Part shown: piece after piece, positions 1-64,000 of the stretch
Layout of the letters: each line of letters opens with the position of its first letter
Position numbering within the stretch: position 1 is the stretch's first letter
Program-made: the position numbers and the translations under genes
Notes under the pieces: generated by a model
Database searches by the model: none
What the model was told of the DNA's origin: nothing
The model's input: only the letters and a program-made list of their open reading frames with translations
From: Clostridiales bacterium
Lineage (GTDB): Bacteria > Bacillota > Clostridia > Christensenellales > Aristaeellaceae
Assembly (NCBI GenBank): GCA_015056055.1
Contig: SVHC01000002.1
Span: forward strand, 62,001-126,000
Reading direction: 5' to 3'
Length of the DNA stretch: 64,000 nucleotides

Positions 1-23
1 TTTAGAAGGCTAGAACAAGCAAA

Positions 24-55
24 CACCCGCGCTGCATGAACAGCGCGGGTGTTTT
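24..55 (+). terminator. Rho-independent terminator at left edge
   Basis: An 11-bp GC-rich stem (24-34 pairs with 41-51) with a 6-nt loop is followed by TTTTT on the plus strand, so it most likely ends a plus-strand gene left of the window. On the minus strand only TTT follows, but it may also stop transcripts of the LytTR gene that ends at 66. Confidence 0.7.
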
Positions 56-65
56 TGTATAAAAG

Positions 66-779
66 CTATTCCTCATTTGCAATCGAAACGCCGGACTGAC
101 TTATGACAGAAAGCACACGGACGTAATTCTGCTTGCTTACAGGGATTGTGATGCCGCCGGTGATAATAATCTGGCGGTTTTTCTTATCAAGCATTTGAAC
201 ATGACGCAGATTCACCAGATAGCTCTTGTGGCAACGAATATATCCATGCAAGGCGAGACGGTTTTCGACAATATCCAGTCGGGCGGGAAATCCTTCCGAC
301 GTGCCTGTGACGAGGCGGGGATAGACAATCTTTGCCTTGCTTTCGAAATAGAGGATGCTGTCGTGGCGGATTCGAGAAAGCTGCTGGCGGTTTTCGACGA
401 TAAAGAATGTGGATTCCCAATTGCGGTATCGGGTAAACTGACGCAGCACGGAGAGAATCTGTTCATCGTCATAGGGGGGGAGAATGCAGCCCAACGGGCG
501 TGTCCACAAAAGCTCCTCCAGACCTGAAGTGCGTCCTTCCAGGATAAAGGCAAGCTCTGTCTGCCGGGAAGCGGTGCGTAGGGCTGCGGCATGGGTGTGC
601 GGCATGCCGAGGAATATAAGATCAAAATCAGCGGCCTGATCGGTTGCGGTATCCACATCGGGAAGTATTTCCACGGTGCAGGAAAGCGCGCTGCTTACTT
701 GCGTAAACAGCGCGCCAATTCTTGCCGCCAGGCGCTGGGCGGACGTAAGGTCCGCGTCAAACACCGCGATTTTCCACAT
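66..779 (-). CDS. LytTR-family DNA-binding regulator with degenerate receiver domain
   Basis: This is a 237-residue transcriptional regulator with the architecture of LytR/AlgR response regulators: a receiver-like N-terminal part (about 1-115) and a LytTR DNA-binding domain (about 125-230) with the conserved RCHKSYLVN stretch at 182-190. The receiver is degenerate. The acidic pair at the start (D8, D10) remains, but the strand that normally carries the phosphoacceptor reads IFLGMP, with Gly where Asp is expected, and the conserved late Lys is replaced (ILPPY). Phosphorylation-independent action is therefore likely. The ATG lies 1 nt after the stop of the upstream cohesin-like gene and lacks a strong ribosome binding site, so translational coupling is likely. 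Its target is unknown; autoregulation of the operon is possible. Confidence 0.85.
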   Translation of the reverse strand: MWKIAVFDADLTSAQRLAARIGALFTQVSSALSCTVEILPDVDTATDQAADFDLIFLGMPHTHAAALRTASRQTELAFILEGRTSGLEELLWTRPLGCILPPYDDEQILSVLRQFTRYRNWESTFFIVENRQQLSRIRHDSILYFESKAKIVYPRLVTGTSEGFPARLDIVENRLALHGYIRCHKSYLVNLRHVQMLDKKNRQIIITGGITIPVSKQNYVRVLSVISQSGVSIANEE

Positions 780-780
780 G

Positions 781-3700
781 TTACTTCATGGCTGCAGCGT
801 AGATGCCGTCGTTCTTATATACGCCAACGATGCTGCGGCGGACATTGTCATTCTTAACCAGTTCGCTGAGCAGGCGAGCCTCACGCAGTTCGACCAGCAG
901 AGTGGAGTCGATGCCGAGTACACGCAGGGAAGAGGCCTTTTCAACGGTATTGGTGAGGTAAATGTCTTCCATGGAGAATACTACATATGTGCTGCCTGCA
1001 ACTTCGCTCATATCCAGCTGCATGGAACCATCATCCAGATAGGCATTGATGCGGTATGCGTCGGTTACAGTCAGCTTGGACTCGAGGAGCTGGCGCTCGC
1101 TGAGAGAAGTGTTTTCTTCGGTTACGGGAGCGATGCTCATGATGAGCTTTGCATCGTCAGTATCCAGCTTGGCATCCTTCAGATCGCTCTTGGCGTTCTT
1201 GGAGGTCAGGATGTCCAGGTTGACCATTACGATACCGCCGTCTACTACAAGAGCCAGGAAATCAACGCCGGCCTTGTTCAGGTCAGAGATCTGTTCGTAG
1301 GTCAGAGAGAGCTGACGGAAGTTGTAGATGCCTGCGTCGGAGAGAGCGTCGATTGCCAGAACGCCGTCCTTATTGCCGATATTGGCCATGCAGACATTGT
1401 AAGCAGCGGATACGCCATCCTTATCGGTGAGCAGTGCGCCGTAGTTGTCTTCATCCACAACGAGCTCATTCAGACCGTTTACGTTTGCGGAAACGGAGCT
1501 GGTGAAGTCGTACTTGGTGGTCTTCTGATTTACGAAAGCGGACTGTGCAAGGATAGAGGACTTGATCGCGTCGTGGGTGACGGTTTCGCCCAGATGAGAT
1601 ACGGCGGTGATGGTGCCGGTCTCAAATGTGGCAATAGAGCCGTATTCCACTGCAGCGCTCAGGTTGAGGTAGAATTCAACGGTGAGCTTTTCGCCCTTCT
1701 TGATGGCGTTCGCGCCATTGGTGTAAACGCGAAGCTTGTTGTTCTCATAGGTCATGGTCCAGCCGAGGCTGTTGATTACATTTACCAGAGTGAGACCCTC
1801 GGTGAAGGAGTAATCCATCGAGAAGCCGGCCAGATGACCGGATACAGCGGTGATGTCCATCGTGTACTTCACGGTGCTGCCGGGGAGTGCGCGACGGGCT
1901 TCGGGGGTAGCGGTAACGGTGAAGGAGGGCAGGGTGGAAACGATGGTAAGATCAGCTGCGAGATCCGGAGCAGTTACCTGATACTTATCGGCAGACTGCA
2001 GAGAGCCGATGCCCTGACCGCGGATGCCGGTGATCTTCAGGGGTACGACGTCACCGCGCATAACAGAAGAAGAGCTGATGAAGAAACGCAGCGTCATGCG
2101 GACGGTTTCATTCATGAAAATGATGCCTTCTTCGCTGGCCATACCGATCTGATTGCCCTGGGAAATAACGGTCCAGCCTTCGGGTGCTTCAGCGCTTACG
2201 AAGGCGAGCTTCTGAGCGTCATATTCCATTACGCCGAGGAAGCCGCGGAAGGCGCCGTTTACGGGGGTAAAGTCAACTGCAACATCTACATATGCGCCGG
2301 GTTCAACATCACCTGCCGGGGTAATGGCGGCGGTGAAGCTGGGAGCGCTGGAGCTTGCAATGGCGTTAATATCGTTCAACGCGTGCTGGTTCCACTGTGT
2401 ATCGGTTACAAGCATATTGGAAAGTGTAAGCAACACGGCGCTGTTGGTATCGGCCTTGAGCTTGAAGGTGAGATTTGCGGTAATCTCCTGACCAACGGTA
2501 AGGGGAGTGTTGGCGTAGCCGGTCTTCATCGTGGTGAAGGAAACACCGTCGGAAGAACTGGTCCACTCTTCAGGCGTGTCAAAGCTGATGCTGGTGAGCT
2601 CCATGAGGGTGGTATCATAGCTCAGCGTGCCGCTGAAACCGGCAGCTTCGCCTTCGATAACCTGATAGCGAACCTGATAAACTACGGTTTCACCCGCGGC
2701 CATTCCGCTCATTGCACCGACGAGATTCGTGCGGATGGAGGGAGCCTTTACAGGAATGGGGGTTGCAACCGGCGTATTGGAGGTGTTGCCGGAGGAAGAA
2801 CCGGAACCGGAGGAAGAACCGGAGCCGGAACTGGAGCTGGAAGAGCCGCCTACCTTCAGGGTGATGGTAATGCTGCCCTTGGTCTGCTGGGTATCGGATG
2901 CGGTAATACCTTCGATACCGCTGATGGTGAGAGTGTAGGTGTCGCCCTTCTTAGCAGCGGAAGGAATGCGAACGGGAATGGTCACGCTGCCGCTGCCGGT
3001 AGTGGTAGCACCGGAAAGACTGGTTGCGGCGAAGCCGGAAGGAGATACGTTCAGACCCAGCGGGCTGAGACCGGTAGCAGAGGGCGTACCGACTTCCAGA
3101 CCGTTGCTGGGGGTAAATTTCATACCGAATGCCTTATAAGCGCCTTCGGATACTGCCAGAGAAACCTTAATCTCAAGGACGTCACCGGCGGAAACTTTTT
3201 CCTTGGAAGCCTTTGCGCCGATATTGAAGGCATAGCTGCCGCTGGGAACCGGCGTAGCGGAAGAAGTCGGCGGGGTGGGGTAGGTGGAACCGGAGTTATC
3301 GCCGGAACCGGAATTGTCACCGGAGCCGGAGTTATCGCCGGAGCCGGAGTTGTCGCCGGAGCCGCTGTTGCCGGCGACGGTGATGTCGACGGTCTTGGTG
3401 GTGTTCAGAGCATAGTTGGTACCGGTCTCGTCAACTGCTTCAATATTGAAGGAAGCCGTGTAAACGGAATCTTCCTGAGCGCTGGACGGGATGGTAGCCG
3501 TGTAAGTAATTTTACCGCCTGCGGTGACGGGGGCGCCCTGCGTGGAGATAGCGATGAAATTGGTATCGCTAATCTGGCCCATTCCGCTGAAGCCGGATGC
3601 GCTGGAGCTCTTCAGAGAAAGACCACCCATATTGGCACGGCAGCCAACGCTGGACAAATTGCCGGAGTTGGAAATATTCACCGTGAAGGTGATGGTCTCG

Positions 3701-3831
3701 CCGGGGGCGGCGGTCGTTTTGGATGCGCTCACGCTGGCACTTGCGCTTGAGGCAAGGGCCACACCGGGCACGATTGCCATCACAAGAAGCGCAATGACAA
3801 CGATCAGCGATGTCACTTTCTTTTTGTTCAT
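781..3831 (-). CDS. Secreted multi-domain protein with cohesin-like beta-sandwich repeats
   Basis: A 1016-residue exported protein. The signal peptide (about 1-28: KKK, hydrophobic core, ALA cleavage site) is followed by roughly five beta-sandwich modules resembling cohesin or related bacterial surface domains (about 28-153, 199-327, 360-490, 495-630, 640-765). Recurrent features are PGxTVxYxxxI openings and an AGF or AFG segment. Low-complexity linkers separate the first modules: a repeated NSGSGD unit (about 154-185) and a Ser/Gly stretch (about 329-350). The C-terminal 240 residues are not recognised. No sortase motif, SLH domain or membrane tail is visible, so it is probably secreted or held non-covalently. 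The start is the second in-frame ATG because GGGAGG lies 9 nt before it; the upstream ATG at 3852 has none. No dockerin partner is seen, so a cellulosome role is not implied. Confidence 0.75.
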   Translation of the reverse strand: MNKKKVTSLIVVIALLVMAIVPGVALASSASASVSASKTTAAPGETITFTVNISNSGNLSSVGCRANMGGLSLKSSSASGFSGMGQISDTNFIAISTQGAPVTAGGKITYTATIPSSAQEDSVYTASFNIEAVDETGTNYALNTTKTVDITVAGNSGSGDNSGSGDNSGSGDNSGSGDNSGSTYPTPPTSSATPVPSGSYAFNIGAKASKEKVSAGDVLEIKVSLAVSEGAYKAFGMKFTPSNGLEVGTPSATGLSPLGLNVSPSGFAATSLSGATTTGSGSVTIPVRIPSAAKKGDTYTLTISGIEGITASDTQQTKGSITITLKVGGSSSSSSGSGSSSGSGSSSGNTSNTPVATPIPVKAPSIRTNLVGAMSGMAAGETVVYQVRYQVIEGEAAGFSGTLSYDTTLMELTSISFDTPEEWTSSSDGVSFTTMKTGYANTPLTVGQEITANLTFKLKADTNSAVLLTLSNMLVTDTQWNQHALNDINAIASSSAPSFTAAITPAGDVEPGAYVDVAVDFTPVNGAFRGFLGVMEYDAQKLAFVSAEAPEGWTVISQGNQIGMASEEGIIFMNETVRMTLRFFISSSSVMRGDVVPLKITGIRGQGIGSLQSADKYQVTAPDLAADLTIVSTLPSFTVTATPEARRALPGSTVKYTMDITAVSGHLAGFSMDYSFTEGLTLVNVINSLGWTMTYENNKLRVYTNGANAIKKGEKLTVEFYLNLSAAVEYGSIATFETGTITAVSHLGETVTHDAIKSSILAQSAFVNQKTTKYDFTSSVSANVNGLNELVVDEDNYGALLTDKDGVSAAYNVCMANIGNKDGVLAIDALSDAGIYNFRQLSLTYEQISDLNKAGVDFLALVVDGGIVMVNLDILTSKNAKSDLKDAKLDTDDAKLIMSIAPVTEENTSLSERQLLESKLTVTDAYRINAYLDDGSMQLDMSEVAGSTYVVFSMEDIYLTNTVEKASSLRVLGIDSTLLVELREARLLSELVKNDNVRRSIVGVYKNDGIYAAAMK

Positions 3832-3899
3832 AATTGCTTTCCTCCCACTCATGCCTGCCGCAAGTGGAAACCGCGGCGGATCTACCTATATGCTACGAA

Positions 3900-3929
3900 A
3901 GTATAGCACATATTTGAGTTATGTTTCAA
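3900..3929 (-). promoter_or_regulatory. SigA-type promoter of the cohesin-like/LytTR operon
   Basis: On the minus strand TTGAAA (3924-3929) is followed after 18 nt by TATACT (3900-3905) preceded by TGC, an extended -10. It lies about 70 nt before the start codon. Confidence 0.6.
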
Positions 3930-3966
3930 GTTAATAGTAAAATTGGCGTGTTAAAAGGTAAAAATG

Positions 3967-3980
3967 GGATTGTACAATCC
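3967..3980. promoter_or_regulatory. Perfect 14-bp palindrome upstream of the cohesin-like gene
   Basis: GGATTGTACAATCC is a perfect inverted repeat about 38 bp upstream of the -35 box of the cohesin-like operon, in the gene-free stretch 3832-4037. Its position suits an activator or repressor site. It does not look like the paired direct repeats usually bound by LytTR proteins, so the binding factor is unknown. Confidence 0.35.
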
Positions 3981-4037
3981 ACCAAAATCACGGCTAAAGG
4001 GTGAAAAATTAAAAAAGTATTACAAACGCAACGGAAA

Positions 4038-4952
4038 TTACATCTCGTGGATCAGAAGGCCGAGAACATCGGAATAGGAACTGTGGGAAAAAATGCGCGG
4101 CTGCAATCCGGGATATACAGGCTGGGTGAAGCCGCCAATGGATGCAAGATCCAGATACACAGGCGGCAGAAGCATTTCGATTGCCAAGTGCCAGAAGTCA
4201 GGGTCACGAATATACAATTCCTGCATGGCGTAGCGAAGAATGCTCAGATAACCGGAATAGCGGAATGCAGCATCGCCGGACAGGCAGAAATAATAGGCAG
4301 CCAGATTCGCTTCGGCTTCGGAAGCAATTCCGCTTGCGTGGGCGATTTCGTGGCAAATCATAAAGGGAAGCGACCAGGCGGGTTCATGCGGATTGATAAC
4401 GGCTTCGGCTGTCCATGGCAGATAGATTCCTGCAAGGGAGAGAAATTGGAGCCATTCGGGGAGGAGAGATGCTTTTGCAGCTTTTCCGGTAAGGACAGCA
4501 GCGGATTTGAGTGTGGAATCCGGTTGCGGCGGTTCACTCCGGCAGCAGAGCGAATTGGCATTCTGAATCAGGAAAGTGGTCAGGGAATAAAGTGAAGACG
4601 TACTGTATTCGGGAATGGCGCTGGCAGGAACAAGGGAAACAGGAAGCCAGAGTACGCAGTAGCCTGCCAGAAGCAGCGAAAATATCTGAAGCATGCACAC
4701 TAGGAATCGCAGAATACGTCTGCGAATCAGGGCGCATATCCATTGCCATATACCGCCTAGTGTAAGGAAAATCAGCAAAGCCTCTCCGACCGAAAAAGGG
4801 AATTGTGCAAAAAAGCCGTGCATTCCGGGATAAATATGAATAAGTAGAAAATGAGAGGCCGATTCTGCCGCAAAAGGGAACATGCGTAGAATAAGGAATA
4901 TAAATCCGGAAAAAAGAAGCAGAGTCAGGGAAAAACAGAGTCTTTTGCGCAT
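4038..4952 (-). CDS. DUF3810-family membrane protein with zinc-metalloprotease-like motif
   Basis: A 304-residue protein with three hydrophobic N-terminal segments (about 5-25, 50-70, 85-110) and a C-terminal domain carrying HEIAHASGIASEAEAN. This HExxH-xx-G-xx-xE-x-EAN arrangement is typical of DUF3810 and resembles a zinc-peptidase active site. Substrate and function of the family are unknown. The start chosen has AGGAGG 4 nt upstream; an in-frame ATG at 5033 has no such site. It has its own promoter, no clear terminator follows it, and it points toward the cohesin-like operon. Confidence 0.75.
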   Translation of the reverse strand: MRKRLCFSLTLLLFSGFIFLILRMFPFAAESASHFLLIHIYPGMHGFFAQFPFSVGEALLIFLTLGGIWQWICALIRRRILRFLVCMLQIFSLLLAGYCVLWLPVSLVPASAIPEYSTSSLYSLTTFLIQNANSLCCRSEPPQPDSTLKSAAVLTGKAAKASLLPEWLQFLSLAGIYLPWTAEAVINPHEPAWSLPFMICHEIAHASGIASEAEANLAAYYFCLSGDAAFRYSGYLSILRYAMQELYIRDPDFWHLAIEMLLPPVYLDLASIGGFTQPVYPGLQPRIFSHSSYSDVLGLLIHEM

Positions 4953-5003
4953 GTTGCCTCCTGTATTTCGGGGATATGTGACGTACACTGTATTAACAGA
5001 TAA

Positions 5004-5033
5004 ATTATCACACAATACGCATGTGCATTTCAA
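5004..5033 (-). promoter_or_regulatory. Probable promoter of the DUF3810 gene
   Basis: On the minus strand TTGAAA (5028-5033) is followed after 18 nt by GATAAT (5004-5009), preceded by TGT. It lies about 50 nt upstream of the chosen start. Confidence 0.5.
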
Positions 5034-5124
5034 TGGAAATAACCGGAATCATGGATAGGAATATGCGGAAGCCAATATGGCTCAAATATGTACGCAACAA
5101 ATTTTAAGTTTTTTACTGGAAAAA

Positions 5125-5154
5125 GAAGGAGAAATGCACCTTTTTGTTGAATAT
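5125..5154 (+). promoter_or_regulatory. Candidate SigH promoter of hpf
   Basis: GAAGGAGAA (5125-5133), a 12-nt spacer, then GTTGAATAT (5146-5154). The Bacillus SigH consensus is RNAGGAWWW, 11-12 nt, RNNGAATWW; the match is 8/9 for the -35 and 9/9 for the -10. No comparable SigA promoter is visible before hpf. Bacillus subtilis hpf (yvyD) is known to be under SigH and SigB, which supports the reading. Confidence 0.55.
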
Positions 5155-5245
5155 ATAAAATGAAATCTCAAATGAAAGGCGGCGGTTCCCATGGAATATC
5201 AATCTAAGAAGGTCGCCCCACTTTTTTAGTAAAGGAGATTTGAAC

Positions 5246-5782
5246 ATGATCCTGAATTTGAATGGTCGCAATATGCAGATTACCGATAGCCTTCGTGCAC
5301 AAATTGAAAAGAGGGCTGCTAAATTGGAACGCCTTTTCCGCGCAGAAACAGAAGTACAGGTTCGTCTTTCTCAGGAACGCGGCAACCGCAATATTGCAGA
5401 AATAACGGTTCCGCTGCGTGGCGTTATCCTTCGCGCGGAAGAGACCACCACTGATATGTACGTCAGCATTGACAAGGCATTTGATAAGATTGTCCGCCAG
5501 ATTCGCAGGCACAGGACAAAGCTCGAGAAGGGTCTGCATGCAGAAGCCTTCGCAGTTCCGATCGAAGAAGTTCCGGAAGAAGAGGTTGAAATCGAAAATC
5601 CGAAGCTTGTGCGCGTAAAGCGTTTCCCTGTAAAGCCCATGGCGGTGGACGATGCAATTGCCCAAATGGAAATGCTGGGCCACAGTTTCTATCTGTTCCT
5701 GAATATCGAAACAGAGAGCGCATGTGTGGTATATAAGCGGCAGGACGGCAATTATGGCCTCCTTGAGCCGGAAAATGCATAA
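5246..5782 (+). CDS. hpf: Long-form ribosome hibernation promoting factor
   Basis: A 178-residue HPF of the long type. The N-terminal S30AE/RaiA-like domain (about 1-98) binds the small ribosomal subunit. The C-terminal HPF domain (about 120-175, with VDDAIAQMEMLGHSFYLF and a YKRQDGNYGLLEP end) mediates dimerisation, so the protein can form inactive 100S ribosomes in stationary phase. Length and domain order match Firmicutes long HPF. The ATG at 5246 is chosen because AAAGGAG precedes it by 8 nt; an in-frame TTG six bases earlier sits too close to that site. A SigH-like promoter upstream and a strong terminator downstream suggest a single-gene unit. Confidence 0.95.
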   Translation: MILNLNGRNMQITDSLRAQIEKRAAKLERLFRAETEVQVRLSQERGNRNIAEITVPLRGVILRAEETTTDMYVSIDKAFDKIVRQIRRHRTKLEKGLHAEAFAVPIEEVPEEEVEIENPKLVRVKRFPVKPMAVDDAIAQMEMLGHSFYLFLNIETESACVVYKRQDGNYGLLEPENA

Positions 5783-5793
5783 ATCAAACTTTT

Positions 5794-5819
5794 GCGCGGC
5801 TTTATGCCGCGCTTTTTTT
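5794..5819 (+). terminator. Terminator after hpf
   Basis: A 7-bp stem GCGCGGC/GCCGCGC with a 5-nt loop is followed by seven T residues. Confidence 0.9.
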
Positions 5820-5842
5820 GCGTCTGAAAACAGGCAAAAGCC

Positions 5843-5871
5843 TTGCAAATAGGGGGGCTTTCGGCTATAAT
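5843..5871 (+). promoter_or_regulatory. SigA promoter of upp
   Basis: TTGCAA (5843-5848), 17 nt, TATAAT (5866-5871), about 45 nt before the upp start codon. Confidence 0.8.
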
Positions 5872-5915
5872 GGAAAAAGATCGTGGATTTTTACGATTCG
5901 GAGGAGGAAGATACT

Positions 5916-6545
5916 ATGGGTACTTTGCATGTAATGGATCATCCGCTAGTGCAGCATAAGCTTTCGCTCATGCGCAATAAAGATACCGGAATCAAGGAAT
6001 TCCGCGAACTGCTTGACGAAATTTCGATGCTTTTGACCTACGAAGCCACGCGCGATTTGCCGCTGGAAGATGTAGAGGTGGAAACGCCTATCTGCACCTG
6101 CAAGACGAAGATGCTCAGCGGTCGCAAATTGGGAATTATTCCGATTCTGCGTGCCGGTCTTGGCATGGTGGATGGAATTCTCAGGCTTGTTCCTGCGGCG
6201 AAGGTCGGTCATATCGGTCTGTACCGCGATCCGGAAACGCTGCAGCCTGTGGAATATTATTGCAAATTGCCGGTGGATGCTCCCGAGCGTCATCTGATCG
6301 TACTGGATCCCATGCTTGCAACGGGTGGTTCCTCCAGTGCGGCAATCGATTTCCTCAAGAGGCGCGGCTGTTCCAATATCAAGCTGGTTTGCCTGCTGGG
6401 CGCTCCGGAAGGAATTAAATATGTAATGGATCATCATCCGGATGTAGATATCTACATTGCTGCCGTAGATTCGCATCTGAACGAGCATGGCTATATCGTC
6501 CCGGGTCTGGGTGATGCGGGCGACCGCCTTTTCGGCACCAAATAA
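5916..6545 (+). CDS. upp: Uracil phosphoribosyltransferase
   Basis: A 209-residue cytosolic enzyme converting uracil and PRPP to UMP for pyrimidine salvage; the length equals the family standard. Visible motifs are [16 protein letters not shown] near 70-84, the PRPP-binding loop [10 protein letters not shown] at 131-140, and the uracil-binding [13 protein letters not shown] near the C-terminus. The ATG at 5916 has GGAGGAGG at the right distance; an ORF opening at 5883 extends upstream without a site of its own. Only a weak hairpin separates it from rsmA. Confidence 0.97.
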
Positions 6546-6562
6546 ATTCAATGCAATGCAGG

Positions 6563-6590
6563 GCCGCTGCGCTTTTTGCGCGGCGGCTTT
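6563..6590 (+). terminator. Weak hairpin between upp and rsmA
   Basis: A 10-bp stem (6563-6572 with 6578-6587, one G-T pair) and 5-nt loop is followed by only three T residues, so partial readthrough into rsmA is likely. Confidence 0.4.
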
Positions 6591-6611
6591 AACGTAAGGA
6601 GAGTACGAAGC

Positions 6612-7466
6612 GTGAATAAAATATCCGACGGAATGCGTGCGCGCCTTGCGCTGGAGAAAAATGGATTCCGTTTTCAGCACACGCTGGGACAGAATTTTTT
6701 GCTGAATGACAACCTGGTGGAAAGCATTGTGGACTGCGCGCAGGTGGGCGAGGAGGATGATGTTCTTGAAATCGGCCCCGGCGCGGGACTTATGACGGTG
6801 ATCATGTCCAGACGAGTGAAAAGCGTAACGGCATTGGAAATTGACCGTGCGTTGGAACCTGTACTGGGCGAAATGCTCGATGATGCGGATAATGCACGCG
6901 TGATTTTTGCCGACGCAATGAAAACCGACCTGAATGCACTTATGCCCGGGCGCTTTGCGGTGGTTGCAAATCTTCCCTATTATATTACTGCGGATATGGT
7001 CACGCGCCTTCTGACGAGCGGGTTGGATATTTCCTCCATTACGATTATGGTGCAGAAAGAAGCAGCGGAGCGAATGACGGCATGTGTCGGCGATTCGCAG
7101 TACTGCCTGCTGGCGGCAACGATTGCCTATTATGCGCAGTGTGAGATTGTGATGGAAGTACCGCCCAGTGCGTTCACGCCCATGCCGCATGTGGATTCGG
7201 CATTGCTTCGGATTGTGCCCCATGCCGAAAAGCCTGTCCGTGCAGAGGATGAAAAACTTTTTATGAAAGTTCTTACGGCGGCTTTTGCTATGCGCAGAAA
7301 AACGCTTGCCAACAATTTAAGCCGCGCATTCTCGGCTCCGCGTGATACCGTAACGGCATGGCTGCAAAACGCCGGAATTGATGAAAAGGCACGCGGTGAG
7401 GCTGTGGAACTTTCATCCCTTGCCCGTCTGGCGGACGAAATATGGCGCAGCAGGGCAGTTATGTAA
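6612..7466 (+). CDS. rsmA: 16S rRNA (adenine(1518)-N6/adenine(1519)-N6)-dimethyltransferase
   Basis: RsmA (KsgA), 284 residues, dimethylates two adjacent adenines in the 3' hairpin of 16S rRNA late in 30S assembly. Visible motifs are the family start HTLGQNFLLN (23-32), the SAM-binding EIGPGAG (53-59), the acidic LEID after the next strand, and the catalytic NLPYY (120-124). A C-terminal helical domain follows. The GTG start at 6612 has TAAGGAGAG 9 nt upstream; an upstream in-frame ATG lies inside the preceding hairpin and is rejected. Confidence 0.95.
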   Translation: MNKISDGMRARLALEKNGFRFQHTLGQNFLLNDNLVESIVDCAQVGEEDDVLEIGPGAGLMTVIMSRRVKSVTALEIDRALEPVLGEMLDDADNARVIFADAMKTDLNALMPGRFAVVANLPYYITADMVTRLLTSGLDISSITIMVQKEAAERMTACVGDSQYCLLAATIAYYAQCEIVMEVPPSAFTPMPHVDSALLRIVPHAEKPVRAEDEKLFMKVLTAAFAMRRKTLANNLSRAFSAPRDTVTAWLQNAGIDEKARGEAVELSSLARLADEIWRSRAVM

Positions 7467-7481
7467 AATGATAGAAAGCTA

Positions 7482-7510
7482 TTGTAAATGCGGCCAAAGA
7501 GTGGTATAAT
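7482..7510 (+). promoter_or_regulatory. Promoter of rpmE with extended -10
   Basis: TTGTAA (7482-7487), 17 nt, TATAAT (7505-7510) with TGG directly before it. The 5' leader to rpmE is about 75 nt. Confidence 0.85.
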
Positions 7511-7588
7511 AAACACCGCATGATGAAGTCGAATGCCCGTACCGCACCGTGTGCGGACAGTTCGGCGGCGTGAGAGAGGTGAAAACTC

Positions 7589-7786
7589 ATGAAGGAAAAG
7601 ATCCATCCGAATTACGGCAAGGCAGTCGTTCGCTGCGTTTGTGGTGAAACGTTTGAAACGGGCTCGGTGAAGAAGGAACTGCGCGTTGACATTTGCTCCA
7701 AGTGCCATCCGTTCTATACCGGCAAGCAGAAGCTCGTTGACACCGGCGGTCGTGTAGACCGTTTCAAGAAGCGCTACGGTATGTAA
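7589..7786 (+). CDS. rpmE: Ribosomal protein bL31, zinc-binding form
   Basis: A 65-residue 50S subunit protein. Cys16, Cys18, Cys36 and Cys39 form the zinc-binding set of the C+ type of bL31, which Firmicutes replace under zinc limitation with a Cys-less paralogue (none seen here). The [17 protein letters not shown] segment is family-typical. A GAGAGGTG ribosome binding site precedes the ATG. It has a strong promoter of its own. Its place just upstream of prmC and prfA matches the Firmicutes order. Confidence 0.97.
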
Positions 7787-7830
7787 TGCGAAGCGTTGCA
7801 TAATTCATTGCGCGACAAAACAGGAAAATG

Positions 7831-7861
7831 CAGATCGGACGTTCGCGCTCGGTCTGTTTTT
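7831..7861 (+). terminator. Probable terminator after rpmE
   Basis: A 7-bp stem (7831-7837 with 7850-7856, one G-T pair) and 12-nt loop is followed by TTTTT. It would set rpmE apart from yqhQ. Confidence 0.5.
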
Positions 7862-7902
7862 CATATCAAGATAAAAGTATTATGGAGGTCGCAAACAGCG
7901 AT

Positions 7903-8886
7903 ATGAAGAAATTCTGGAAAGGATTGAAGGACTGGTTTACGGGTGATTGGTTCCGCCAGTGCCCCTCTGTCGGCGGCCAGGCGGTCATGGAAGGCGTCAT
8001 GATGCAGGGCAAAAAGTGCATTGCCATTTCCGTGCGTAAGAAGGACGGAGAAATTGTTACCCGCAAAAAGCCGATCAAGCGCATCTCTGAGAAGCACCGC
8101 TGGCTGGGATATCCCCTGATTCGCGGCGTTGTGAATTTTGTGGTGATGCTGTACACCGGCGTGGGCATTATTTCCGAGTCCGCCGAAATGCTGGGCGAGG
8201 AAACCGAAGAACCTAGCAAGTTCGAAAAGAAGCTTGCGGAATGGCTGCACATGAAGCCTGATGACGTAATGATGATCATGGCGGTTGTGCTCGCGGTTGT
8301 GCTCGCGGTCGTACTGTTTTTCATGGTACCCATTGCGCTGGAATCGTTGATTAAGATGGTTCTGCCGGAAAATGAGCTTTTGATCAACTTTGTCGGCGGC
8401 CTGATCCGCATCGGCATGTTCCTTCTTTATATTGTGTCGGTTTCCCGTCTGAAGGAGATCAAGCGCGTGTTCCAGTATCACGGTGCTGAGCACAAGGCGG
8501 TATTCTGCAACGAAAGCGGTCTGCCCCTCACGGTGGAAAATGCACAGAAATTCTCCACTCTGCATCCGCGCTGCGGCACGAGTTTTCTGGTGATCATATT
8601 TGTTCTTTCTATTATAATCTTTACGCTTCTTGGAACGGACAGCTCCAATGTATTCATGCGCCTGGGCAGCCGTCTGGCGCTGCTTCCTCTGGTTGCGGGC
8701 ATCTCCTATGATATTCTGCAGGTGCTGGCACGCATGCCGCGCAATTGGCTTGTAAAGGCACTGATGTGGCCGGGTCTGATGATGCAGAAGCTGACCACCG
8801 CCGAACCGGATGATTCCATGGTAGAGGTTGCAATCCGTTCGCTGAAGGTTGCACAGGGAATTGAGGATGTCGAAACAGACGATTGA
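7903..8886 (+). CDS. yqhQ: DUF1385 family membrane protein (YqhQ)
   Basis: A 327-residue polytopic membrane protein of the DUF1385/YqhQ family, whose biochemical role is not established. Family motifs are GGQAVMEGVMMQG near the N-terminus, YHGAEHK in a loop after the middle membrane segments, and HPRCGTSFL before the fourth; conserved His, Glu and Cys suggest metal binding. Hydrophobic segments are visible around 70-90, 125-150, 160-182, 225-245 and 255-275. The ATG at 7903 is preceded by GGAGG at a rather long 14 nt; an in-frame ATG at 7882 has no site, so the start is moderately certain. Its end overlaps prmC by 20 nt, indicating co-transcription with prmC-prfA-sua5-ywlE, a known Firmicutes association. 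Confidence 0.9.
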   Translation: MKKFWKGLKDWFTGDWFRQCPSVGGQAVMEGVMMQGKKCIAISVRKKDGEIVTRKKPIKRISEKHRWLGYPLIRGVVNFVVMLYTGVGIISESAEMLGEETEEPSKFEKKLAEWLHMKPDDVMMIMAVVLAVVLAVVLFFMVPIALESLIKMVLPENELLINFVGGLIRIGMFLLYIVSVSRLKEIKRVFQYHGAEHKAVFCNESGLPLTVENAQKFSTLHPRCGTSFLVIIFVLSIIIFTLLGTDSSNVFMRLGSRLALLPLVAGISYDILQVLARMPRNWLVKALMWPGLMMQKLTTAEPDDSMVEVAIRSLKVAQGIEDVETDD

Positions 8887-9634
8887 TGAAATTGCCGCAC
8901 GTCTCCGAAAAGCCGGGATTGAAAATGCCCGGCTGGAGGCGCGGTGGCTTTATGAAGACGCGCCGGATGAAAAAACGCTGGCTGCGTGGGTCAAACGCCG
9001 CGAAGCAGGTGAACCTTTGCAGTACGTGGAGGGATTTGCCTATTTCATGGGACACAGATTCCAGGTGGATGGGCGAGTTTTGATTCCGCGACCGGATACC
9101 GAAATTCTGGCGGAAGCGGCAATCAACTATCTGGAAAAGCTGGAAACTCCTTCCGTGCTCGATATGTGCACGGGAAGCGGTGCGCTTGCCGTTTCGATTG
9201 CACGCGCACGGCGTGATGCAATTGTTACAGCGGTTGATATCAGCGAGGATGCGCTGTGTGTCGCGCGGGAAAATGGCGCGGATACAGCCGTTCGCTTTGT
9301 GAAGAGCGATCTTTTTGCAGAGGTAGAAGGCGAATTTGACGTGATCGTCTGCAATCCGCCGTATCTTACATCCGATGATATGGATGAATTGCAGAGTGAA
9401 GTCCGGCAGGAGCCGGCGCTTGCACTTTTTGGCGGAGAAGATGGACTGGATTTCTACCGTCGTATGGCCAATGAGCTGCCGAAAAGAATGAAGCATGCGG
9501 CTTTTTTTGAAGTCGGCATGGGGCAGGCAGCGGATGTAAAGGAAATTATGCAGGCGGCTGTTCCGGGCAGATGCGAAATCTTTTGCGATCTTGCCGGAAT
9601 AGAGCGCGTGGTAATGATAGAAAAGCCGATCTGA
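8867..9634 (+). CDS. prmC: Release factor glutamine methyltransferase
   Basis: PrmC (HemK), 255 residues, methylates the Gln of the GGQ motif of release factors; the substrate RF1 is encoded next. The N-terminal helical part (1-75) ends in the family GEPLQYV and IPRPDTE stretches. The methyltransferase core has the SAM loop DMCTGSGAL (99-107) and the catalytic NPPY (163-166). It is slightly shorter than the usual 275-285 residues, mainly at the N-terminus. The ATG overlaps the end of yqhQ by 20 nt with AGGGA upstream; an earlier in-frame TTG is less likely. Confidence 0.95.
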   Translation: MSKQTIDEIAARLRKAGIENARLEARWLYEDAPDEKTLAAWVKRREAGEPLQYVEGFAYFMGHRFQVDGRVLIPRPDTEILAEAAINYLEKLETPSVLDMCTGSGALAVSIARARRDAIVTAVDISEDALCVARENGADTAVRFVKSDLFAEVEGEFDVIVCNPPYLTSDDMDELQSEVRQEPALALFGGEDGLDFYRRMANELPKRMKHAAFFEVGMGQAADVKEIMQAAVPGRCEIFCDLAGIERVVMIEKPI

Positions 9635-9659
9635 TTGATTATAGAGAGGAAATCGCACT

Positions 9660-10742
9660 ATGGATTTTAATATGCTGGACAGGATTGTGCGTCAGATGGA
9701 TTCGGTAGAGGCGCGATACGAGGAACTTTCGGTGCTGATTACGCTGCCGGAGGTTATTAACGATACGCCTAGATTCCAGAAACTGATGCGCGAGCACAGT
9801 GAAATCATGGATCTTGCTGAATTTGCCAAGGAATTCCGCAAGCTGCGCGAGGACATCGAAGGCGCGAAAGAAATGCTGGAGATGCCCGACATGGCGGAAA
9901 TGGCGAAGGAAGAACTGGAGATGCTGGAGCCGCAGCTGGAAGAACGTCTGCAGGAAGCACGCATCCGTCTTCTGCCCAAGGATCCGGATGACTATCGCAA
10001 TGCCATTGTGGAAGTGCGCGCAGGTGCGGGCGGCGACGAAGCCGGTCTGTTTGGCGCGGAACTGATTCGCATGTACACGCACTATGCCGAGTCGAATGGC
10101 TGGAAAGTGGAGCTTACCGAAGAAGGAGAGACCGAAGTCGGTGGCATCAAGGAAGCTGTTCTGATGATTCAGGGCAAGGGCGTATTTGCCAAAATGAAAT
10201 ATGAAAGCGGCGTTCATCGCGTTCAGCGTGTTCCTGTAACGGAATCGGGTGGACGCATTCATACTTCCACCGCAACTGTTGCGGTACTGCCTGAGGCAGA
10301 GGATATTGAAATTGAGATCGTTGCTTCCGATCTGCGTATTGATACCTACCGTGCCAGCGGCGCGGGCGGTCAGCACGTTAACAGGACGGACAGTGCCGTT
10401 CGAATCACGCACATCCCGACTGGCATTGTTGTTACCAGTCAGGATCAGCGTTCGCAGATTCAGAACCGCGAAAAGGCAATGCGCGTTCTGCGTGCACGCC
10501 TGTATGAAGTGCAGCGCGAGCAGGCGGACAGCGAATATGCAAGTCGCCGTAAGTCGCAGGTCGGTACCGGCGACCGCAGCGAGCGCATTCGTACTTATAA
10601 TTTCCCGCAGGGCCGCGTGACGGATCACCGCATTGGCCTTACGCTGTACAGAATTCAGGAAATCATGAACGGCGATTTGGAAGAAATCATCTCTGCGCTG
10701 ACGCTTGCAGAGCAGACTGCGCTGATGGAGAGCGAGGCATAA
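9660..10742 (+). CDS. prfA: Peptide chain release factor 1
   Basis: RF1, 360 residues, terminates translation at UAA and UAG. The codon-recognition tripeptide is PVT (192-194) in the RF1-typical context before [15 protein letters not shown], which excludes RF2 (SPF). The catalytic GGQ lies at 236-238. The N-terminal domain is acidic and helical. A GAGAGGA site precedes the ATG. It lies 25 nt after prmC and 2 nt before sua5. Confidence 0.97.
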
Positions 10743-10744
10743 TC

Positions 10745-11749
10745 GTGTTTACGGAAGTTTGTCGTGCGGATGATGCGGCTATTGCGCGTGCGGCGCAGCT
10801 GATTCGCGAAGGCGCACTGGTAGCGTTTCCGACGGAAACGGTATATGGTCTTGGTGCGGATGCGCTGAATGCCGCGGCGATTCCTGCCATATTTGAGGCA
10901 AAGGGAAGGCCGAGCGACAATCCTTTGATTTCGCACATTGCAGACTGGGACGCTCTGGAAGGTCTCATTTCCGAAACGCCGAATGAAACCGCATGCCGCG
11001 TGATGCAGGCATTCTGGCCGGGACCGCTGACACTGATTTTTCTGAAAGGGAAGAATGTGCCCGATGCGGTTACTGCCGGGCTGGATACGGTTGCGGTGCG
11101 CTTTCCTTCGCATCCTGTGGCGCAGAAACTGATTCGCGCTGCGGGAACTCCGATTGCCGCGCCGAGTGCGAATCGTTCCGGCAGGCCGAGTCCCACCACG
11201 GCACAGCATGTTGCCGAGGATATGGATGGCCGCATTCCGATGATTCTGGATGGCGGCGCATGCGGCGTTGGATTGGAATCCACGGTTCTGGATGTGACGG
11301 GCGAAAGGCCGCGCATTCTGCGTCCGGGCGGGATTACAAAGGAAATGCTTGAAGAAGTCATCGGCGAAGTGGATGTGGATGAAGGTGTGCTTGGCATGCT
11401 GCGTGAGGGCGCTCAGGTGCGTTCCCCGGGCATGAAATATCGTCATTATGCACCTATGGGCGAAATCACGATTGTAACAGGTGAAAATGCCTCCCGCCAC
11501 ATTGCACAGTTGTATGATGAAGCAAAGGGAACGGCGGCAATTCTGGCGTTCTCTGATGCGGATTATGGTACAAGGCGCGTATACCGTCTTACAGATGCAT
11601 CGGGCGAATTGTTTTCCGTTCTGCGCCGGTTTGACGAGGATGGTATTGCGCAGATTTATGCCGAAGATGTTCCGCTGGGCGGAATGGGTCTTGCAGTGAT
11701 GAACCGCTTGATGCGTGCGGCGGCATTCCGTGTAATCCGCGCGGAATAG
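10745..11749 (+). CDS. sua5: L-threonylcarbamoyladenylate synthase (Sua5/YwlC type)
   Basis: A 334-residue enzyme making threonylcarbamoyl-AMP from threonine, bicarbonate and ATP for t6A37 of ANN-decoding tRNAs. The YrdC/TsaC domain (about 1-200) shows TETVYGLGADA, KGRPSDNPL, VRFPSHP and PSANRSGRPSPT. An extra Sua5 C-terminal domain (about 225-334) distinguishes it from the short TsaC form; the linker GMKYRHYAP is typical. The GTG start comes 2 nt after prfA with GAGG 7 nt upstream. Confidence 0.93.
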   Translation: MFTEVCRADDAAIARAAQLIREGALVAFPTETVYGLGADALNAAAIPAIFEAKGRPSDNPLISHIADWDALEGLISETPNETACRVMQAFWPGPLTLIFLKGKNVPDAVTAGLDTVAVRFPSHPVAQKLIRAAGTPIAAPSANRSGRPSPTTAQHVAEDMDGRIPMILDGGACGVGLESTVLDVTGERPRILRPGGITKEMLEEVIGEVDVDEGVLGMLREGAQVRSPGMKYRHYAPMGEITIVTGENASRHIAQLYDEAKGTAAILAFSDADYGTRRVYRLTDASGELFSVLRRFDEDGIAQIYAEDVPLGGMGLAVMNRLMRAAAFRVIRAE

Positions 11750-11763
11750 CGGAGGGCATTATA

Positions 11764-12210
11764 ATGAAGATAATCATGGTTTGCACGGCAAATACCTGCC
11801 GCAGCCCTATGGCTGAAGTTCTGATGCGTGATGCACTGTTTGAAAGGAAAATCCAGGGTGTGGAGGTTGCTTCTGCCGGGGTAAGTGCGTATTCGGGTTC
11901 TCCGGCCATGTATGAAGCAATTGAAACAATGGATGAATATCATCTGGATTTGCGCTATCATGTGTCAAAGCCGCTGGGGGCGGTGTGGCAGGAAGGCAGC
12001 CTTGTCCTTTGCATGACAAGGAGCCACCTTATGGCCGTAAAAATGATGTATCCCAAGGCGGATGCACATCTCTTGATGGAATATGCGGGTTTGCCGGGCG
12101 ATATTGCCGATCCGTTTTCTTTGGGAATTGCAAGCTATCGCCGCTGCGCTGCGGATATCTGGCGCGCGGTGAATGCCATTGCGGATAATATGATGAAGCA
12201 GCGCTCGTAA
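11764..12210 (+). CDS. ywlE: Low-molecular-weight phosphatase, probable protein-arginine phosphatase
   Basis: A 148-residue phosphatase of the low-molecular-weight tyrosine phosphatase fold. The P-loop is C7-TANTC-R13 and the general acid is Asp116 in DIADPF. Residue 11 is Thr, the position that in Bacillus YwlE selects phosphoarginine over phosphotyrosine, so removal of McsB-type arginine phosphorylation is the best guess. No mcsB is in the window. The sua5-ywlE adjacency is as in Bacillus. It is the last gene of the yqhQ-ywlE transcription unit; the terminator stem begins inside its 3' end. Confidence 0.85.
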   Translation: MKIIMVCTANTCRSPMAEVLMRDALFERKIQGVEVASAGVSAYSGSPAMYEAIETMDEYHLDLRYHVSKPLGAVWQEGSLVLCMTRSHLMAVKMMYPKADAHLLMEYAGLPGDIADPFSLGIASYRRCAADIWRAVNAIADNMMKQRS

Positions 12211-12226
12211 CGGGCGCTGTTTTTTT
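12199..12226 (+). terminator. Terminator overlapping the end of ywlE
   Basis: Stem CAGCGC/GCGCTG (12199-12204 with 12214-12219) is followed by T7; the stop codon lies in the loop region. Confidence 0.85.
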
Positions 12227-12234
12227 GTATGGTG

Positions 12235-12618
12235 CCATCAGAAGTGTGGCAAAACCGAAGCATTTGGAGCCGGTGAATGGTTTCAAAACGTGTGCCTAAA
12301 ATGGGACAAGTGGGGCAGAAGATGCGCGAAATGTGCACATGTTAAGCAAATTTTTGTAACAAAATCGCCGAAAAAGAAGATGAATATCCCGAGCTCAAAA
12401 AAATTGAGCAGAAAAACCAGAAAAATCAAAAAAAGTTTATCGAACAAAGGTTCCTAAATGATTCGATTTTGTCGCGAATAAGCGCTCTGTCAGCGGAAAA
12501 AGACCCGAAAAAACGCAGGAAATGGGTCAAAATATGTGAAGTAACGGTAAAAATGGGTCAAAATGAATTATTTAGCCAAAATGAAATAGAAAAGTTACCA
12601 AAAAACGAGATTTTGTCC
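12235..12618. other. A-rich gene-free region upstream of the surface protein gene
   Basis: About 390 nt with no convincing gene. The stretch 12340-12600 is strongly A-rich on the plus strand. An open frame at 12469-12819 is of low complexity, lacks a ribosome binding site and runs into the next gene, so it is not called. The region holds a 14-bp direct repeat and leads into a strong promoter, so a cis-regulatory role is plausible. Confidence 0.4.
12520..12564. repeat. 14-bp direct repeat with 31-bp period, candidate operator
   Basis: AAATGGGTCAAAAT occurs at 12520-12533 and again at 12551-12564, identical in all 14 positions and about three helical turns apart. It lies 55-100 bp upstream of the -35 box of the surface protein promoter, a position suited to an activator. 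Confidence 0.45.
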
Positions 12619-12647
12619 TTGAATTTATGGCCGGCTTTAGATATAAT
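12619..12647 (+). promoter_or_regulatory. Promoter of the APKTG surface protein gene
   Basis: TTGAAT (12619-12624), 17 nt, TATAAT (12642-12647); about 75 nt of leader follow before the start codon. Confidence 0.7.
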
Positions 12648-12724
12648 AATACACGATGAATCGCCCGATGTGATGCAGAACTGTGTCAGAATCGGAGCGA
12701 AAAGAATTAAGGAGGTTCATTACT

Positions 12725-13702
12725 ATGAATCGCAAAATCGTTGCTCTGCTGCTGGCTGTTATGCTAGTAGCCTCCTCCGTTGCTGCTTTCGCAGCCAGCA
12801 CCCAGTACATCATCACTAATGATGGCGTTATCATCTACAATCCCAATGATGGCACCACCGAGACCGTCAACCTCAAGACCGTTCATGCAGACAGCATCGA
12901 CGAAGCTAAGGCCATTCTGACGGCTCAGGGATACACCAAAATCAAGCTGCTCGATTCCAAGACCGATAACGTAGATGACAGCTATCACTGGACCCCGAAC
13001 ACCTTCCTCGTACAGGCTACCGACAAGGATGGCAACGAGAAGTTCTTCACCGTTCAGATCACTGCTGAACACGACAAGGGTGACAACCTGGGCACTGATA
13101 CCTCCGGCCTGCCCACCTCCGGCACCGACAGCTTCAACCACTACTACACCAACTTCGACAGCTTCGATCTGATCGAAAATGTTACCTTCGATGCTAAGGC
13201 TTTCGGCAACGGCGTTACCTTCGACCACAGCGCTGCCAAGAAGCTCTTCACCATCAAGGTAAAGGCTGACGCTACTGCTCTGATCACCATCAAGGACGAC
13301 GAAGGCCGCCTCTACCCCGTTGCAGGCGCTTCCTGGAATGCTGCTGCCAACGCTTACGCTCTGAACCTCGCTAAGGGCGAGCACACCATCTCCTGGTTCG
13401 GCACCGATGGCGCTGGCTACCATGCAAATGGCAAGGCTTCCGATCCTAAGACCATGGAACTGCGCGTTAGCATGAAGGTTGCTTCTGTTGAGAAGTTCAT
13501 GAATGGCGCTTCTGAGACGACCGGCAATGTTGAAATCCGCTTCGACTACACTGTACGTCACGGCGATGCTCACCACGTAGCAGCTGGTTCTGCTTCCGCT
13601 CCCAAGACTGGCGACGCTGGCATGGCTTACATGACCCTCGCTGCTCTGATCGTTATGATGGGCGCTGCAGTTGTTGTTACCCGCAAGGTTCGCAACTTCT
13701 AA
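12725..13702 (+). CDS. Secreted cell-wall-anchored protein with APKTG sorting signal
   Basis: A 325-residue protein with a signal peptide (1-23, ending AAFA/AS) and a C-terminal cell-wall sorting signal: APKTGD at 292-297, a hydrophobic segment (about 299-319) and a positive tail (RKVRNF). The xPKTG form resembles the SPKTG/PPKTG motifs used by Clostridioides difficile sortase rather than classical LPXTG. The middle 270 residues match no family I recognise; they lack Cys. Codon use differs from neighbours (GCT, AAG, ATC and CTG dominate), and with AAGGAGG 9 nt before the ATG, a strong promoter and a strong terminator this suggests very high expression. No sortase gene is in the window. It could be a major surface protein or a pilin-like subunit; I cannot decide. 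Confidence 0.75.
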   Translation: MNRKIVALLLAVMLVASSVAAFAASTQYIITNDGVIIYNPNDGTTETVNLKTVHADSIDEAKAILTAQGYTKIKLLDSKTDNVDDSYHWTPNTFLVQATDKDGNEKFFTVQITAEHDKGDNLGTDTSGLPTSGTDSFNHYYTNFDSFDLIENVTFDAKAFGNGVTFDHSAAKKLFTIKVKADATALITIKDDEGRLYPVAGASWNAAANAYALNLAKGEHTISWFGTDGAGYHANGKASDPKTMELRVSMKVASVEKFMNGASETTGNVEIRFDYTVRHGDAHHVAAGSASAPKTGDAGMAYMTLAALIVMMGAAVVVTRKVRNF

Positions 13703-13720
13703 GATCATCTGATCAATTAA

Positions 13721-13752
13721 AGATCCGTGGGATTATCCCACGGATCTTTTTT
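13721..13752 (+). terminator. Strong terminator of the surface protein gene
   Basis: A perfect 12-bp stem (13721-13732 with 13736-13747), 3-nt loop and six T residues. Confidence 0.93.
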
Positions 13753-13877
13753 GTGCATTTGCGCAACTAAGCATTTTCCTTCCGAGGGAAGGTACAGCGA
13801 TAGCTGACGAAAGCTGTATCTGTATGGTGGAACTCGCATTAGACATGGAGTTATACTTCAAATGAACAGTAGCATTC

Positions 13878-13916
13878 AAAAAAGCGACCGTTTTCTGTTT
13901 TGAAAACGGTCGCTTT
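13878..13916 (-). terminator. Terminator of the GH31/zinc-ribbon transcription unit
   Basis: A 14-bp stem (13881-13894 with 13903-13916) is followed on the minus strand by T6 (plus-strand A run 13878-13883). The stretch 13753-13877 holds nothing recognisable. Confidence 0.85.
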
Positions 13917-13927
13917 CTGTGGTTTTC

Positions 13928-14161
13928 CTAATCCTCTGCCGGGCGCATACGAGCGGGAATGGGTTCATCCTCTTCCGAAGGTTTTTCATCATGTATAAAC
14001 CATTCGGTGGATTTCATTTTCAAAAGGTCTTCCCGGCTGATTACGCTGTTTGTACCCATGCAGGCGTTGCAGCGCATTCCGCAATCGGGACAGACGCAGG
14101 CGATTTGCAGGCTTTCGGACTGAATCATATAGGTGCCGCATTCGGGGCATCCGCATCTCAT
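13928..14161 (-). CDS. Small zinc-ribbon-like protein
   Basis: A 77-residue protein with clustered cysteines in the first 35 residues (C3, C5, C8, then CVCPDCGMRCNACMG), forming CxxC pairs typical of zinc ribbons, followed by an acidic, Pro-rich tail. No specific family is recognised. GGAGATG lies 8 nt before the ATG. It is 46 nt downstream of the GH31 gene on the same strand and before a strong terminator, so the two are probably co-transcribed, though a functional link is not evident. Confidence 0.65.
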   Translation of the reverse strand: MRCGCPECGTYMIQSESLQIACVCPDCGMRCNACMGTNSVISREDLLKMKSTEWFIHDEKPSEEDEPIPARMRPAED

Positions 14162-14207
14162 AAGATCATCTCCATTCTGGTAATCGCCGATTAAATCATC
14201 GATTACT

Positions 14208-16235
14208 CTAAATCAGGAATTTCTCTGCACCGCTGCCTTCGCGGGTGAAAAGAGGCATGCGGTCGAGCGGAGCATCTACGGTGAGCCAGATACCGCCCTC
14301 GTATACCTTTCCGGTAAGGGCCTCGCGCCACTGCGCGCCTTCGGGCAGATAGACGCGCTTTTCGCGTGCGTAGGCAACTGTTACGGGGCAGACAAGGAAA
14401 TCATGGCCGAAGAGGTACTGGTCTTCGATCTTCCATGCATTCATATCCTCCGGGAAATCGTAGAACAGGGGCTTGATAACCGGCGTGCCCTTTTCATGTG
14501 CTTCGCGCATGATTTCGACGATATAGGGCTTGAGAGCCTCGCGCTGGAGGATATAGTGGGTCATGAGCTTTTCCAGTTCGGGCGTGAAGGACCAGATTTC
14601 ATTTGCTGCGCCGCTGTCGCAAAGACCGCCGCCATCCTTGCCAAGAGGCTCACTGTGCGGCAGACGATCGCCATGCAGGCGCATGACGGGGCAGAAGGTG
14701 CCGAACTGGAACCAGCGGGCCAGAAGCTCATGGAAGTCCGGATCATCAATATATGCGCCGTGGAAGCCGCCGATATCCGCCGTCCACCAGGTGATGCCGG
14801 CAAGGCCCATGTTCAGGCCTGCGCTGATCTGGTTGCGCATCTGAACAAACGTGGAGGGAACATCGCCCGACCATGCAAGTGCGCCGAAACGCTGGGAACC
14901 TGCCCATGCGCAGCGAATCAGGGAGAGCGGTGCTTCAACGCCTTCCTTGCGCAGACCGTCGTAGAAGGTCTGTGCGTATGCCATGGGGAAGTAGTTGGCG
15001 GTTTCAAGGGCGGAGCCTGCCTTATAGCGGTAAATATCGAAATCCTTGACGGTGTATTCCGGCTCGGCAACATCCAGCCAGAACAGGTGGATGCCCTTAT
15101 CCCAGTAATTCTTTTTGATGACGCTCCATACAAATTCGCGAGCGTCCGCGTTGGTGGGGTCAAAGTAGGTTTGCACGCCGAGGCAGTCCATGCCGCAGCT
15201 CATGCCGCGGTCGTTGCGGATAAGATAGTCGTTTTCCAGCATGTACTGATAGTTTTCGGAATCAAAGTCAACGGTGGGCCACACGGAAACCATCAGCATA
15301 ATGCCCATTTCGTTGAGCTCGCGTACCATACCGGCAGGGTCGGGCCAGTAACGCTCGTCAAATCTCCAGTCGCCCTGATGCGGCCAGTGGAAGAAATCGA
15401 TAACGATAACCTTGAGCGGGAGCTTGCGGCGGTAGTATTCGCGTGCGACGGCCATAAGCTCATCCTGCGTCTGGTAGCGCAGCTTGCACTGCCAGAAACC
15501 CATGGCGTATTCCGGCATCATGGGAACCGTGCCGGTCACGCGGGCATAATCCTCCTCGATCTGAGCGGGCGTATCACCGGCACAAATCCAGTAGTCGATC
15601 TGCTTGGTGGATTCCATGCTCCATTCGGTGATGTTCTTTGCGAATGTTACTTTGCCGACGCCGGGATTGTTCCAGAGGAAGCCGTAGCCCAGGCTGGAAA
15701 TGGCGAAGGGAACGCTTGCCTGCGTGTTGCACGGGTGCAGATCCAGTGTGCAGCCCTTCAAATCCAGATAGGGGTGCTGGTACTGGCCCATACCAAAAAT
15801 GTGCTCGTTGTCGTTGGGCTCAAAGCGCACGGTAAGCGCATAGTTTTCGCCCGGATTAGCCCTGAATTCGCGTGCCTGATAGCGCTGCATGATGATCTGG
15901 TCCAGCTCAGCCTTGTTTTTCCAATCCTTGCCGCGATCCCAGCAGCGGTAGAATTCGCGCAGCAGGAGTTCACCGCGCTGGTTGTAGTAGCGGATTTTGC
16001 CGTATTCGGTAATTACGGCGCGGATTTTACCATTGGTGATAGTAGCGCCGGTTTCGGTAATTTCGATCACGGCATTGTCACTCGGTGCGGGAAGAAGCGC
16101 CCAGTCATGCTCCGTAAAAGAGGAATTCTCGGTTGCGCGTACGCGCAGGCCGTTTTCACCCCAAGGAAGAAGATACACGGTTTCCTGGCGGCGGCGGAAA
16201 AGCAGCCCGCCTTCATGAATGCGAAAATATCCCAT
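14208..16235 (-). CDS. GH31 family glycoside hydrolase, probable alpha-xylosidase or alpha-glucosidase
   Basis: A 675-residue cytosolic enzyme without signal peptide. The N-terminal beta-sandwich (about 1-210, with FGMGQY and the FLWNNPGVG stretch) precedes the catalytic (beta/alpha)8 barrel (about 225-560), with VIDFFHWPHQGDWRFDERYWPDP on the substrate side, the nucleophile Asp in HLFWLDVAEPEY and the acid/base Asp in WSGDVPSTF. The WLD-x-x-EPE context resembles GH31 alpha-xylosidases such as Xyl31/BoGH31A more than alpha-glucosidases, so release of alpha-xylosyl units from plant xyloglucan-type oligosaccharides is the likeliest role. GGAGGATAG precedes the ATG. Confidence 0.88.
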   Translation of the reverse strand: MGYFRIHEGGLLFRRRQETVYLLPWGENGLRVRATENSSFTEHDWALLPAPSDNAVIEITETGATITNGKIRAVITEYGKIRYYNQRGELLLREFYRCWDRGKDWKNKAELDQIIMQRYQAREFRANPGENYALTVRFEPNDNEHIFGMGQYQHPYLDLKGCTLDLHPCNTQASVPFAISSLGYGFLWNNPGVGKVTFAKNITEWSMESTKQIDYWICAGDTPAQIEEDYARVTGTVPMMPEYAMGFWQCKLRYQTQDELMAVAREYYRRKLPLKVIVIDFFHWPHQGDWRFDERYWPDPAGMVRELNEMGIMLMVSVWPTVDFDSENYQYMLENDYLIRNDRGMSCGMDCLGVQTYFDPTNADAREFVWSVIKKNYWDKGIHLFWLDVAEPEYTVKDFDIYRYKAGSALETANYFPMAYAQTFYDGLRKEGVEAPLSLIRCAWAGSQRFGALAWSGDVPSTFVQMRNQISAGLNMGLAGITWWTADIGGFHGAYIDDPDFHELLARWFQFGTFCPVMRLHGDRLPHSEPLGKDGGGLCDSGAANEIWSFTPELEKLMTHYILQREALKPYIVEIMREAHEKGTPVIKPLFYDFPEDMNAWKIEDQYLFGHDFLVCPVTVAYAREKRVYLPEGAQWREALTGKVYEGGIWLTVDAPLDRMPLFTREGSGAEKFLI

Positions 16236-16267
16236 ACACTATCCTCCGAAGAAATTAGCTTTTCTAT

Positions 16268-16296
16268 ATTATACCATCTAAAAAATGACCGGGCAA
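16268..16296 (-). promoter_or_regulatory. Promoter of the GH31 gene
   Basis: On the minus strand TTGCCC (16291-16296), 17 nt, TATAAT (16268-16273) with TGG before it. Confidence 0.75.
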
Positions 16297-16371
16297 GCGG
16301 TTCATGGCAATATCGTGAAGAGATATGGCGGAAGGCTCAAAAGTATTTTCCAAAAAAACACAGGACGGCAG

Positions 16372-16399
16372 TTGCAGGAGAAAGGAAATTTGGTATAAT
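16372..16399 (+). promoter_or_regulatory. Promoter of the P-type ATPase gene
   Basis: TTGCAG (16372-16377), 16 nt, TATAAT (16394-16399) with TGG before it. It is divergent from the GH31 promoter about 100 bp away. Confidence 0.75.
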
Positions 16400-16461
16400 A
16401 AACTAGAAATGATTTCGGAATCGGATTCCGTGATCAGTATAATAAAAAAGGGGGACCCGCG

Positions 16462-19050
16462 TTGACACCGGATTATCAGAAGGGACTTACCACTGAGCAG
16501 GTCAAGCAGCTTCAGGAGAAGTACGGCGCAAACAAACTGAAGGAAAAGAAAAAGAAGACGAATCTGCAGCGTTTTGCCGAGCAGTTCAAGGATGCAATGA
16601 TCCTGATTCTGATTGCAGCAGCAGTAATTTCGTTTATTGTTGCCTGTGTCGAGGGAGAACCGAAGGAATTCTTTGAACCGGTGCTGATTCTCGTGATCGT
16701 TATTCTGAATGCGGTCATGGGCGTTATGCAGGAAAGCAAGGCCGAAAAGGCGCTGGATGCACTGAAAAATCTTTCTGCTCCGCATGCGCGCGTTATCCGC
16801 GATGGCGTCGAGCAGGTAATTGATGCGGCCGAATTGGTTCCGGGTGATATTATCAAGCTGGAAGCCGGCGATTTCGTGCCCGCGGATGCGAAGCTTATCA
16901 AGTCCGTAAGTCTTAAGAGCGAAGAATCTGCGCTGACGGGTGAATCCGTTCCGGCAGAAAAGGATGCCGAAGCTATCGTGCCGGAAGATGCACCGCTGGG
17001 TGACAGGCACAATATGGTTTTCTCCGGCTGCGGCATCACCTATGGTACCGCAACTGCAGTTGTTACCGGTACCGGCATGGATACCGAAATGGGTAAGATT
17101 GCCAACATGCTCGAATCCAGCGAGGATTCTCAGACGCCTCTGCAGCAGAAGCTTTCCAAGCTGGGCAAATATCTGGGAATTGTTGCAATTCTGGCATGCA
17201 TCATTATCTTTATTGTTGGACTTCTGGACGGTATGGCCGTAATGGAGATTTTCATGGTGGCTATATCGCTGGCCGTTTCCGCCATTCCGGAAGGTTTGCC
17301 CGCTATTGTTACAATTGTTCTTTCCATCGGCGTGCAGCGCATGGTAAAGAAGAATGCCATTATCCGTCGTCTGCCTGCGGTTGAAACGCTCGGCGGCGCA
17401 TCTGTTATCTGCTCGGATAAGACCGGCACGCTCACCCAGAACCGCATGACGCTGGTGAAGATTTACACCGACGACGGCGCTATGGAAGACGTGGGCAGCA
17501 ATTCCGAAAAGGCGCTGTGGCTGCTCAAGCGTGCCGCGCTGTGCTGCGATGGCTCCGTTCTGACGAAGGAAGACGGCACTGTTCAGCACATCGGCGACCC
17601 GACCGAAACCAGCATCGTTTTCGCCGCGCAGCAGCAGGGCATGCCCAAGGAAGCTCTGAATGAGCAGAATCCTCGCGTGGCTGAAATTCCGTTTGACTCT
17701 GACCGCAAGCTCATGACCACCGTAAACCGCATTGACGGCAAGATCATTGCCATCACGAAGGGCGCGTTCGATATGCTTGCCCTGCGCTGCAAGGCCGGTA
17801 ATCTGGATGCAGCAAAGCGCGTGAACGATGAGATGAGCTCCCAGGCACTGCGCGTTCTGGCAGTGGCTTACCGCGAACTGGATGCGGTGCCGCAGAATCC
17901 GACCAGCGAAGAACTGGAAAAGGATCTTACCTTTATCGGCCTGGTTGGCATGATCGACCCGCCGCGTCCCGAAGCAAAGGCAGCCGTTGCCGTTTGCCGC
18001 AAGGCCGGCATCAAGCCCGTTATGATCACGGGCGACCACGTTGTCACCGCTTCCGCAATCGCGCGTGAAATCGGTATCCTGCAGGATGGCGATGAGGCGA
18101 TCACCGGCGTACAGCTGGACCGCATGCCCGACAGTGAACTTGATCAGCGCGTGCGCAATATTTCCGTATATGCCCGCGTTTCTCCGGAAAACAAAATCCG
18201 CATTGTGCGCGCATGGCAGCGTCAGAATGAGATCGTTTCCATGACCGGTGACGGTGTAAACGATGCTCCTGCGCTGAAAGCCGCCGATATCGGCTGCGCA
18301 ATGGGTATCACCGGTACGGACGTTGCCAAGGGTGCGGCTGACATGACACTGACCGACGATAACTTTGCGACCATCGTTGATGCGGTTCGCGAAGGCCGCG
18401 GCATCTATGCCAATATCAAGAAGGTTGTTGGCTTCCTGCTGGGCACTAACATCGGCGAAATCCTGACCGTATTCTTCGCAATGATTCTCTGGCGTGAATC
18501 GCCGTTCCTTTCCATGCAGCTTCTGTGGATCAACCTTGTTACCGACAGTCTGCCGGCAATTGCGCTGGGCATGGAAGACGTTGAAAGCGATGTTATGGAC
18601 CAGAAGCCGCGCCCGAAGAGCGAAGGTCTTTTCGCAAACGGTTATGGTATCCGCATTGCCCTGTGGGGCTGCATGTTCGCGGTTCTGTCCCTGGCAGCAT
18701 ATCAGCTGGGTAAGATGATGTATATGCCCGGTACCGAAGCGGCACAGCAGGGCGGCCAGACGCTGGCTTTCATGGTGCTGGCTCTTTCTCAGGTTGTGCA
18801 GGCATTCAACATGCGTTCTGCACATTCCCTGTTCAAGGTGGGCATGTTCAGGAATAAGAAGCTGAATTTCGCTGCACTGTCTTCGGCAGTTTTGATGGCG
18901 CTTGTGCTCTTCACGCCTGTCCGCACGATTTTCGGGCTTGTTTCCCTCAGCCCGGCGGCTTACCTCGTTGGCTTCGGACTTTCCGTTGCTCCGCTGGTCG
19001 TGATGGAAATCGTGAAGGCAATCGAAGAGGCAATCAAAGGCAAAAAGTAA
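16462..19050 (+). CDS. Calcium-type P-type ATPase (P2A)
   Basis: An 862-residue cation-transporting ATPase. Domain order is the actuator domain with TGES (159-162), membrane helix M4 with the ion-binding PEGLP (276-280), the phosphorylation motif DKTGTLTQN starting at the catalytic Asp319, the nucleotide domain, TGDGVNDAP (595-603) and six C-terminal helices. PEGLP and the length fit SERCA/PacL-like P2A pumps that export Ca2+; substrate is inferred from family. The start is a TTG with AAGGGGGA 7 nt upstream, the only suitable site. It is a single-gene unit with its own promoter and terminator. Confidence 0.93.
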   Translation: MTPDYQKGLTTEQVKQLQEKYGANKLKEKKKKTNLQRFAEQFKDAMILILIAAAVISFIVACVEGEPKEFFEPVLILVIVILNAVMGVMQESKAEKALDALKNLSAPHARVIRDGVEQVIDAAELVPGDIIKLEAGDFVPADAKLIKSVSLKSEESALTGESVPAEKDAEAIVPEDAPLGDRHNMVFSGCGITYGTATAVVTGTGMDTEMGKIANMLESSEDSQTPLQQKLSKLGKYLGIVAILACIIIFIVGLLDGMAVMEIFMVAISLAVSAIPEGLPAIVTIVLSIGVQRMVKKNAIIRRLPAVETLGGASVICSDKTGTLTQNRMTLVKIYTDDGAMEDVGSNSEKALWLLKRAALCCDGSVLTKEDGTVQHIGDPTETSIVFAAQQQGMPKEALNEQNPRVAEIPFDSDRKLMTTVNRIDGKIIAITKGAFDMLALRCKAGNLDAAKRVNDEMSSQALRVLAVAYRELDAVPQNPTSEELEKDLTFIGLVGMIDPPRPEAKAAVAVCRKAGIKPVMITGDHVVTASAIAREIGILQDGDEAITGVQLDRMPDSELDQRVRNISVYARVSPENKIRIVRAWQRQNEIVSMTGDGVNDAPALKAADIGCAMGITGTDVAKGAADMTLTDDNFATIVDAVREGRGIYANIKKVVGFLLGTNIGEILTVFFAMILWRESPFLSMQLLWINLVTDSLPAIALGMEDVESDVMDQKPRPKSEGLFANGYGIRIALWGCMFAVLSLAAYQLGKMMYMPGTEAAQQGGQTLAFMVLALSQVVQAFNMRSAHSLFKVGMFRNKKLNFAALSSAVLMALVLFTPVRTIFGLVSLSPAAYLVGFGLSVAPLVVMEIVKAIEEAIKGKK

Positions 19051-19061
19051 CGATATATAGT

Positions 19062-19095
19062 AAAAAAGGCTCGTGCGTTATGCACGGGCCTTTTT
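19062..19095. terminator. Bidirectional terminator between the P-ATPase and DUF1835 genes
   Basis: A 12-bp stem (19065-19076 with 19082-19093, one G-T pair) has A6 on its left and T5 on its right, so it can stop both convergent genes. The stop codon of the minus-strand gene lies in the loop. Confidence 0.85.
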
Positions 19096-19890
19096 CAGCA
19101 TTCTGTGATAAGATGGTTGGTCTGAGGGCGCTTCTTCGACGACTTCCAATTCGCCGCGTTTAATCATTTCCTCCATGCGAAGCGCGAGCCATCCGTCTCC
19201 TATACCCAGACCATGGCGACCGATGACGCCGCCGATAACCATGGCTTCGCGAAAAGAATCCGGCTGACGGGAAATTTCAAGGCGCAGGAAACAATCATAG
19301 AAATCTTCCGGCACGCTTAAAAGCCAACTGTTTACGGTAGCGCGCAAGGGGGAATTTACAGCGCGGAGATTTTTCCACATCTGTGCATGGTGACGGATGA
19401 AATCGTGGGTGGCTGAGGTTTGCAGCGGGAGATAATCGACAAAATCTTCCGGTGGAATGCCTGCCCATCCTTGCGTGTGCATGAGGAATGCCTGCTCGCC
19501 TTTGGGTTCGTATTCGGGAAGCTTTACAAGCGAAATTTGCCCGTCTGCAAAATTGAGTAAAGTCAGGTGTGACGAGAGCCAGTAAAAACCGCAAAGTTCA
19601 TCCGGCTGACTGCTGTACCAGATGCGAATGCATTCACCGCTTTTTATACCGGAAAGGATGGATTCAAGATTTGCGCGGGCAGTTTCCGCCATTTCGCGGG
19701 CGGCGATGCTTCCAATATCACCGGGGCAATGGGAAAAAAGGGTGATTAGAGTCTTTTCGCGCAGCGAGCCGATTTCACTTTCGGAGATATCTCCGATGCT
19801 CAGAAAAAGGGGCAGCGCCAGAACTGTATTGGAAATGTGGGCGCATTTCAGCGCTCCGCAGGCGCTTTCGCTAAATACAATTTCGATCAT
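19078..19890 (-). CDS. DUF1835/DUF3658 domain protein
   Basis: A 270-residue protein. The N-terminus (MIEIVFSESACGALKCA) is typical of DUF1835, and the C-terminal part (about 170-265), with a helical RxGDGWLALRMEEMI stretch, fits DUF3658. Members occur in Firmicutes as stand-alone proteins of unknown role. AGAGGAA lies 8 nt before the chosen ATG; upstream in-frame ATGs lie inside the next gene's terminator and are rejected. Probably its own transcription unit. Confidence 0.75.
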   Translation of the reverse strand: MIEIVFSESACGALKCAHISNTVLALPLFLSIGDISESEIGSLREKTLITLFSHCPGDIGSIAAREMAETARANLESILSGIKSGECIRIWYSSQPDELCGFYWLSSHLTLLNFADGQISLVKLPEYEPKGEQAFLMHTQGWAGIPPEDFVDYLPLQTSATHDFIRHHAQMWKNLRAVNSPLRATVNSWLLSVPEDFYDCFLRLEISRQPDSFREAMVIGGVIGRHGLGIGDGWLALRMEEMIKRGELEVVEEAPSDQPSYHRMLKKARA

Positions 19891-19917
19891 AACGGTTCCT
19901 CTGCTGAAGATTAGAGT

Positions 19918-19947
19918 ATAAAAACAGCCCCGGGAAGCTCCCGGGGC
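19918..19947 (-). terminator. Terminator of the corrinoid protein gene
   Basis: A perfect 9-bp GC-rich stem (19927-19935 with 19939-19947) is followed on the minus strand by TGTTTTTAT. Confidence 0.85.
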
Positions 19948-19960
19948 AAAATGTTTGCTA

Positions 19961-20596
19961 TTAGCCTGCGCAGAGTTCAACAGCCTTGTCTGCAGCGCTG
20001 GCAGCGTCGGAGGTGTAAGCGTCCGCGCCGATCTGCTGGCAGAAAGCGTCGGTTACAGGAGCGCCGCCGACCATGATCTTGACCTTGTCGCGGATGCCGG
20101 CTTCTTCAGCGGCCTTAACGACATCAGCCATAACATTCATGGTGGTGGTGAGCAGAGCGCTCAGGCAGATGATCTGGCAATTCTCATCGATTGCGGTCTG
20201 AACGAACTTGGCGGCGGGAACGTCGGTGCCGAGGTCGACAACTTCGAGACCCTTGCCTTCGAGCATCATCTTAACGAGGTTCTTGCCGATATCGTGGAGG
20301 TCACCCTCAACGGTGCCGATAACAACCTTGCCGGCAGCCTGAACACCTTCGCCTGCGAGGTGGGGCTTGAGAACTGCGGTACCCATGTTCATGGCGCGGG
20401 CTGCAACCAGAACTTCCGGTACGAATACTTCGTTATTCTTAAACTTTTCGCCGATGATGCTCATAGCGGGGAGCATACCGTCGGTCAGAATCTGCTGTGC
20501 GCTGATGCCCTCATCCAGAGCCTGCTGAACCAAGGTCTTGACGATCTTAGCCTTACCAATCTGAACGTTAGCGGAAATTTCCTGAAGAATGCTCAT
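19961..20596 (-). CDS. Methyltransferase cognate corrinoid protein (MtaC/MtbC family)
   Basis: A 211-residue B12-binding protein. The N-terminal helical cap (about 1-85) is followed by a Rossmann-like cobalamin domain with D99-L-H101-D-I-G104, whose His is the lower axial cobalt ligand, and the GGAPVTDAFCQQIGADAY end. In methylotrophic and demethylating pathways such proteins carry a methyl group between a substrate methyltransferase and a second methyltransferase. Neither partner is adjacent; a UroD-superfamily protein at 33.7 kb is the only candidate in the window. The ATG at 20596 has GAGGT 9 nt upstream. It stands alone, with a possible TATAAT at 20634-20639 on the minus strand and its own terminator. 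Confidence 0.9.
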   Translation of the reverse strand: MSILQEISANVQIGKAKIVKTLVQQALDEGISAQQILTDGMLPAMSIIGEKFKNNEVFVPEVLVAARAMNMGTAVLKPHLAGEGVQAAGKVVIGTVEGDLHDIGKNLVKMMLEGKGLEVVDLGTDVPAAKFVQTAIDENCQIICLSALLTTTMNVMADVVKAAEEAGIRDKVKIMVGGAPVTDAFCQQIGADAYTSDAASAADKAVELCAG

Positions 20597-20717
20597 GAAA
20601 ATAGACCTCACTTTGCGTGGTTTATTTAAGTATATTATAACATTTAGGGAAGTGATGGAACAGTGCTTTTGTGTAAATTATTTGAAGAGCACGGCAGGAG
20701 GCGTGAAAGGGCATAAC

Positions 20718-20747
20718 TTGACCGAATATATGCGTGCATGATATAAT
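20718..20747 (+). promoter_or_regulatory. Promoter of the coiled-coil/sporulation/era operon
   Basis: TTGACC (20718-20723), 18 nt, TATAAT (20742-20747) with TGA before it. It may drive the closely packed genes from 20.8 to 29.6 kb. Confidence 0.75.
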
Positions 20748-20772
20748 ACATATATTGTAAGGAGGAATGTTT

Positions 20773-21651
20773 GTGGAGTATATTCTGGCGCATTCGGTGG
20801 AATGTGCGCTTGGCCTTATGGCATTGATTCTGCTGATTGGAATTATTGCGGTATCCGTCCGTACAAAGCGGATGGAGAAGCAGCTGGCGGAGGCAGAAAC
20901 AAGACTTTTGCAGCGCATGGAGGACTTTGGAGCCGCGTTTGCATCCGAAAAGGCAAGGATGGAGCGGGAACTGAAGGAATCTTATGATGCCACAAACCGC
21001 GTGGTTGCGGAACTTGTTCGTTCGCAGCAGACGCGGCTGGATGCATTTTCCGGTCAGATGGCCAGCTTGCAGCCCGGTACGCCCGCAAAGCCCGATGCGC
21101 GCATAGATGAGTTGATTGACGAGGTTCGCCGTGCAAGCGATGAAATGCGCAGCAGGGAAAATTCCATGCAGGCATTGGCAACGCGCGATGAGCTTGGTGC
21201 ATATTTTAATGATCTTTCCGCGGATGTACGCAAGACGCTGGCGACGCGCGACGAGCTGGGTGCATACTTTAATGACCTTTCTGCGGATGTGCGCAGAACT
21301 CTGGCGACGCGCGACGAGCTGGGTGCATACTTTAACGACCTTTCCGAAGACGTGCGCAGGACCCTGGCAATCCGCGATGAACTTGGCGCATATTTTGCCG
21401 ACCTTTCTGACGATGTGAGAAGGATTGCAGAGGAAATCCGCGCTCTGCCGGCAGCGGAAACGCAGGATTCCGGCGATGCTGAACTGCAGAAGATATTCGA
21501 CCGTGCGCAGAATGACTTTGCGCTGTTCAATGAGGCGCTTGCAAAGACGAAGAAGCGACTGCGCCAGGCAAATGAGTCCATGGAGGATGCGGCGCGCTGC
21601 TCAAAGCAGTTTCAGAAAAAGATTACCCGCGCTGCCGGAGGAAACAAATGA
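20773..21651 (+). CDS. Membrane-anchored coiled-coil protein with four 21-residue repeats
   Basis: A 292-residue protein with one N-terminal membrane segment (about 13-30) followed by a charged, helical cytoplasmic part. Residues 134-217 are four near-identical 21-residue units of the form TLATRDELGAYFNDLSADVR, encoded by a 63-bp tandem repeat. The rest is coiled-coil-like, ending in a basic tail. The layout recalls RmuC-like or methyl-accepting coiled-coil proteins, but no domain is recognised. The GTG start at 20773 is preferred because GGAGG is 7 nt away; the ATG at 20767 is only 1 nt from it. The last codons overlap the next gene (ATGA), so co-translation is likely. Confidence 0.7.
   Translation: MEYILAHSVECALGLMALILLIGIIAVSVRTKRMEKQLAEAETRLLQRMEDFGAAFASEKARMERELKESYDATNRVVAELVRSQQTRLDAFSGQMASLQPGTPAKPDARIDELIDEVRRASDEMRSRENSMQALATRDELGAYFNDLSADVRKTLATRDELGAYFNDLSADVRRTLATRDELGAYFNDLSEDVRRTLAIRDELGAYFADLSDDVRRIAEEIRALPAAETQDSGDAELQKIFDRAQNDFALFNEALAKTKKRLRQANESMEDAARCSKQFQKKITRAAGGNK
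21172..21423 (+). repeat. 63-bp tandem repeat, four units, in frame
   Basis: Units start at 21172, 21235, 21298 and 21361. The last unit is the most diverged (AIRDELGAYFADLSDD). Units 2 and 3 share most third positions, pointing to recent expansion; copy number could vary between strains without breaking the frame because 63 is a multiple of 3. Confidence 0.9.
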
Positions 21652-22469
21652 TTTGTCGGCCGACGGAAGCAAGCGTAAAGGGTGGCCGCATGCAATGGGA
21701 ATGTGTGGATGAAGAACATGTTTGCGGCAAAATAGAACTGTTCCCCTGTGCGGTTTACATTGAGGGTGAACGCGTGGAATGCGCATGGCTTGGCATAGAT
21801 GCGGAAAATGCGCAGGCAGGAAACATGCTTTTGCATACCGCCGTGAACCATGCTGAGGAAAAAGAGATTCCTCTGTGCATGTGCCTGGGGAACGATACGG
21901 AGCTTTTTGCACATGAGGGCTTTTGGGTACGCGAAAGGCAGATAGCAGCCTTTTCCATTGATCCGGCATGGATGGACGGAAGGTTTTCCATGCGCCCGGC
22001 AGAAGAAAAGGATGGCGCGTGGCTGCGCGGGCTGTACTCGCTGTATGCGGGTACGTTTGACGCGGCATTTGTGCGCGGCAGCGAGGAATACTGGAAAGAA
22101 CAGGTGATTCCGAACCTGAACAATCTTTCCGTGTTGGAAAAAGAAGGCCAGATTGTGGCCTATATCGCATATGAAAAAGGTGAAGATCACCTTTTTGTGC
22201 AGGAATTTGCGGCACATCCGGATTATGACGTGCTTTTGTGCACGGTGGCTATGGCTGCGCAGGGGGCGGAAAAAGCGGTCGTGCCTATGCCGATTCTGGA
22301 AGGAAACGGAAAGAAAATCGGGACGGAAACGGTTTTTGATGCGGCGGAAAAACTCTTTTTCCGCGTGAACAGGCCATTTCTTTTCAAAAACAGTCGCGTT
22401 CGGGCGGATTTGATTCCGCAGAATTTTATGAGCAAAGTGCTTTGCTGGGAGGCAGACTCTTCCCGGTAA
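21648..22469 (+). CDS. Eis-like GNAT acetyltransferase, divergent
   Basis: A 273-residue protein. The second half (about 115-225: RPAEEKDGAWLRGLYSLYAGTF, SEEYWKEQV, GQIVAYIAYE, VQEFAAHPD) resembles the second GNAT domain of Eis-type N-acetyltransferases. The first half has the GNAT outline but no clear acetyl-CoA RxxGxG/A loop, so it may be degenerate. GGAGGAAACAA precedes the ATG, which overlaps the stop of the coiled-coil gene. No C-terminal SCP2 domain is present, so it is shorter than Eis (about 400). Substrate unknown. Confidence 0.5.
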   Translation: MICRPTEASVKGGRMQWECVDEEHVCGKIELFPCAVYIEGERVECAWLGIDAENAQAGNMLLHTAVNHAEEKEIPLCMCLGNDTELFAHEGFWVRERQIAAFSIDPAWMDGRFSMRPAEEKDGAWLRGLYSLYAGTFDAAFVRGSEEYWKEQVIPNLNNLSVLEKEGQIVAYIAYEKGEDHLFVQEFAAHPDYDVLLCTVAMAAQGAEKAVVPMPILEGNGKKIGTETVFDAAEKLFFRVNRPFLFKNSRVRADLIPQNFMSKVLCWEADSSR

Positions 22470-22528
22470 AGGATTTCTAGCAGCTTCATCTTTCGCATAT
22501 TCTGTATGCGTGAAGGTGGGTGATGCGT

Positions 22529-22858
22529 ATGAACAGCCGGCGGCGCGCGGCAGAAAAAAAGATCCGCAGCATAAAACCCAAACGCCCGGAGCGCGAATGC
22601 CTTCCGGCACTGGAATGGCTTGCGGACAGTGCAGGCGGCGAAATGCGGATTACGCTGTTTGGCGAAAAACGGGCGCTGGTGGAAAGGCATTGCGGCGTAG
22701 CCGAATTTTCGCAAGGATGCATTAAGTTGCGTTCAAAGCGCGGAATCGTAGAATTTACGGGCGAGTGCCTTTCTCTCGGCGAGGTGCGGGCGGAGGCTAT
22801 GGTCGTTTCCGGCAGGATAGGTTCTGTGAAGCTGCCCGGAGGTGATGCGCATGATTGA
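22529..22858 (+). CDS. yqfC: Sporulation protein YqfC (YabP/YqfC family)
   Basis: A 109-residue protein: a basic N-terminus followed by a small beta-rich domain (RITLFGEKRALVERHCGVAEF, KRGIVEFTGECLSLGEV, VVSGRIGSVKL) matching YabP/YqfC. In Bacillus it is made in the mother cell under SigE. Here no clear SigE promoter was found in the 60-nt gap upstream, so it may be read from the upstream promoter. AAGGTGG lies 9 nt before the ATG at 22529; the ATG at 22523 is too close. Its stop overlaps yqfD by 8 nt. Confidence 0.85.
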   Translation: MNSRRRAAEKKIRSIKPKRPERECLPALEWLADSAGGEMRITLFGEKRALVERHCGVAEFSQGCIKLRSKRGIVEFTGECLSLGEVRAEAMVVSGRIGSVKLPGGDAHD

Positions 22859-24026
22859 TGGCATCCACATTCGGGTGGAAGGGCTTGTTCTGGAAAAGCT
22901 GATTGACCGCGCTGTGCAGGATGGGATTTCATTCCTGAAAGTAAAAAGAAACGGTGCGCGTGAAGCGGATGTATGGCTTGACGAGGTCAACGCCCGGCGT
23001 TTTTTGCTTATGACGGAGCGTTTTTCCTACCGCACACAGATTCTGGAGCGGCAGGGAAAAAGCGCGGCAGGGCGTTGGTTGAAAGCGCGATGGAGTGTTT
23101 TGGTCGCCGTAGCATTGGCGGGGACGATAATATGGCTGTTTTCGACCCGAATTTGGTGGATTGATATCGCCGTCGAAGAGTCACGCCATGCGCCGGTATC
23201 GATAATCGAAGCAGCGTTGGAGGAACTGGGCATACACCCGGGCGTTGCCCAAAGTGCGATTGACGCGAATGCGCTGGAAACAGCACTTTATGAGAAAACC
23301 GGCTATTTTGCCTTTATAGGCGTTCACTTACAGGGTGTACGTCTTAGAATTACGGCAGCGGGTGAAGTTGCAGCGCCGGAGTTGTTTGATATTTCGGCAG
23401 ACCGGGACCTTGTAGCATTGCGCGACGGGATTGTGGTATCTGTGCAGGCTTTGGCCGGGACAGCGTGCGTGCAGGCAGGTGACACGGTGAAAGCAGGACA
23501 GCTTTTGATATCAGGCGAAGAACGCATATCGGCAGAATTCACCGGCGGCGTCTGCGCCTTGGGTGAGGTTGTGGCCAAAACCTGGCATGAAGGCCGGGCA
23601 GAGGCGCGAATTATAGCAGAGGACAGGGTTTATACCGGGCGGAAAAGCACTAAAAGTGTTTTGAGGTTTTTCGGATTGGAATGGCAGCTTACAGAGGGGG
23701 AAACGTATCCTCTGATGGAAGAAAAGCTTACGTTTTTTCCGATTGTGGGAATGTTTTTGCCGGTGCAGATTGCAAGATGGGAACGGGCCGAATATGAAGT
23801 TGTGCCCAGAAAACTCCTGCTTGAGGATGTAAAAAAAGAAATAGCGGAAATAGCTTACGAAAATACGCTTTCCGAATTGCCGGAAGGATGCGTAATTGTT
23901 GACAAATGGACAGATTATAGTATGATAGAGGAAGACAGGATTCAGGCGCGCGTGGTGATAGAGGTACAGTCCAATATCGCGGGTACGCGTGATGCACTGA
24001 ACGCCATAAAGTCCCCCTTGTTATAG
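22851..24026 (+). CDS. yqfD: Sporulation protein YqfD
   Basis: A 391-residue membrane protein. A cytoplasmic N-terminal domain (1-78) is followed by one membrane segment (about 80-98) and a large outer domain whose residues 100-160 are POTRA-like (IDIAVEESRHAPVSIIEAALEELGIHPG). It ends in KWTDYSMIEEDRIQARVVIEVQSNI, as in YqfD. In Bacillus it is required for efficient sporulation at stage IV. GGAGG 8 nt upstream fixes the ATG at 22851. The pair yqfC-yqfD before phoH is standard in Firmicutes. Confidence 0.92.
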   Translation: MIDGIHIRVEGLVLEKLIDRAVQDGISFLKVKRNGAREADVWLDEVNARRFLLMTERFSYRTQILERQGKSAAGRWLKARWSVLVAVALAGTIIWLFSTRIWWIDIAVEESRHAPVSIIEAALEELGIHPGVAQSAIDANALETALYEKTGYFAFIGVHLQGVRLRITAAGEVAAPELFDISADRDLVALRDGIVVSVQALAGTACVQAGDTVKAGQLLISGEERISAEFTGGVCALGEVVAKTWHEGRAEARIIAEDRVYTGRKSTKSVLRFFGLEWQLTEGETYPLMEEKLTFFPIVGMFLPVQIARWERAEYEVVPRKLLLEDVKKEIAEIAYENTLSELPEGCVIVDKWTDYSMIEEDRIQARVVIEVQSNIAGTRDALNAIKSPLL

Positions 24027-24046
24027 AGAAACGGAGGTTGCTCCTT

Positions 24047-25057
24047 TTGGAAAACGAATACAAGCAGACACTGGAAGTGGAATCGACAGATGCGTATATT
24101 GCACTGTTTGGTTTGAAGGATGAGAATATCGCCCTGATTCGGGAAGAACTGGGCGTTGAAGTATTTGTGCACGGCACTCAGATTCGTCTGTCCGGCGATG
24201 AAGAAAAGGTGGAAATCGCCAAGGTTGCGCTGGAAAAGCTGCTGGAGATTCTGGCACGCGGTGAGGCGATTGACCGCACGCGCATCCGCTATTGCATTGA
24301 GCTTGCCAGCGAAGGCAATGCGGACGCCATTTCCGAAATCATGAAGGACGCGATTGCGGTAACGAACCGTGGCCGTCAGGTAAAGTGCAAGACACTGGGA
24401 CAGCGCAAATATGTGGATGCCATCAAGAAGAATACCTGCGTATTTGCAATCGGCCCTGCCGGTACCGGCAAAACCTATCTTGCCATTGCTATGGCGGTGG
24501 TTGCACTAAAGAATAAGGATATTGAGCGCATCGTGCTGACGCGCCCTGCTGTGGAAGCCGGTGAAAAACTGGGATTCCTGCCGGGCGATCTTGCGCAGAA
24601 GGTTGACCCCTACCTGCGCCCGCTGTATGACGCGCTGCATGATATGATGGGCGTGGATGCATTCCAGCGCCTGATGGAACGCGGACAGATCGAAGTTGCT
24701 CCGCTGGCATACATGCGTGGACGCACGCTGAACGATGCATTTATTATTCTGGACGAAGCGCAGAATACAACCTCCGAGCAGATGAAGATGTTCCTTACGC
24801 GTATGGGTATGAATTCTCACATGGTTATTACCGGTGACGTGACGCAGATTGACCTTCCCATGGGCAAAAAGAGCGGTCTTGTTGAGGCTGTGGAGGTGCT
24901 TAGGGATGTGGATGACATTGCGATCGTTCATCTGACGCACAAGGACGTTGTAAGGCATGAACTGGTGCAGGCGATTGTTCAGGCATACGAGAAGCACAGT
25001 GCGCGCACGGATGTCCAGCAGCCGCGTCGTCCGGAGAAGCGCTATCGCCCGATGTAG
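24047..25057 (+). CDS. phoH: PhoH family ATPase (YqfB/PhoL type)
   Basis: A 336-residue P-loop ATPase. An N-terminal KH-like part (1-105) is followed by the PhoH domain with Walker A GPAGTGKT (136-143), a Walker-B-like FIILDEAQN and the VITGDVTQIDLP motif. Members act in RNA metabolism; the position before pgpH and ybeY supports a ribosome-RNA quality role. The start is a TTG at 24047 with GGAGG 9 nt away. Confidence 0.93.
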   Translation: MENEYKQTLEVESTDAYIALFGLKDENIALIREELGVEVFVHGTQIRLSGDEEKVEIAKVALEKLLEILARGEAIDRTRIRYCIELASEGNADAISEIMKDAIAVTNRGRQVKCKTLGQRKYVDAIKKNTCVFAIGPAGTGKTYLAIAMAVVALKNKDIERIVLTRPAVEAGEKLGFLPGDLAQKVDPYLRPLYDALHDMMGVDAFQRLMERGQIEVAPLAYMRGRTLNDAFIILDEAQNTTSEQMKMFLTRMGMNSHMVITGDVTQIDLPMGKKSGLVEAVEVLRDVDDIAIVHLTHKDVVRHELVQAIVQAYEKHSARTDVQQPRRPEKRYRPM

Positions 25058-25069
25058 GAGTGGTGAAAT

Positions 25070-27190
25070 ATGTTTCAAAAGCTGAAATACTTCCAGACAC
25101 ATGCGAGTCAGATGACCAACGTGCTTATAGGGGCAGCGCTGTATGTCCTGCTGCTGGTCTTTGTGGTGCTGGCCATTTCTCCGGAACGATATGGAATCGA
25201 GGTTGGCATGCCTGCCCCGAACACCATTATGGCAACCAAAGAAGTGGTCGACACCGTTACGACGCAGACTATGCGCGAGCGGGCAGCCAATGCTGTGGAG
25301 CCCAGCTACAAAAAGGCGGAAGGGGACGTTACCACTGCGGTGCTCTCTGCAATGGATGGAAGCTTCCACACGCTGATCGAGCTTGCCGGAACCGATCCGG
25401 AGGCCGAAATGGCTACCATTACGGATGAACAGCTGCAGGAAGTAAGGGAAAAGATTGACCCTGTTCAAATTGAAAAGGGTCAGCTTGCGGCACTGCTTTC
25501 GCACGATTCCGCTACCGTGAATGCCGCTTTCCAGAAGGCGCGCAATCTGATACGCGATTCCATGAATTCGCTGGTATCGGAAGGTCAGGAAAACGAGGCG
25601 ATATCTGCGCTTTCCCGTGAACTGGCAAAGTCGTATGATTCGTCCCTGACGGCTGTGGCGGCAAATGTGGCGCGGGCACACCTTAAGCCCAACATGATCA
25701 TTGATGTGGAGATCACTGATGCGGCAAGGCAGCGTGCAATGGAAGCCGTGGAACCTGTTACCCGCGTAAAGGGCGAAGCAATCGTGCGTGAAGGTGAGAT
25801 CGTATCGCCTGCTCAGTATGAAATGCTGAAAACTCTGGGCATGGTTGAAAGCGAAGTCATCGATATGCCGCTGTATTATGGCGTAGCACTGTTTTTGCTG
25901 ATCACGCTGTTTGCATGCGTCGGTCTGCTTTATGCGTTTGTGCCGCATGTACTGCAGGATACGAAGAAAGTTCTTCTGATTGCGATCGTGTGTGTGCTGA
26001 CGGTGCTGTTCTCGCTGTTTATCCGCTCTTTTAATGCATATCTGATGCCGGTTTCGATGGGGCTTTTGCTGATCGCACTTTTGATCGGCTCCCGCGCGGC
26101 GATGGTTGTGAACATTTTGCTGGCTGTGGTCGCGGCAATTCTCGCGCCCGGTTCCAAAGGCATGTTCTCTGCGGAGATGTTCACCGTAATGATCACGCCC
26201 ATCGTGATTTCTCCTTTGGCATTTATTGCGTTCCGCAAAAGCCAGCAGAGAACTATGGTGCTGCTTACCGGACTTTTCATCGGTATGGGCAATATGCTCA
26301 CAGTTCTTGCGCTGGGCTTTATCAACAACAGTGATACTGCCGCGACGCTCGTCAACGGTCTTTGGTCAGCAGCCGGCGGTATTTTGAGCGGTATGTTCTG
26401 CATCGCAATGCAGCCGATTTTTGAGTGGATGTTCAATCTGGTCACGGCGACGAAGCTTCTGGAACTTTCGAATCCCTCGCAGCCGCTGCTTAAGCGTCTT
26501 ATGCTGGAAGCACCGGGAACCTATCACCATGCCATGGTCGTTGCAAATCTTGCGGAGGCAGCTGCAAGCGCAGTCGGCGCAAACAGCCTGCTTGCGCGTG
26601 TAGGCGCTTACTATCATGATGTAGGCAAGCTCAAGCGTCCCATGTATTTCAAGGAAAACCAGATGGGCGACAATCCGCATGATCGCACAGACCCGCGTGT
26701 GTCTGCATCGATTATTACGGCACATGTGCGCGAAGGGGTGCAGATTGCGCAGAAGGAGCGCCTGCCGGAAGCAATTGTGGATATTATTCGCTTCCACCAT
26801 GGCGATACTCCGGTGGTATATTTCTATGACAAGGCTACCAAACTCTATGGCGCCGATAAAGTAGATCCTGCTGACTACCGCTATGATGGACCGCGCCCCA
26901 AGACGCGTGAATCCGCTATCATTATGCTGGCGGACGCTGTGGAGGCTGCGGAACGCTCCATGCAGAATCCTGATCCGGAGAAGATGCGAAATCTTTTGAA
27001 CAGGATCATCCGCACTAAAATGGAGGACGGTCAGCTTGACGGATGCGAACTTACCTTCAAGGATCTGGATCGCATTCGCGAAGCATTTGAAACGGTGCTT
27101 GCGGGCGTATTCCATGAGCGCATCGAATATCCGATGGTAGATATTCCGCATCTCGAGCGCGAGGAGCATAAAGACAATGGAAAGGTTTGA
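25070..27190 (+). CDS. pgpH: 7TM-HD family phosphohydrolase, probable c-di-AMP phosphodiesterase (PgpH)
   Basis: A 706-residue membrane enzyme. An N-terminal membrane anchor (about 20-40), an outer 7TMR-HDED domain (about 45-255), a seven-helix membrane block (about 260-450) and a cytoplasmic HD domain (His at 486-487, HD at 516-517, then a distal HHGD) follow in the PgpH order. Homologues in Listeria and Bacillus hydrolyse c-di-AMP to pApA; the role here is inferred. AGGAG precedes the ATG. It overlaps ybeY by 14 nt. Confidence 0.93.
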   Translation: MFQKLKYFQTHASQMTNVLIGAALYVLLLVFVVLAISPERYGIEVGMPAPNTIMATKEVVDTVTTQTMRERAANAVEPSYKKAEGDVTTAVLSAMDGSFHTLIELAGTDPEAEMATITDEQLQEVREKIDPVQIEKGQLAALLSHDSATVNAAFQKARNLIRDSMNSLVSEGQENEAISALSRELAKSYDSSLTAVAANVARAHLKPNMIIDVEITDAARQRAMEAVEPVTRVKGEAIVREGEIVSPAQYEMLKTLGMVESEVIDMPLYYGVALFLLITLFACVGLLYAFVPHVLQDTKKVLLIAIVCVLTVLFSLFIRSFNAYLMPVSMGLLLIALLIGSRAAMVVNILLAVVAAILAPGSKGMFSAEMFTVMITPIVISPLAFIAFRKSQQRTMVLLTGLFIGMGNMLTVLALGFINNSDTAATLVNGLWSAAGGILSGMFCIAMQPIFEWMFNLVTATKLLELSNPSQPLLKRLMLEAPGTYHHAMVVANLAEAAASAVGANSLLARVGAYYHDVGKLKRPMYFKENQMGDNPHDRTDPRVSASIITAHVREGVQIAQKERLPEAIVDIIRFHHGDTPVVYFYDKATKLYGADKVDPADYRYDGPRPKTRESAIIMLADAVEAAERSMQNPDPEKMRNLLNRIIRTKMEDGQLDGCELTFKDLDRIREAFETVLAGVFHERIEYPMVDIPHLEREEHKDNGKV

Positions 27191-28034
27191 TAAATGGATT
27201 CGCCGGGCGCTGGCAGTCTGCTGCGAGGTGGAGGGCGTGAAGCCCTGTGCAGCGGAATTTGCCTTTGTTTCGGATGAAAGGATGCACGAACTGAATCTGG
27301 AAACGCGCGGCGTGGACAGAACAACGGACGTGCTGAGCTATCCTGCAGTATCCTATCCAAAAGGAAAAACGGCAAAAGATTGTCCGAAAAGGCTGAGCCG
27401 TGCATATGACCCGGAATACGGCATGCCGAATCTTGGAGACGTATTTTTCTCGATGGACAGGGCTTGCAGTCAGGCACAGGAGTACGGGCACAGCATTACC
27501 CGTGAAGTTGTTTTCCTTGCGGTGCATGCATCGCTCCATTTGCTGGGATATGACCACATGGAAGAGGACGAGCGTACGCAAATGCGTGCTATGGAGGAAA
27601 AAGTAATGGAAAAACTGGGCATTGGGCGCGACCCGATGGACGAGCATCTGTTCCTGCGTGCGTGCGAGGCGTTGGATAATGCCTATGTGCCGTATTCGGA
27701 TTATCGGGTAGGCGCATGCATTTTGGATGCAGAAGGCCGCGAGTTCACCGGCTGCAATATAGAAAATGCTTCCTATGGCGCGACGATTTGCGCCGAACGT
27801 ACGGCGGTTGCCTGCGCAGTATCGCAGGGCAGCAGGAAGTTCAAGGCGATTGCCATTGCGGGCGAAAAGGGCGCTGCATGGCCGTGCGGCATCTGCCGTC
27901 AGGTACTTAATGAATTTTCGGATAATATGCGTGTAATTGTGGGTCAGAAAGGCGGCGCGTTTGACGTCGTATTGCTCAGCGAGCTTTTGCCGCACTCGTT
28001 CGGCCCCGAGGAACTTCAGGAGGAAAAAGCATGA
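27177..28034 (+). CDS. YbeY endoribonuclease fused to cytidine deaminase
   Basis: A single 285-codon frame encodes two normally separate enzymes. Residues 1-145 are YbeY, a rRNA-maturation endoribonuclease, with the zinc ligands H117, H121 and H127 in HASLHLLGYDH and an insertion of some 20 residues around 60-80. Residues 152-275 are a tetramer-type cytidine deaminase (cytidine to uridine) with YVPYSDYRVGA, NIEN (194-197), CAE (205-207) and PCGIC (236-240), so all catalytic and zinc residues are present. In most Firmicutes the order is ybeY-dgkA-cdd-era; here dgkA is missing. An internal ATG at 27606 has GGAGG 8 nt upstream, so free deaminase could also be made. GAGGAG lies 10 nt before the main start. 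Confidence 0.9.
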   Translation: MERFDKWIRRALAVCCEVEGVKPCAAEFAFVSDERMHELNLETRGVDRTTDVLSYPAVSYPKGKTAKDCPKRLSRAYDPEYGMPNLGDVFFSMDRACSQAQEYGHSITREVVFLAVHASLHLLGYDHMEEDERTQMRAMEEKVMEKLGIGRDPMDEHLFLRACEALDNAYVPYSDYRVGACILDAEGREFTGCNIENASYGATICAERTAVACAVSQGSRKFKAIAIAGEKGAAWPCGICRQVLNEFSDNMRVIVGQKGGAFDVVLLSELLPHSFGPEELQEEKA

Positions 28035-28915
28035 GTGGATTCCGTTCCGGCTTTGTAGCAATACTGGGTCGCCCGAATGTGGGCAAGTCCAGCTTGATGA
28101 ACAAATTTGTGGGTGAGAAGGTTGCCATCGTTTCCGACAGACCTCAAACCACCCGAAACAAGATTCTCGGCGTTGCGTCTGGCGATAACTGGCAGATCGT
28201 TTTCGTGGATACTCCCGGCATGCACAAGCCCCGCACCAAGCTGGGCGAATACATGATGAAGGAAGTTGAAGCCGCACGCGAAGGCGTGGATGCAGTGCTG
28301 GCAGTTGTGGATGGCGCGCACATGGGCGAGCGTGATGCAGCCGTGCTGGATGACGTGCGCAAGATGAATTGCCCGCGCTTCATTGCGGTAAACAAGGTGG
28401 ACATCGTTACGCCTGAGCAGCTGATGCCCAAACTGGCAGAAGTCAATGCGGAAGGATTCGACCGCGTATTCTCCGTTTCGGCACGCAGGGGCGATAATGT
28501 TTCCGAGCTGCTGAATGCACTGGCTGAAGCCATGCCCGAAGGCCCGAAATATTTCCCGGATGATATGATCACCGACCAGCCCGAGCGCATGATTTGTGCG
28601 GAGATTATCCGCGAAAAGGCGCTGCGCAATCTTTATGAAGAGGTTCCGCACGGTATCGGCGTGGAAATGATGTCCATTGAGAAGGTTCACAACAAGCTGA
28701 CCGAAATTCACGCCACCATCTATTGCGAGAAGGCTTCTCATAAGGGTGTTATCATCGGTAAGCAGGGCGCAATGCTCAAGAAAATCGGTTCGGAAGCCCG
28801 CGCGGATATTGAGCGCCTTCTGGATGTGAAAGTGGTTCTGCGTCTGTGGGTAAAGGTTCGCGAAGACTGGCGCAACCGCAGCGGAGATTTGAAGACCCTT
28901 GGCTACGAAGAATGA
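28031..28915 (+). CDS. era: GTPase Era
   Basis: A 294-residue GTPase that binds 16S rRNA during 30S maturation. The G domain shows GRPNVGKS (G1), TTR in switch I, DTPGMHKP (G3) and NKVD (G4). The C-terminal KH domain (about 205-290) has the VIIGKQGAMLKKIG core that binds the 3' end of 16S rRNA. The ATG overlaps the preceding stop (ATGA) with AGGAGG 9 nt upstream. Length and operon position are standard. Confidence 0.97.
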   Translation: MSGFRSGFVAILGRPNVGKSSLMNKFVGEKVAIVSDRPQTTRNKILGVASGDNWQIVFVDTPGMHKPRTKLGEYMMKEVEAAREGVDAVLAVVDGAHMGERDAAVLDDVRKMNCPRFIAVNKVDIVTPEQLMPKLAEVNAEGFDRVFSVSARRGDNVSELLNALAEAMPEGPKYFPDDMITDQPERMICAEIIREKALRNLYEEVPHGIGVEMMSIEKVHNKLTEIHATIYCEKASHKGVIIGKQGAMLKKIGSEARADIERLLDVKVVLRLWVKVREDWRNRSGDLKTLGYEE

Positions 28916-29630
28916 TTTTATCGTAACGCCGGCGATTGTTCTGCGGCGCGCAGACTATGGCGATTATGACCGGATGGTCACGCTGTTTTCGCCGGAATAC
29001 GGAAAAATATCGGCCATTGCACGCGGCGTAAAGCGCCCGAAAGCACGCCTTTCCAGCGCTACGGAGCCGCTTTGTGTGGGGGAATATCAGCTGCATGAGC
29101 GCTCCGGGCGGTATGCTATCGAGCAGTGCATGATCAAAGATGCCTACTTTCCCATTCGCTGCGACTATGACAAGCTCGTGCATGCGGCCTACTGGCTGAA
29201 ACTGGCGGAGGCTGCTGTGGTGGAGGATGTTCCCAACCCGGAGCTTTTTCATCTGCTGATGACAGCGCTGGAAGCTCTGGTGAAAAATCCGCTTCCGCTG
29301 GCGCTTACGACCTTTGCTTTTGAATCGCATTACATGGAACTTGCGGGCATGTCGCCCTATATGCACGAATGCGTTCTGTGCGGCGCAGAGCCGACCGGGC
29401 GCGACGGATTCAGTGCATTCGCAGGCGGACTTGTCTGCCCGAGGCATCCTGACGGACTTCCCATCAGCGAAGGTGCCAGACGCATCTTGATGAAGCTGCC
29501 CCGGACGCGGTTTGAGCAATACGTTCTTTTGAACGACAGACCGGAATGGCGCGAGGCGGCGGGAAGATTGCGCGCATTTGTTGATTATCACATCGAAGCG
29601 GCGATAAAACAGTATCCTGAGATTGGATAA
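28899..29630 (+). CDS. recO: DNA repair protein RecO
   Basis: A 243-residue recombination mediator that loads RecA with RecF/RecR. The N-terminal OB-fold has PAIVLRRADYGDYDRMVTLF and AIARGVKRPK; the C-terminal part has a zinc site built from CVLC (near 156-159) and a later CPRH. The TTG start overlaps era by 17 nt; GGAGAT lies some 12 nt upstream. It is the last gene of the operon. A weak A/T palindrome (29631-29651) follows. Confidence 0.94.
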   Translation: MATKNDFIVTPAIVLRRADYGDYDRMVTLFSPEYGKISAIARGVKRPKARLSSATEPLCVGEYQLHERSGRYAIEQCMIKDAYFPIRCDYDKLVHAAYWLKLAEAAVVEDVPNPELFHLLMTALEALVKNPLPLALTTFAFESHYMELAGMSPYMHECVLCGAEPTGRDGFSAFAGGLVCPRHPDGLPISEGARRILMKLPRTRFEQYVLLNDRPEWREAAGRLRAFVDYHIEAAIKQYPEIG

Positions 29631-29649
29631 AAACTTTTTTCAAAAAAGT

Positions 29650-29678
29650 TTGATTCATGTGTTTCAACATGATATACT
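29650..29678 (+). promoter_or_regulatory. Promoter of the rubrerythrin gene
   Basis: TTGATT (29650-29655), 17 nt, TATACT (29673-29678) with TGA before it. Confidence 0.7.
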
Positions 29679-29766
29679 GTGTTTATCTATATAGTGTCCG
29701 GAAGAGAACGGACGCAAGAGAAGAAAAACAAAAATTGAGATAAGAAAAATCAGGGAGGAAATAATA

Positions 29767-30312
29767 ATGAAGAAGTTTGTTTGCAGCGTATGTGGTTATG
29801 TTCACGAGGGAGATTCCGCACCGGCCAATTGCCCGCAGTGCAAGGTTCCCGCTGAGAAGTTCGTAGAGCAGAAGGGCGAAATGGGCTGGGCAGCCGAGCA
29901 CATCGTCGGCGTAGCACAGGGCGCACCGGAAGAGATCATGGAAGGCCTGCGTGCAAACTTCATGGGCGAGTGCACCGAGGTTGGTATGTATCTGGCAATG
30001 GCACGCGTCGCACACCGCGAAGGCTATCCGGAAATCGGCCTGTACTGGGAAAAGGCAGCTTTCGAAGAGGCAGAGCACGCTGCAAAGTTTGCTGAGCTTC
30101 TCGGCGAAGTCGTAACCGATTCCACCAAGAAGAACCTCGAGATGCGCGTTGAGGCCGAAAACGGCGCAACCGCAGGCAAGACCGAGCTCGCTAAGCTCGC
30201 AAAGCAGCTGAACCTCGACGCTATCCATGACACCGTGCATGAAATGGCAAGGGACGAGGCGAGACATGGAAAAGCCTTTGAAGGCCTCCTGAAGCGCTAC
30301 TTCTCCAAGTAA
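29767..30312 (+). CDS. Reverse rubrerythrin (rubredoxin domain N-terminal)
   Basis: A 181-residue non-heme iron protein. The N-terminal rubredoxin-like domain has Cys6, Cys9, Cys22 and Cys25; the C-terminal four-helix domain carries diiron ligands in [21 protein letters not shown] and [10 protein letters not shown]. This order is the reverse of classical rubrerythrin and is typical of clostridial revRbr, an NADH-linked peroxidase and oxygen reductase that protects anaerobes. A strong ribosome binding site (GGAGGAAATAATA) and codon choice suggest abundant expression. Single-gene unit with its own promoter and terminator. Confidence 0.93.
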
Positions 30313-30338
30313 GAAATTCAGTAAAATCAAGGATTTTC

Positions 30339-30374
30339 AAGGGAACTGCTCTGAAAAGGGTGGTTCCCTTTTTT
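30339..30374 (+). terminator. Terminator of the rubrerythrin gene
   Basis: Stem AAGGGAAC/GTTCCCTT (30339-30346 with 30363-30370) with a 16-nt loop, followed by T6 (30369-30374 includes the stem end). Confidence 0.8.
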
Positions 30375-30382
30375 GAAATGAT

Positions 30383-30582
30383 AAGAATAGCGGACGGGCG
30401 CGGAATTCCCTCCATCACCTGCGGTGACACCTCCCCTTGATTCAAGGGGAGCTTGACGTCGCGCGGGCCGACGGATTCCGGAGGCCGAAGGCTGAAGTGG
30501 CGGCAAACTTAGAGTGCCGCCACGGAACACTGGGCAAACGCAGTGCAGGCCAGTGCGGAGAAAGGAATTCGTCGGTATTCTT
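30383..30582 (+). mobile_element. MITE-like repeat, copy 1 (200 bp)
   Basis: A non-coding element with imperfect inverted ends: left AAGAATAGCGGACG, right reading AAGAATACCGACG on the other strand. The right 155 bp (30428-30582) are identical to 46340-46494 except one T/C change. It contains a 21-bp inverted repeat formed by CTCCCCTTGA and its complement, and a smaller TCACC/GGTGA hairpin. It starts 8 bp after the rubrerythrin terminator. No obvious target duplication flanks this copy. No transposase gene is in the window. Confidence 0.75.
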
Positions 30583-30660
30583 ATAAAATAGCAGGATGCA
30601 ACGTTTCATTGCTTGCTTTTTTGAGCGATCGAAAGGATAATGGTGGCAGGAGGTGTTTGT

Positions 30661-31074
30661 ATGAACAAAGTTAATCATATGATAAAAAGGCTTCGACAGG
30701 ATAAAAACATGAATCAGGAGCAGTTGGCTGAGCAGCTTCATGTAACCCGACAAGCTGTATCGAACTGGGAAACAGGAAAAACGCAGCCGGATATTGAAAT
30801 GCTGACTAAAATCGCGGAATATTTCGAGGTTTCTGTGGAGTACCTTATCTACGGCAAGGAGCCAACAAACAAATCCGACGAAGAGGTACATAGATGGGTA
30901 TGGAGGCGGGGGCGGTTTCATTTTGCTATATCGTGGTATCCGGAGCGTTTTATTGCGCTTGGGGCAGTGCTGGCTATGATCATATCCTACGTGAAATGGA
31001 ATTCTATCGGTTGGGCAATACTGCATGGACTGTTGAATTGGGGTTATGTCTTATACTACATTATTCGCTACTGA
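30661..31074 (+). CDS. XRE-family regulator with C-terminal membrane segments
   Basis: A 138-residue protein. An N-terminal XRE helix-turn-helix (about 1-60: RLRQDKNMNQEQLAEQLHV, RQAVSNWETGKTQPD, YFEVSVEYLIYG) is linked to a C-terminal part with two hydrophobic segments (about 93-110 and 115-135; GWAILHGLLNWGYVLYYI). Such membrane-tethered XRE proteins are frequent in clostridia; target unknown. AGGAGGTG 8 nt before the ATG fixes the start. It lies just after the MITE-like element and stands alone. Confidence 0.8.
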   Translation: MNKVNHMIKRLRQDKNMNQEQLAEQLHVTRQAVSNWETGKTQPDIEMLTKIAEYFEVSVEYLIYGKEPTNKSDEEVHRWVWRRGRFHFAISWYPERFIALGAVLAMIISYVKWNSIGWAILHGLLNWGYVLYYIIRY

Positions 31075-31165
31075 TATGGGGAGTAACTAAAATAATTCAA
31101 TAGCGGAATGCTTTATTTTCTTGCGTTGTCTGTAGCGGGAATCGAGTGATTGGTCGCAGCATGTC

Positions 31166-31195
31166 TTGAAAATGGTCTTTTTTGCATGTTATAAT
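31166..31195 (+). promoter_or_regulatory. Promoter of the GDPD gene
   Basis: TTGAAA (31166-31171), 18 nt, TATAAT (31190-31195) with TGT before it; a leader of about 100 nt follows. Confidence 0.7.
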
Positions 31196-31303
31196 AGACT
31201 TATCAATGGATTTGGTGAAGCGACAAGTTTTTATAACGATTTCCGCAATAGGCGGATTTCGGCGTACTAAACTAACGGCTGAAAAGCAAGGGGGGACTTT
31301 ATC

Positions 31304-32017
31304 GTGAGTAGGATTTTTTGTGCCCACAGGGGTGTATCTGCCCTGATGCCTGAAAATACGCTTCCGGCTTTTGCTGCTGCACTTGCGCTGGGGGCAGAGG
31401 AAATTGAATTTGATGTCCGCATGACGCGCGACGGAAAAATGATTGTTTCCCACGATGACAATCTTGAAAGAATTTCCAACGGTACAGGTAAGCTTGCGGA
31501 CTATACGCTGGATGAACTGCTGCAGTTGAATATCGGCGTTCATCACGAATGGGAAGTACCCTTCTGCACGCCAGAAGAGGTGTTCCGCCTTTTCGCCAAT
31601 AAAATTGTTTTCAATATTCACATTAAAGAGCATGGAGAAAACGGCGCTCTGGTACAGGGGTTGGTTGATCTTGCCCGCAAATATGACTGTGAAGACAATA
31701 TCTATATTGCCGCATCTCCCGAGCAGCTGGAATGGGCGCAGCGCGTAGCGCCGCATATCAAGCGGTGCGCGATTCAGCTTCCGGGCGATCCTATGACGAT
31801 TCGGGAAATGGCTCTGACATACGGATGTAGCCGCGTACAGTTCTGGCTGGGAATGTTTGATGAGGCGCTGATTGAACAGCTGCATAAAGATGGCATCGTG
31901 TGCAACCTTTTTTATGCCGATACTTATGAGGACTATGAAAAGTATTATGCCATGGGCGTTGATAATCTTCTGACCAACCGCATGGATTTGGCGGCTGCAT
32001 GGCGGCGCAGGCAATAA
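31304..32017 (+). CDS. Glycerophosphodiester phosphodiesterase family protein
   Basis: A 237-residue cytosolic GDPD: HRG with PENT in the first 20 residues, EIEFDV carrying the metal-binding Glu and Asp, and SHDD with the second catalytic His. These are the residues needed to cleave glycerophosphodiesters to glycerol 3-phosphate and an alcohol. There is no signal peptide. The GTG start has GGGGGGAC about 7 nt upstream. It is closely similar to the C-terminal half of the fusion protein at 39.8-41.4 kb, so the two are paralogues. The next small gene begins 6 nt later. Confidence 0.9.
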   Translation: MSRIFCAHRGVSALMPENTLPAFAAALALGAEEIEFDVRMTRDGKMIVSHDDNLERISNGTGKLADYTLDELLQLNIGVHHEWEVPFCTPEEVFRLFANKIVFNIHIKEHGENGALVQGLVDLARKYDCEDNIYIAASPEQLEWAQRVAPHIKRCAIQLPGDPMTIREMALTYGCSRVQFWLGMFDEALIEQLHKDGIVCNLFYADTYEDYEKYYAMGVDNLLTNRMDLAAAWRRRQ

Positions 32018-32023
32018 CGGTCG

Positions 32024-32230
32024 ATGAAAGCAAAACTTACACATATTATTCTGGGGGGCGTATGCCTTGTTGCTGCGCTGGTTGTGCCTGCGTTATGGCC
32101 GGATATTGTTTTTTACGGAAAAGGCATTAGAGGGAACCTGATTCTGGACGCTGCTGGGTTTGCATTGTTATTTGCAATTATTGGTGTGCTAGGTATTCTT
32201 GAAGGGATTTTTAGTGGTAAAAAGAAGTGA
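32024..32230 (+). CDS. Small two-helix membrane protein
   Basis: A 68-residue protein with two hydrophobic segments (about 7-25 and 40-60), a short GKGIRG loop and a GKKK tail. No family is recognised. The ribosome binding site is weak, but its place 6 nt after the GDPD gene and before a terminator suggests coupled translation. Confidence 0.5.
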   Translation: MKAKLTHIILGGVCLVAALVVPALWPDIVFYGKGIRGNLILDAAGFALLFAIIGVLGILEGIFSGKKK

Positions 32231-32237
32231 TTTTATA

Positions 32238-32269
32238 AAAGCTGATCTCTTTTGAGAGGTCAGCTTTTT
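32238..32269 (+). terminator. Terminator after the GDPD/small membrane protein unit
   Basis: A stem of about 13 bp (32238-32250 with 32255-32267, one G-T pair), 4-nt loop, followed by T5. Confidence 0.85.
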
Positions 32270-32311
32270 GTATGAAATCAAAATCTTAAATCGCGGGGCT
32301 GCGCATCGGTA

Positions 32312-32341
32312 TTGCAGATGGCAGACATGATATGATATAAT
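32312..32341 (+). promoter_or_regulatory. Promoter of the HAD phosphatase gene
   Basis: TTGCAG (32312-32317), 18 nt, TATAAT (32336-32341) with TGA before it. Confidence 0.7.
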
Positions 32342-32420
32342 TTTGATGGGATACCATACGGTAAATACAAAAGGCGATACTGTATAGATTAAACTGACAA
32401 AATACAAGGAGAATTTTCCT

Positions 32421-33221
32421 GTGGCAAACATTGATTTCAACCAGAAAAAAGGCTTTATATGCGATATGGACGGTGTTATCTATCATGGCAACATCGTTCT
32501 GCCCGGTGTAAAAGAATTTATTGATTGGCTGAACCGGGAAAATAAACAGTATCTGTTTTTGACCAACAATTCCAGCCTTACGCCCCGTGAGCTTCAGCAG
32601 AAGCTTGCAAGACTGGGTCTGGATGTTTCTGAAGAACATTTCTATACCAGCGCATTGGCTACGGCGGCTTTCCTTAAAGAGCAGGCTCCCGGTTGCTCGG
32701 TGTATGCCATCGGTGAAGCAGGACTTACGCATGCACTGTATGAAGTAGGATGCACAATGAATGAAGTGAACCCTGACTATGTAGTCGTGGGCGAAGCGAA
32801 GAGCTATTCTTTGGAAACGCTGACCAAAGCCACGAACCTTGTTATGGCGGGCGCAAAGTTGATTGGCGCAAATTCCGACGTATCCGGCCCCATTGAGCAC
32901 GGCATTATGCCTGCATGCCGCGCACTGGTTGCGCCTATTGAAATGGCTACCGGCGTACAGGCGTATTTCTGCGGTAAGCCCAATCCTTTGATGATGCGTA
33001 CCGGTCTGAAGCTTCTGGGCTGCCACTCTGCAGAGGCAGTCATGATTGGCGACCGCATGGATACGGATATCATTTCCGGTCTTGAAACGGGTATGTCTAC
33101 TGTCCTGGTACTCTCCGGCGTTTCCACGCGTGAAACGCTGAAAACCTATGCCTATCGTCCTACGGTGGTGCTGGATGGCGTGGGCGATATTCCGAAAATG
33201 GCTGCACTTGCTGGTGAATAA
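32421..33221 (+). CDS. HAD-IIA family sugar phosphatase (NagD-like)
   Basis: A 266-residue HAD hydrolase: nucleophile Asp15 and acid Asp17 in DMDGV, motif II in LTNNSS, and the metal-binding GDRMDTD near 213. The C2 cap domain between about 70 and 170 and the CGKPNP stretch identify the IIA/NagD group, which dephosphorylates nucleotide or sugar phosphates. Substrate not predictable. GTG start with AAGGAGAA 7-8 nt upstream. Confidence 0.9.
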   Translation: MANIDFNQKKGFICDMDGVIYHGNIVLPGVKEFIDWLNRENKQYLFLTNNSSLTPRELQQKLARLGLDVSEEHFYTSALATAAFLKEQAPGCSVYAIGEAGLTHALYEVGCTMNEVNPDYVVVGEAKSYSLETLTKATNLVMAGAKLIGANSDVSGPIEHGIMPACRALVAPIEMATGVQAYFCGKPNPLMMRTGLKLLGCHSAEAVMIGDRMDTDIISGLETGMSTVLVLSGVSTRETLKTYAYRPTVVLDGVGDIPKMAALAGE

Positions 33222-33280
33222 GAAAACAGTGACCTGGTGCAGGAACGCGAATTGATATAATTGCTTTATGCATAATGTCG

Positions 33281-33315
33281 AGCCTGCATCCAGCATTGGG
33301 TACAGGCTTGCTTTA
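33281..33315 (+). terminator. Weak stem-loop in the gap before rhaM
   Basis: AGCCTG (33281-33286) pairs with CAGGCT (33303-33308), with partial inner pairing, followed by TGCTTTATTATAG. It may be a weak terminator of the HAD gene or lie in the rhaM leader: a TGATATAAT extended -10 is just upstream (33253-33261) without a good -35. Confidence 0.3.
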
Positions 33316-33338
33316 TTATAGTATAAGGAGCGAATAGC

Positions 33339-33662
33339 ATGAAACGAATTGCCCAGGTAATCGGAATTCCGGCAGAAAACAAGGCGGAATATATGCGCCT
33401 GCATGAAAATATCCCGCAGGAAGTTGCGGACCTGATATACGAATGCAACATCCGCAATTATTCCATTTATGACTTTGGAGAGTATCTGTTTGCGTACATG
33501 GAATATGTAGGCGATGATTATGAGGCGGATATGGCAAAGATGGCTGCCAATGAGGCAAATCAGCGTTGGTGGGATGTTTGCAAGCCGCTGCAGCGCCCGC
33601 TGCCGGAGCGGCTGGACGGCGAATGGTGGCATGATCTGCAATGCTGTTTCCATCAGGACTAA
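33339..33662 (+). CDS. rhaM: L-rhamnose mutarotase
   Basis: A 107-residue protein of the RhaM/YiiL family, which interconverts alpha- and beta-L-rhamnose. Family features are the N-terminal AEYMRLHENIPQEV with the catalytic His, YECNIRNYSIYDFGEYLFAYMEY, and the Trp pairs in NQRWWDVC and EWWHDL. AAGGAGCG precedes the ATG. It lies 12 nt before the UroD-like gene. Isomerase, kinase and aldolase genes for rhamnose are not here. It is the clearest link between this region and the rhamnosidases further on. Confidence 0.92.
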   Translation: MKRIAQVIGIPAENKAEYMRLHENIPQEVADLIYECNIRNYSIYDFGEYLFAYMEYVGDDYEADMAKMAANEANQRWWDVCKPLQRPLPERLDGEWWHDLQCCFHQD

Positions 33663-33674
33663 GAGGTGAAATGT

Positions 33675-34718
33675 ATGACTTCGCTGGAACGGTTTATTGC
33701 TACGATTGAAAGGCGTCCGGTTGACCGTCCTGCCTGCTGGCTTGGATTTCCGGATAAAAAGGCGATTCCGGGTCTGCTTGCGGAGTTTGGTGCGGTGGAT
33801 ATGGCGGATATGAAGCGTATACTGGATGACGATATTGTTCCGGTCGAAATCCCGTATCATTCGCCGGTAAGCGATGCCATATATGCAGCATTTGATTTTC
33901 GTCAGGGCGGAAAGGTGGATGCCGATCACCGCACGCTGACGGCCGAGGGATGCTTTGCGGATTGCGAAGATATCTCCGAAGTAGACGATTTCGACTGGCC
34001 GGAACCGGAAAAGTACATGGATCCTGCGCTCTGCCGCGCGGCTGTGGATGCGGTTCCGGATGGCAAGTGTGCAATGGCAATGATGTGGTCGGCACATTTT
34101 CAGGATGCACTGGCGGCATTCGGGATGGAAAATGCCATGGTGAAGATGATCACCGATCCTGAAATCTATGAGGCGGTCGATGCACGTCTTGTGGACTTTT
34201 ATCTGCGCGCGGGAAAAGTTTTCTATGAAGCGACGAGGGGCAAGCTCCATGCTGTTCTGATCGGAAACGACATGGGCGGACAGAATTGCCTGATGCTTTC
34301 GCCGGAGATGATTCGCAGATTCGTGCTGCCCGGGGCGAGAGAATTGATTGAACAGGCGAAATCTTACGGGCTGAAGGTCATATATCATTCCTGTGGAGCA
34401 ATCGAACCGATTATTCCGGATCTGATCGATGCAGGTGTGGATGCCATTCATCCCATACAGGCGCTGGCAAAGGGAATGTCTGCCGAGGAGCTTCATGCGA
34501 AATACGCCGGAAAGGTTTCCTTCTGCGGCGGTGTGGATACGCAGCAGTTATTGGTACATGGTACAAAGAAACAGGTGTATCACAGAGTAAGCGAGCTTCG
34601 CAGCCTGTTTCCCACGGGATTGATCGTATCACCCAGCCATGAGGCTATATTGACGGATGTGGATCCTGCGAATGTTCGCGCTGTATTCGAGGCGGCGGGC
34701 AGTCTGAAGGGATTGTAA
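33675..34718 (+). CDS. Uroporphyrinogen decarboxylase superfamily protein, probably a methyltransferase-like member
   Basis: A 347-residue (beta/alpha)8 protein of the UroD superfamily. IERRPVDRPACWLGF opens the domain; YHSCGAIEPIIPDLIDAGVDAIHPIQ and FCGGVDTQQLL are typical of the non-haem members (MtaA/CmuA-like) and provide a His/Cys site that could hold zinc. There is no evidence of haem synthesis nearby. In gut Firmicutes such genes often lie beside carbohydrate genes and their reaction is unknown. The ATG at 33675 has GAGGTG upstream; the GTG at 33666 lies within that site and is rejected. It forms a unit with rhaM and the transglutaminase-like gene. Confidence 0.8.
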   Translation: MTSLERFIATIERRPVDRPACWLGFPDKKAIPGLLAEFGAVDMADMKRILDDDIVPVEIPYHSPVSDAIYAAFDFRQGGKVDADHRTLTAEGCFADCEDISEVDDFDWPEPEKYMDPALCRAAVDAVPDGKCAMAMMWSAHFQDALAAFGMENAMVKMITDPEIYEAVDARLVDFYLRAGKVFYEATRGKLHAVLIGNDMGGQNCLMLSPEMIRRFVLPGARELIEQAKSYGLKVIYHSCGAIEPIIPDLIDAGVDAIHPIQALAKGMSAEELHAKYAGKVSFCGGVDTQQLLVHGTKKQVYHRVSELRSLFPTGLIVSPSHEAILTDVDPANVRAVFEAAGSLKGL

Positions 34719-34750
34719 GAGAACGGAATGTTGACTAGGAGGAATCAGCG

Positions 34751-36553
34751 ATGAAAACCAGTATTTGCCGGAAACTGTGGATATTTGTGTTGATAGTGGC
34801 GCTGTTTGCTTCGGCGAATGCTGTATTCGCGGAGGAGGAAACTCAGCTGCTTACGGATCATGTAGAACTGTTTTCCGAGGGCGGATTTCCTGAAAATCTT
34901 CCGATACACAGCACATTTGCAACGGAAAATTTTGAAACCTATATGATCGAACAGCTGAATCGCGGGGTTGCCGAAATTGACATATCCGCATATCAGCTGT
35001 CGCTGAATGAATTCAGTGCACTGTACTGGGCGATGCTCAATAAATATCCGGAACTGTTTTTTGTTGGTGGAGATTACCACTATTATGCCCCGAATCCGTA
35101 TATGACCCGGATTTTACCTGAATACGTTTACAGCGGAACAAAACTGCAGCAGATGAAGGCGATATATAATGAGGGAATCAGTGCTGTGGTGAGCCATGCA
35201 CGGCAGGCATCTACTCCGGTGGGAATGCTGCTGCGCGCAAATGACTATTTTTGCGTTAACTTTGAATACGATACGAATGAGAACGAGAATGACCTCATTT
35301 ATAGCCCGGAATTGCTGTTCCAGCAGAAAAAGGGAGTTTGTCAGGCTTATATGCTGGCATACCGCGGAGTTCTGAATGAACTGGGAATTACCAATATTAC
35401 GGTCACCAGTGTGGAAATGAATCATACCTGGAACATGGTATATCTGGATGGCGACTGGTATCACATTGATGTGACGTGGAATGATCCGCTTAATGACCGC
35501 CCGCTGCGTGCAATGCATACAAATTTCCTGCTCAGCGATGAAGGAATAACGGCAACCGATCATAGAGGCTGGGATGACAGCTGGGAAGCTGTTATGACTG
35601 CAGATAATGCGCAGTATGATGATTATTTCTGGCGCACGGTAAATCAGGTATTCCCGATGAACGGAGATTCGCTTTATTATGTAAGACCGGGAAATACGAG
35701 TGCAGTATGGAGCGAACCGTGGCATGTATATGAATATGATCTGAGCACGGGAAGTAAAACAGTTTTGCATTCATATACGTATACGAGTTCCAGACACTAT
35801 CGCAATTATTATTCGATGTGGGTAACAAACGGAGATATATATTATGCGATAGAAGGTTCGCTGTATGCCGTACCGCTTTCGGGCGGCGAGGCAAAGCGGG
35901 TGTATTCCACCGGCAGCAGCGATCTGTGGATATGGAATCCCTATATGAGTGATTCGGGGCTGCAGTTCTATGTGGCTTCCGCTCCGTCGGAAAGTGGCAG
36001 CGTTTATACATATTCGCCGCAGGAAGGCTCTGGAAATTGGCCGCTTTTGTACAGGGAAATAATTGACATTGGTGTGAGTGACACGGTTTGGATGCAAACC
36101 ATTTTGCCGGTTCCGGAGGGAAATTATACACTTACGTGGAGCAGCCGAAATCCTTCTGTTGCCGACGTTGACGGAACCGGAACTGTAACCGGTATTGCAC
36201 CGGGCGTTACGGATATAATGGTTGCGTTCAAAGGCAAAACCACCGCATGCAAAGTAATCGTAATGCCGAACGAACTGCTCAAAATTCCGGAAGGCGCAAA
36301 TACTATTGATGCGCAGGCATTTGAAAACGTAGGCGCGCAGATGATCGTACTGCCGGAGGGCGTTCTGGATATTGGTGAAAAAGCATTTGCGAACAATGCG
36401 CAGCTTTGTTTAATCAATCTGCCTGATTCGATCCAGACAATCGCAGAAAATGCTTTTGAAGGTACTGAGGCTGTGACAATTCTTTGCCGCGCAGGCAGTG
36501 TGGCAGAAAGCTTTGCGCAGACGAAGGGCGTTGCGTATGTGATAATTCCGTAG
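34751..36553 (+). CDS. Secreted transglutaminase-like protein with Ig-like and leucine-rich repeat modules
   Basis: A 600-residue exported protein. Signal peptide (1-27, ending VFA/EE); transglutaminase-like domain (about 150-260) with the triad Cys197 (KGVCQAY), His225 (NHTWN) and Asp240 (HIDVTWND); a beta-propeller-like stretch (about 300-425); a bacterial Ig-like BIG2 domain (about 440-510: WSSRNPSVADVDGTGTVTGIAPG); and a BspA-type LRR_5 end (about 515-595). All three catalytic residues are present, so a peptidase or cross-linking role at the cell surface is possible. There is no wall-sorting signal. TAGGAGGA precedes the ATG. It follows the UroD-like gene by 32 nt. Confidence 0.85.
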   Translation: MKTSICRKLWIFVLIVALFASANAVFAEEETQLLTDHVELFSEGGFPENLPIHSTFATENFETYMIEQLNRGVAEIDISAYQLSLNEFSALYWAMLNKYPELFFVGGDYHYYAPNPYMTRILPEYVYSGTKLQQMKAIYNEGISAVVSHARQASTPVGMLLRANDYFCVNFEYDTNENENDLIYSPELLFQQKKGVCQAYMLAYRGVLNELGITNITVTSVEMNHTWNMVYLDGDWYHIDVTWNDPLNDRPLRAMHTNFLLSDEGITATDHRGWDDSWEAVMTADNAQYDDYFWRTVNQVFPMNGDSLYYVRPGNTSAVWSEPWHVYEYDLSTGSKTVLHSYTYTSSRHYRNYYSMWVTNGDIYYAIEGSLYAVPLSGGEAKRVYSTGSSDLWIWNPYMSDSGLQFYVASAPSESGSVYTYSPQEGSGNWPLLYREIIDIGVSDTVWMQTILPVPEGNYTLTWSSRNPSVADVDGTGTVTGIAPGVTDIMVAFKGKTTACKVIVMPNELLKIPEGANTIDAQAFENVGAQMIVLPEGVLDIGEKAFANNAQLCLINLPDSIQTIAENAFEGTEAVTILCRAGSVAESFAQTKGVAYVIIP

Positions 36554-36562
36554 ACGGAGCAA

Positions 36563-36600
36563 AAAAATCCCTTGTGCCGCTTGTGGCACAAGGGATTTTT
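36563..36600. terminator. Bidirectional terminator between convergent genes
   Basis: A perfect 16-bp stem (36563-36578 with 36585-36600) has A7 on the left and T5 on the right, serving both the transglutaminase-like gene and the GH95 gene. Confidence 0.92.
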
Positions 36601-36604
36601 AGCG

Positions 36605-38857
36605 TCAGCGCGTAAATTCCAGCGTTAAGCATTCGCCGCTTTGCATTGTGACATTCTGAATATAAGCATTGCGCAGAAGAATTTCTGCAGAAAAATCCTG
36701 CGCAGCGAAGAGCGTTAGAGTAACACTTGAGGGATTCCAGGCAATGTCTGCCTTTCCATGCGGGAATACGATGCCGCGGACCTTTCCTTCCCGGAGCCTT
36801 TCGGGCAGAGCCGGAAGAATGAAAAGATATCCTTCGCTCCAGCGGAAAAGCATTTCCTGCAAGACGTTGACAACGCCGAAATTGGCATCCAGCTGCACAG
36901 GTGCAAATTCATGCTGGTCGAGTGTCATGCCCATATGCCGCCAGTCGTTGTGCGTGGTGATGAGGGCATTGTTGACAACGCTTTTCGCCAGAATATCAAT
37001 GCATTCCAGCGCACGCTCACCTTCGCCCATGCGGGCATAGATGTTGGACATGTGCGCAAGCGACCAGCCGCTCTGACCGCCGAGCTTACGCAGATCTACT
37101 GCGCGGCGGAATGCTTCAAACAATTCAGGCGCATTCTGGCTGTTAATTTCATCGCCCGGGAAGACGGGATAAATGTGCGAAAGATGGCGGTGGTTGTAGA
37201 AATCCTCAAGATCCGGCGCCATCCATTCTTTTACGGCTCCGTCAGCATTAATGGAGTATTCCGGGATGCTTGCAAGAAGCGCGCGGCAGGCGTCGGCATC
37301 TTCGGCATACATGCCGGTCACCTCGATCCCCTCAAGGAAATGGGTGAGAAGCTCCTTCATGATGGCAAAATCCATGGTGGCATTTTTCACAGCAGGCGCA
37401 ATGTGTCCCATTTCTTCGCGGAAAAATTCCGGAATCAGGTTGCCGGGCGTGTTTTCGGGAGAAACAGACGGGCAGATAAAGGCATGACCGTTTTCGTCCA
37501 GCGTGACATAATCCAGATAAAACAGTGCGATTTCATGCATAAAAGGCAGGATATGCTCTTTCAGCATGTTCATATCATGGGTGTATTGATAATATTCCCA
37601 GAAATGACGGCTCAGCCAGCCGCCGCATCCGATCCAATTGATAATAACTCCGACCGGTGTGGATGGTCCACCGACAGCAGGAGAAGTGAATGCCGAAACC
37701 CATGCACCGCGCATACCAAAAAGTTTTTGAGCACATTCACGGAAAGCGTCCAGTGCTTCGGTATAGTATCGGATCAACGGAACAATGAAATAGGAAAGTC
37801 CGCCGGCCATGGCATGCCAGTAGGTCATCTGTACGTTTTCGTTTGCGACATACTGAGACCATATAAGGCCATCTTCACCGTGCCACAGTCCATACAGAGG
37901 GACGGGAATGCCATTTTCGGCTGAGGCACTGATGAAAAGATAGCGTCCGAAGCGCCAGAGCTTTTCCAAAAGTACAGGCGATACATGCGCATCGTATGCT
38001 TCCAAAAGAAGATGCTCGTTGCAGATATCGTGCGCCGCATCATCCGCAAGCTCAATGGAAACAGCGTCATAAAGCGGCGTGTGCAGGGCGCAGTGGCGGG
38101 AGAGAAGTTCTTCATAGCTGCGTGAAAGCTCTGCGGAAATATCTTTGGGCGCTTGGCGGGCATATGCCTGAACGATTGCAAGGTAATTGCAGCCGGTAAC
38201 TTCAAGCTTGTGATTGGCTTCACGAGTCGAAATATCGCCGATGAACCACACCTTTACGCCTTCGCTTCCGTCAGCAGTGCGGCAGGAGAAGGATTTTTCG
38301 CCGAATTCAGATAGGGAGTCCTCAGCGCAGCGCATCTCAAATTTATAGGCAGCGGTGAATGGGATGGACGATTTAAAGGAAAACACCGCTATATCAGCAT
38401 CGCGCGATACAAATGCGCGGCGCTCAAAATCGGTTTCGCCCAGGCGGAAGCGGACACAGGCTTCACCGGTGCGCATGTTCAATGTGCGTTCATAGCCGGT
38501 AAACATCGTTTCCGGAGTGAAGAATATTTGCAGCGTTCCGAGGGGAGAGGGAGTGTGCAGTGCGGAAAAATACCCTTTGTCTTTCAGTGCGGCTGCCATT
38601 TGGTTCTTGTTTGCGCCGCGATAATCGCCTTCCAGAATCTGTTTCCTCATGGCTTGGAACGTTTCTGAAATATCCGGGATTTCACCGCCTTGCGTACCAT
38701 GATTCCAGATTTCGTGGCGGTTGAACTGGATGCGTTCTTCTGCAATAGCGCCGTGCACCAAAATGCCTGTAAGCCCATTGCCCAGCATCAGCGCTTCGCG
38801 CCACTGCTCGTTGTGCCATGCGGCGGGATGCTTCATTTTCAAAATATGTCTGCTCAT
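36605..38857 (-). CDS. GH95 family glycoside hydrolase, probable alpha-L-fucosidase
   Basis: A 750-residue cytosolic enzyme. The N-terminal beta-sandwich starts with the GH95 signature EALMLGNGLTGILVHGAIAEERIQFN (about 20-45). The (alpha/alpha)6 barrel (about 280-660) contains GLWHGEDG, WSQYVANENVQMTYW, the acidic CPSVSPENTP segment and a C-terminal LDANFGVVNVLQEML with the Asp expected of the catalytic base region. GH95 members cleave alpha-1,2-L-fucosyl or alpha-L-galactosyl linkages, as in xyloglucan side chains. No signal peptide is seen. The ATG at 38857 has AAGGAGGA 9 nt upstream; an ORF opening at 38923 lies in the promoter and is rejected. Confidence 0.88.
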   Translation of the reverse strand: MSRHILKMKHPAAWHNEQWREALMLGNGLTGILVHGAIAEERIQFNRHEIWNHGTQGGEIPDISETFQAMRKQILEGDYRGANKNQMAAALKDKGYFSALHTPSPLGTLQIFFTPETMFTGYERTLNMRTGEACVRFRLGETDFERRAFVSRDADIAVFSFKSSIPFTAAYKFEMRCAEDSLSEFGEKSFSCRTADGSEGVKVWFIGDISTREANHKLEVTGCNYLAIVQAYARQAPKDISAELSRSYEELLSRHCALHTPLYDAVSIELADDAAHDICNEHLLLEAYDAHVSPVLLEKLWRFGRYLFISASAENGIPVPLYGLWHGEDGLIWSQYVANENVQMTYWHAMAGGLSYFIVPLIRYYTEALDAFRECAQKLFGMRGAWVSAFTSPAVGGPSTPVGVIINWIGCGGWLSRHFWEYYQYTHDMNMLKEHILPFMHEIALFYLDYVTLDENGHAFICPSVSPENTPGNLIPEFFREEMGHIAPAVKNATMDFAIMKELLTHFLEGIEVTGMYAEDADACRALLASIPEYSINADGAVKEWMAPDLEDFYNHRHLSHIYPVFPGDEINSQNAPELFEAFRRAVDLRKLGGQSGWSLAHMSNIYARMGEGERALECIDILAKSVVNNALITTHNDWRHMGMTLDQHEFAPVQLDANFGVVNVLQEMLFRWSEGYLFILPALPERLREGKVRGIVFPHGKADIAWNPSSVTLTLFAAQDFSAEILLRNAYIQNVTMQSGECLTLEFTR

Positions 38858-38881
38858 GGTATATGTCCTCCTTATAGCCGT

Positions 38882-38910
38882 ATTATAGCAAAAAAATGCA
38901 GAGCGGACAA
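38882..38910 (-). promoter_or_regulatory. Promoter of the GH95 gene
   Basis: On the minus strand TTGTCC (38905-38910), 17 nt, TATAAT (38882-38887) with TGC before it. The transcript leader is about 20 nt. Confidence 0.75.
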
Positions 38911-38966
38911 CGGCCATATGCAAGGGTTTCAGAATGAAAAAATATAAACGGAACGGAGAAAAACTA

Positions 38967-38995
38967 TTGCACTGGAATTAACAAAGGAGTATAAT
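38967..38995 (+). promoter_or_regulatory. Promoter of the BFD-like/rubredoxin unit
   Basis: TTGCAC (38967-38972), 17 nt, TATAAT (38990-38995). It is divergent from the GH95 promoter. Confidence 0.65.
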
Positions 38996-39191
38996 AAGGA
39001 TGGCTGATATATGCAGATCGTTTTTTGATGGCTGAGGCGCATCGCGAGAAAGATGACATGCCGGTACGATAAAAACTCGGAATTATGGCGAAAAATTTTT
39101 TTGAATGATGTTTCAGAAGGCAAAACGGTGTGTATATATAAGGCGTAAGCAAAAACAACTTCAAAATAGAGGATATGTTCAGGAGGGTATT
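38996..39191 (+). other. Long untranslated leader before the BFD-like gene
   Basis: About 190 nt lie between the promoter at 38967-38995 and the start of the BFD-like gene. No gene is supported: the ATG at 39000 would lie at or before the transcript start. I recognise no known riboswitch. The length is unusual here and leaves room for RNA-level control. Confidence 0.35.
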
Positions 39192-39389
39192 ATGGACAAC
39201 TACATGATCTGCAATTGCAAAAAAGTAAGCTTTGTTGATGTGGAGAACGCACTGCATACCCACGAAAGATTTGGCGACGTAGAGGAAGCCTTCAAGTATG
39301 TACAGAACGTAACGCATTGCTCCACCGGTTGCGGCGGCTGCTACGAGAAGATCCTGGATGCAATTTCCCAGATCATGATGAGCCGGTAA
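39192..39389 (+). CDS. BFD-like [2Fe-2S] protein
   Basis: A 65-residue protein of the bacterioferritin-associated ferredoxin-like type: Cys7-x-Cys9 in ICNCKKVS and a second pair in CSTGCGGC (about 43-50). These four Cys bind a [2Fe-2S] cluster. No bacterioferritin gene is nearby; the small size and the following rubredoxin suggest an electron-transfer role in oxygen or iron stress. AGGAGGG precedes the ATG, and earlier in-frame ATGs lack sites. Confidence 0.85.
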
Positions 39390-39426
39390 CCCACCAGACC
39401 GATATAGAATTAAGGAGGAAATAATT

Positions 39427-39582
39427 ATGAAGTATGAATGCCCGTGCGCTTATGTATATGATCCCGCAGTTGGTGATCCCGATGGCGGCATTGCTCCCGG
39501 CACTGCCTGGGAAGATATCCCGGAAGACTGGGTATGCCCCGTATGCGGACTTGGCAAGGATGCCTTTACCCCGGTAGAATAA
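39427..39582 (+). CDS. Rubredoxin with non-standard first cysteine pair
   Basis: A 51-residue rubredoxin. The body is canonical ([34 protein letters not shown]), including the second ligand pair CPVCG. The first pair, normally CxxCGY, reads C5-P6-C7-A8-Y9: one residue is missing between the cysteines and the Gly is Ala. The nucleotide sequence is clear (GAA TGC CCG TGC GCT TAT), so it is not a frame artefact of translation. Whether it still binds one iron with four thiolates is uncertain. AAGGAGGAA precedes the ATG; the gap to the BFD-like gene is 37 nt and a strong terminator follows. Confidence 0.9.
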
Positions 39583-39613
39583 CAAAAAATACGATTTCGC
39601 GATAATGAAACTC

Positions 39614-39663
39614 CTAAAACAGCAGGCTGAAAGCTCATATGGGCTTTCAGCCTGCTGTTTTAG
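39614..39663 (+). terminator. Strong terminator after rubredoxin
   Basis: A perfect 21-bp stem (39614-39634 with 39643-39663) with an 8-nt loop; TTTT lies in the descending arm. Confidence 0.85.
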
Positions 39664-39717
39664 GGCTTACTTGCGACGTTGAAATACAGACAGAAAAACA
39701 AAACGGCAGTGAATATG

Positions 39718-39746
39718 TTGAACTCGGCGTAATTGTGTATTATAAT
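39718..39746 (+). promoter_or_regulatory. Promoter of the nitrilase-GDPD fusion gene
   Basis: TTGAAC (39718-39723), 17 nt, TATAAT (39741-39746). It probably drives the run of genes to 46.2 kb. Confidence 0.8.
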
Positions 39747-39778
39747 GATAGATAATTAAACATAGGAGGGAACCCGAA

Positions 39779-41416
39779 ATGAAAGCCTGTGTTATTCAGC
39801 CGTATTACTCATTTGATTATAAGGAAAATGACAGATGCTTTGAAGAAATGGTCGCGCTTCTTGATCAGTGCGACGAAAGCATGGATATTATTGTGCTGCC
39901 GGAATACTCCGATATTCCTGCAGACCAGCCGGATAAGGCGCATTTTGATGCTTCTATTGAAAAATACAATGGTATTATCATGGAAAAGGCGAAGGCGGCT
40001 GCCATTCGCTGCAACGCGATTGTTTTTGTGAATGCCGGATATAAAACAGAATCCGGCTGGCGGAATACGACTCATGCGATTGACAGGAAGGGAAATATTG
40101 TGGGTCGCTATTTCAAGGCACATCCGGCTCCCAGTGAAGTTAAAGGCGATGAACTGGGCGGAATGGGCATGGATGTTACATACAGCTATGAATATGCCGA
40201 TCCGTATGTAATTGAGATTGAAGGCATCCGATTTGGCTTTATGACCTGCTATGATTTCTATTTCTATGAGGCATTTGGACGCATTGCAAGGGAAAATATC
40301 GATGTGATCATTGGCTGCTCGCATCAGCGCACCGATACGCACGAAACGCTGGATATGCTGCACAGGTTCCTGTGCTATCACACCAATGCATGGCTTGTGC
40401 GCTCGTCTGTATCGCTTGGTGAGGAGTCGGAAATCTGCGGCTGCAGCACCATCGTTTCCCCGGCGGGTAAGGTTCTTGTTGACATGAAGAGCAAAGTGGG
40501 ACTTGGCATTGCTGAAATCGATCCGAAGGAGAAACACTATAAAGCTGCCGGATTCAAGGGCGCACAGAAAGCGCACTATGAGTACATTGAGGAAGGACGC
40601 CGCCCGTGGCTGTATCGAAACAGCGGAACCGCTATTGTTCCCGGCGACGCGGTAATGAAATATCCCCGTATTTGTGCGCACCGCGGTTTTTCTACGGTTG
40701 CGCCGGAAAACAGTATGCCGGCATTTGGAGCGGCGCTTTCGCTGGGAGCGGAAGAAATCGAATTTGACCTGTGGCCTACGAAGGATGGGGAAATTGTATC
40801 CTGCCATGATGATACGCTGGAACGCGTGAGCACCGGTGAGGGCAAGATTTACGAAAAGACACTGGCTGAGCTGCAGGAATACGATTTCGGCATCAAATTC
40901 AGCGAGGGATATAAGGGCCTCCGCATTGTTCGCTTTGAGGAGATCCTGCAGAAATTCTCGGGTCACTGCATTATGAACGTTCATATAAAGCCCACTTCCT
41001 ATACGGATCCCTATCCGCAGGAAAGCATGGAGAAAATTGTTGCACTTATCCGCAAGTATGACTGCGCAAAACACTGCTATCTGATGCTGGAACCCGATCA
41101 TCATATCACTCAGTTCAAGGAATATGCGCCGGACATCCCGATTTGTGTGGGTCAGCTTTTTGACAGACCGTGGGAAATTGTCGACCGTGCCATTGAACTG
41201 GGCGCACAGAAAGTGCAGTTCTTTAAGCCCTATTTCACGCAGGAAATGGTGGATAAGGCACGCGCACACGGAATTATTTGCAATGTGTTCTTTTCCGATG
41301 AAGTGGAAGAGGCAAAGCAGTTTATTGACATGGGAATGGATACGATCCTGACCAACAATTATCTGGAAATCTCCAATGCTCTGCGCCCGTATATCAAAGA
41401 GAAGATGGGTAAATAA
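39779..41416 (+). CDS. Carbon-nitrogen hydrolase fused to glycerophosphodiester phosphodiesterase
   Basis: A 545-residue two-domain protein. Residues 1-285 are a nitrilase-superfamily amidase with the triad Glu42 (LPEYS), Lys113 (YFKAHPAP) and Cys157 (MTCYDF). Residues 296-535 are a GDPD domain with HRG at 301-303, PENS, EIEFDL and CHDD, all catalytic positions intact, and are similar to the separate GDPD at 31.3 kb. The join is in frame with no stop or frameshift, and no good internal start lies at the boundary. A combined activity on an N-acylated phosphodiester (for example an acyl-ethanolamine lipid) is imaginable but unproven. AGGAGGG precedes the ATG. There is no signal peptide. Confidence 0.88.
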   Translation: MKACVIQPYYSFDYKENDRCFEEMVALLDQCDESMDIIVLPEYSDIPADQPDKAHFDASIEKYNGIIMEKAKAAAIRCNAIVFVNAGYKTESGWRNTTHAIDRKGNIVGRYFKAHPAPSEVKGDELGGMGMDVTYSYEYADPYVIEIEGIRFGFMTCYDFYFYEAFGRIARENIDVIIGCSHQRTDTHETLDMLHRFLCYHTNAWLVRSSVSLGEESEICGCSTIVSPAGKVLVDMKSKVGLGIAEIDPKEKHYKAAGFKGAQKAHYEYIEEGRRPWLYRNSGTAIVPGDAVMKYPRICAHRGFSTVAPENSMPAFGAALSLGAEEIEFDLWPTKDGEIVSCHDDTLERVSTGEGKIYEKTLAELQEYDFGIKFSEGYKGLRIVRFEEILQKFSGHCIMNVHIKPTSYTDPYPQESMEKIVALIRKYDCAKHCYLMLEPDHHITQFKEYAPDIPICVGQLFDRPWEIVDRAIELGAQKVQFFKPYFTQEMVDKARAHGIICNVFFSDEVEEAKQFIDMGMDTILTNNYLEISNALRPYIKEKMGK

Positions 41417-41451
41417 ACTGCGTGCGATATGCCGCAGATGAGGTGGCTTTT

Positions 41452-42828
41452 ATGCAGAAACGAAAGAATGATATTATCACGTATCTGGAAACAATACGCA
41501 TGGAAAACCTTGCCTATATTGCGGGGCTTTCCAATTATACGTCGCTTGAGGAGTACAGCCATCTGGTAAGGGAAGAGAACGGAAAAAAGATCTGGACGGA
41601 AGCATTGCAGCAGGCAATCAACGAGCATCAGATTGTTATGATTCCTTCTTCTGAAGACGTGTATTATCTGGATGGCTCCGTGCGCATTCCCTCCAACCGT
41701 CATATTGAGGCTGCGCCCGATGCGGTAATCCGACTGACGGCGGAAACCAAGGTACTCATGCTGCGCAATGAGAATACGCTGGATGGAACGCATGCACCTT
41801 TTTCGGACGAACACCGCAATGTGAATGTGTCCATCAACGGCGGTCGTTGGGAGGAATCCAATACCGGGCGCCTGGGATACGGAAGCACCGGCAAGTATGA
41901 TGAGGAGCGTAGCTATTACGGCGTTTCCACCTGTATGCTGTTCAACAATATCGAGAATCTGACGCTTACCAACATGACATTTGTCTGCACAGCCGGATTC
42001 TCTGTACAGATGGGCAATGCAAAAAATGTCGTGATCGAAAATATCCGTTTTGAAAGCTGCTTTGCAGACGGAATCCATGTGAACGGCAATACCGAAAACC
42101 TGCTGATCCGCAATCTTTTCGGTGAGGTGGGTGATGATCTTGTTGCGCTCAATACCTATGACTGGCAGAATTCTTCTGTCAACTTTGGTCCCGGCAAAGT
42201 TATTTTTTGCGAGAATCTGCACTCTGCCCCGGGCAGCGGTTACAAGTGCATGCGTCTTGAACCGGGCATGTATATTTTTGATGACGGCTCGCAGGTGGAT
42301 TGCTCGCTTACAGATGTTGTTATCCGCAATATGAGCGGCGTTCTGACCTACAAGATGTATTACCAGACACCGTGCTATACGCTTGGAACCGATCCGGAAC
42401 GCGGCGATGCCGGCAGCATGGCCAATATATACTTTGAGGATATTGATATTGATTTGACCGGTCCCTGTGATGCATTTCCGGAATATCTGCAGTCTGACCC
42501 CGTGCGCGGTTGGTTCGGCGCGTTTGAAATGGGCTCCAATATCAAGTCCATCTCGTTTGAAAACATTCGCCTGACAACGTATCCGGAAAAATATCCGCTT
42601 TCGCGCATGATCGTGGTCGGTCCGAAATCTATCCGCGGCACCGATGCTGAGGTATTTGATCCTTATATCAGCAATACCGTGGAACTGATTGAGCTTAAGG
42701 ACATTTTTGTAAACGGTGAAAAGGTGCTGGATGCCGATAAGCTGATTCGTGTGACGAGCTTTGACGATGTAAACGGCGACGGAAAATCCAGCGGCAAGGG
42801 AACGCTTTGCAAAGTGAATCTGATTTGA
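41452..42828 (+). CDS. GH28-like polygalacturonase family protein (parallel beta-helix)
   Basis: A 458-residue right-handed parallel beta-helix protein. After an N-terminal helical part (1-55), repeated strands appear (FNNIENLTLTNMTF, GNAKNVVIENIRF, NTENLLIRNLF). The GDD at 227-229 matches the paired catalytic Asp of GH28, and G-SGYKCMRLEPG resembles the distal GxG/RxK region. It therefore probably cleaves galacturonosyl linkages in pectin or rhamnogalacturonan, but the outer catalytic His motif is not clearly seen. There is no signal peptide, implying action on imported oligosaccharides. GAGGTGG precedes the ATG; the ORF opening at 41422 has no site. Confidence 0.75.
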   Translation: MQKRKNDIITYLETIRMENLAYIAGLSNYTSLEEYSHLVREENGKKIWTEALQQAINEHQIVMIPSSEDVYYLDGSVRIPSNRHIEAAPDAVIRLTAETKVLMLRNENTLDGTHAPFSDEHRNVNVSINGGRWEESNTGRLGYGSTGKYDEERSYYGVSTCMLFNNIENLTLTNMTFVCTAGFSVQMGNAKNVVIENIRFESCFADGIHVNGNTENLLIRNLFGEVGDDLVALNTYDWQNSSVNFGPGKVIFCENLHSAPGSGYKCMRLEPGMYIFDDGSQVDCSLTDVVIRNMSGVLTYKMYYQTPCYTLGTDPERGDAGSMANIYFEDIDIDLTGPCDAFPEYLQSDPVRGWFGAFEMGSNIKSISFENIRLTTYPEKYPLSRMIVVGPKSIRGTDAEVFDPYISNTVELIELKDIFVNGEKVLDADKLIRVTSFDDVNGDGKSSGKGTLCKVNLI

Positions 42829-42841
42829 GAGGGGAATTACT

Positions 42842-43981
42842 GTGGAGAATAAAAAGCTTCGTGTGGCGCTGATGGGTCTTGGATTCGGCGGCGCATTCTG
42901 CGGTATTTATCGCGATCATCCCGATGTGGAAAGCATCAAAGTATTTGATACGGATCTGAAAAAATGTCAGCATTTTGTGAAAGAAGGCCTTGCGGATGGA
43001 TACTATTCCAGTTTTGAAGAGGCGCTCAATGATCCGGAATGCGATGCTATCCATCTGGTAACCCCGATTCCGCTGCATGCAGAGCAGACGATTGCTGTTC
43101 TCAATGCAGGCAAGCACTGCGCATGCACGGTTCCGATGGCTACATCCATCGAAGACCTGTATCGCATCGCTGAGGCAAAGCATCGTTCCGGCAAGAACTA
43201 CATGATGATGGAAACCACGCTGTACACCTACCAGTTCTTCTATGTGAAAGAAATGCTGGAAAGCGGCAAGCTCGGCCGTATCCAGTTCCTGCGCGGCAGC
43301 CATTATCAGGATATGAAAAACTGGCCGGAATACTGGATGGGACTTCCGCCCATGTGGTACGGCACGCATGCCATTGGTCCGATGGTTGCGCTTTCCGGTT
43401 CCCGAATCAAGCGCGTAAATGCCTTTGGTTCCGGCACGATGGATGAGGATCTTGTTCGCCGCTATGGCAATCCCTTCCCGGTGGAAACTGCGCTGTTTGA
43501 GTTTGAAAACGGTCTTAAGGGCGAGGCAACGCGCACTCTGTTTGAATGTGCACGCCCGTATCAGGAAGGCATGTTTGTGTACGGCAGCGATGCATGCTTT
43601 GAATGGGGCTATCGTGATGCGGATGATCCCTTCGTAACCACAATGTCACCGGTAGCAGAGGGTGAACGCGGCTCCATTGAGCACACTGCCACCGTGCAGA
43701 TGCCGAACTATTATCACTCCCTGCCGGAAGAACTGTGGAAACACACCGTCGGCGGCAATTTTGACCCGCTTAACCCGCAGGATTCCCTCAAAAAGGGCGC
43801 GGGCGGCGGACATCATGGCTCCCATCCGCATCTTGTGAATGAGTTTGTGCGCAGCATTATCGAGGAGCGCGAGCCCTGGATCAATGTGGCGCTCGGTGCG
43901 AATATTACTGCCGCAGGCATCTGCGCGCATCACTCTGCAATGCATGATGGCGCAGCCGTAATGGTGCCTGACATTCGATAA
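42842..43981 (+). CDS. Gfo/Idh/MocA family oxidoreductase
   Basis: A 379-residue NAD(P)-dependent oxidoreductase. The Rossmann domain starts RVALMGLGFGGAFCG, and a nucleotide-domain end is seen at HLVTPIPLHAEQTIAVLNAGKHCACTVPMATS, where the usual catalytic EKP Lys is replaced (CTVPMA). The GFO/IDH/MocA C-terminal beta-sheet domain follows (about 130-340). It acts on sugars or sugar acids; the pectin-type neighbours suggest a galacturonate or deoxy-sugar derivative. Loss of the EKP Lys makes ordinary dehydrogenase chemistry uncertain. GTG start with GAGGGGAA 6 nt upstream, 13 nt after the GH28-like gene. Confidence 0.85.
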   Translation: MENKKLRVALMGLGFGGAFCGIYRDHPDVESIKVFDTDLKKCQHFVKEGLADGYYSSFEEALNDPECDAIHLVTPIPLHAEQTIAVLNAGKHCACTVPMATSIEDLYRIAEAKHRSGKNYMMMETTLYTYQFFYVKEMLESGKLGRIQFLRGSHYQDMKNWPEYWMGLPPMWYGTHAIGPMVALSGSRIKRVNAFGSGTMDEDLVRRYGNPFPVETALFEFENGLKGEATRTLFECARPYQEGMFVYGSDACFEWGYRDADDPFVTTMSPVAEGERGSIEHTATVQMPNYYHSLPEELWKHTVGGNFDPLNPQDSLKKGAGGGHHGSHPHLVNEFVRSIIEEREPWINVALGANITAAGICAHHSAMHDGAAVMVPDIR

Positions 43982-44011
43982 GCATAACGCATTACCGAAA
44001 GGGAGATACAT

Positions 44012-46159
44012 ATGCGTCCCATAGAAAAATGGATCTGGCTTCCGAAATCCGACTTTCCGGACAGACAGGAAACGCGCTACAGTGAGCACGTAAAAACGCG
44101 GCGCATTGACAACTATACCGTTGCGGCGTTTAGGCGGAAATACTGCTTTGATAAGCCGATTCGTGAGGTCAGTCTGCGATTCAGTGGAGATACGGCTTTT
44201 GCATTGTATTGTAATCAAAAGCACATTGCAACCGGTCCTGCGCTGCCGGGCGGCGACTTTCTGGAATTATACACAGATGAACCGCTTCCGCAGCATTACG
44301 CAACGGAAGTGACGCTTACAGCGGAGGAATTTTCTTCCCTTGAAAGCGGAACACTGGAATTCTATGCGCAGGTGCGCATGATGCCCGCAAGGTGCTTTGA
44401 TTTCTCTCAGGGCCACGGCGGATTTTTCCTGACGGCGCATGTTTGGTTTGCGGATGGCACCAAAAAGGTTGTTCATACGGACAAAAGTTGGTCTGCACAG
44501 CATCTTTCAGCATACACTCTGCCCGGCTGCTATGACAACAGCGCAGAAGAAGCGAAAAGTGTGCCTGCGGAAGAAATCGTAAATATCTGGCATTGTCAAA
44601 CCGCGCCCATTCCGCCCTGCGTGGAAACCATTCTTACTCCGCAGGAGGGAAGCGAAATCGTAGTTCCTGCCGGGCAGAAAGTGGAAACGGTTCTGAACTT
44701 CGACAGGATTTATGCCGCGTATCTTATGGTGTCGGCAAAGACAAAGGCTCGCCTTGAAGTTACGACCTTCTGCCGTGAGATAAAAGAGAACGGAACGGTT
44801 ATGAAGTGCACTTTTGTCCGCGACGGAAACTACCGCGGACTTGAACTGCACAGCGCGGGAAATCTGCGGGTGGAGGCGGAGAACTTTGGCGATGAGGATG
44901 CGGTTCTTTCGCTGAATCTGATTGCTGCGCACTATCCTGTGGAATATTGCGCCGTAACCACCACGTCGGATGAAGAACTGAATCAGGTGCTGGACGTCTG
45001 CACGCATACCTTGAAATACTGCCGTCAGAGCATGCATCTGGACAGCCCCAGACACTGCGAGCTTCTTGCCTGCACGGGCGATTACTATGTGGAAAGCATG
45101 ATGACGGCGTTCACCTTCGGCGATATGCGCCTTGCTGCATTCGACCTGCGCCGCACGGCAGAACTTCTGCGCTATCGCGACGGTAGAATGTTCCATACGA
45201 CGTATTCGCTGATTTGGGTGCAGATGCTGTGGGATGTATACTGCCTTACCGGAGAAAAGCAGCTGCTTTCCGACTGTGAGGATGCGCTGGATTTCCTGCT
45301 CGACAGGTTCAGTACCTATCTGGGCGACAACGGAATTATTGAAACGCCGCCGGATTACATGTTCATTGACTGGCTCGTTCCGGACGGCATCAATATGCAC
45401 CATCCGCCCAAGGCGCTTGGGCAGACATGCATGAACATGTTCTATTACGGCGCGCTGAAAACGGCACTAAAGATTTATGCAGTTCTGGGCGAAGATGCCA
45501 TGGCAGATTTGCGAAAGGCACAGATGGATGCGCTGCATGATGCGGTCGAGCATGAACTTTATGATGCCCAAAGGCAGATGTTCTTTGAAGGACTGAACAC
45601 GCCTACGGAAGAAAAACGGATTGGGCACTGGATGCCGCAGAACGTGGAAAAACGCTATTACCGCAAGCATGCCAACATTCTGGCGGCGTATTTCGGATTC
45701 TTTGAACAGGAAAAATGCGCGGCGCTGCTTAAGAGAATCCTTGACGACGATACTCTCGGCGAAGTGCAGCCGTATTTTATGCATTTCATGCTGGATGCGG
45801 TTTACCGCAATGGTCTGCGTGAAAAGTACACGCGAAAAATTGTGGAACTGTGGAAGGAACCGGTGCGCGAATGCTCCAAGGGATTGGCGGAAGGGTTCTA
45901 TAAGCCGGATAAGAATTACGGCTTTGACCATAGCCACGCATGGGGCGGAACGCCTGCTTATGCAATTCCCAAAGCGCTTTCCGGAATCGAAATTCTGGAA
46001 CCGGGTTATAAAAAAATCCGCCTGAATCCGTCCCTTATGGGGCTGGAAACGGCGGATGTGCAGATTCCTACACCCTATGGAATGATCACGCTTTCGATGC
46101 GAGAGGGCGAGGAAAATGTGATTTCCGTTCCGGAAGAAATTGTCTTGGAAACAGAATAA
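44012..46159 (+). CDS. GH78-family alpha-L-rhamnosidase
   Basis: A 715-residue enzyme. N-terminal beta-sandwich domains (about 1-320) carry the early WIW and the RFSGDTAFALYCN stretch; the (alpha/alpha)6 barrel (about 325-635) has SPRHCELLACTGDYYVES in place of the GH78 consensus around CPRRERLGWTGDAQ, then DWLVPDG and a late SHAWGGTPAYAIPKALSG; a short C-terminal beta domain follows. The barrel Asp is conserved but the GDAQ tail is altered (GDYY), so it belongs to a divergent subgroup. It probably removes terminal L-rhamnose from plant oligosaccharides inside the cell. AAGGGAGA precedes the ATG. It ends the operon of 39.8-46.2 kb. Confidence 0.82.
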   Translation: MRPIEKWIWLPKSDFPDRQETRYSEHVKTRRIDNYTVAAFRRKYCFDKPIREVSLRFSGDTAFALYCNQKHIATGPALPGGDFLELYTDEPLPQHYATEVTLTAEEFSSLESGTLEFYAQVRMMPARCFDFSQGHGGFFLTAHVWFADGTKKVVHTDKSWSAQHLSAYTLPGCYDNSAEEAKSVPAEEIVNIWHCQTAPIPPCVETILTPQEGSEIVVPAGQKVETVLNFDRIYAAYLMVSAKTKARLEVTTFCREIKENGTVMKCTFVRDGNYRGLELHSAGNLRVEAENFGDEDAVLSLNLIAAHYPVEYCAVTTTSDEELNQVLDVCTHTLKYCRQSMHLDSPRHCELLACTGDYYVESMMTAFTFGDMRLAAFDLRRTAELLRYRDGRMFHTTYSLIWVQMLWDVYCLTGEKQLLSDCEDALDFLLDRFSTYLGDNGIIETPPDYMFIDWLVPDGINMHHPPKALGQTCMNMFYYGALKTALKIYAVLGEDAMADLRKAQMDALHDAVEHELYDAQRQMFFEGLNTPTEEKRIGHWMPQNVEKRYYRKHANILAAYFGFFEQEKCAALLKRILDDDTLGEVQPYFMHFMLDAVYRNGLREKYTRKIVELWKEPVRECSKGLAEGFYKPDKNYGFDHSHAWGGTPAYAIPKALSGIEILEPGYKKIRLNPSLMGLETADVQIPTPYGMITLSMREGEENVISVPEEIVLETE

Positions 46160-46166
46160 AAATGCT

Positions 46167-46198
46167 AAACGGCGAAGGGATTTCCCTTCGCCGTTTGT
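46167..46198 (+). terminator. Terminator after the GH78 gene
   Basis: A perfect 14-bp stem (46167-46180 with 46183-46196) with a very short loop is followed by only TTTGTAT, so the U-tract is weak. Confidence 0.65.
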
Positions 46199-46209
46199 AT
46201 TGAAATGAC

Positions 46210-46494
46210 AAGAATAGCGGACGGGCGAGGTGAATCACCTCCGTCATCATCGCACTGTTCTGCGCTGCGCTTGAACAGTGTTTCGCCCTTGCGGAGGACT
46301 GCGTCCTGTCCTCAGGGCTTCAGCCTACGGCCTCGATGCCACCTCCCCTTGATTCAAGGGGAGCTTGACGCCGCGCGGGCCGACGGATTCCGGAGGCCGA
46401 AGGCTGAAGTGGCGGCAAACTTAGAGTGCCGCCACGGAACACTGGGCAAACGCAGTGCAGGCCAGTGCGGAGAAAGGAATTCGTCGGTATTCTT
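46210..46494 (+). mobile_element. MITE-like repeat, copy 2 (285 bp)
   Basis: Same ends as copy 1 (AAGAATAGCGGACGGGCG at left, GTCGGTATTCTT at right). The right 155 bp match copy 1 with one difference; the left part is longer and holds extra hairpins (GAGGTGAATCACCTC, and CACTGTTC/GAACAGTG). As with copy 1, TTGAAATGA precedes the left end and a terminator lies directly upstream. The right end is 6 bp from the stop codon of the minus-strand NapH-TlpA gene, for which no other terminator is visible. Confidence 0.75.
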
Positions 46495-46500
46495 TGCGGA

Positions 46501-47946
46501 TTATTGCGCGGAGACTTCGATTAGTGCGGTAAGATCTTCATAAGTGAGAGAGCCGGCAGCGTTGTAGGTGATGATGCCTGATGGGGATATAACGACCGTG
46601 TGCGGCAGCATGGCGGAAACGCCCAGCGATTTTGCCGCCTCTCCGGCTTCGTCGAGCGCAAACGGGAGGGAATAGTCATAGTTTGCGAGGAAAGCTTCCA
46701 CATTGTCCGTAACAAGTTCGGAATGAATGGCTATGACGACGATATCCTCCGGATATGTGCGGCTCAGCGTATCAAAATAGGGGAGCTCCTTTACGCAGGG
46801 ACCGCACCATGTGGCCCAGAAATTGACTATGACGGTTTTGCCGCGATGGTGGGAAAGCGTAAATTCTTCGCCGCCGAAAATGGGAACGGTGAAATCCGGT
46901 GCCTGCATGCCGACTTCATGCCCCTGCGGAATTGTACTTTCTATAGGCGCAGTCGGTTCAACAATCGTGGTTTCAGGGCGGTTGAAGAACCACAGGCAAC
47001 CTGCAAGCACTAAAATGGCAAGGATCCATGCGGCAGTGCAAAGGCGGGGCTTTGTAGGCTCTGCCTTTTTTTCATTTTGGCACAGCGTGATTCTGCCTGC
47101 TTTCAGCCGAATGGCTCCGGTGGGACATTCTGCAATGCATTCGCCGCAGTGGATGCATTCATAGTCACCTACGCGCATCACATCCATTTTGCAGGTGCGG
47201 ATGCATTTTCCGCAATTCACGCAGGAAGGCGCGTCCACCTTTACTCCGATGATTGCAACTTTGGAAAAAAGTCCGTATATCGCGCCGAGCGGACACAGAA
47301 AGCGGCAGAAGGCTCGGAAGATGAATACACATGCGGTCAGAATCAGAATGAACAGAATCATTTTGTTGGTGAAAAGAAGGCCGAGCATGGAAAAATTGTC
47401 TGCATTTTCGGGATGTGCAAGCAGACCGATTGCGCCTTCACCGGTACCGACAGGGCAGATATATTTGCAGAAAGCGGGCACCGGGATACCGCTTTCGATG
47501 GAAGTCAACGGAAGATATATCACAAAAAATGCGAGGATGGCATATTTCAGAAAGCGCAGTACGCGTGTTATACGATTCTTTTTCAGCTTCGGCGTGGGGA
47601 TCCTGTAGAGCAGCTCCTGAAAAAGACCGGCAGGACACAGCCAGCCGCATATCGTGCGCCCGAGGGTAATACCAAAAAGCATCAGGATGCCCAGAATATA
47701 GGTAGGCGTGCGGCTCCCGGAGGAGGCAAGGGCATTCTGCAATGCGCCAAGCGGACATGCGCCGATTGCACCGGGACAGGAATAGCAGTTAAAACCCGGA
47801 ACACAGAGGAACTTTGCATTTCCTGTATAGATTTCGCCGGTTATAAATCCTTTTATATGCGCATTGTACAGAAGAAAGGAATACAGCTGAATGAGTCGCC
47901 GCTGGGTGGGAAGGTGCTCTTTCAGCCATTTCAGGCATTTAGCCAA
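46501..47946 (-). CDS. NapH-like membrane ferredoxin fused to a TlpA-type thioredoxin
   Basis: A 481-residue membrane redox protein. A NapH/CcoG-like core with about four membrane helices contains CYSCPGAIGACPLGA, GWLCPAG and RFLCPLGA; two [4Fe-4S] ferredoxin motifs follow (about 242-253 and 264-274). After another membrane segment (about 305-322), a TlpA/AhpC-type thioredoxin domain carries WCGPC at 380-384. It probably moves electrons across the membrane to an outer thioredoxin. A TTG start at 47946 is chosen: it overlaps the upstream stop by 8 nt and has GGAG about 12 nt before it; the ATG at 47991 would overlap by 53 nt. Confidence 0.82.
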   Translation of the reverse strand: MAKCLKWLKEHLPTQRRLIQLYSFLLYNAHIKGFITGEIYTGNAKFLCVPGFNCYSCPGAIGACPLGALQNALASSGSRTPTYILGILMLFGITLGRTICGWLCPAGLFQELLYRIPTPKLKKNRITRVLRFLKYAILAFFVIYLPLTSIESGIPVPAFCKYICPVGTGEGAIGLLAHPENADNFSMLGLLFTNKMILFILILTACVFIFRAFCRFLCPLGAIYGLFSKVAIIGVKVDAPSCVNCGKCIRTCKMDVMRVGDYECIHCGECIAECPTGAIRLKAGRITLCQNEKKAEPTKPRLCTAAWILAILVLAGCLWFFNRPETTIVEPTAPIESTIPQGHEVGMQAPDFTVPIFGGEEFTLSHHRGKTVIVNFWATWCGPCVKELPYFDTLSRTYPEDIVVIAIHSELVTDNVEAFLANYDYSLPFALDEAGEAAKSLGVSAMLPHTVVISPSGIITYNAAGSLTYEDLTALIEVSAQ

Positions 47947-48364
47947 GGCCGATACACTCCGTACAGATATTGATGGCCTTGATAAGAACATCGCGTGCGC
48001 CGCCGTTCATCACACCCAGCAGGATGAAAAAGACAGCGCAGACCATGATGGCGATGCGGAAGAAATGCAGTTTTGCTTTGGAAATATCACGCCCGGGCAT
48101 GCGGCAGAGCTTCGGAAACGTGTCCCCGGACTTGGAAAAACGCATGCTTCGGCCTGAAAAAGCCGTTGCAAGGGCAAGAACAATATAGAACGGAAACATC
48201 CAGAGCAGCGGACGCAGACGTGAAAAAACGATTTCGCGGCTGTATATGGGCGCGGAAGATGCGCCGGTATAGTATATATCTGCAAATTGCAGACACAGAA
48301 AAAGGGCGAGGGCGATGGTTGCGGCTGCAAGAATCAAACGCAGCATACGGTAAAATCGTGCCAT
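47939..48364 (-). CDS. CD1871A-like membrane protein with C-terminal CxxC
   Basis: A 141-residue protein with three hydrophobic segments (about 8-28, 50-70, 102-120) and the C-terminal end INICTECIGLG. That CxxC tail is typical of the CD1871A family of Clostridia, usually found beside 4Fe-4S and TlpA proteins as here. The tail may exchange disulfides with the neighbouring thioredoxin domain. AAAGGAG lies 6-7 nt before the ATG. It is the first gene of the minus-strand pair. Confidence 0.8.
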   Translation of the reverse strand: MARFYRMLRLILAAATIALALFLCLQFADIYYTGASSAPIYSREIVFSRLRPLLWMFPFYIVLALATAFSGRSMRFSKSGDTFPKLCRMPGRDISKAKLHFFRIAIMVCAVFFILLGVMNGGARDVLIKAINICTECIGLG

Positions 48365-48400
48365 TGCAGACTCCTTTCAAAAAATGTATGGATCAGTTGA

Positions 48401-48430
48401 ATTATAGCATACGCAGTTGCCGCGCTGCAA
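48401..48430 (-). promoter_or_regulatory. Promoter of the CD1871A-like/NapH-TlpA unit
   Basis: On the minus strand TTGCAG (48425-48430), 18 nt, TATAAT (48401-48406) with TGC before it. Confidence 0.75.
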
Positions 48431-48450
48431 CCGGTATCCATACAATGGAA

Positions 48451-48478
48451 TTAACAGAATATCGGATTCATGTATAAT
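48451..48478 (+). promoter_or_regulatory. Promoter of the secreted TlpA-like gene
   Basis: TTAACA (48451-48456), 16 nt, TATAAT (48473-48478). The two promoters of the redox cluster are back to back with about 20 bp between their -35 boxes, so joint control is possible. Confidence 0.6.
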
Positions 48479-48524
48479 GAAATCGGGTATGAACTATATA
48501 TAAAAATAAATCGGAGGGGATTTT

Positions 48525-50279
48525 ATGAAAAAACAGATTTGTCTGTTTATTGCGATTTTTCTGCTCGCCGTAGTAAACTTTTCGGGCGCAGCTATGGCAG
48601 AAAGCGGATTTTATCAGTTGGGCGATAAAATGGAGGATTTCACTGCAACAACATACGATGGGAAAACTTTCAGCCTTTATGAAGCCCTGAAAGAAAAGGA
48701 AATGGTGCTCATCAATCTCTGGGCAACCTGGTGCAATCCCTGCCGCATGGAATTTCCTTATATGGAGGAGGCGTGGCAGCAGTACAGCGATAAGGTGGAA
48801 ATTATTGCTCTTTCCTGCGAACCGTCGGACACGGATACCGTACTGCAGGATTTTGCATCGGAAATGGGTCTCACCTTCAATATTGCGCAGGACACTGCAA
48901 ATGTATCATCCCGCTTTGCGGTCGATGGGATTCCCACCTCTATTGTGGTAGACCGTTTCGGAACCATATGTCTCATTTTGACCGGCTCACAGACGGAAGC
49001 AGGAAATTTTACGCGCCTGTTTGATGCGTTTTTGGGCGAAAACTATACGCAGTCTCGCTTGTTCGAAGGACTGCCCGGCAAAATTCCCGATGCAGCAGCG
49101 GCAAGTGCCGAGGAACTGAATGCGGCGCTGAAGGGAGAGGGAAACATCACCTTTGCCAACAGTGACGATATGTACGTCTGGCCGATGACGATTGCGCAGG
49201 TCGATGGCCGCGACGCGGTTGTTTCGTCCAATGCAGGCGAGAGCGAGACCACTGCTGCGGTCTGTATGCAGGTGACGGCGGCTGCGGGCGATGTGCTTGC
49301 CGTGGACTTTAAGCTTTCTTCGGAAAGTGCATTCGACTTTATGAAAATTGTGGTTGACGGAGAAACGGTGAAGAGCTTCTCCGGTGAACGGGATTGGATG
49401 CGTTATGCATACGCATTTGAAGATGCAGGCGAATATGATGTGGAGATTCGGTATGCCAAAAATGCGCAGAAGGACCTCGGTGAAGATTCCCTGTGGATTG
49501 ATGCGGTAAGCCTGCTTTCCGGCGATGCGGCGCAAATTGCTCTGGCAGAAAATCCGGCATATCCGCATTCCGAGAAAAATGCTGCGTTCCCTGTAAATGC
49601 GGGCGCACGTGAGGTAATCGTCGAAGGTGCGGAAAATTTCCTGCAATACTATTTCGGCGATGTGAAACTGTTCGTCATTCCGGATGATGCAATTCAAATG
49701 CGCTTTGAGCTGAAAGAAGGAGTAGACCCCGAAAGCGCGGTGGTAGTTTCCGATTACAATGGACAGGTGATTTCCCTTGCCGAAATTATGACGGAAAACG
49801 GTTACAATATGCAGACGGGCGTAGATACGGCTGAAACAACCGGATATCCGTATTCCACGGTGTACTTCTACCCTAACCATGAAAAGACGGGCGTGGTTTA
49901 CAGCGTTCTGTATTTTGCGGATGAGGAAAATCTGGAAATTTTCCTGAATGCCAATCTTCCGGGATACGAGTGGAAATATGCCGGGGAGGAAAATGCGAAC
50001 GCGGCAATCCTGAATGAAAAGGGAGAAGCGCTCTACACGCTGCGCTTTGCTGATGCGGAAGGCAATCCCGTTCCCGGCGTTATGGCGCAGGTGTGCAACG
50101 ACGATATCTGCATGGTTTATGCGGCAGATGAAAAAGGCGTATGCGAAGTATATCTTGCTCCCTTCCCGTATGAAATTCATATTCTCAAAGCGCCCGAGGG
50201 ATATGATTCGGAAACGGAAAATGTCGTTCTTGCACCCGCAAACGGTGGAGAAGTAACGATTGTGCTGGAGAGAAAATAA
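48525..50279 (+). CDS. Secreted TlpA-family thioredoxin-like protein with C-terminal beta domains
   Basis: A 584-residue exported protein. Signal peptide (1-25, AMA/ES); TlpA/AhpC-type domain (about 28-170) with WATWCNPC (Cys70 and Cys73) and the cis-Pro GIPTS; a beta-sandwich resembling a carbohydrate-binding or jelly-roll module (about 205-330); and a C-terminal SpaA/Cna-B-like fold (about 495-580: YTLRFADAEGNPVPGVMAQVC). The unusual tail suggests attachment to or action at the cell surface. It diverges from the NapH-TlpA pair and probably accepts electrons from it. CGGAGGGG precedes the ATG. No sorting signal is seen. Confidence 0.82.
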   Translation: MKKQICLFIAIFLLAVVNFSGAAMAESGFYQLGDKMEDFTATTYDGKTFSLYEALKEKEMVLINLWATWCNPCRMEFPYMEEAWQQYSDKVEIIALSCEPSDTDTVLQDFASEMGLTFNIAQDTANVSSRFAVDGIPTSIVVDRFGTICLILTGSQTEAGNFTRLFDAFLGENYTQSRLFEGLPGKIPDAAAASAEELNAALKGEGNITFANSDDMYVWPMTIAQVDGRDAVVSSNAGESETTAAVCMQVTAAAGDVLAVDFKLSSESAFDFMKIVVDGETVKSFSGERDWMRYAYAFEDAGEYDVEIRYAKNAQKDLGEDSLWIDAVSLLSGDAAQIALAENPAYPHSEKNAAFPVNAGAREVIVEGAENFLQYYFGDVKLFVIPDDAIQMRFELKEGVDPESAVVVSDYNGQVISLAEIMTENGYNMQTGVDTAETTGYPYSTVYFYPNHEKTGVVYSVLYFADEENLEIFLNANLPGYEWKYAGEENANAAILNEKGEALYTLRFADAEGNPVPGVMAQVCNDDICMVYAADEKGVCEVYLAPFPYEIHILKAPEGYDSETENVVLAPANGGEVTIVLERK

Positions 50280-50298
50280 TCCAATAAAATTGCAATGT

Positions 50299-50323
50299 CG
50301 GCGGATGCGAAACATTCGCCGGT
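50299..50323. repeat. 25-bp hairpin repeat, copy 1
   Basis: A 25-bp sequence starting CGGCGGATGCG, able to fold on itself (CCGGCGAATG-type stem with one G-T pair), is repeated exactly at 50602-50626. The two bracket the terminator and the short MITE-like copy. Confidence 0.7.
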
Positions 50324-50350
50324 CAGACCTCTGACAAAGTCTGCAAACGC

Positions 50351-50390
50351 AAAAATCCTTACGAACAGTAAAAGAGTCGTAAGGATTTTT
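50351..50390 (+). terminator. Terminator after the secreted TlpA-like gene
   Basis: A perfect 14-bp stem (50351-50364 with 50377-50390) with 12-nt loop; T5 closes the right arm. Confidence 0.85.
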
Positions 50391-50402
50391 GCTTGCTGTG
50401 TC

Positions 50403-50472
50403 AAGAATAGCGGACGGACGCGCAGCGTCGTCGCGCGGACCGGTGGATTCGAAGGAATACGCCGGTATTCTT
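50403..50472 (+). mobile_element. MITE-like repeat, copy 3 (70 bp, internally deleted)
   Basis: The element keeps both ends (AAGAATAGCGGACGG at left, GCCGGTATTCTT at right) but lacks the 155-bp core of the other copies. It is flanked on both sides by GCTGTGTC (50395-50402 and 50473-50480), an exact 8-bp direct repeat consistent with a target-site duplication. It lies 12 bp after a terminator. Confidence 0.75.
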
Positions 50473-50601
50473 GCTGTGTCAGCAGCATTTGCAGCCGGCG
50501 GTCACTTACGTCCATGTAAGCTCCCTCGGCTGAAGCTTGCTTCCTTGCCTTGCAGGCTTTTTCAGACTCTGCCAAATCGTCGCCTTTGTCAACGATTTGA
50601 C

Positions 50602-50626
50602 CGGCGGATGCGAAACATTCGCCGGT
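50602..50626. repeat. 25-bp hairpin repeat, copy 2
   Basis: Exact copy of 50299-50323, ending 4 bp before the -35 box of the GH106-like operon promoter, so it may affect expression of the array. The gap 50481-50601 has no recognisable gene. Confidence 0.7.
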
Positions 50627-50630
50627 GTTC

Positions 50631-50659
50631 TTGTGTTAAGTGGCAATCAATGCTATAAT
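50631..50659 (+). promoter_or_regulatory. Promoter of the four-gene GH106-like array
   Basis: TTGTGT (50631-50636), 17 nt, TATAAT (50654-50659) with TGC before it; the leader is about 30 nt. Confidence 0.7.
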
Positions 50660-50694
50660 AAAAACATGCTAACCTCGATAGGGGAGAAGAAAAA

Positions 50695-53607
50695 ATGGAC
50701 CTTCTGACGAGAATTAAAGGGAATCTGACAGAATACCAGTCCATACCATTCTGGAGCTGGAATGACCGCTTGGAGTGCGAGGAACTCAGACAGCAGATCC
50801 GTGCGATGAAAGAAGCCGGAATCGGCGGTTTCTTTATGCATGCGCGCGGCGGACTTTCGACGCCGTACATGGGTGAGGAATGGTTTGAAGCGGTTGACGC
50901 TTGCATTAACGAAGCGGAAAAGCAGGGAATGCATGCCTGGTGCTATGATGAAAACGGCTGGCCGAGCGGGTTTGCCGGAATGAAGCTTCTGGAAGACAGT
51001 GCAAATTGGGTCCACTATATCACTTGCGAAAAGAAGGCGGAGTTTGACGGGGACGCCCTTGCGGTGTATGTACTGGAAGGGACGAGCCTGCGCCGCGTAT
51101 GGAAAAATGAGAATGCGGCAGAGTACATCTGCATTTATGACAAAACCAATAGTTCTGTGGTGGATATTCTGAATCCTGAAATCGTGCAGAAATTTTTGAA
51201 AGAAACGCACGAAAAGTATTATGAGCGCTTCGGGGATAAATTCGGCAAATCCATGCAGGGCTTTTTTACGGATGAACCGCAGTATTTCCGCCCGGATACG
51301 GGTTATTCGCCGATGGTAATCAAAGCATACCGCGAGCGATACGGCGAGGATATTCTCGATACGCTGGGTGCGCTGTTTATTGATTGCGATGAGGCTCCGC
51401 GTCTTCGATACCGTTACTGGCGACTGATGAATGAACTGTATATAAACGGATTCGTGAGGCAGGTATACGAGTGGTGCGATGCACACGGCTGCAAGCTGAC
51501 GGGCCATTCCGTTGAGGAAACCTGTATGCGCGGGCAGATGTATTGCAGCGCGGGCGTAATGCCGTTTTATGAGTACGAGCACATTCCGGGAATCGACAGT
51601 CTGGGGCGCGAACCGGATACGGATTGTCTGCCGAGACAGGTGTCATCCGTGGCACAGCAGCTTGGGAAAAAGCATGTGCTGACCGAAACCTTTGCCGGGG
51701 CAACCTGGGCGGTTACGCCGGTTGAACTGAAAAGAATGGCGGAATGGCAGTATGTAAATGGCGCGAATCAGATGTGCCAGCATCTGTATCCGTATTCCAT
51801 TCGCGGGCAGAGAAAACGCGACTGGCCTGCATTCTTCTCCAACCACTGCCCGTGGGTAAAAGATGGATTCCGCGCTTTCAATGACTATTTTACGACCATC
51901 GGATACATGCTTTCGGAAAGCCGGGAGGATGCAAAGGTTGCCGTTATCCATCCGATTCACGATTCCTATCTGGTTTATAAGCGGAACGAGCAGGATGGAA
52001 TCTTTGCTGCGGATGCGGTATTTGAGAAGCTGGTTGCAAAGCTTTCCGCCGCCGGAATCGTACATCATTATGTGGATGAATGGCTGCTTGAAAGGCATGG
52101 CGGCACAAACGGTGCAAAGCTTCGGATGGGAAAGTGTGAATACGAATATGTTGTTCTGCCCGAAATGGATACCATTGACAGGAATACGGCATGTGTGCTG
52201 AAAGAGTACCTTGCAAACGGCGGAAAGCTGTATCTGGAAGGGAAAGCCCCAACGATGATTGAGGGTGAAAAAGCCGATCTTTCCTTCCTGAAGAGCAATA
52301 TTGCTTTCGAGGACCTGCGCTTCGGACGTGTGCGCGTTGAGGAAAAAGAAACCATCCTGCGCTATACCGTCCGCGAGGCGGAATTCGGCGATTTTGTATA
52401 TGCCGTAAACCTTGATACGCAAAAGATATGCACCTCAAATCTGCGTATCCGTGCAAAGGGAGCAAAACTCTTTAATGCCATGGAACGCAGATATGAACCG
52501 GTATATTTTGAGAAGGACGGAGAGGACATTATCGTTCCCTTGTCGCTGGAGCCGGTTGAGTCCTGCATTCTGATTCTGGATGATGATGCTTTGCCCGCGC
52601 AGAAAAAAGAAACAGCGCAGATAAAAACAATTCTTCCGGAAAAGGCAAAAGTAATCGCACGGAGTGAGAATATTCTGGTTCTGGATACGGTTGCACTTTC
52701 CTATGACGGAGAGACGTTTGAAGAAAATCTGCCGGTAATGCTGGTTTCCGACAGGCTCCTGCGCGAAAAGACGAACAGAACCATCTATCTGAAATATTGC
52801 TTTAAGGCGGAAGAACTTCCGAACCGGATTCGCATTGAAAAAGAAAAGATGGGAACAAAACGTGCATGGTTCAACGGAGCGGAAATCCAATTCTGTGATT
52901 TAGGCACTCTGGATGCAGCGTTTGTAAGTGCGGATATTGCAGGCAGCGTAAAGCCGGGATTCAATGAACTACTCTTGGAAATTGACTATTACCAGGAAAA
53001 ACGTACATACGATATTTTCAACGATTTTTATTATGATCATACCGGAACGACGGAGAGCCTCGTGAATTGTCTGAGTTATGATACGGATATTGAAAATGTG
53101 TACGTGATGGGCGATTTCGCCGTATATGCTGCGGGCTTTGCGGAAGGTGAAGAGCTGATTACAAAAACGCCTTTCGTGATTTCGAAAGAAAAAGAAACTG
53201 TTCATCCGGCATGCCTTGCCGAGGAGGGATATCCCTTCTTCGGCGGCAGAATCACGCTTGAAGTTGAATTTGAAGCGGAAGGAAACGAAAGGGAAATCCG
53301 GCTTCCGGGCAATTACCATGCGGCAAAAGTTCGCGTGAATGGTAGGAATGAACAGCTCCTCTTGTTCGGTAAAAAAGCAAATGTGGAAGGCATGCTGCAA
53401 AAAGGAAAAAACAGCCTTGTGATAGAACTGATCACCGGATGCAGAAATCTGTATGGGCCGTTCCATGTGCGTGAAGAAGGTAAACTGGTGCTGGCGATTC
53501 CGGAATCCTATTCGGGATACGGAAAATGGAAGGATCATGCGGAAGAATACTATACGCCGGATTACAAGATCGAAAAGCTTGGCGTAAATGCTGTGAAACT
53601 GATTTAA
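50695..53607 (+). CDS. GH106-like putative alpha-L-rhamnosidase, array copy A
   Basis: A 970-residue protein without signal peptide. It starts with the Glyco_hydro_106-type opening (IPFWSWND at 17-24, then GIGGFFMHARGGL and WCYDENGWPSGFAGMKLL). The barrel region contains GFFTDEPQYF, KLTGHSVEE, LTETFAGATW and QMCQHLYPYS; a flavodoxin-like middle segment (YVVLPEMDTID) and C-terminal beta-sandwich domains (about 690-960) follow. GH106 enzymes cleave alpha-L-rhamnosyl linkages in pectin side chains; activity here is inferred. Copy A differs from the others at several active-region positions (WAVTPVELKRM, NGANQMCQ). GGGGAGAAG precedes the ATG. First gene of a probable four-gene operon. Confidence 0.78.
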   Translation: MDLLTRIKGNLTEYQSIPFWSWNDRLECEELRQQIRAMKEAGIGGFFMHARGGLSTPYMGEEWFEAVDACINEAEKQGMHAWCYDENGWPSGFAGMKLLEDSANWVHYITCEKKAEFDGDALAVYVLEGTSLRRVWKNENAAEYICIYDKTNSSVVDILNPEIVQKFLKETHEKYYERFGDKFGKSMQGFFTDEPQYFRPDTGYSPMVIKAYRERYGEDILDTLGALFIDCDEAPRLRYRYWRLMNELYINGFVRQVYEWCDAHGCKLTGHSVEETCMRGQMYCSAGVMPFYEYEHIPGIDSLGREPDTDCLPRQVSSVAQQLGKKHVLTETFAGATWAVTPVELKRMAEWQYVNGANQMCQHLYPYSIRGQRKRDWPAFFSNHCPWVKDGFRAFNDYFTTIGYMLSESREDAKVAVIHPIHDSYLVYKRNEQDGIFAADAVFEKLVAKLSAAGIVHHYVDEWLLERHGGTNGAKLRMGKCEYEYVVLPEMDTIDRNTACVLKEYLANGGKLYLEGKAPTMIEGEKADLSFLKSNIAFEDLRFGRVRVEEKETILRYTVREAEFGDFVYAVNLDTQKICTSNLRIRAKGAKLFNAMERRYEPVYFEKDGEDIIVPLSLEPVESCILILDDDALPAQKKETAQIKTILPEKAKVIARSENILVLDTVALSYDGETFEENLPVMLVSDRLLREKTNRTIYLKYCFKAEELPNRIRIEKEKMGTKRAWFNGAEIQFCDLGTLDAAFVSADIAGSVKPGFNELLLEIDYYQEKRTYDIFNDFYYDHTGTTESLVNCLSYDTDIENVYVMGDFAVYAAGFAEGEELITKTPFVISKEKETVHPACLAEEGYPFFGGRITLEVEFEAEGNEREIRLPGNYHAAKVRVNGRNEQLLLFGKKANVEGMLQKGKNSLVIELITGCRNLYGPFHVREEGKLVLAIPESYSGYGKWKDHAEEYYTPDYKIEKLGVNAVKLI

Positions 53608-53624
53608 TGGCAGGAGGAAAATGA

Positions 53625-56543
53625 ATGGATCTTCTGACAAGACTGAATGGCAATCTGACGGAATATCAGTCTATCCCGTTCTGGAGCTGGAATGATTGGC
53701 TGGAACCCGAGGAACTCCGCAGGCAGATTCGCGCGATGAAGGATGCCGGAATTGGCGGCTTCTTCATGCATGCGCGCGGCGGTCTTTCCACGCCTTATAT
53801 GGGAGCGGAATGGTTTGCAGCAGTGGATGCATGCATTGACGAGGCTGAAAAGCAGGGAATGCATGCCTGGTGCTATGACGAGAACGGCTGGCCGAGCGGT
53901 TTTGCGGGCATGAAGCTTTTAGAGGACAGTGCAAACTGGGTTCACTATATCACCTGCGAAAAAAAGGCGGAATTCGATGAAAATGCACTTGCGGTCTATG
54001 TGCTGGAAGGAACGAGCCTGCGCCGCGTATTGAAGGCAGAAAATGCCGGGGAATACATCTGCATTTACGATAAAACCAATTCTTCCGTAGTTGATATTCT
54101 GAATCCTGCGGTTGTGCAGAAATTCCTGCAGGAAGTACACGATCAGTATTATGAGCGCTTTGGCGACAAATTCGGCAAGGCGATGCAGGGCTTTTTCACG
54201 GATGAGCCGCAGTATTTCCGCCCGGATACGGGCTATTCGCCGATGGTGCTCAAGGCATACAGCGAACGATACGGCGAGGATATCCTCGATACACTCGGCG
54301 CGCTGTTTATCGATTGCGATCAGGCTCCGCGTCTGCGCTACCGCTATTGGCGGCTGATGAATGAACTGTACACCAACAGCTTTGCAAAGCAGATTTATGA
54401 CTGGTGCGACGAGCACAACTGCAAACTCACCGGACACTCGGTAGAAGAGTGCAATATGTGCGGCCAATTGGAGTGCTGCGCAGGCGTAATGCCGTTTTAT
54501 GAGTACGAACACATTCCGGGCATTGACAGCCTTGGTCGCTGGATTGCTTTGTCGGAAAGCATGCCGAGACAGGTGTCCTCTGTGGCACAGCAGCTGGGCA
54601 AAAAGCATGTTCTGACGGAAACTTTCGGCGGCGCGACGTGGTCGGTTACGCCGAAGGAGCTGAAGTGGATTGCCGAATGGCAGTATGTTCACGGTGTAAA
54701 CCAGATGTGTCAGCATCTGTATCCCTACTCGGTCCGCGGACAGAGGAAGAGGGACTATCCGGCATTCTTCTCGGAGCACAATCCGTGGGTGAAGGAAGGC
54801 TTCCGTGCTTTCAACGATTATTTCACGGCGATTGGCTATATGCTTTCCGAAAGTCGTGAGGATGCAAAAACTGCCATCATTCATCCCCTGCATGCATCGT
54901 ATTTGGTTTACAGCCAGAAGAACATCTGGCCGACCGATGCGCTGGACAAGAAGTTTGAAAAACTGGTAGAAAAATGCGGTGCTGCCGGAATGGGTCACCA
55001 TTACATTGACGAGTGGCTTTTGGAACGCCATGGCAGCGTAAACGGTGCAAAATTCCGCATGGGAGATTGCGAATACGAATATGTTATTCTGCCCGAAATG
55101 GCAACTATCGATGCAAATACCGCAAAATTGCTCAAGGAATACCTTGCAAACGGCGGAAAACTCTATGTGGAAGGCGCAGCACCCACGATGATCGAGGGTG
55201 AAGCAGCGGACCTTTCATTCCTCAAGAGCAATATTTCCTTCGATGAAATGTGCGCAGGCCGCGTTCGCATCGATAAAAAGGATACGCAGGTGCGTTACAC
55301 CGTGCGCGAAGCGGAGTTCGGCGACTTTGTATATGCCGTAAATCAGGACAATGAAAACGGTTACAGCGTAAAACTCGCAATCCGCGCGAATGGCGCAAAA
55401 CTTTTCAACGCCATGAAGCGCAGATATGAACCCGTTTACTTTGAAACGAATGGGGAAGACATCATTGTGCCTCTGAATTTCGGTCCTGCCGATTCCTTTA
55501 TCCTGATGCTGGATGATGAGGCGGTTTCCGCACCTTTGAAAGAGGAAAAAGAAGCACATTTCATCGCTGCCGAGAATGCAAAGGTGATTTCCTGCGGAGA
55601 AAATACGCTGGTTTTGGACAATGTTTCCCTTTCCTACGATGGAAAGAATTTTGAGGAAGCAGCGCATGTAATGGGTCTTTCCGACAGGCTTCTGCGCGAA
55701 AAGACGAACCGTACGCTCTACCTGAAATACGGCTTTACTGCCGATATCGTTCCGGAAAAGATTCGCATCGAAAAGGAAAAAATGGCGACGAAGCGCGCAT
55801 GGTTCAATGGACAGGAAATCGCATTCAACGATGAAGGCACGCTGGATAAGGCATTTGTAAGCGCGGATATCGCGGGAATGGTAAAGCAGGGCGAAAATGA
55901 ACTGCTTTTGGAAATTGAATATTATCAGGATGAGCATGTATACAACGTGTTCAACGACTTCTATTATGAACACAACTCCGCAACGGAAAGCCTGATCAAC
56001 TGCCTCAGCTATACGACGGATATCGAAGCTGTTTATGTAATGGGTGATTTCGGCGTATACGCCGGGGAAATCCGTGACGGTAAGGATATCATTGCTGTGC
56101 AGCCCGGATTCGTCATTGGGGCAAAAAATGAGAGCGTGCATCCCATGCGCCTTGTGGAGGAGGGGTATCCTTTCTTCAGCGGTGAAATGACGCTTGAGAT
56201 TCCCTTTGAAGCCAATGGTGATGAAACGATTCTGAGCATTCCGGGTATATACCATGTGGCGAAGGTATCCATCAACGGCGGCAGAGAAGAAATGCTGATG
56301 TTCGATAAGTTCATGGATGTAACGGAAATGCTGAAACAGGGTGAAAACATCCTCACCATAACGCTTGTTTCCAGCTGCCGCAATCTGTATGGTCCCTTCC
56401 ACCTGCGTGCGCAGAATAAACCGCATATTGTAGGACCCGATACCGGTACACGGTACGGCAAATGGAAGACGGGCGAAAATCTGGACTATTCTCCGGTGTA
56501 CATGCTGGAAAAATTCGGCGTGAACGGACTGGAACTTACCTGA
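53625..56543 (+). CDS. GH106-like putative alpha-L-rhamnosidase, array copy B
   Basis: A 972-residue paralogue of copy A with the same domain order. It is closest to copy A over most of its length (shared YFRPDTGYSPM, EGTSLRRV, GLSTPYMG). In the central segment (WSVTPKELKWIAEW, HGVNQMCQ) it instead agrees with copy D. AGGAGG lies 7 nt before the ATG at 53625, while an out-of-frame ATG at 53621 is ignored. The gap to copy A is 17 nt with no promoter or terminator. Confidence 0.78.
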   Translation: MDLLTRLNGNLTEYQSIPFWSWNDWLEPEELRRQIRAMKDAGIGGFFMHARGGLSTPYMGAEWFAAVDACIDEAEKQGMHAWCYDENGWPSGFAGMKLLEDSANWVHYITCEKKAEFDENALAVYVLEGTSLRRVLKAENAGEYICIYDKTNSSVVDILNPAVVQKFLQEVHDQYYERFGDKFGKAMQGFFTDEPQYFRPDTGYSPMVLKAYSERYGEDILDTLGALFIDCDQAPRLRYRYWRLMNELYTNSFAKQIYDWCDEHNCKLTGHSVEECNMCGQLECCAGVMPFYEYEHIPGIDSLGRWIALSESMPRQVSSVAQQLGKKHVLTETFGGATWSVTPKELKWIAEWQYVHGVNQMCQHLYPYSVRGQRKRDYPAFFSEHNPWVKEGFRAFNDYFTAIGYMLSESREDAKTAIIHPLHASYLVYSQKNIWPTDALDKKFEKLVEKCGAAGMGHHYIDEWLLERHGSVNGAKFRMGDCEYEYVILPEMATIDANTAKLLKEYLANGGKLYVEGAAPTMIEGEAADLSFLKSNISFDEMCAGRVRIDKKDTQVRYTVREAEFGDFVYAVNQDNENGYSVKLAIRANGAKLFNAMKRRYEPVYFETNGEDIIVPLNFGPADSFILMLDDEAVSAPLKEEKEAHFIAAENAKVISCGENTLVLDNVSLSYDGKNFEEAAHVMGLSDRLLREKTNRTLYLKYGFTADIVPEKIRIEKEKMATKRAWFNGQEIAFNDEGTLDKAFVSADIAGMVKQGENELLLEIEYYQDEHVYNVFNDFYYEHNSATESLINCLSYTTDIEAVYVMGDFGVYAGEIRDGKDIIAVQPGFVIGAKNESVHPMRLVEEGYPFFSGEMTLEIPFEANGDETILSIPGIYHVAKVSINGGREEMLMFDKFMDVTEMLKQGENILTITLVSSCRNLYGPFHLRAQNKPHIVGPDTGTRYGKWKTGENLDYSPVYMLEKFGVNGLELT

Positions 56544-56567
56544 AGATAAATAACGGGAGGAAAATAC

Positions 56568-59486
56568 ATGGATCTTTTGAACAGACTGAATGGAAACTTG
56601 ACGGAATATCAGTCGATCCCTTTCTGGAGCTGGAATGACAAACTGGAAGAAGAGGAACTGCGCAGACAGATTCGTTCAATGAAAGAAGCCGGAATCGGCG
56701 GCTACTTTATGCATGCGCGCGGCGGTCTGATGACCGAATACCTCGGCGAAGAATGGTTTGACGCCACGGCAGCATGTATTGACGAGGCGGAGAAGCAGGG
56801 CATGCATGCCTGGTGCTACGACGAAAACGGTTGGCCCAGCGGTTTTGCCGGCATGAAGCTTCTGGAAGACAAGGGCAACTGGGCGCATTACATTACCTGC
56901 GAAACGAAAGCAGGGTTTGATGCTGAGGCTCTGGGCGTCTATGTGCTGGAAGGCGAAAATCTTCGCCGCGTAAGTGCGGAAGAAAAAGCGGAGGAATACA
57001 TTTGCCTGTATGACAAGACCAATTCCTCTGTTGTTGATATTCTCAATCCCGAAATCGTTCGCAAATTCCTGGACGAAACACATGAAAAGTATTATGAGCG
57101 CTTCGGAGAATCCTTCGGCACGTATATGCAGGGATTCTTTACGGATGAACCGCAGTACTTCCGCTGGGACACTCCGTACACGCCCATGCTTCTTTCGGCA
57201 TACAAAGAACGCTATGGCGGGGATATCCTGGATACGCTGGGTGCACTGTTCATTGACTGCAAGCAGGCGCCGCGCCTGCGCTACCGCTATTGGAGACTGA
57301 TGAATGAGCTGTACACCAACAGCTTTGCAAAGCAGATTTACGATTGGTGCGATGAGCACAACTGCAAACTGACCGGCCATTCCATTGAGGAAAGCAGCAT
57401 TGACGGCCAGATGATGTGCTGCGCGGGTATCATGCCGTTCTATGAGTATGAGCATACCCCGGGCATTGACTGGCTGGGTCGCGGAATCGCCTCCGAAATG
57501 GCTCCCCGTCAGGTTTCTTCCGCTGCGCAGCAGCTGGGCAAAAAGCATGTTTTGACCGAAACCTTTGCCTGCGCGGGCTGGGATGTCTCTCCCAAAGAAC
57601 TCAAATGGATTGCCGAGTGGCAGTATGTGCACGGCGTAAACCAGATGTGTCAGCATCTGTATGCATATTCTGTTCGCGGTCAGCGAAAGCGCGACCATCC
57701 GGCGTTCTTCTCTGAGCACAATCCGTGGGTAAAAGCGGAGTTCCGCGCATTCAACGACTACTTTACGGCACTGGGCTATATGCTTGCAGAGAGCCGTGAG
57801 GAAGCCAATGTTGCGGTTATCCATCCCATGCGCAGCGCATATCTGACCTATAAGCACAGCAAGCCCAATCCGGCAATGCGTCAGCTGGATACTGCGTTTG
57901 TAAAGCTGGTGGAGGGTCTTGCTGCCGCAGGCATCGGTCATCACTATGTGGATGAATGGCTGCTGGCAAAACACGGCGGTGCAAACGGCGCAAAGCTGAA
58001 GATGGGTCTGCGCGAGTATGACTATGTTGTGCTGCCCGATATGGATACCATTGATGCAAATACCGTAGAAGTGCTGAAGGAGTACCTTGCAAACGGTGGT
58101 AAGCTTTGTGTTGCAGGCAGAATTCCGACGATGATCGAAGGCGAGGAAGCTGATCTTTCCTTCCTGAAGGGGAATATTACCCTTGCAGAACTGCAAAGCG
58201 GCCGCGTCAGCATCGATAAAAAGGATACAGCCGTGCGCTACACCGTGCGCGAAGCGGAGTTTGGCGACTTCGTATATGCAGTCAACCTTTCCATGAAGGA
58301 TGAGTTTGACGTAACGCTGCGCATCCGTGCAAAGGGCGCAAAGCTCTTTAATGCCATGGAGCGCAAGTATGAAGCGCTGTATTTTGAAACGGCTGGCGAC
58401 GAAATTATCGTTCCTGTGCACTTTGAAACGGGCGAATCGTATATCATCGTGATGGACGATGCTGCTGTGAGCGCGGCAAAACCGGCCGCCAAAGGCGCGG
58501 AAAAGGAACTTTCGCTGGATGCAAAGATCATTGCTGCTTCTGAAAATATGCTGCATATCGACGAAGTGCGCCTGTCCTATGACGGTGTGGAATATACCGA
58601 TGCAATGCCGGTGATGGCTGCATCCAATGAGCTTTTGCGCGGCAAGACCAATCGAACCGTATATCTCAAGTATGAATTCGAAGTCGAAAATGTGCCGGAA
58701 AAAATCCGTCTGGAACGCGAAAAGATGGGCGGCGTAAAGGCTTGGTTTAATGGGGCAGAAGTTGCATTTGCAGATGAAGGTACGCTGGACCGTGCATTTG
58801 TCAGCGAAAACATTGCAGGCAAAGTAAAGCAGGGCAAAAATGAGCTGGTTGTCCAGATTGAGTACTATCAGACGGAACTCGTTTACCATGTATTCAACGG
58901 CGTATTCTACGAACACTCCGATGCAACCGAGAGCATGCTCAACTGCACAAGCTATGTGACGGATATCGAAGCGGTTTACGTAATGGGCGATTTCGGCGTA
59001 TACGCAGAATCACTTGAAGCCGGCGAACGCAATACGATGATTGCAAACGGCCGTCAGTATATCGGTACGGCGAAGAAGCGGATTGCGATGAACAGCCTTG
59101 CTGAGAACGGTTATCTGTTCTTCGGCGGCGAGATGACTTTTGAGGTGCCGTTTGAGGCGAACGGAGATGAAAAGACCCTGACAGTTACCGGACGTCATGC
59201 GGTTGCTAAAGTGTCTGTAAACGGCGGCAAAGAGAAGCTTATGATGTTTGGCAACCATATGGATGTTGCAGGCCTTCTGAAGAAGGGAGAAAACACCCTG
59301 AAAATCACGTTGCTTTCCGGCTGCCGCAATATCTACGGTCCTTTCCATCAGCCTGATGTAGAACCGCTGGGCGTTGGTCCCGGCACCTTTGACCGCTATG
59401 GCCAGTGGGTGGACGGCAAATGCAAAAATTATGTGGACCGCTATTCCTTTGTGAAATTCGGTGTGGATAAGCTGATACTTGCATAA
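56568..59486 (+). CDS. GH106-like putative alpha-L-rhamnosidase, array copy C
   Basis: A 972-residue paralogue. It groups with copy D (YFRWDTPYTPM, LGVYVLEG, VTAACIDEAE-like context). It alone has FACAGWDVSP instead of FxGATWxVTP and LYAYS instead of LYPYS near the inferred active site, so its specificity may differ or its activity may be reduced. GGGAGGAAA precedes the ATG, and the gap to copy B is 24 nt. Confidence 0.78.
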   Translation: MDLLNRLNGNLTEYQSIPFWSWNDKLEEEELRRQIRSMKEAGIGGYFMHARGGLMTEYLGEEWFDATAACIDEAEKQGMHAWCYDENGWPSGFAGMKLLEDKGNWAHYITCETKAGFDAEALGVYVLEGENLRRVSAEEKAEEYICLYDKTNSSVVDILNPEIVRKFLDETHEKYYERFGESFGTYMQGFFTDEPQYFRWDTPYTPMLLSAYKERYGGDILDTLGALFIDCKQAPRLRYRYWRLMNELYTNSFAKQIYDWCDEHNCKLTGHSIEESSIDGQMMCCAGIMPFYEYEHTPGIDWLGRGIASEMAPRQVSSAAQQLGKKHVLTETFACAGWDVSPKELKWIAEWQYVHGVNQMCQHLYAYSVRGQRKRDHPAFFSEHNPWVKAEFRAFNDYFTALGYMLAESREEANVAVIHPMRSAYLTYKHSKPNPAMRQLDTAFVKLVEGLAAAGIGHHYVDEWLLAKHGGANGAKLKMGLREYDYVVLPDMDTIDANTVEVLKEYLANGGKLCVAGRIPTMIEGEEADLSFLKGNITLAELQSGRVSIDKKDTAVRYTVREAEFGDFVYAVNLSMKDEFDVTLRIRAKGAKLFNAMERKYEALYFETAGDEIIVPVHFETGESYIIVMDDAAVSAAKPAAKGAEKELSLDAKIIAASENMLHIDEVRLSYDGVEYTDAMPVMAASNELLRGKTNRTVYLKYEFEVENVPEKIRLEREKMGGVKAWFNGAEVAFADEGTLDRAFVSENIAGKVKQGKNELVVQIEYYQTELVYHVFNGVFYEHSDATESMLNCTSYVTDIEAVYVMGDFGVYAESLEAGERNTMIANGRQYIGTAKKRIAMNSLAENGYLFFGGEMTFEVPFEANGDEKTLTVTGRHAVAKVSVNGGKEKLMMFGNHMDVAGLLKKGENTLKITLLSGCRNIYGPFHQPDVEPLGVGPGTFDRYGQWVDGKCKNYVDRYSFVKFGVDKLILA

Positions 59487-59503
59487 AAGAAAGAGGGAAA
59501 AGC

Positions 59504-62422
59504 ATGGATCTTTTGAAACGGCTGCAGGGCAACCTTACGGAATATCAATCGATTCCCTTCTGGAGCTGGAATGACAAGCTGGATGCAGAAGAACTGCGCG
59601 AACAGATTCGCGCAATGAAGGCGGCCGGAATCGGCGGCTACTTCATGCATGCGCGCGGCGGATTGCAGACGGAATACCTGAGCGAAGAATGGTTTGACGT
59701 GACGGCCGCCTGCATTGACGAGGCTGAAAAGCAGGGCATGCATGCCTGGTGCTATGATGAAAACGGTTGGCCGAGCGGCTTTGCCGGAATGAAGCTTCTG
59801 GAAGATGAAGCCAACTGGGTTCATTATCTCACCTGCGAAACAAAAGCAGAATTTGACAGGGATGCGCTTGCGGTTTACGTACTGGAGGGCAATGACCTTC
59901 GCCGCGTGGGCGAGGAAGAAAAGGCGGAAGAATACATCTGCCTGTATGACAGGAAAAATTCTTCTGTAGTTGATATCCTCAATCCTGACATCGTAAGCAA
60001 GTTTATTACCGAAACGCATGAGAAGTACTATGAACGCTTCGGGGAATCCTTCGGCACCCATATGCAGGGATTCTTCACGGACGAGCCGCAGTATTTCCGC
60101 TGGGATACCCCGTACACGCCTATGATTCTTGGAGAATATAAGGAGCGTTACGGCGGGGATATCCTTGATACGCTTGGCGCGCTGTTTATCGAATGCAATC
60201 AGGCGCCGCGCCTGCGCTACCGTTACTGGCGGCTGATGCACGAACTGTATATCAATAACTTTGCAAAGCGGATTTATGAATGGTGCGAGGAACACAACTG
60301 CAAACTGACCGGTCATTCTATTGAAGAAAGCAGCCTTGATGGTCAGATGATGTGCAGCGGCGGCGTTATGCCGTTTTATGAGTATGAGCACATCCCGGGA
60401 ATGGATGCACTGTGCCGCGGAATCGCTTCCGAAATTGGACCGAGGCAGGTTTCTTCCGCTTCGCAGCAGTTGGGCAAAAAGCATGTAATCACGGAAACTT
60501 TCGGCGGTGCAACATGGTCTGTTACGCCGAAGGAACTCAAATGGATTGCAGAATGGCAGTATGTGCATGGCGTAAACCAGATGTGCCAGCATCTGTATCC
60601 GTATTCCATTCGCGGTCAGCGAAAGCGCGACTGGCCGGCATTCTATTCCAACCATTGCCCGTGGGTAAGGGAAGAATTCCGCGCGTTCAACGATTATTTC
60701 ACGACGCTGGGATATATGCTTGCTGAAAGCCGCGAAGACGCAAAGGTTGCGGTGATCCATCCGATGAGAAGCGCCTACCTGTATTTCAAACAGGCAAAGC
60801 CCAATCCCGAGGTCGGTAAGCTGAATGGCGCATTCTCAAAGCTGGTTGAATCCCTTGGCGCTGCGGGCATTGTTCATCACTATGTGGATGAGTGGCTGCT
60901 TGCGCGTCATGGCGGAGCAAACGGCGCGAAGCTGAAGATGGGTCTGTGCGAGTATGATTATGTCGTGCTGCCCGATATGGACACCATCGATGCAAACACG
61001 GTGGAAGTGCTGAAGGAGTATCTTGCAAACGGCGGAAAGCTCTATGTTGCAGGAAAACTTCCGACGCTGATTGAGGGTGAGGAAGCCGACCTTTCCTTCC
61101 TGCAGAGCAATATCACTTTTGAAGATTTGCAGGAAAGCCGCGTTGCGATTGATAAGAAAGACACTTCCGTGCGCTATACGGTGCGTGAGGCGGAATTCGG
61201 CGATTTCGTATTTGCGGTCAACCTTTCCATGAAAAAAGAGGTCGATGCCACGCTGCGCATCCGCGCGAAGGGCGCAAAGCTCTTTAATGCCATGGAGCGC
61301 AGATATGAACAGCTGCATTTTGTTGCAGACGGAGATTACATCCTTGTTCCGCTGCATTTTGAAACGGGCGAATCGTATATCATCGTAATGGATGACAATG
61401 CTGTAAGCTGCGAAAAGGCCGAGAAGGCCGAAACGGGAACAGAGCTTTCGCTGAATGCGAAGATTTTTGACATGACCGAAAACGTGCTCACAGTGGACTA
61501 TGTACGTCTGTCCTATGACGGCGTGGATTACAGTGAGCTGCTTCCTGTGATGGCGGTATCCGACATCATGCTGCGCGGCAAGACGAACCGCACGATATAC
61601 CTCAAATACGAATTTGAGGTTGAGGCTGTTCCGGATAAGATTCGCCTGGAACGCGAAAAGATGGGCGCAGTAAAGGCATGGTTTAACGGTGAGGAAGTTC
61701 TGTTTGGCGACAGAGGAACGCTGGATAAGTCGTTTGTAACGGAAAGCCTTGCAGGAAAAGTAAAGCAGGGCACAAACGAACTGGTTCTGCAGATTGAGTA
61801 CTATCAGCCGGAAGTGGTATACGACGTGTTCAACGGTGTGTATTATGAGCATTCCGGTGCTACGGAGAGCGTTCTCAACTGCATGAGCTATGTGACGGAT
61901 ATTGAGGCTGTTTATGTAATGGGCGACTTCGGCGTATATACCGATTCCATTGAAGAGGACGAAGATGGAATGCTGATTACGCCCTGCAGCCACCGCATCG
62001 GTAAGGCACAGTATGATGTTGCAATGAACGACCTTGCACAGGCAGGCTATCTGTTCTTTGGCGGTTCCATGACGTTTGAGATTCCCTTTGATGCAAAGGG
62101 AGATGAGAAGGAACTGATTGTTGCAGGTCGCCATCCGGTGGCAAAGGTATCTATAAACGGCGGCGAAGAAAAGACGCTGATGTTCGGCAATCGCATGAAT
62201 GTGGAAGGTATGCTGAAAAATGGTGCAAATACCATGCGTCTGACGCTTATATCCGGCTGCCGCAACATGTATGGTCCTTTCCATCAGCCCGAGGCGGAGC
62301 CGCTGGCGACTACGCCGGGTACTTTTGAACGCTATGGCAAGTGGGAAAACTTCAAGTGTCGGGACTATGTTGAACGCTATGCGTTTGCAAGGTTCGGTGT
62401 GGATAAAGTGGAACTGAGATAA
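59504..62422 (+). CDS. GH106-like putative alpha-L-rhamnosidase, array copy D
   Basis: A 972-residue paralogue, closest to copy C overall (ESFGTHMQGFF, YKERYGGDILDTLGALF). Around FGGATWSVTPKELKW it matches copy B, and YSNHCPWV matches copy A rather than B or C. It carries MDALCRGIASE and SGGVMPF where others have IDSLGR or IDWLGR and CCAGIMPF. GAGGGAAAA precedes the ATG, the gap to copy C is 17 nt, and a strong terminator follows, closing the operon. Confidence 0.78.
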   Translation: MDLLKRLQGNLTEYQSIPFWSWNDKLDAEELREQIRAMKAAGIGGYFMHARGGLQTEYLSEEWFDVTAACIDEAEKQGMHAWCYDENGWPSGFAGMKLLEDEANWVHYLTCETKAEFDRDALAVYVLEGNDLRRVGEEEKAEEYICLYDRKNSSVVDILNPDIVSKFITETHEKYYERFGESFGTHMQGFFTDEPQYFRWDTPYTPMILGEYKERYGGDILDTLGALFIECNQAPRLRYRYWRLMHELYINNFAKRIYEWCEEHNCKLTGHSIEESSLDGQMMCSGGVMPFYEYEHIPGMDALCRGIASEIGPRQVSSASQQLGKKHVITETFGGATWSVTPKELKWIAEWQYVHGVNQMCQHLYPYSIRGQRKRDWPAFYSNHCPWVREEFRAFNDYFTTLGYMLAESREDAKVAVIHPMRSAYLYFKQAKPNPEVGKLNGAFSKLVESLGAAGIVHHYVDEWLLARHGGANGAKLKMGLCEYDYVVLPDMDTIDANTVEVLKEYLANGGKLYVAGKLPTLIEGEEADLSFLQSNITFEDLQESRVAIDKKDTSVRYTVREAEFGDFVFAVNLSMKKEVDATLRIRAKGAKLFNAMERRYEQLHFVADGDYILVPLHFETGESYIIVMDDNAVSCEKAEKAETGTELSLNAKIFDMTENVLTVDYVRLSYDGVDYSELLPVMAVSDIMLRGKTNRTIYLKYEFEVEAVPDKIRLEREKMGAVKAWFNGEEVLFGDRGTLDKSFVTESLAGKVKQGTNELVLQIEYYQPEVVYDVFNGVYYEHSGATESVLNCMSYVTDIEAVYVMGDFGVYTDSIEEDEDGMLITPCSHRIGKAQYDVAMNDLAQAGYLFFGGSMTFEIPFDAKGDEKELIVAGRHPVAKVSINGGEEKTLMFGNRMNVEGMLKNGANTMRLTLISGCRNMYGPFHQPEAEPLATTPGTFERYGKWENFKCRDYVERYAFARFGVDKVELR

Positions 62423-62430
62423 TCCCAAAT

Positions 62431-62473
62431 AAAAAACGCCTTTCGGACGATATGCATCCGGAAGGCGTTTTTT
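62431..62473 (+). terminator. Terminator of the GH106-like array
   Basis: A 17-bp stem (62431-62447 with 62457-62473, one G-T pair) with a 9-nt loop; T6 closes the right arm. Confidence 0.9.
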
Positions 62474-62541
62474 GTGCATGTGAACGCGCTTTGGAAAGAA
62501 TGAGGGTTTGTGTGTGGGAAGGCGAAAACGCGATCAGAAGG

Positions 62542-62580
62542 CAAAATTCAGGCTCTGTACAATGCGTACAGAGCCTGAAT
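62542..62580 (-). terminator. Terminator of xpt
   Basis: A perfect 15-bp stem (62546-62560 with 62566-62580) with a 5-nt loop is followed on the minus strand by TTTTGCC. Confidence 0.75.
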
Positions 62581-62583
62581 CGA

Positions 62584-63171
62584 TTATTCTGCTTCGCCGA
62601 CGTAGCGGATAACATCTTTGGCCATATAGGCGACATCCGCCAGAGCTTCCACGCGGTAGCCTGCTTCCTCCAGCTTCTTTTTGCCGGGCTGGAAGGATTT
62701 GCAGATGACGGTACCAATGCCTGCAATCTGTGCGCCTGCTTCTTCAACCAGACGGATGCAGCCAAAGGCGGCTTCGCCGTTTGCAAGAAAATCATCAATC
62801 AGCAGAATGCGGTCGCCGGGCGTGATGTATTTGGTCTTAATGGTAAGCATATAAGGACTGTTTTTGGTGAAGGAAAAAACTTCCGTTTCCAGCGTGCCTT
62901 CCTGATTGCGGGGCGAAGGATACTTCTTCATGATAACGAGCGGAAGTCCCATTTCCAGCGCAGTCATGGCGGCGGGAGCAATGCCGGAGCTTTCAACGGT
63001 TACGATGCGGGTGATGCCGCTGTCGGCAAAAAGACGCTTGAATTCGCGGCCGATTTCGAGCATCAGCTCAGTGTCCACCTGATGGTTGAGAAAAGAGTCG
63101 ACCAGGAGCACGCGTTCATCCATTGCGCGGCCTTCTGCACGAATACGATCTTCCAAAAGCTTCATCTGCAT
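62584..63171 (-). CDS. xpt: Xanthine phosphoribosyltransferase
   Basis: A 195-residue enzyme converting xanthine and PRPP to XMP in purine salvage. VDSFLNHQVDTELM, VESSGIAPA and the PRPP loop LLIDDFLANGEAA match the Xpt family in order and length. The ATG at 63171 has AAAGGA 5 nt upstream; homologues often start at the position of the ATG at 63165. A TATAAT lies at 63199-63204 on the minus strand, without a good -35. The purine riboswitch often found before xpt in Firmicutes was not recognised, and only about 100 nt separate it from the upstream gene. Confidence 0.95.
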   Translation of the reverse strand: MQMKLLEDRIRAEGRAMDERVLLVDSFLNHQVDTELMLEIGREFKRLFADSGITRIVTVESSGIAPAAMTALEMGLPLVIMKKYPSPRNQEGTLETEVFSFTKNSPYMLTIKTKYITPGDRILLIDDFLANGEAAFGCIRLVEEAGAQIAGIGTVICKSFQPGKKKLEEAGYRVEALADVAYMAKDVIRYVGEAE

Positions 63172-63274
63172 CACAATCCTTTGGTAAAATATAAAGCTAT
63201 TATACTATGCGTACGTTAAGATTCATGCGCATTATCAGAGGGACAGGGAAAATGCCGCGGTTTTATTTGCGCAT

Positions 63275-64000
63275 TCAGGAATTTTTATATTCCAGCGAAA
63301 CGATTTTTTCGTCGCGGTATACACATTCCGCAAAGCGATTTTTTCCGGCGGGCAGGCGGAAGTGAACATCCCACTGACCGGGCCATGCGGGCAAAATACG
63401 ATCATCATCACCGGACTGAATCAGCATGGATGCAACGCCGAGGATAATGTTGCTGCCGTGATCCTGATCGGGCGTTTCGTCAAAATTCGGTCCCCAGAAT
63501 GCCGGGAAAATGCACCGCTCATCCACCATGGTTGACTGGCGGATAACGTGGGCGGCAGCTTCGTCCGTAAGACCCAAAAGCGCCGACTGCACCGGATCCT
63601 GACTCCATCCGCCTTTATGGCGGAAACGACGCGCAAAGTATGTATCGCGTGCCAAGTCGATATCGGGTTTACCCAGTATGTACTGACCGAACGGGAAAAC
63701 GGCGTACAGTTCGGGATTTTCCACATTTCGGGTTACGGGATCAACTTTGACCTCACAGGGCGCGAGAACACGTTTTCCGTCTCTGATTTCCGTGGGGAGC
63801 TCGGGCAGAGCCTGACGCATTTTGCGGCACAGACTGAGCAATTCTTCGTCCGCGGCGCCGGATTCCATAATTGCTTCGGTCAGTACCGTCAGACCGGAAA
63901 TGTCCGGCAGGTCATTGAGACAATGCTGCCAGGTTTCCATGCTGGATACGGGAATCATCATCAGCTTTCCGTCCAGTATCTCAAAGTGGTTCATGAAGAA
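63275..64000 (-). CDS. Glycoside-hydrolase-like protein (C-terminal part, runs off the window)
   Basis: The reading frame is open to the right edge, so only the C-terminal 242 residues or so are present; the Met encoded at 63992-63994 is probably internal, since Phe codons precede it in frame. The visible part has the end of an (alpha/alpha)-barrel (YAVFPFGQYILGKPDIDLARDTYFARR, GWSQDPVQSALLGLTDEAAAHV, GSNIILGVASMLIQS) and a short beta domain (LPAWPGQWDVHFRLPA, CVYRDEKIVSLEY). This resembles the C-terminus of GH95-like or DUF5703 proteins. The exact family cannot be fixed from this fragment. Confidence 0.6.
   Translation of the reverse strand, partial: FFMNHFEILDGKLMMIPVSSMETWQHCLNDLPDISGLTVLTEAIMESGAADEELLSLCRKMRQALPELPTEIRDGKRVLAPCEVKVDPVTRNVENPELYAVFPFGQYILGKPDIDLARDTYFARRFRHKGGWSQDPVQSALLGLTDEAAAHVIRQSTMVDERCIFPAFWGPNFDETPDQDHGSNIILGVASMLIQSGDDDRILPAWPGQWDVHFRLPAGKNRFAECVYRDEKIVSLEYKNS

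Follow-up and report, generated by a model that had tools for sequence, protein, structure and literature searches.

Four tandem Ram106B-like GH106 genes in a Clostridiales bacterium, one conserved and three altered at the predicted active-site face

Positions 50695-62422 of the window, by which we mean the whole 64,000-nucleotide stretch of DNA that was analysed, are filled by four intact plus-strand open reading frames, A, B, C and D, each encoding a Ram106B-like glycoside hydrolase of family GH106. We consider it somewhat better than an even chance that this array arose by lineage-specific tandem duplication and that one ancestral enzyme was kept (C), while the three others (A, B and D) were retuned. 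Gene A (50695..53607, 970 aa) is the fastest-evolving copy and gene B (53625..56543, 972 aa) is its sister; gene C (56568..59486, 972 aa) is the slowest copy and retains the ancestral loop, and its sister gene D (59504..62422, 972 aa) carries a loop altered like that of A and B. The source genome, that of a gut bacterium, comprises 2.83 Mb in 80 contigs, with an estimated completeness of 95%, and the window lies on a contig (C40) of 127,543 bases.

The gaps A-B, B-C and C-D measure 17, 24 and 17 nt, and the list of open reading frames and their coordinates agree with the four consecutive genes, codon counts and 17-24 nt spacing given in an earlier note on this DNA. A purine-rich, Shine-Dalgarno-like stretch is found 5′ of each start. 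At 50631..50659 the plus strand contains a possible promoter, TTGTGT-17-TATAAT, whose -10 is extended (TGCTATAAT), and a strong terminator-like hairpin follows D at 62429..62475 (-27.1 kcal/mol, z -6.07); the A and T tracts flanking it may be of use to the convergent gene on the minus strand too. The promoter and terminator proposed earlier are thus both readable, but a consensus scan of the region lists neither, and the scan yielded no excess over shuffled sequence there (promoters 5 versus a mean of 13.0, terminators 16 versus 15.3). The four genes probably form one transcription unit and would then be co-transcribed.

The left neighbours of the array encode a thioredoxin-like protein and a 4Fe-4S/redoxin protein, and the right neighbour, on the opposite strand, a phosphoribosyltransferase; the immediate flanks scanned are in keeping with the earlier description of a run lacking a transporter or regulator. 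A same-strand run of glycan-type genes at 39779-46159, ending about 4.5 kb upstream of the array, encodes a GDPD/carbon-nitrogen hydrolase, a weak GH28 match, a Gfo/Idh/MocA oxidoreductase and a GH78-like protein; its first member (39779-41416) joins a carbon-nitrogen hydrolase domain and a following glycerophosphodiester phosphodiesterase domain in a single frame. A gene of the L-rhamnose mutarotase family lies at 33345-33653, about 17 kb upstream of the array, between genes for an HAD hydrolase and a URO-D family protein, and a strong GH78-type match of 242 bits occurs on the same contig (C40:51811-52773), some 9 kb ahead of the window. An exact 25-base palindrome-like repeat at 50299-50323 and 50602-50626 bounds a 278-base stretch 5′ of gene A, parts of which are matched at 90-91% by fragments at 46206 and 46474; the stretch resembles a small intergenic repeat element.

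Assignment to GH106, as proposed in the earlier note, is borne out by Pfam, used in place of CAZy, and by the predicted fold. Copies A to D score 59.9, 55.3, 54.5 and 55.5 bits against PF17132, whose curated cut-off is 29 bits, and the model predicted for copy A (pLDDT 93.8) fits the (alpha/beta)8 barrel fold of BT_0986 and RHA-P, the best VIA-align rows being 5mqm (28.2), 5mwk (27.7) and 6q2f (27.4), with the next family at 21.2. The general base Glu331 aligns with E593 of BT_0986, Asp193-Glu194 stand at the position of D458-S459 (aligned through RHA-P) and His271 aligns with E538, all of these being invariant in 83/83 sequences; Asp301 is also invariant, and the alignment places it one position off E561. 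Glu194, after strand 4, and Glu331, on strand 7, occupy what we take to be the sites of the acid/base and the nucleophile of clan GH-A. With its catalytic residues kept, each of the four copies is probably active.

BT_0986, an RG-II alpha-L-rhamnosidase of GH106 (PDB 5mqm, 5mwk), is 12-18% identical to the array proteins by structural alignment, but its general acid E461 is not conserved in A-D, where Gln196 aligns through RHA-P, and neither are its calcium ligands S459 and E538. The active-site motif TDSIE of RHA-P, a GH106 enzyme of Novosphingobium (PDB 6q2f), is replaced by TDEPQ in the array. In one study, E461 is given as present in BT_0986 and RHA-P and as missing in the Ram106B members of the family, and the Ram106B rhamnosidases of Thermotoga, Caldicellulosiruptor and Thermoclostridium resemble the array in having Asp-Glu at the position of the BT_0986 Asp-Ser pair, His at that of E538 and the conserved base Glu (PMC6828813). 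The same study describes these enzymes as lacking a signal peptide, proposed to be intracellular and of 116-121 kDa, and the array proteins are alike; it states that the natural substrate of Ram106B was not yet identified, proposing an oligosaccharide or glycoconjugate, and it groups Tm1074 with ABC transporters in one co-regulated cluster, whereas the array consists of four tandem copies without an adjacent transporter (PMC6828813). Inspection of the sequences found no hydrophobic N-terminal stretch in A-D, in agreement with the intracellular location suggested earlier.

Judged by this pattern of catalytic residues, A-D appear to follow the cytosolic Ram106B branch and not the RG-II enzyme BT_0986, and they most likely form a cytosolic set of alpha-L-rhamnosidases for imported oligosaccharides or glycoconjugates; we infer activity, substrate and altered specificity alike. 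The removal of L-rhamnose from complex pectin, which the earlier note gives as the established role of GH106 enzymes, finds no support for A-D in these data, the residues being of the Ram106B type and the scores of A-D against the model of the rhamnogalacturonan rhamnohydrolase BT_4145 (NF049897) reaching 56.6-67.6 bits, below an equivalog cut-off of 1300 bits. A further departure, in which the GH106-like activity of the Clostridia branch differs and the sugar released is not L-rhamnose, strikes us as rather improbable. It would suit a genome, 95% complete, in which the L-rhamnose isomerases RhaA (PF06134) and RhaI (TIGR02635) were not found, which counts against rhamnose as a carbon source, and in which one fucose-isomerase C-domain match was found; the distant scores to characterized GH106 enzymes and the loss of the BT_0986 catalytic acid point the same way. 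However, the residue pattern is the same as in four proven rhamnosidases described in PMC6828813, the window contains an L-rhamnose mutarotase family gene, and 16 of the 17 GH78-type rows in the genome lie over the cut-off.

The relationships among the copies are consistent with the two pairs and two rounds of duplication deduced in the earlier note. Protein identity is 72.4% for A-B, 76.7% for C-D and 64.0-68.1% for the cross pairs, and the copies are old at silent sites, since third-position identity among them is 46-57%. The diagnostic strings are present as described, YFRPDTGYSPM in A and B and YFRWDTPYTPM in C and D, and because the sister species reads YFRWDTPYTPV, the A/B string is the derived form. 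A tree of A-D and 22 relatives, drawn from the 79 outside loci that were aligned (of 80, L039 being left out for its shortened frame), places the four in a single clade, ((A,B),(C,D)), next to which stands the lone gene of the sister species; the copies thus group together instead of each joining a different distant homologue, and the duplications are supported as nested steps. Taken with the gene order A-B-C-D, this tree suggests that one gene doubled and that each daughter then doubled in place, rather than that a whole pair was copied.

A known family has here undergone a lineage-specific expansion. None of the 80 outside loci, 51 of them flanked by 3 kb or more on each side, showed a second close copy next to it; one locus (L070) has a weak neighbour match. 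The locus of the sister species, ‘Candidatus Alectryocaccomicrobium excrementavium’ (L024), sits on a 7.5 kb contig with flanks of just 1.9 and 2.75 kb and a P-type ATPase gene downstream, and the other genome of the genus (G001), 83% complete, has its copy at coordinates identical to those of L024, for which reason we treat the two as one record; PMC8035907 presents Alectryocaccomicrobium as a chicken-gut genus placed in the Christensenellales, family CAG-74. Sixteen orthologues from gut and rumen Clostridia (L024-L040 without L039) are the same protein at full length, 46-60% identical to A; unlike A, B and D they retain Gly337, and unlike the array they have no adjacent second close copy. 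Within the family of the window, a close copy of full length was found in 20 of 308 other genomes (identity to C 44-67%), and none of these 20 gave a second match above 40% identity among its best two candidates, the number scored per genome and hence the highest count possible. None of the listed titles and abstract starts in the literature search dealt with a tandem GH106 array. Within the data searched, the family and fold are known and the multiplied array with its rebuilt active-site loop is particular to this lineage.

Another tandem pair, of distant GH106-like genes, is present in the same genome, on contig C68 (L161:4562-7909 and 7913-11050); its members are 61% identical to each other and share about 30% identity with the array where they match it. 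Neighbour genes were set aside as a guide to the substrate, because a selection of 20 neighbours, taken at 12 of the 80 outside loci, included no conserved glycan partner, glycosidase-type genes coming from 4 loci. On comparison of the GH78-like protein of the window with the one beside locus L025, close kinship was ruled out.

One difference among the copies lies directly after the catalytic base. In the alignment, the base Glu and the loop behind it read ETFACAGWDVS in C (57558..57590, plus strand, as are the others), and the sister species has the same ETFACAGWDV; the altered loop reads ETFAGATWAVT in A (codons 331-341 from Glu331, 51685..51717) and ETFGGATWSVT in both B (54618..54650) and D (60494..60526). 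Outside relatives have Gly337 in 79/79 cases, Asp339 in 67/79 and Cys335 in 67/79, and Gly337 is replaced in A, B and D. At the same position, seven distant paralogues that the genome also encodes, aligned at the motif after an own-genome match at 14.4 bits had been left out, have Gly in five and Asn in two. By DNA pattern, the altered loop occurs three times in the source genome and in none of the 395 others in a 396-genome sample of the order.

An altered loop immediately 3′ of the catalytic base, together with a slow, ancestral-like C, could also mean that A, B and D are degenerating or non-catalytic and that C alone works. We regard this as very improbable, as the four frames are intact with their catalytic residues, the differences are concentrated in particular face loops, and residues 331-368 do not differ at all between the B and D proteins; decay would preserve neither the clustered face changes nor that identity.

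The retention of C and the retuning of A, B and D, which we prefer, are also reflected in the rates at which the copies changed. With the sister gene as outgroup, the unique changes number 61 in C versus 126 in A, 68 versus 102 in B and 46 versus 70 in D. In the catalytic barrel (residues 1-410), C compares with B as 10 versus 33 and with D as 14 versus 30, and over residues 411-970 A alone is significantly faster than C, the gap for B and D being non-significant. Barrel changes fall on the face loops in 20/45 cases for A (Fisher p 0.013), 16/33 for B (0.008) and 14/30 for D (0.021), and in 6/17 for C (p 0.58), for which ‘derived’ was defined slightly differently. The face loops, 114 of the 410 barrel residues, were chosen by the analyst from predicted strands, and changes common to A and B were counted in both; because of these shared changes and this choice by hand, the tests are to be read as support and not as proof. 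Counting against the reading that we prefer, comparison of each copy with the sister gene puts only 24% on the face for A, 22% for B and 21% for D, and 14% for C. In the six array pairs, 29-33% of barrel differences lie on the face, nearly twice the share in relatives from other genomes, where 95 control pairs of comparable divergence (30-110 barrel differences; sequences were reused, so that pairs are non-independent) gave a mean of 16.8%, a 95th percentile of 30% and a maximum of 38%; that some controls reach 30-38% likewise speaks against the preferred reading. A, B and D seem to have changed preferentially on the active-site face as predicted from the model, the loop behind the catalytic base among the places affected, which lends indirect support to the earlier proposal that the copies may serve different rhamnosyl linkages.

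These figures also weigh on an explanation by dosage, in which the four copies share one function, extra enzyme is useful and the sequence differences are neutral. Short gaps, near-equal lengths and the retention of all catalytic residues would be expected of such a set, and the C68 pair indicates that tandem duplication has occurred elsewhere in the genome too. Dosage nevertheless appears quite unlikely to us, given that the copies differ at 23-36% of residues, that C is set apart in rate from B and D in the catalytic barrel, that the concentration of differences on the face exceeds most controls, and that a Gly found in 79/79 aligned relatives has been replaced in three copies.

The loop type common to A, B and D is at odds with the gene tree, which suggests gene conversion or convergence. 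Among 74 protein sites with a 2:2 split, 59 support AB|CD, 12 AD|BC and 3 AC|BD, and the AD|BC sites are clustered (up to 7 of 12 adjacent informative sites; p 0.009, and p 0.019 for nucleotides). AU tests reject AD|BC and AC|BD for residues 1-240, 411-650 and 651-970; residues 241-345 show a slight preference for AB|CD with no topology rejected, and residues 320-410 and 346-410 favour AD|BC, with AB|CD unrejected (p 0.28 and 0.38). The segment tests lean towards conversion and are suggestive of it: gene conversion may have carried the altered loop, and sequence close to it, from copy to copy. Such conversion would be old if real, since third positions of B and D are only 61% alike over the codons for residues 331-368, and the changes common to A/B and D could also be convergence. 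Carried further, the array could act as a species-level generator of specificity, in which conversion spread a loop without Gly337 and Asp339 to three copies and left the old sequence in the fourth, several glycosides are cleaved inside the cell and, given the placement of Glu194 and Glu331, the mechanism might differ from that of BT_0986; we hold this tentatively, as possible if rather unlikely.

In the history that we favour, the ancestor would have been a single cytosolic GH106 gene of the Ram106B type, most likely an alpha-L-rhamnosidase for imported oligosaccharides or glycoconjugates, which was duplicated in tandem in the lineage of this species after its split from the sister species, each daughter being duplicated again to give A-B and C-D. 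Copy C would have kept the ancestral pocket and, by extension, the ancestral job, and A, B and D would have changed at the face and loop, probably allowing other linkages or neighbouring sugars to be accepted.

One conserved and several altered tandem copies of a catabolic enzyme offer a clean natural experiment in the evolution of glycosidase specificity, and the small number of active-face differences among A-D makes the specificity residues of the little-studied Ram106B branch directly testable. Such knowledge would aid the annotation of single-copy GH106-like genes in uncultured gut Clostridia and, if the array does act as a generator of specificity, one operon would hydrolyse several related glycosides in the cell.
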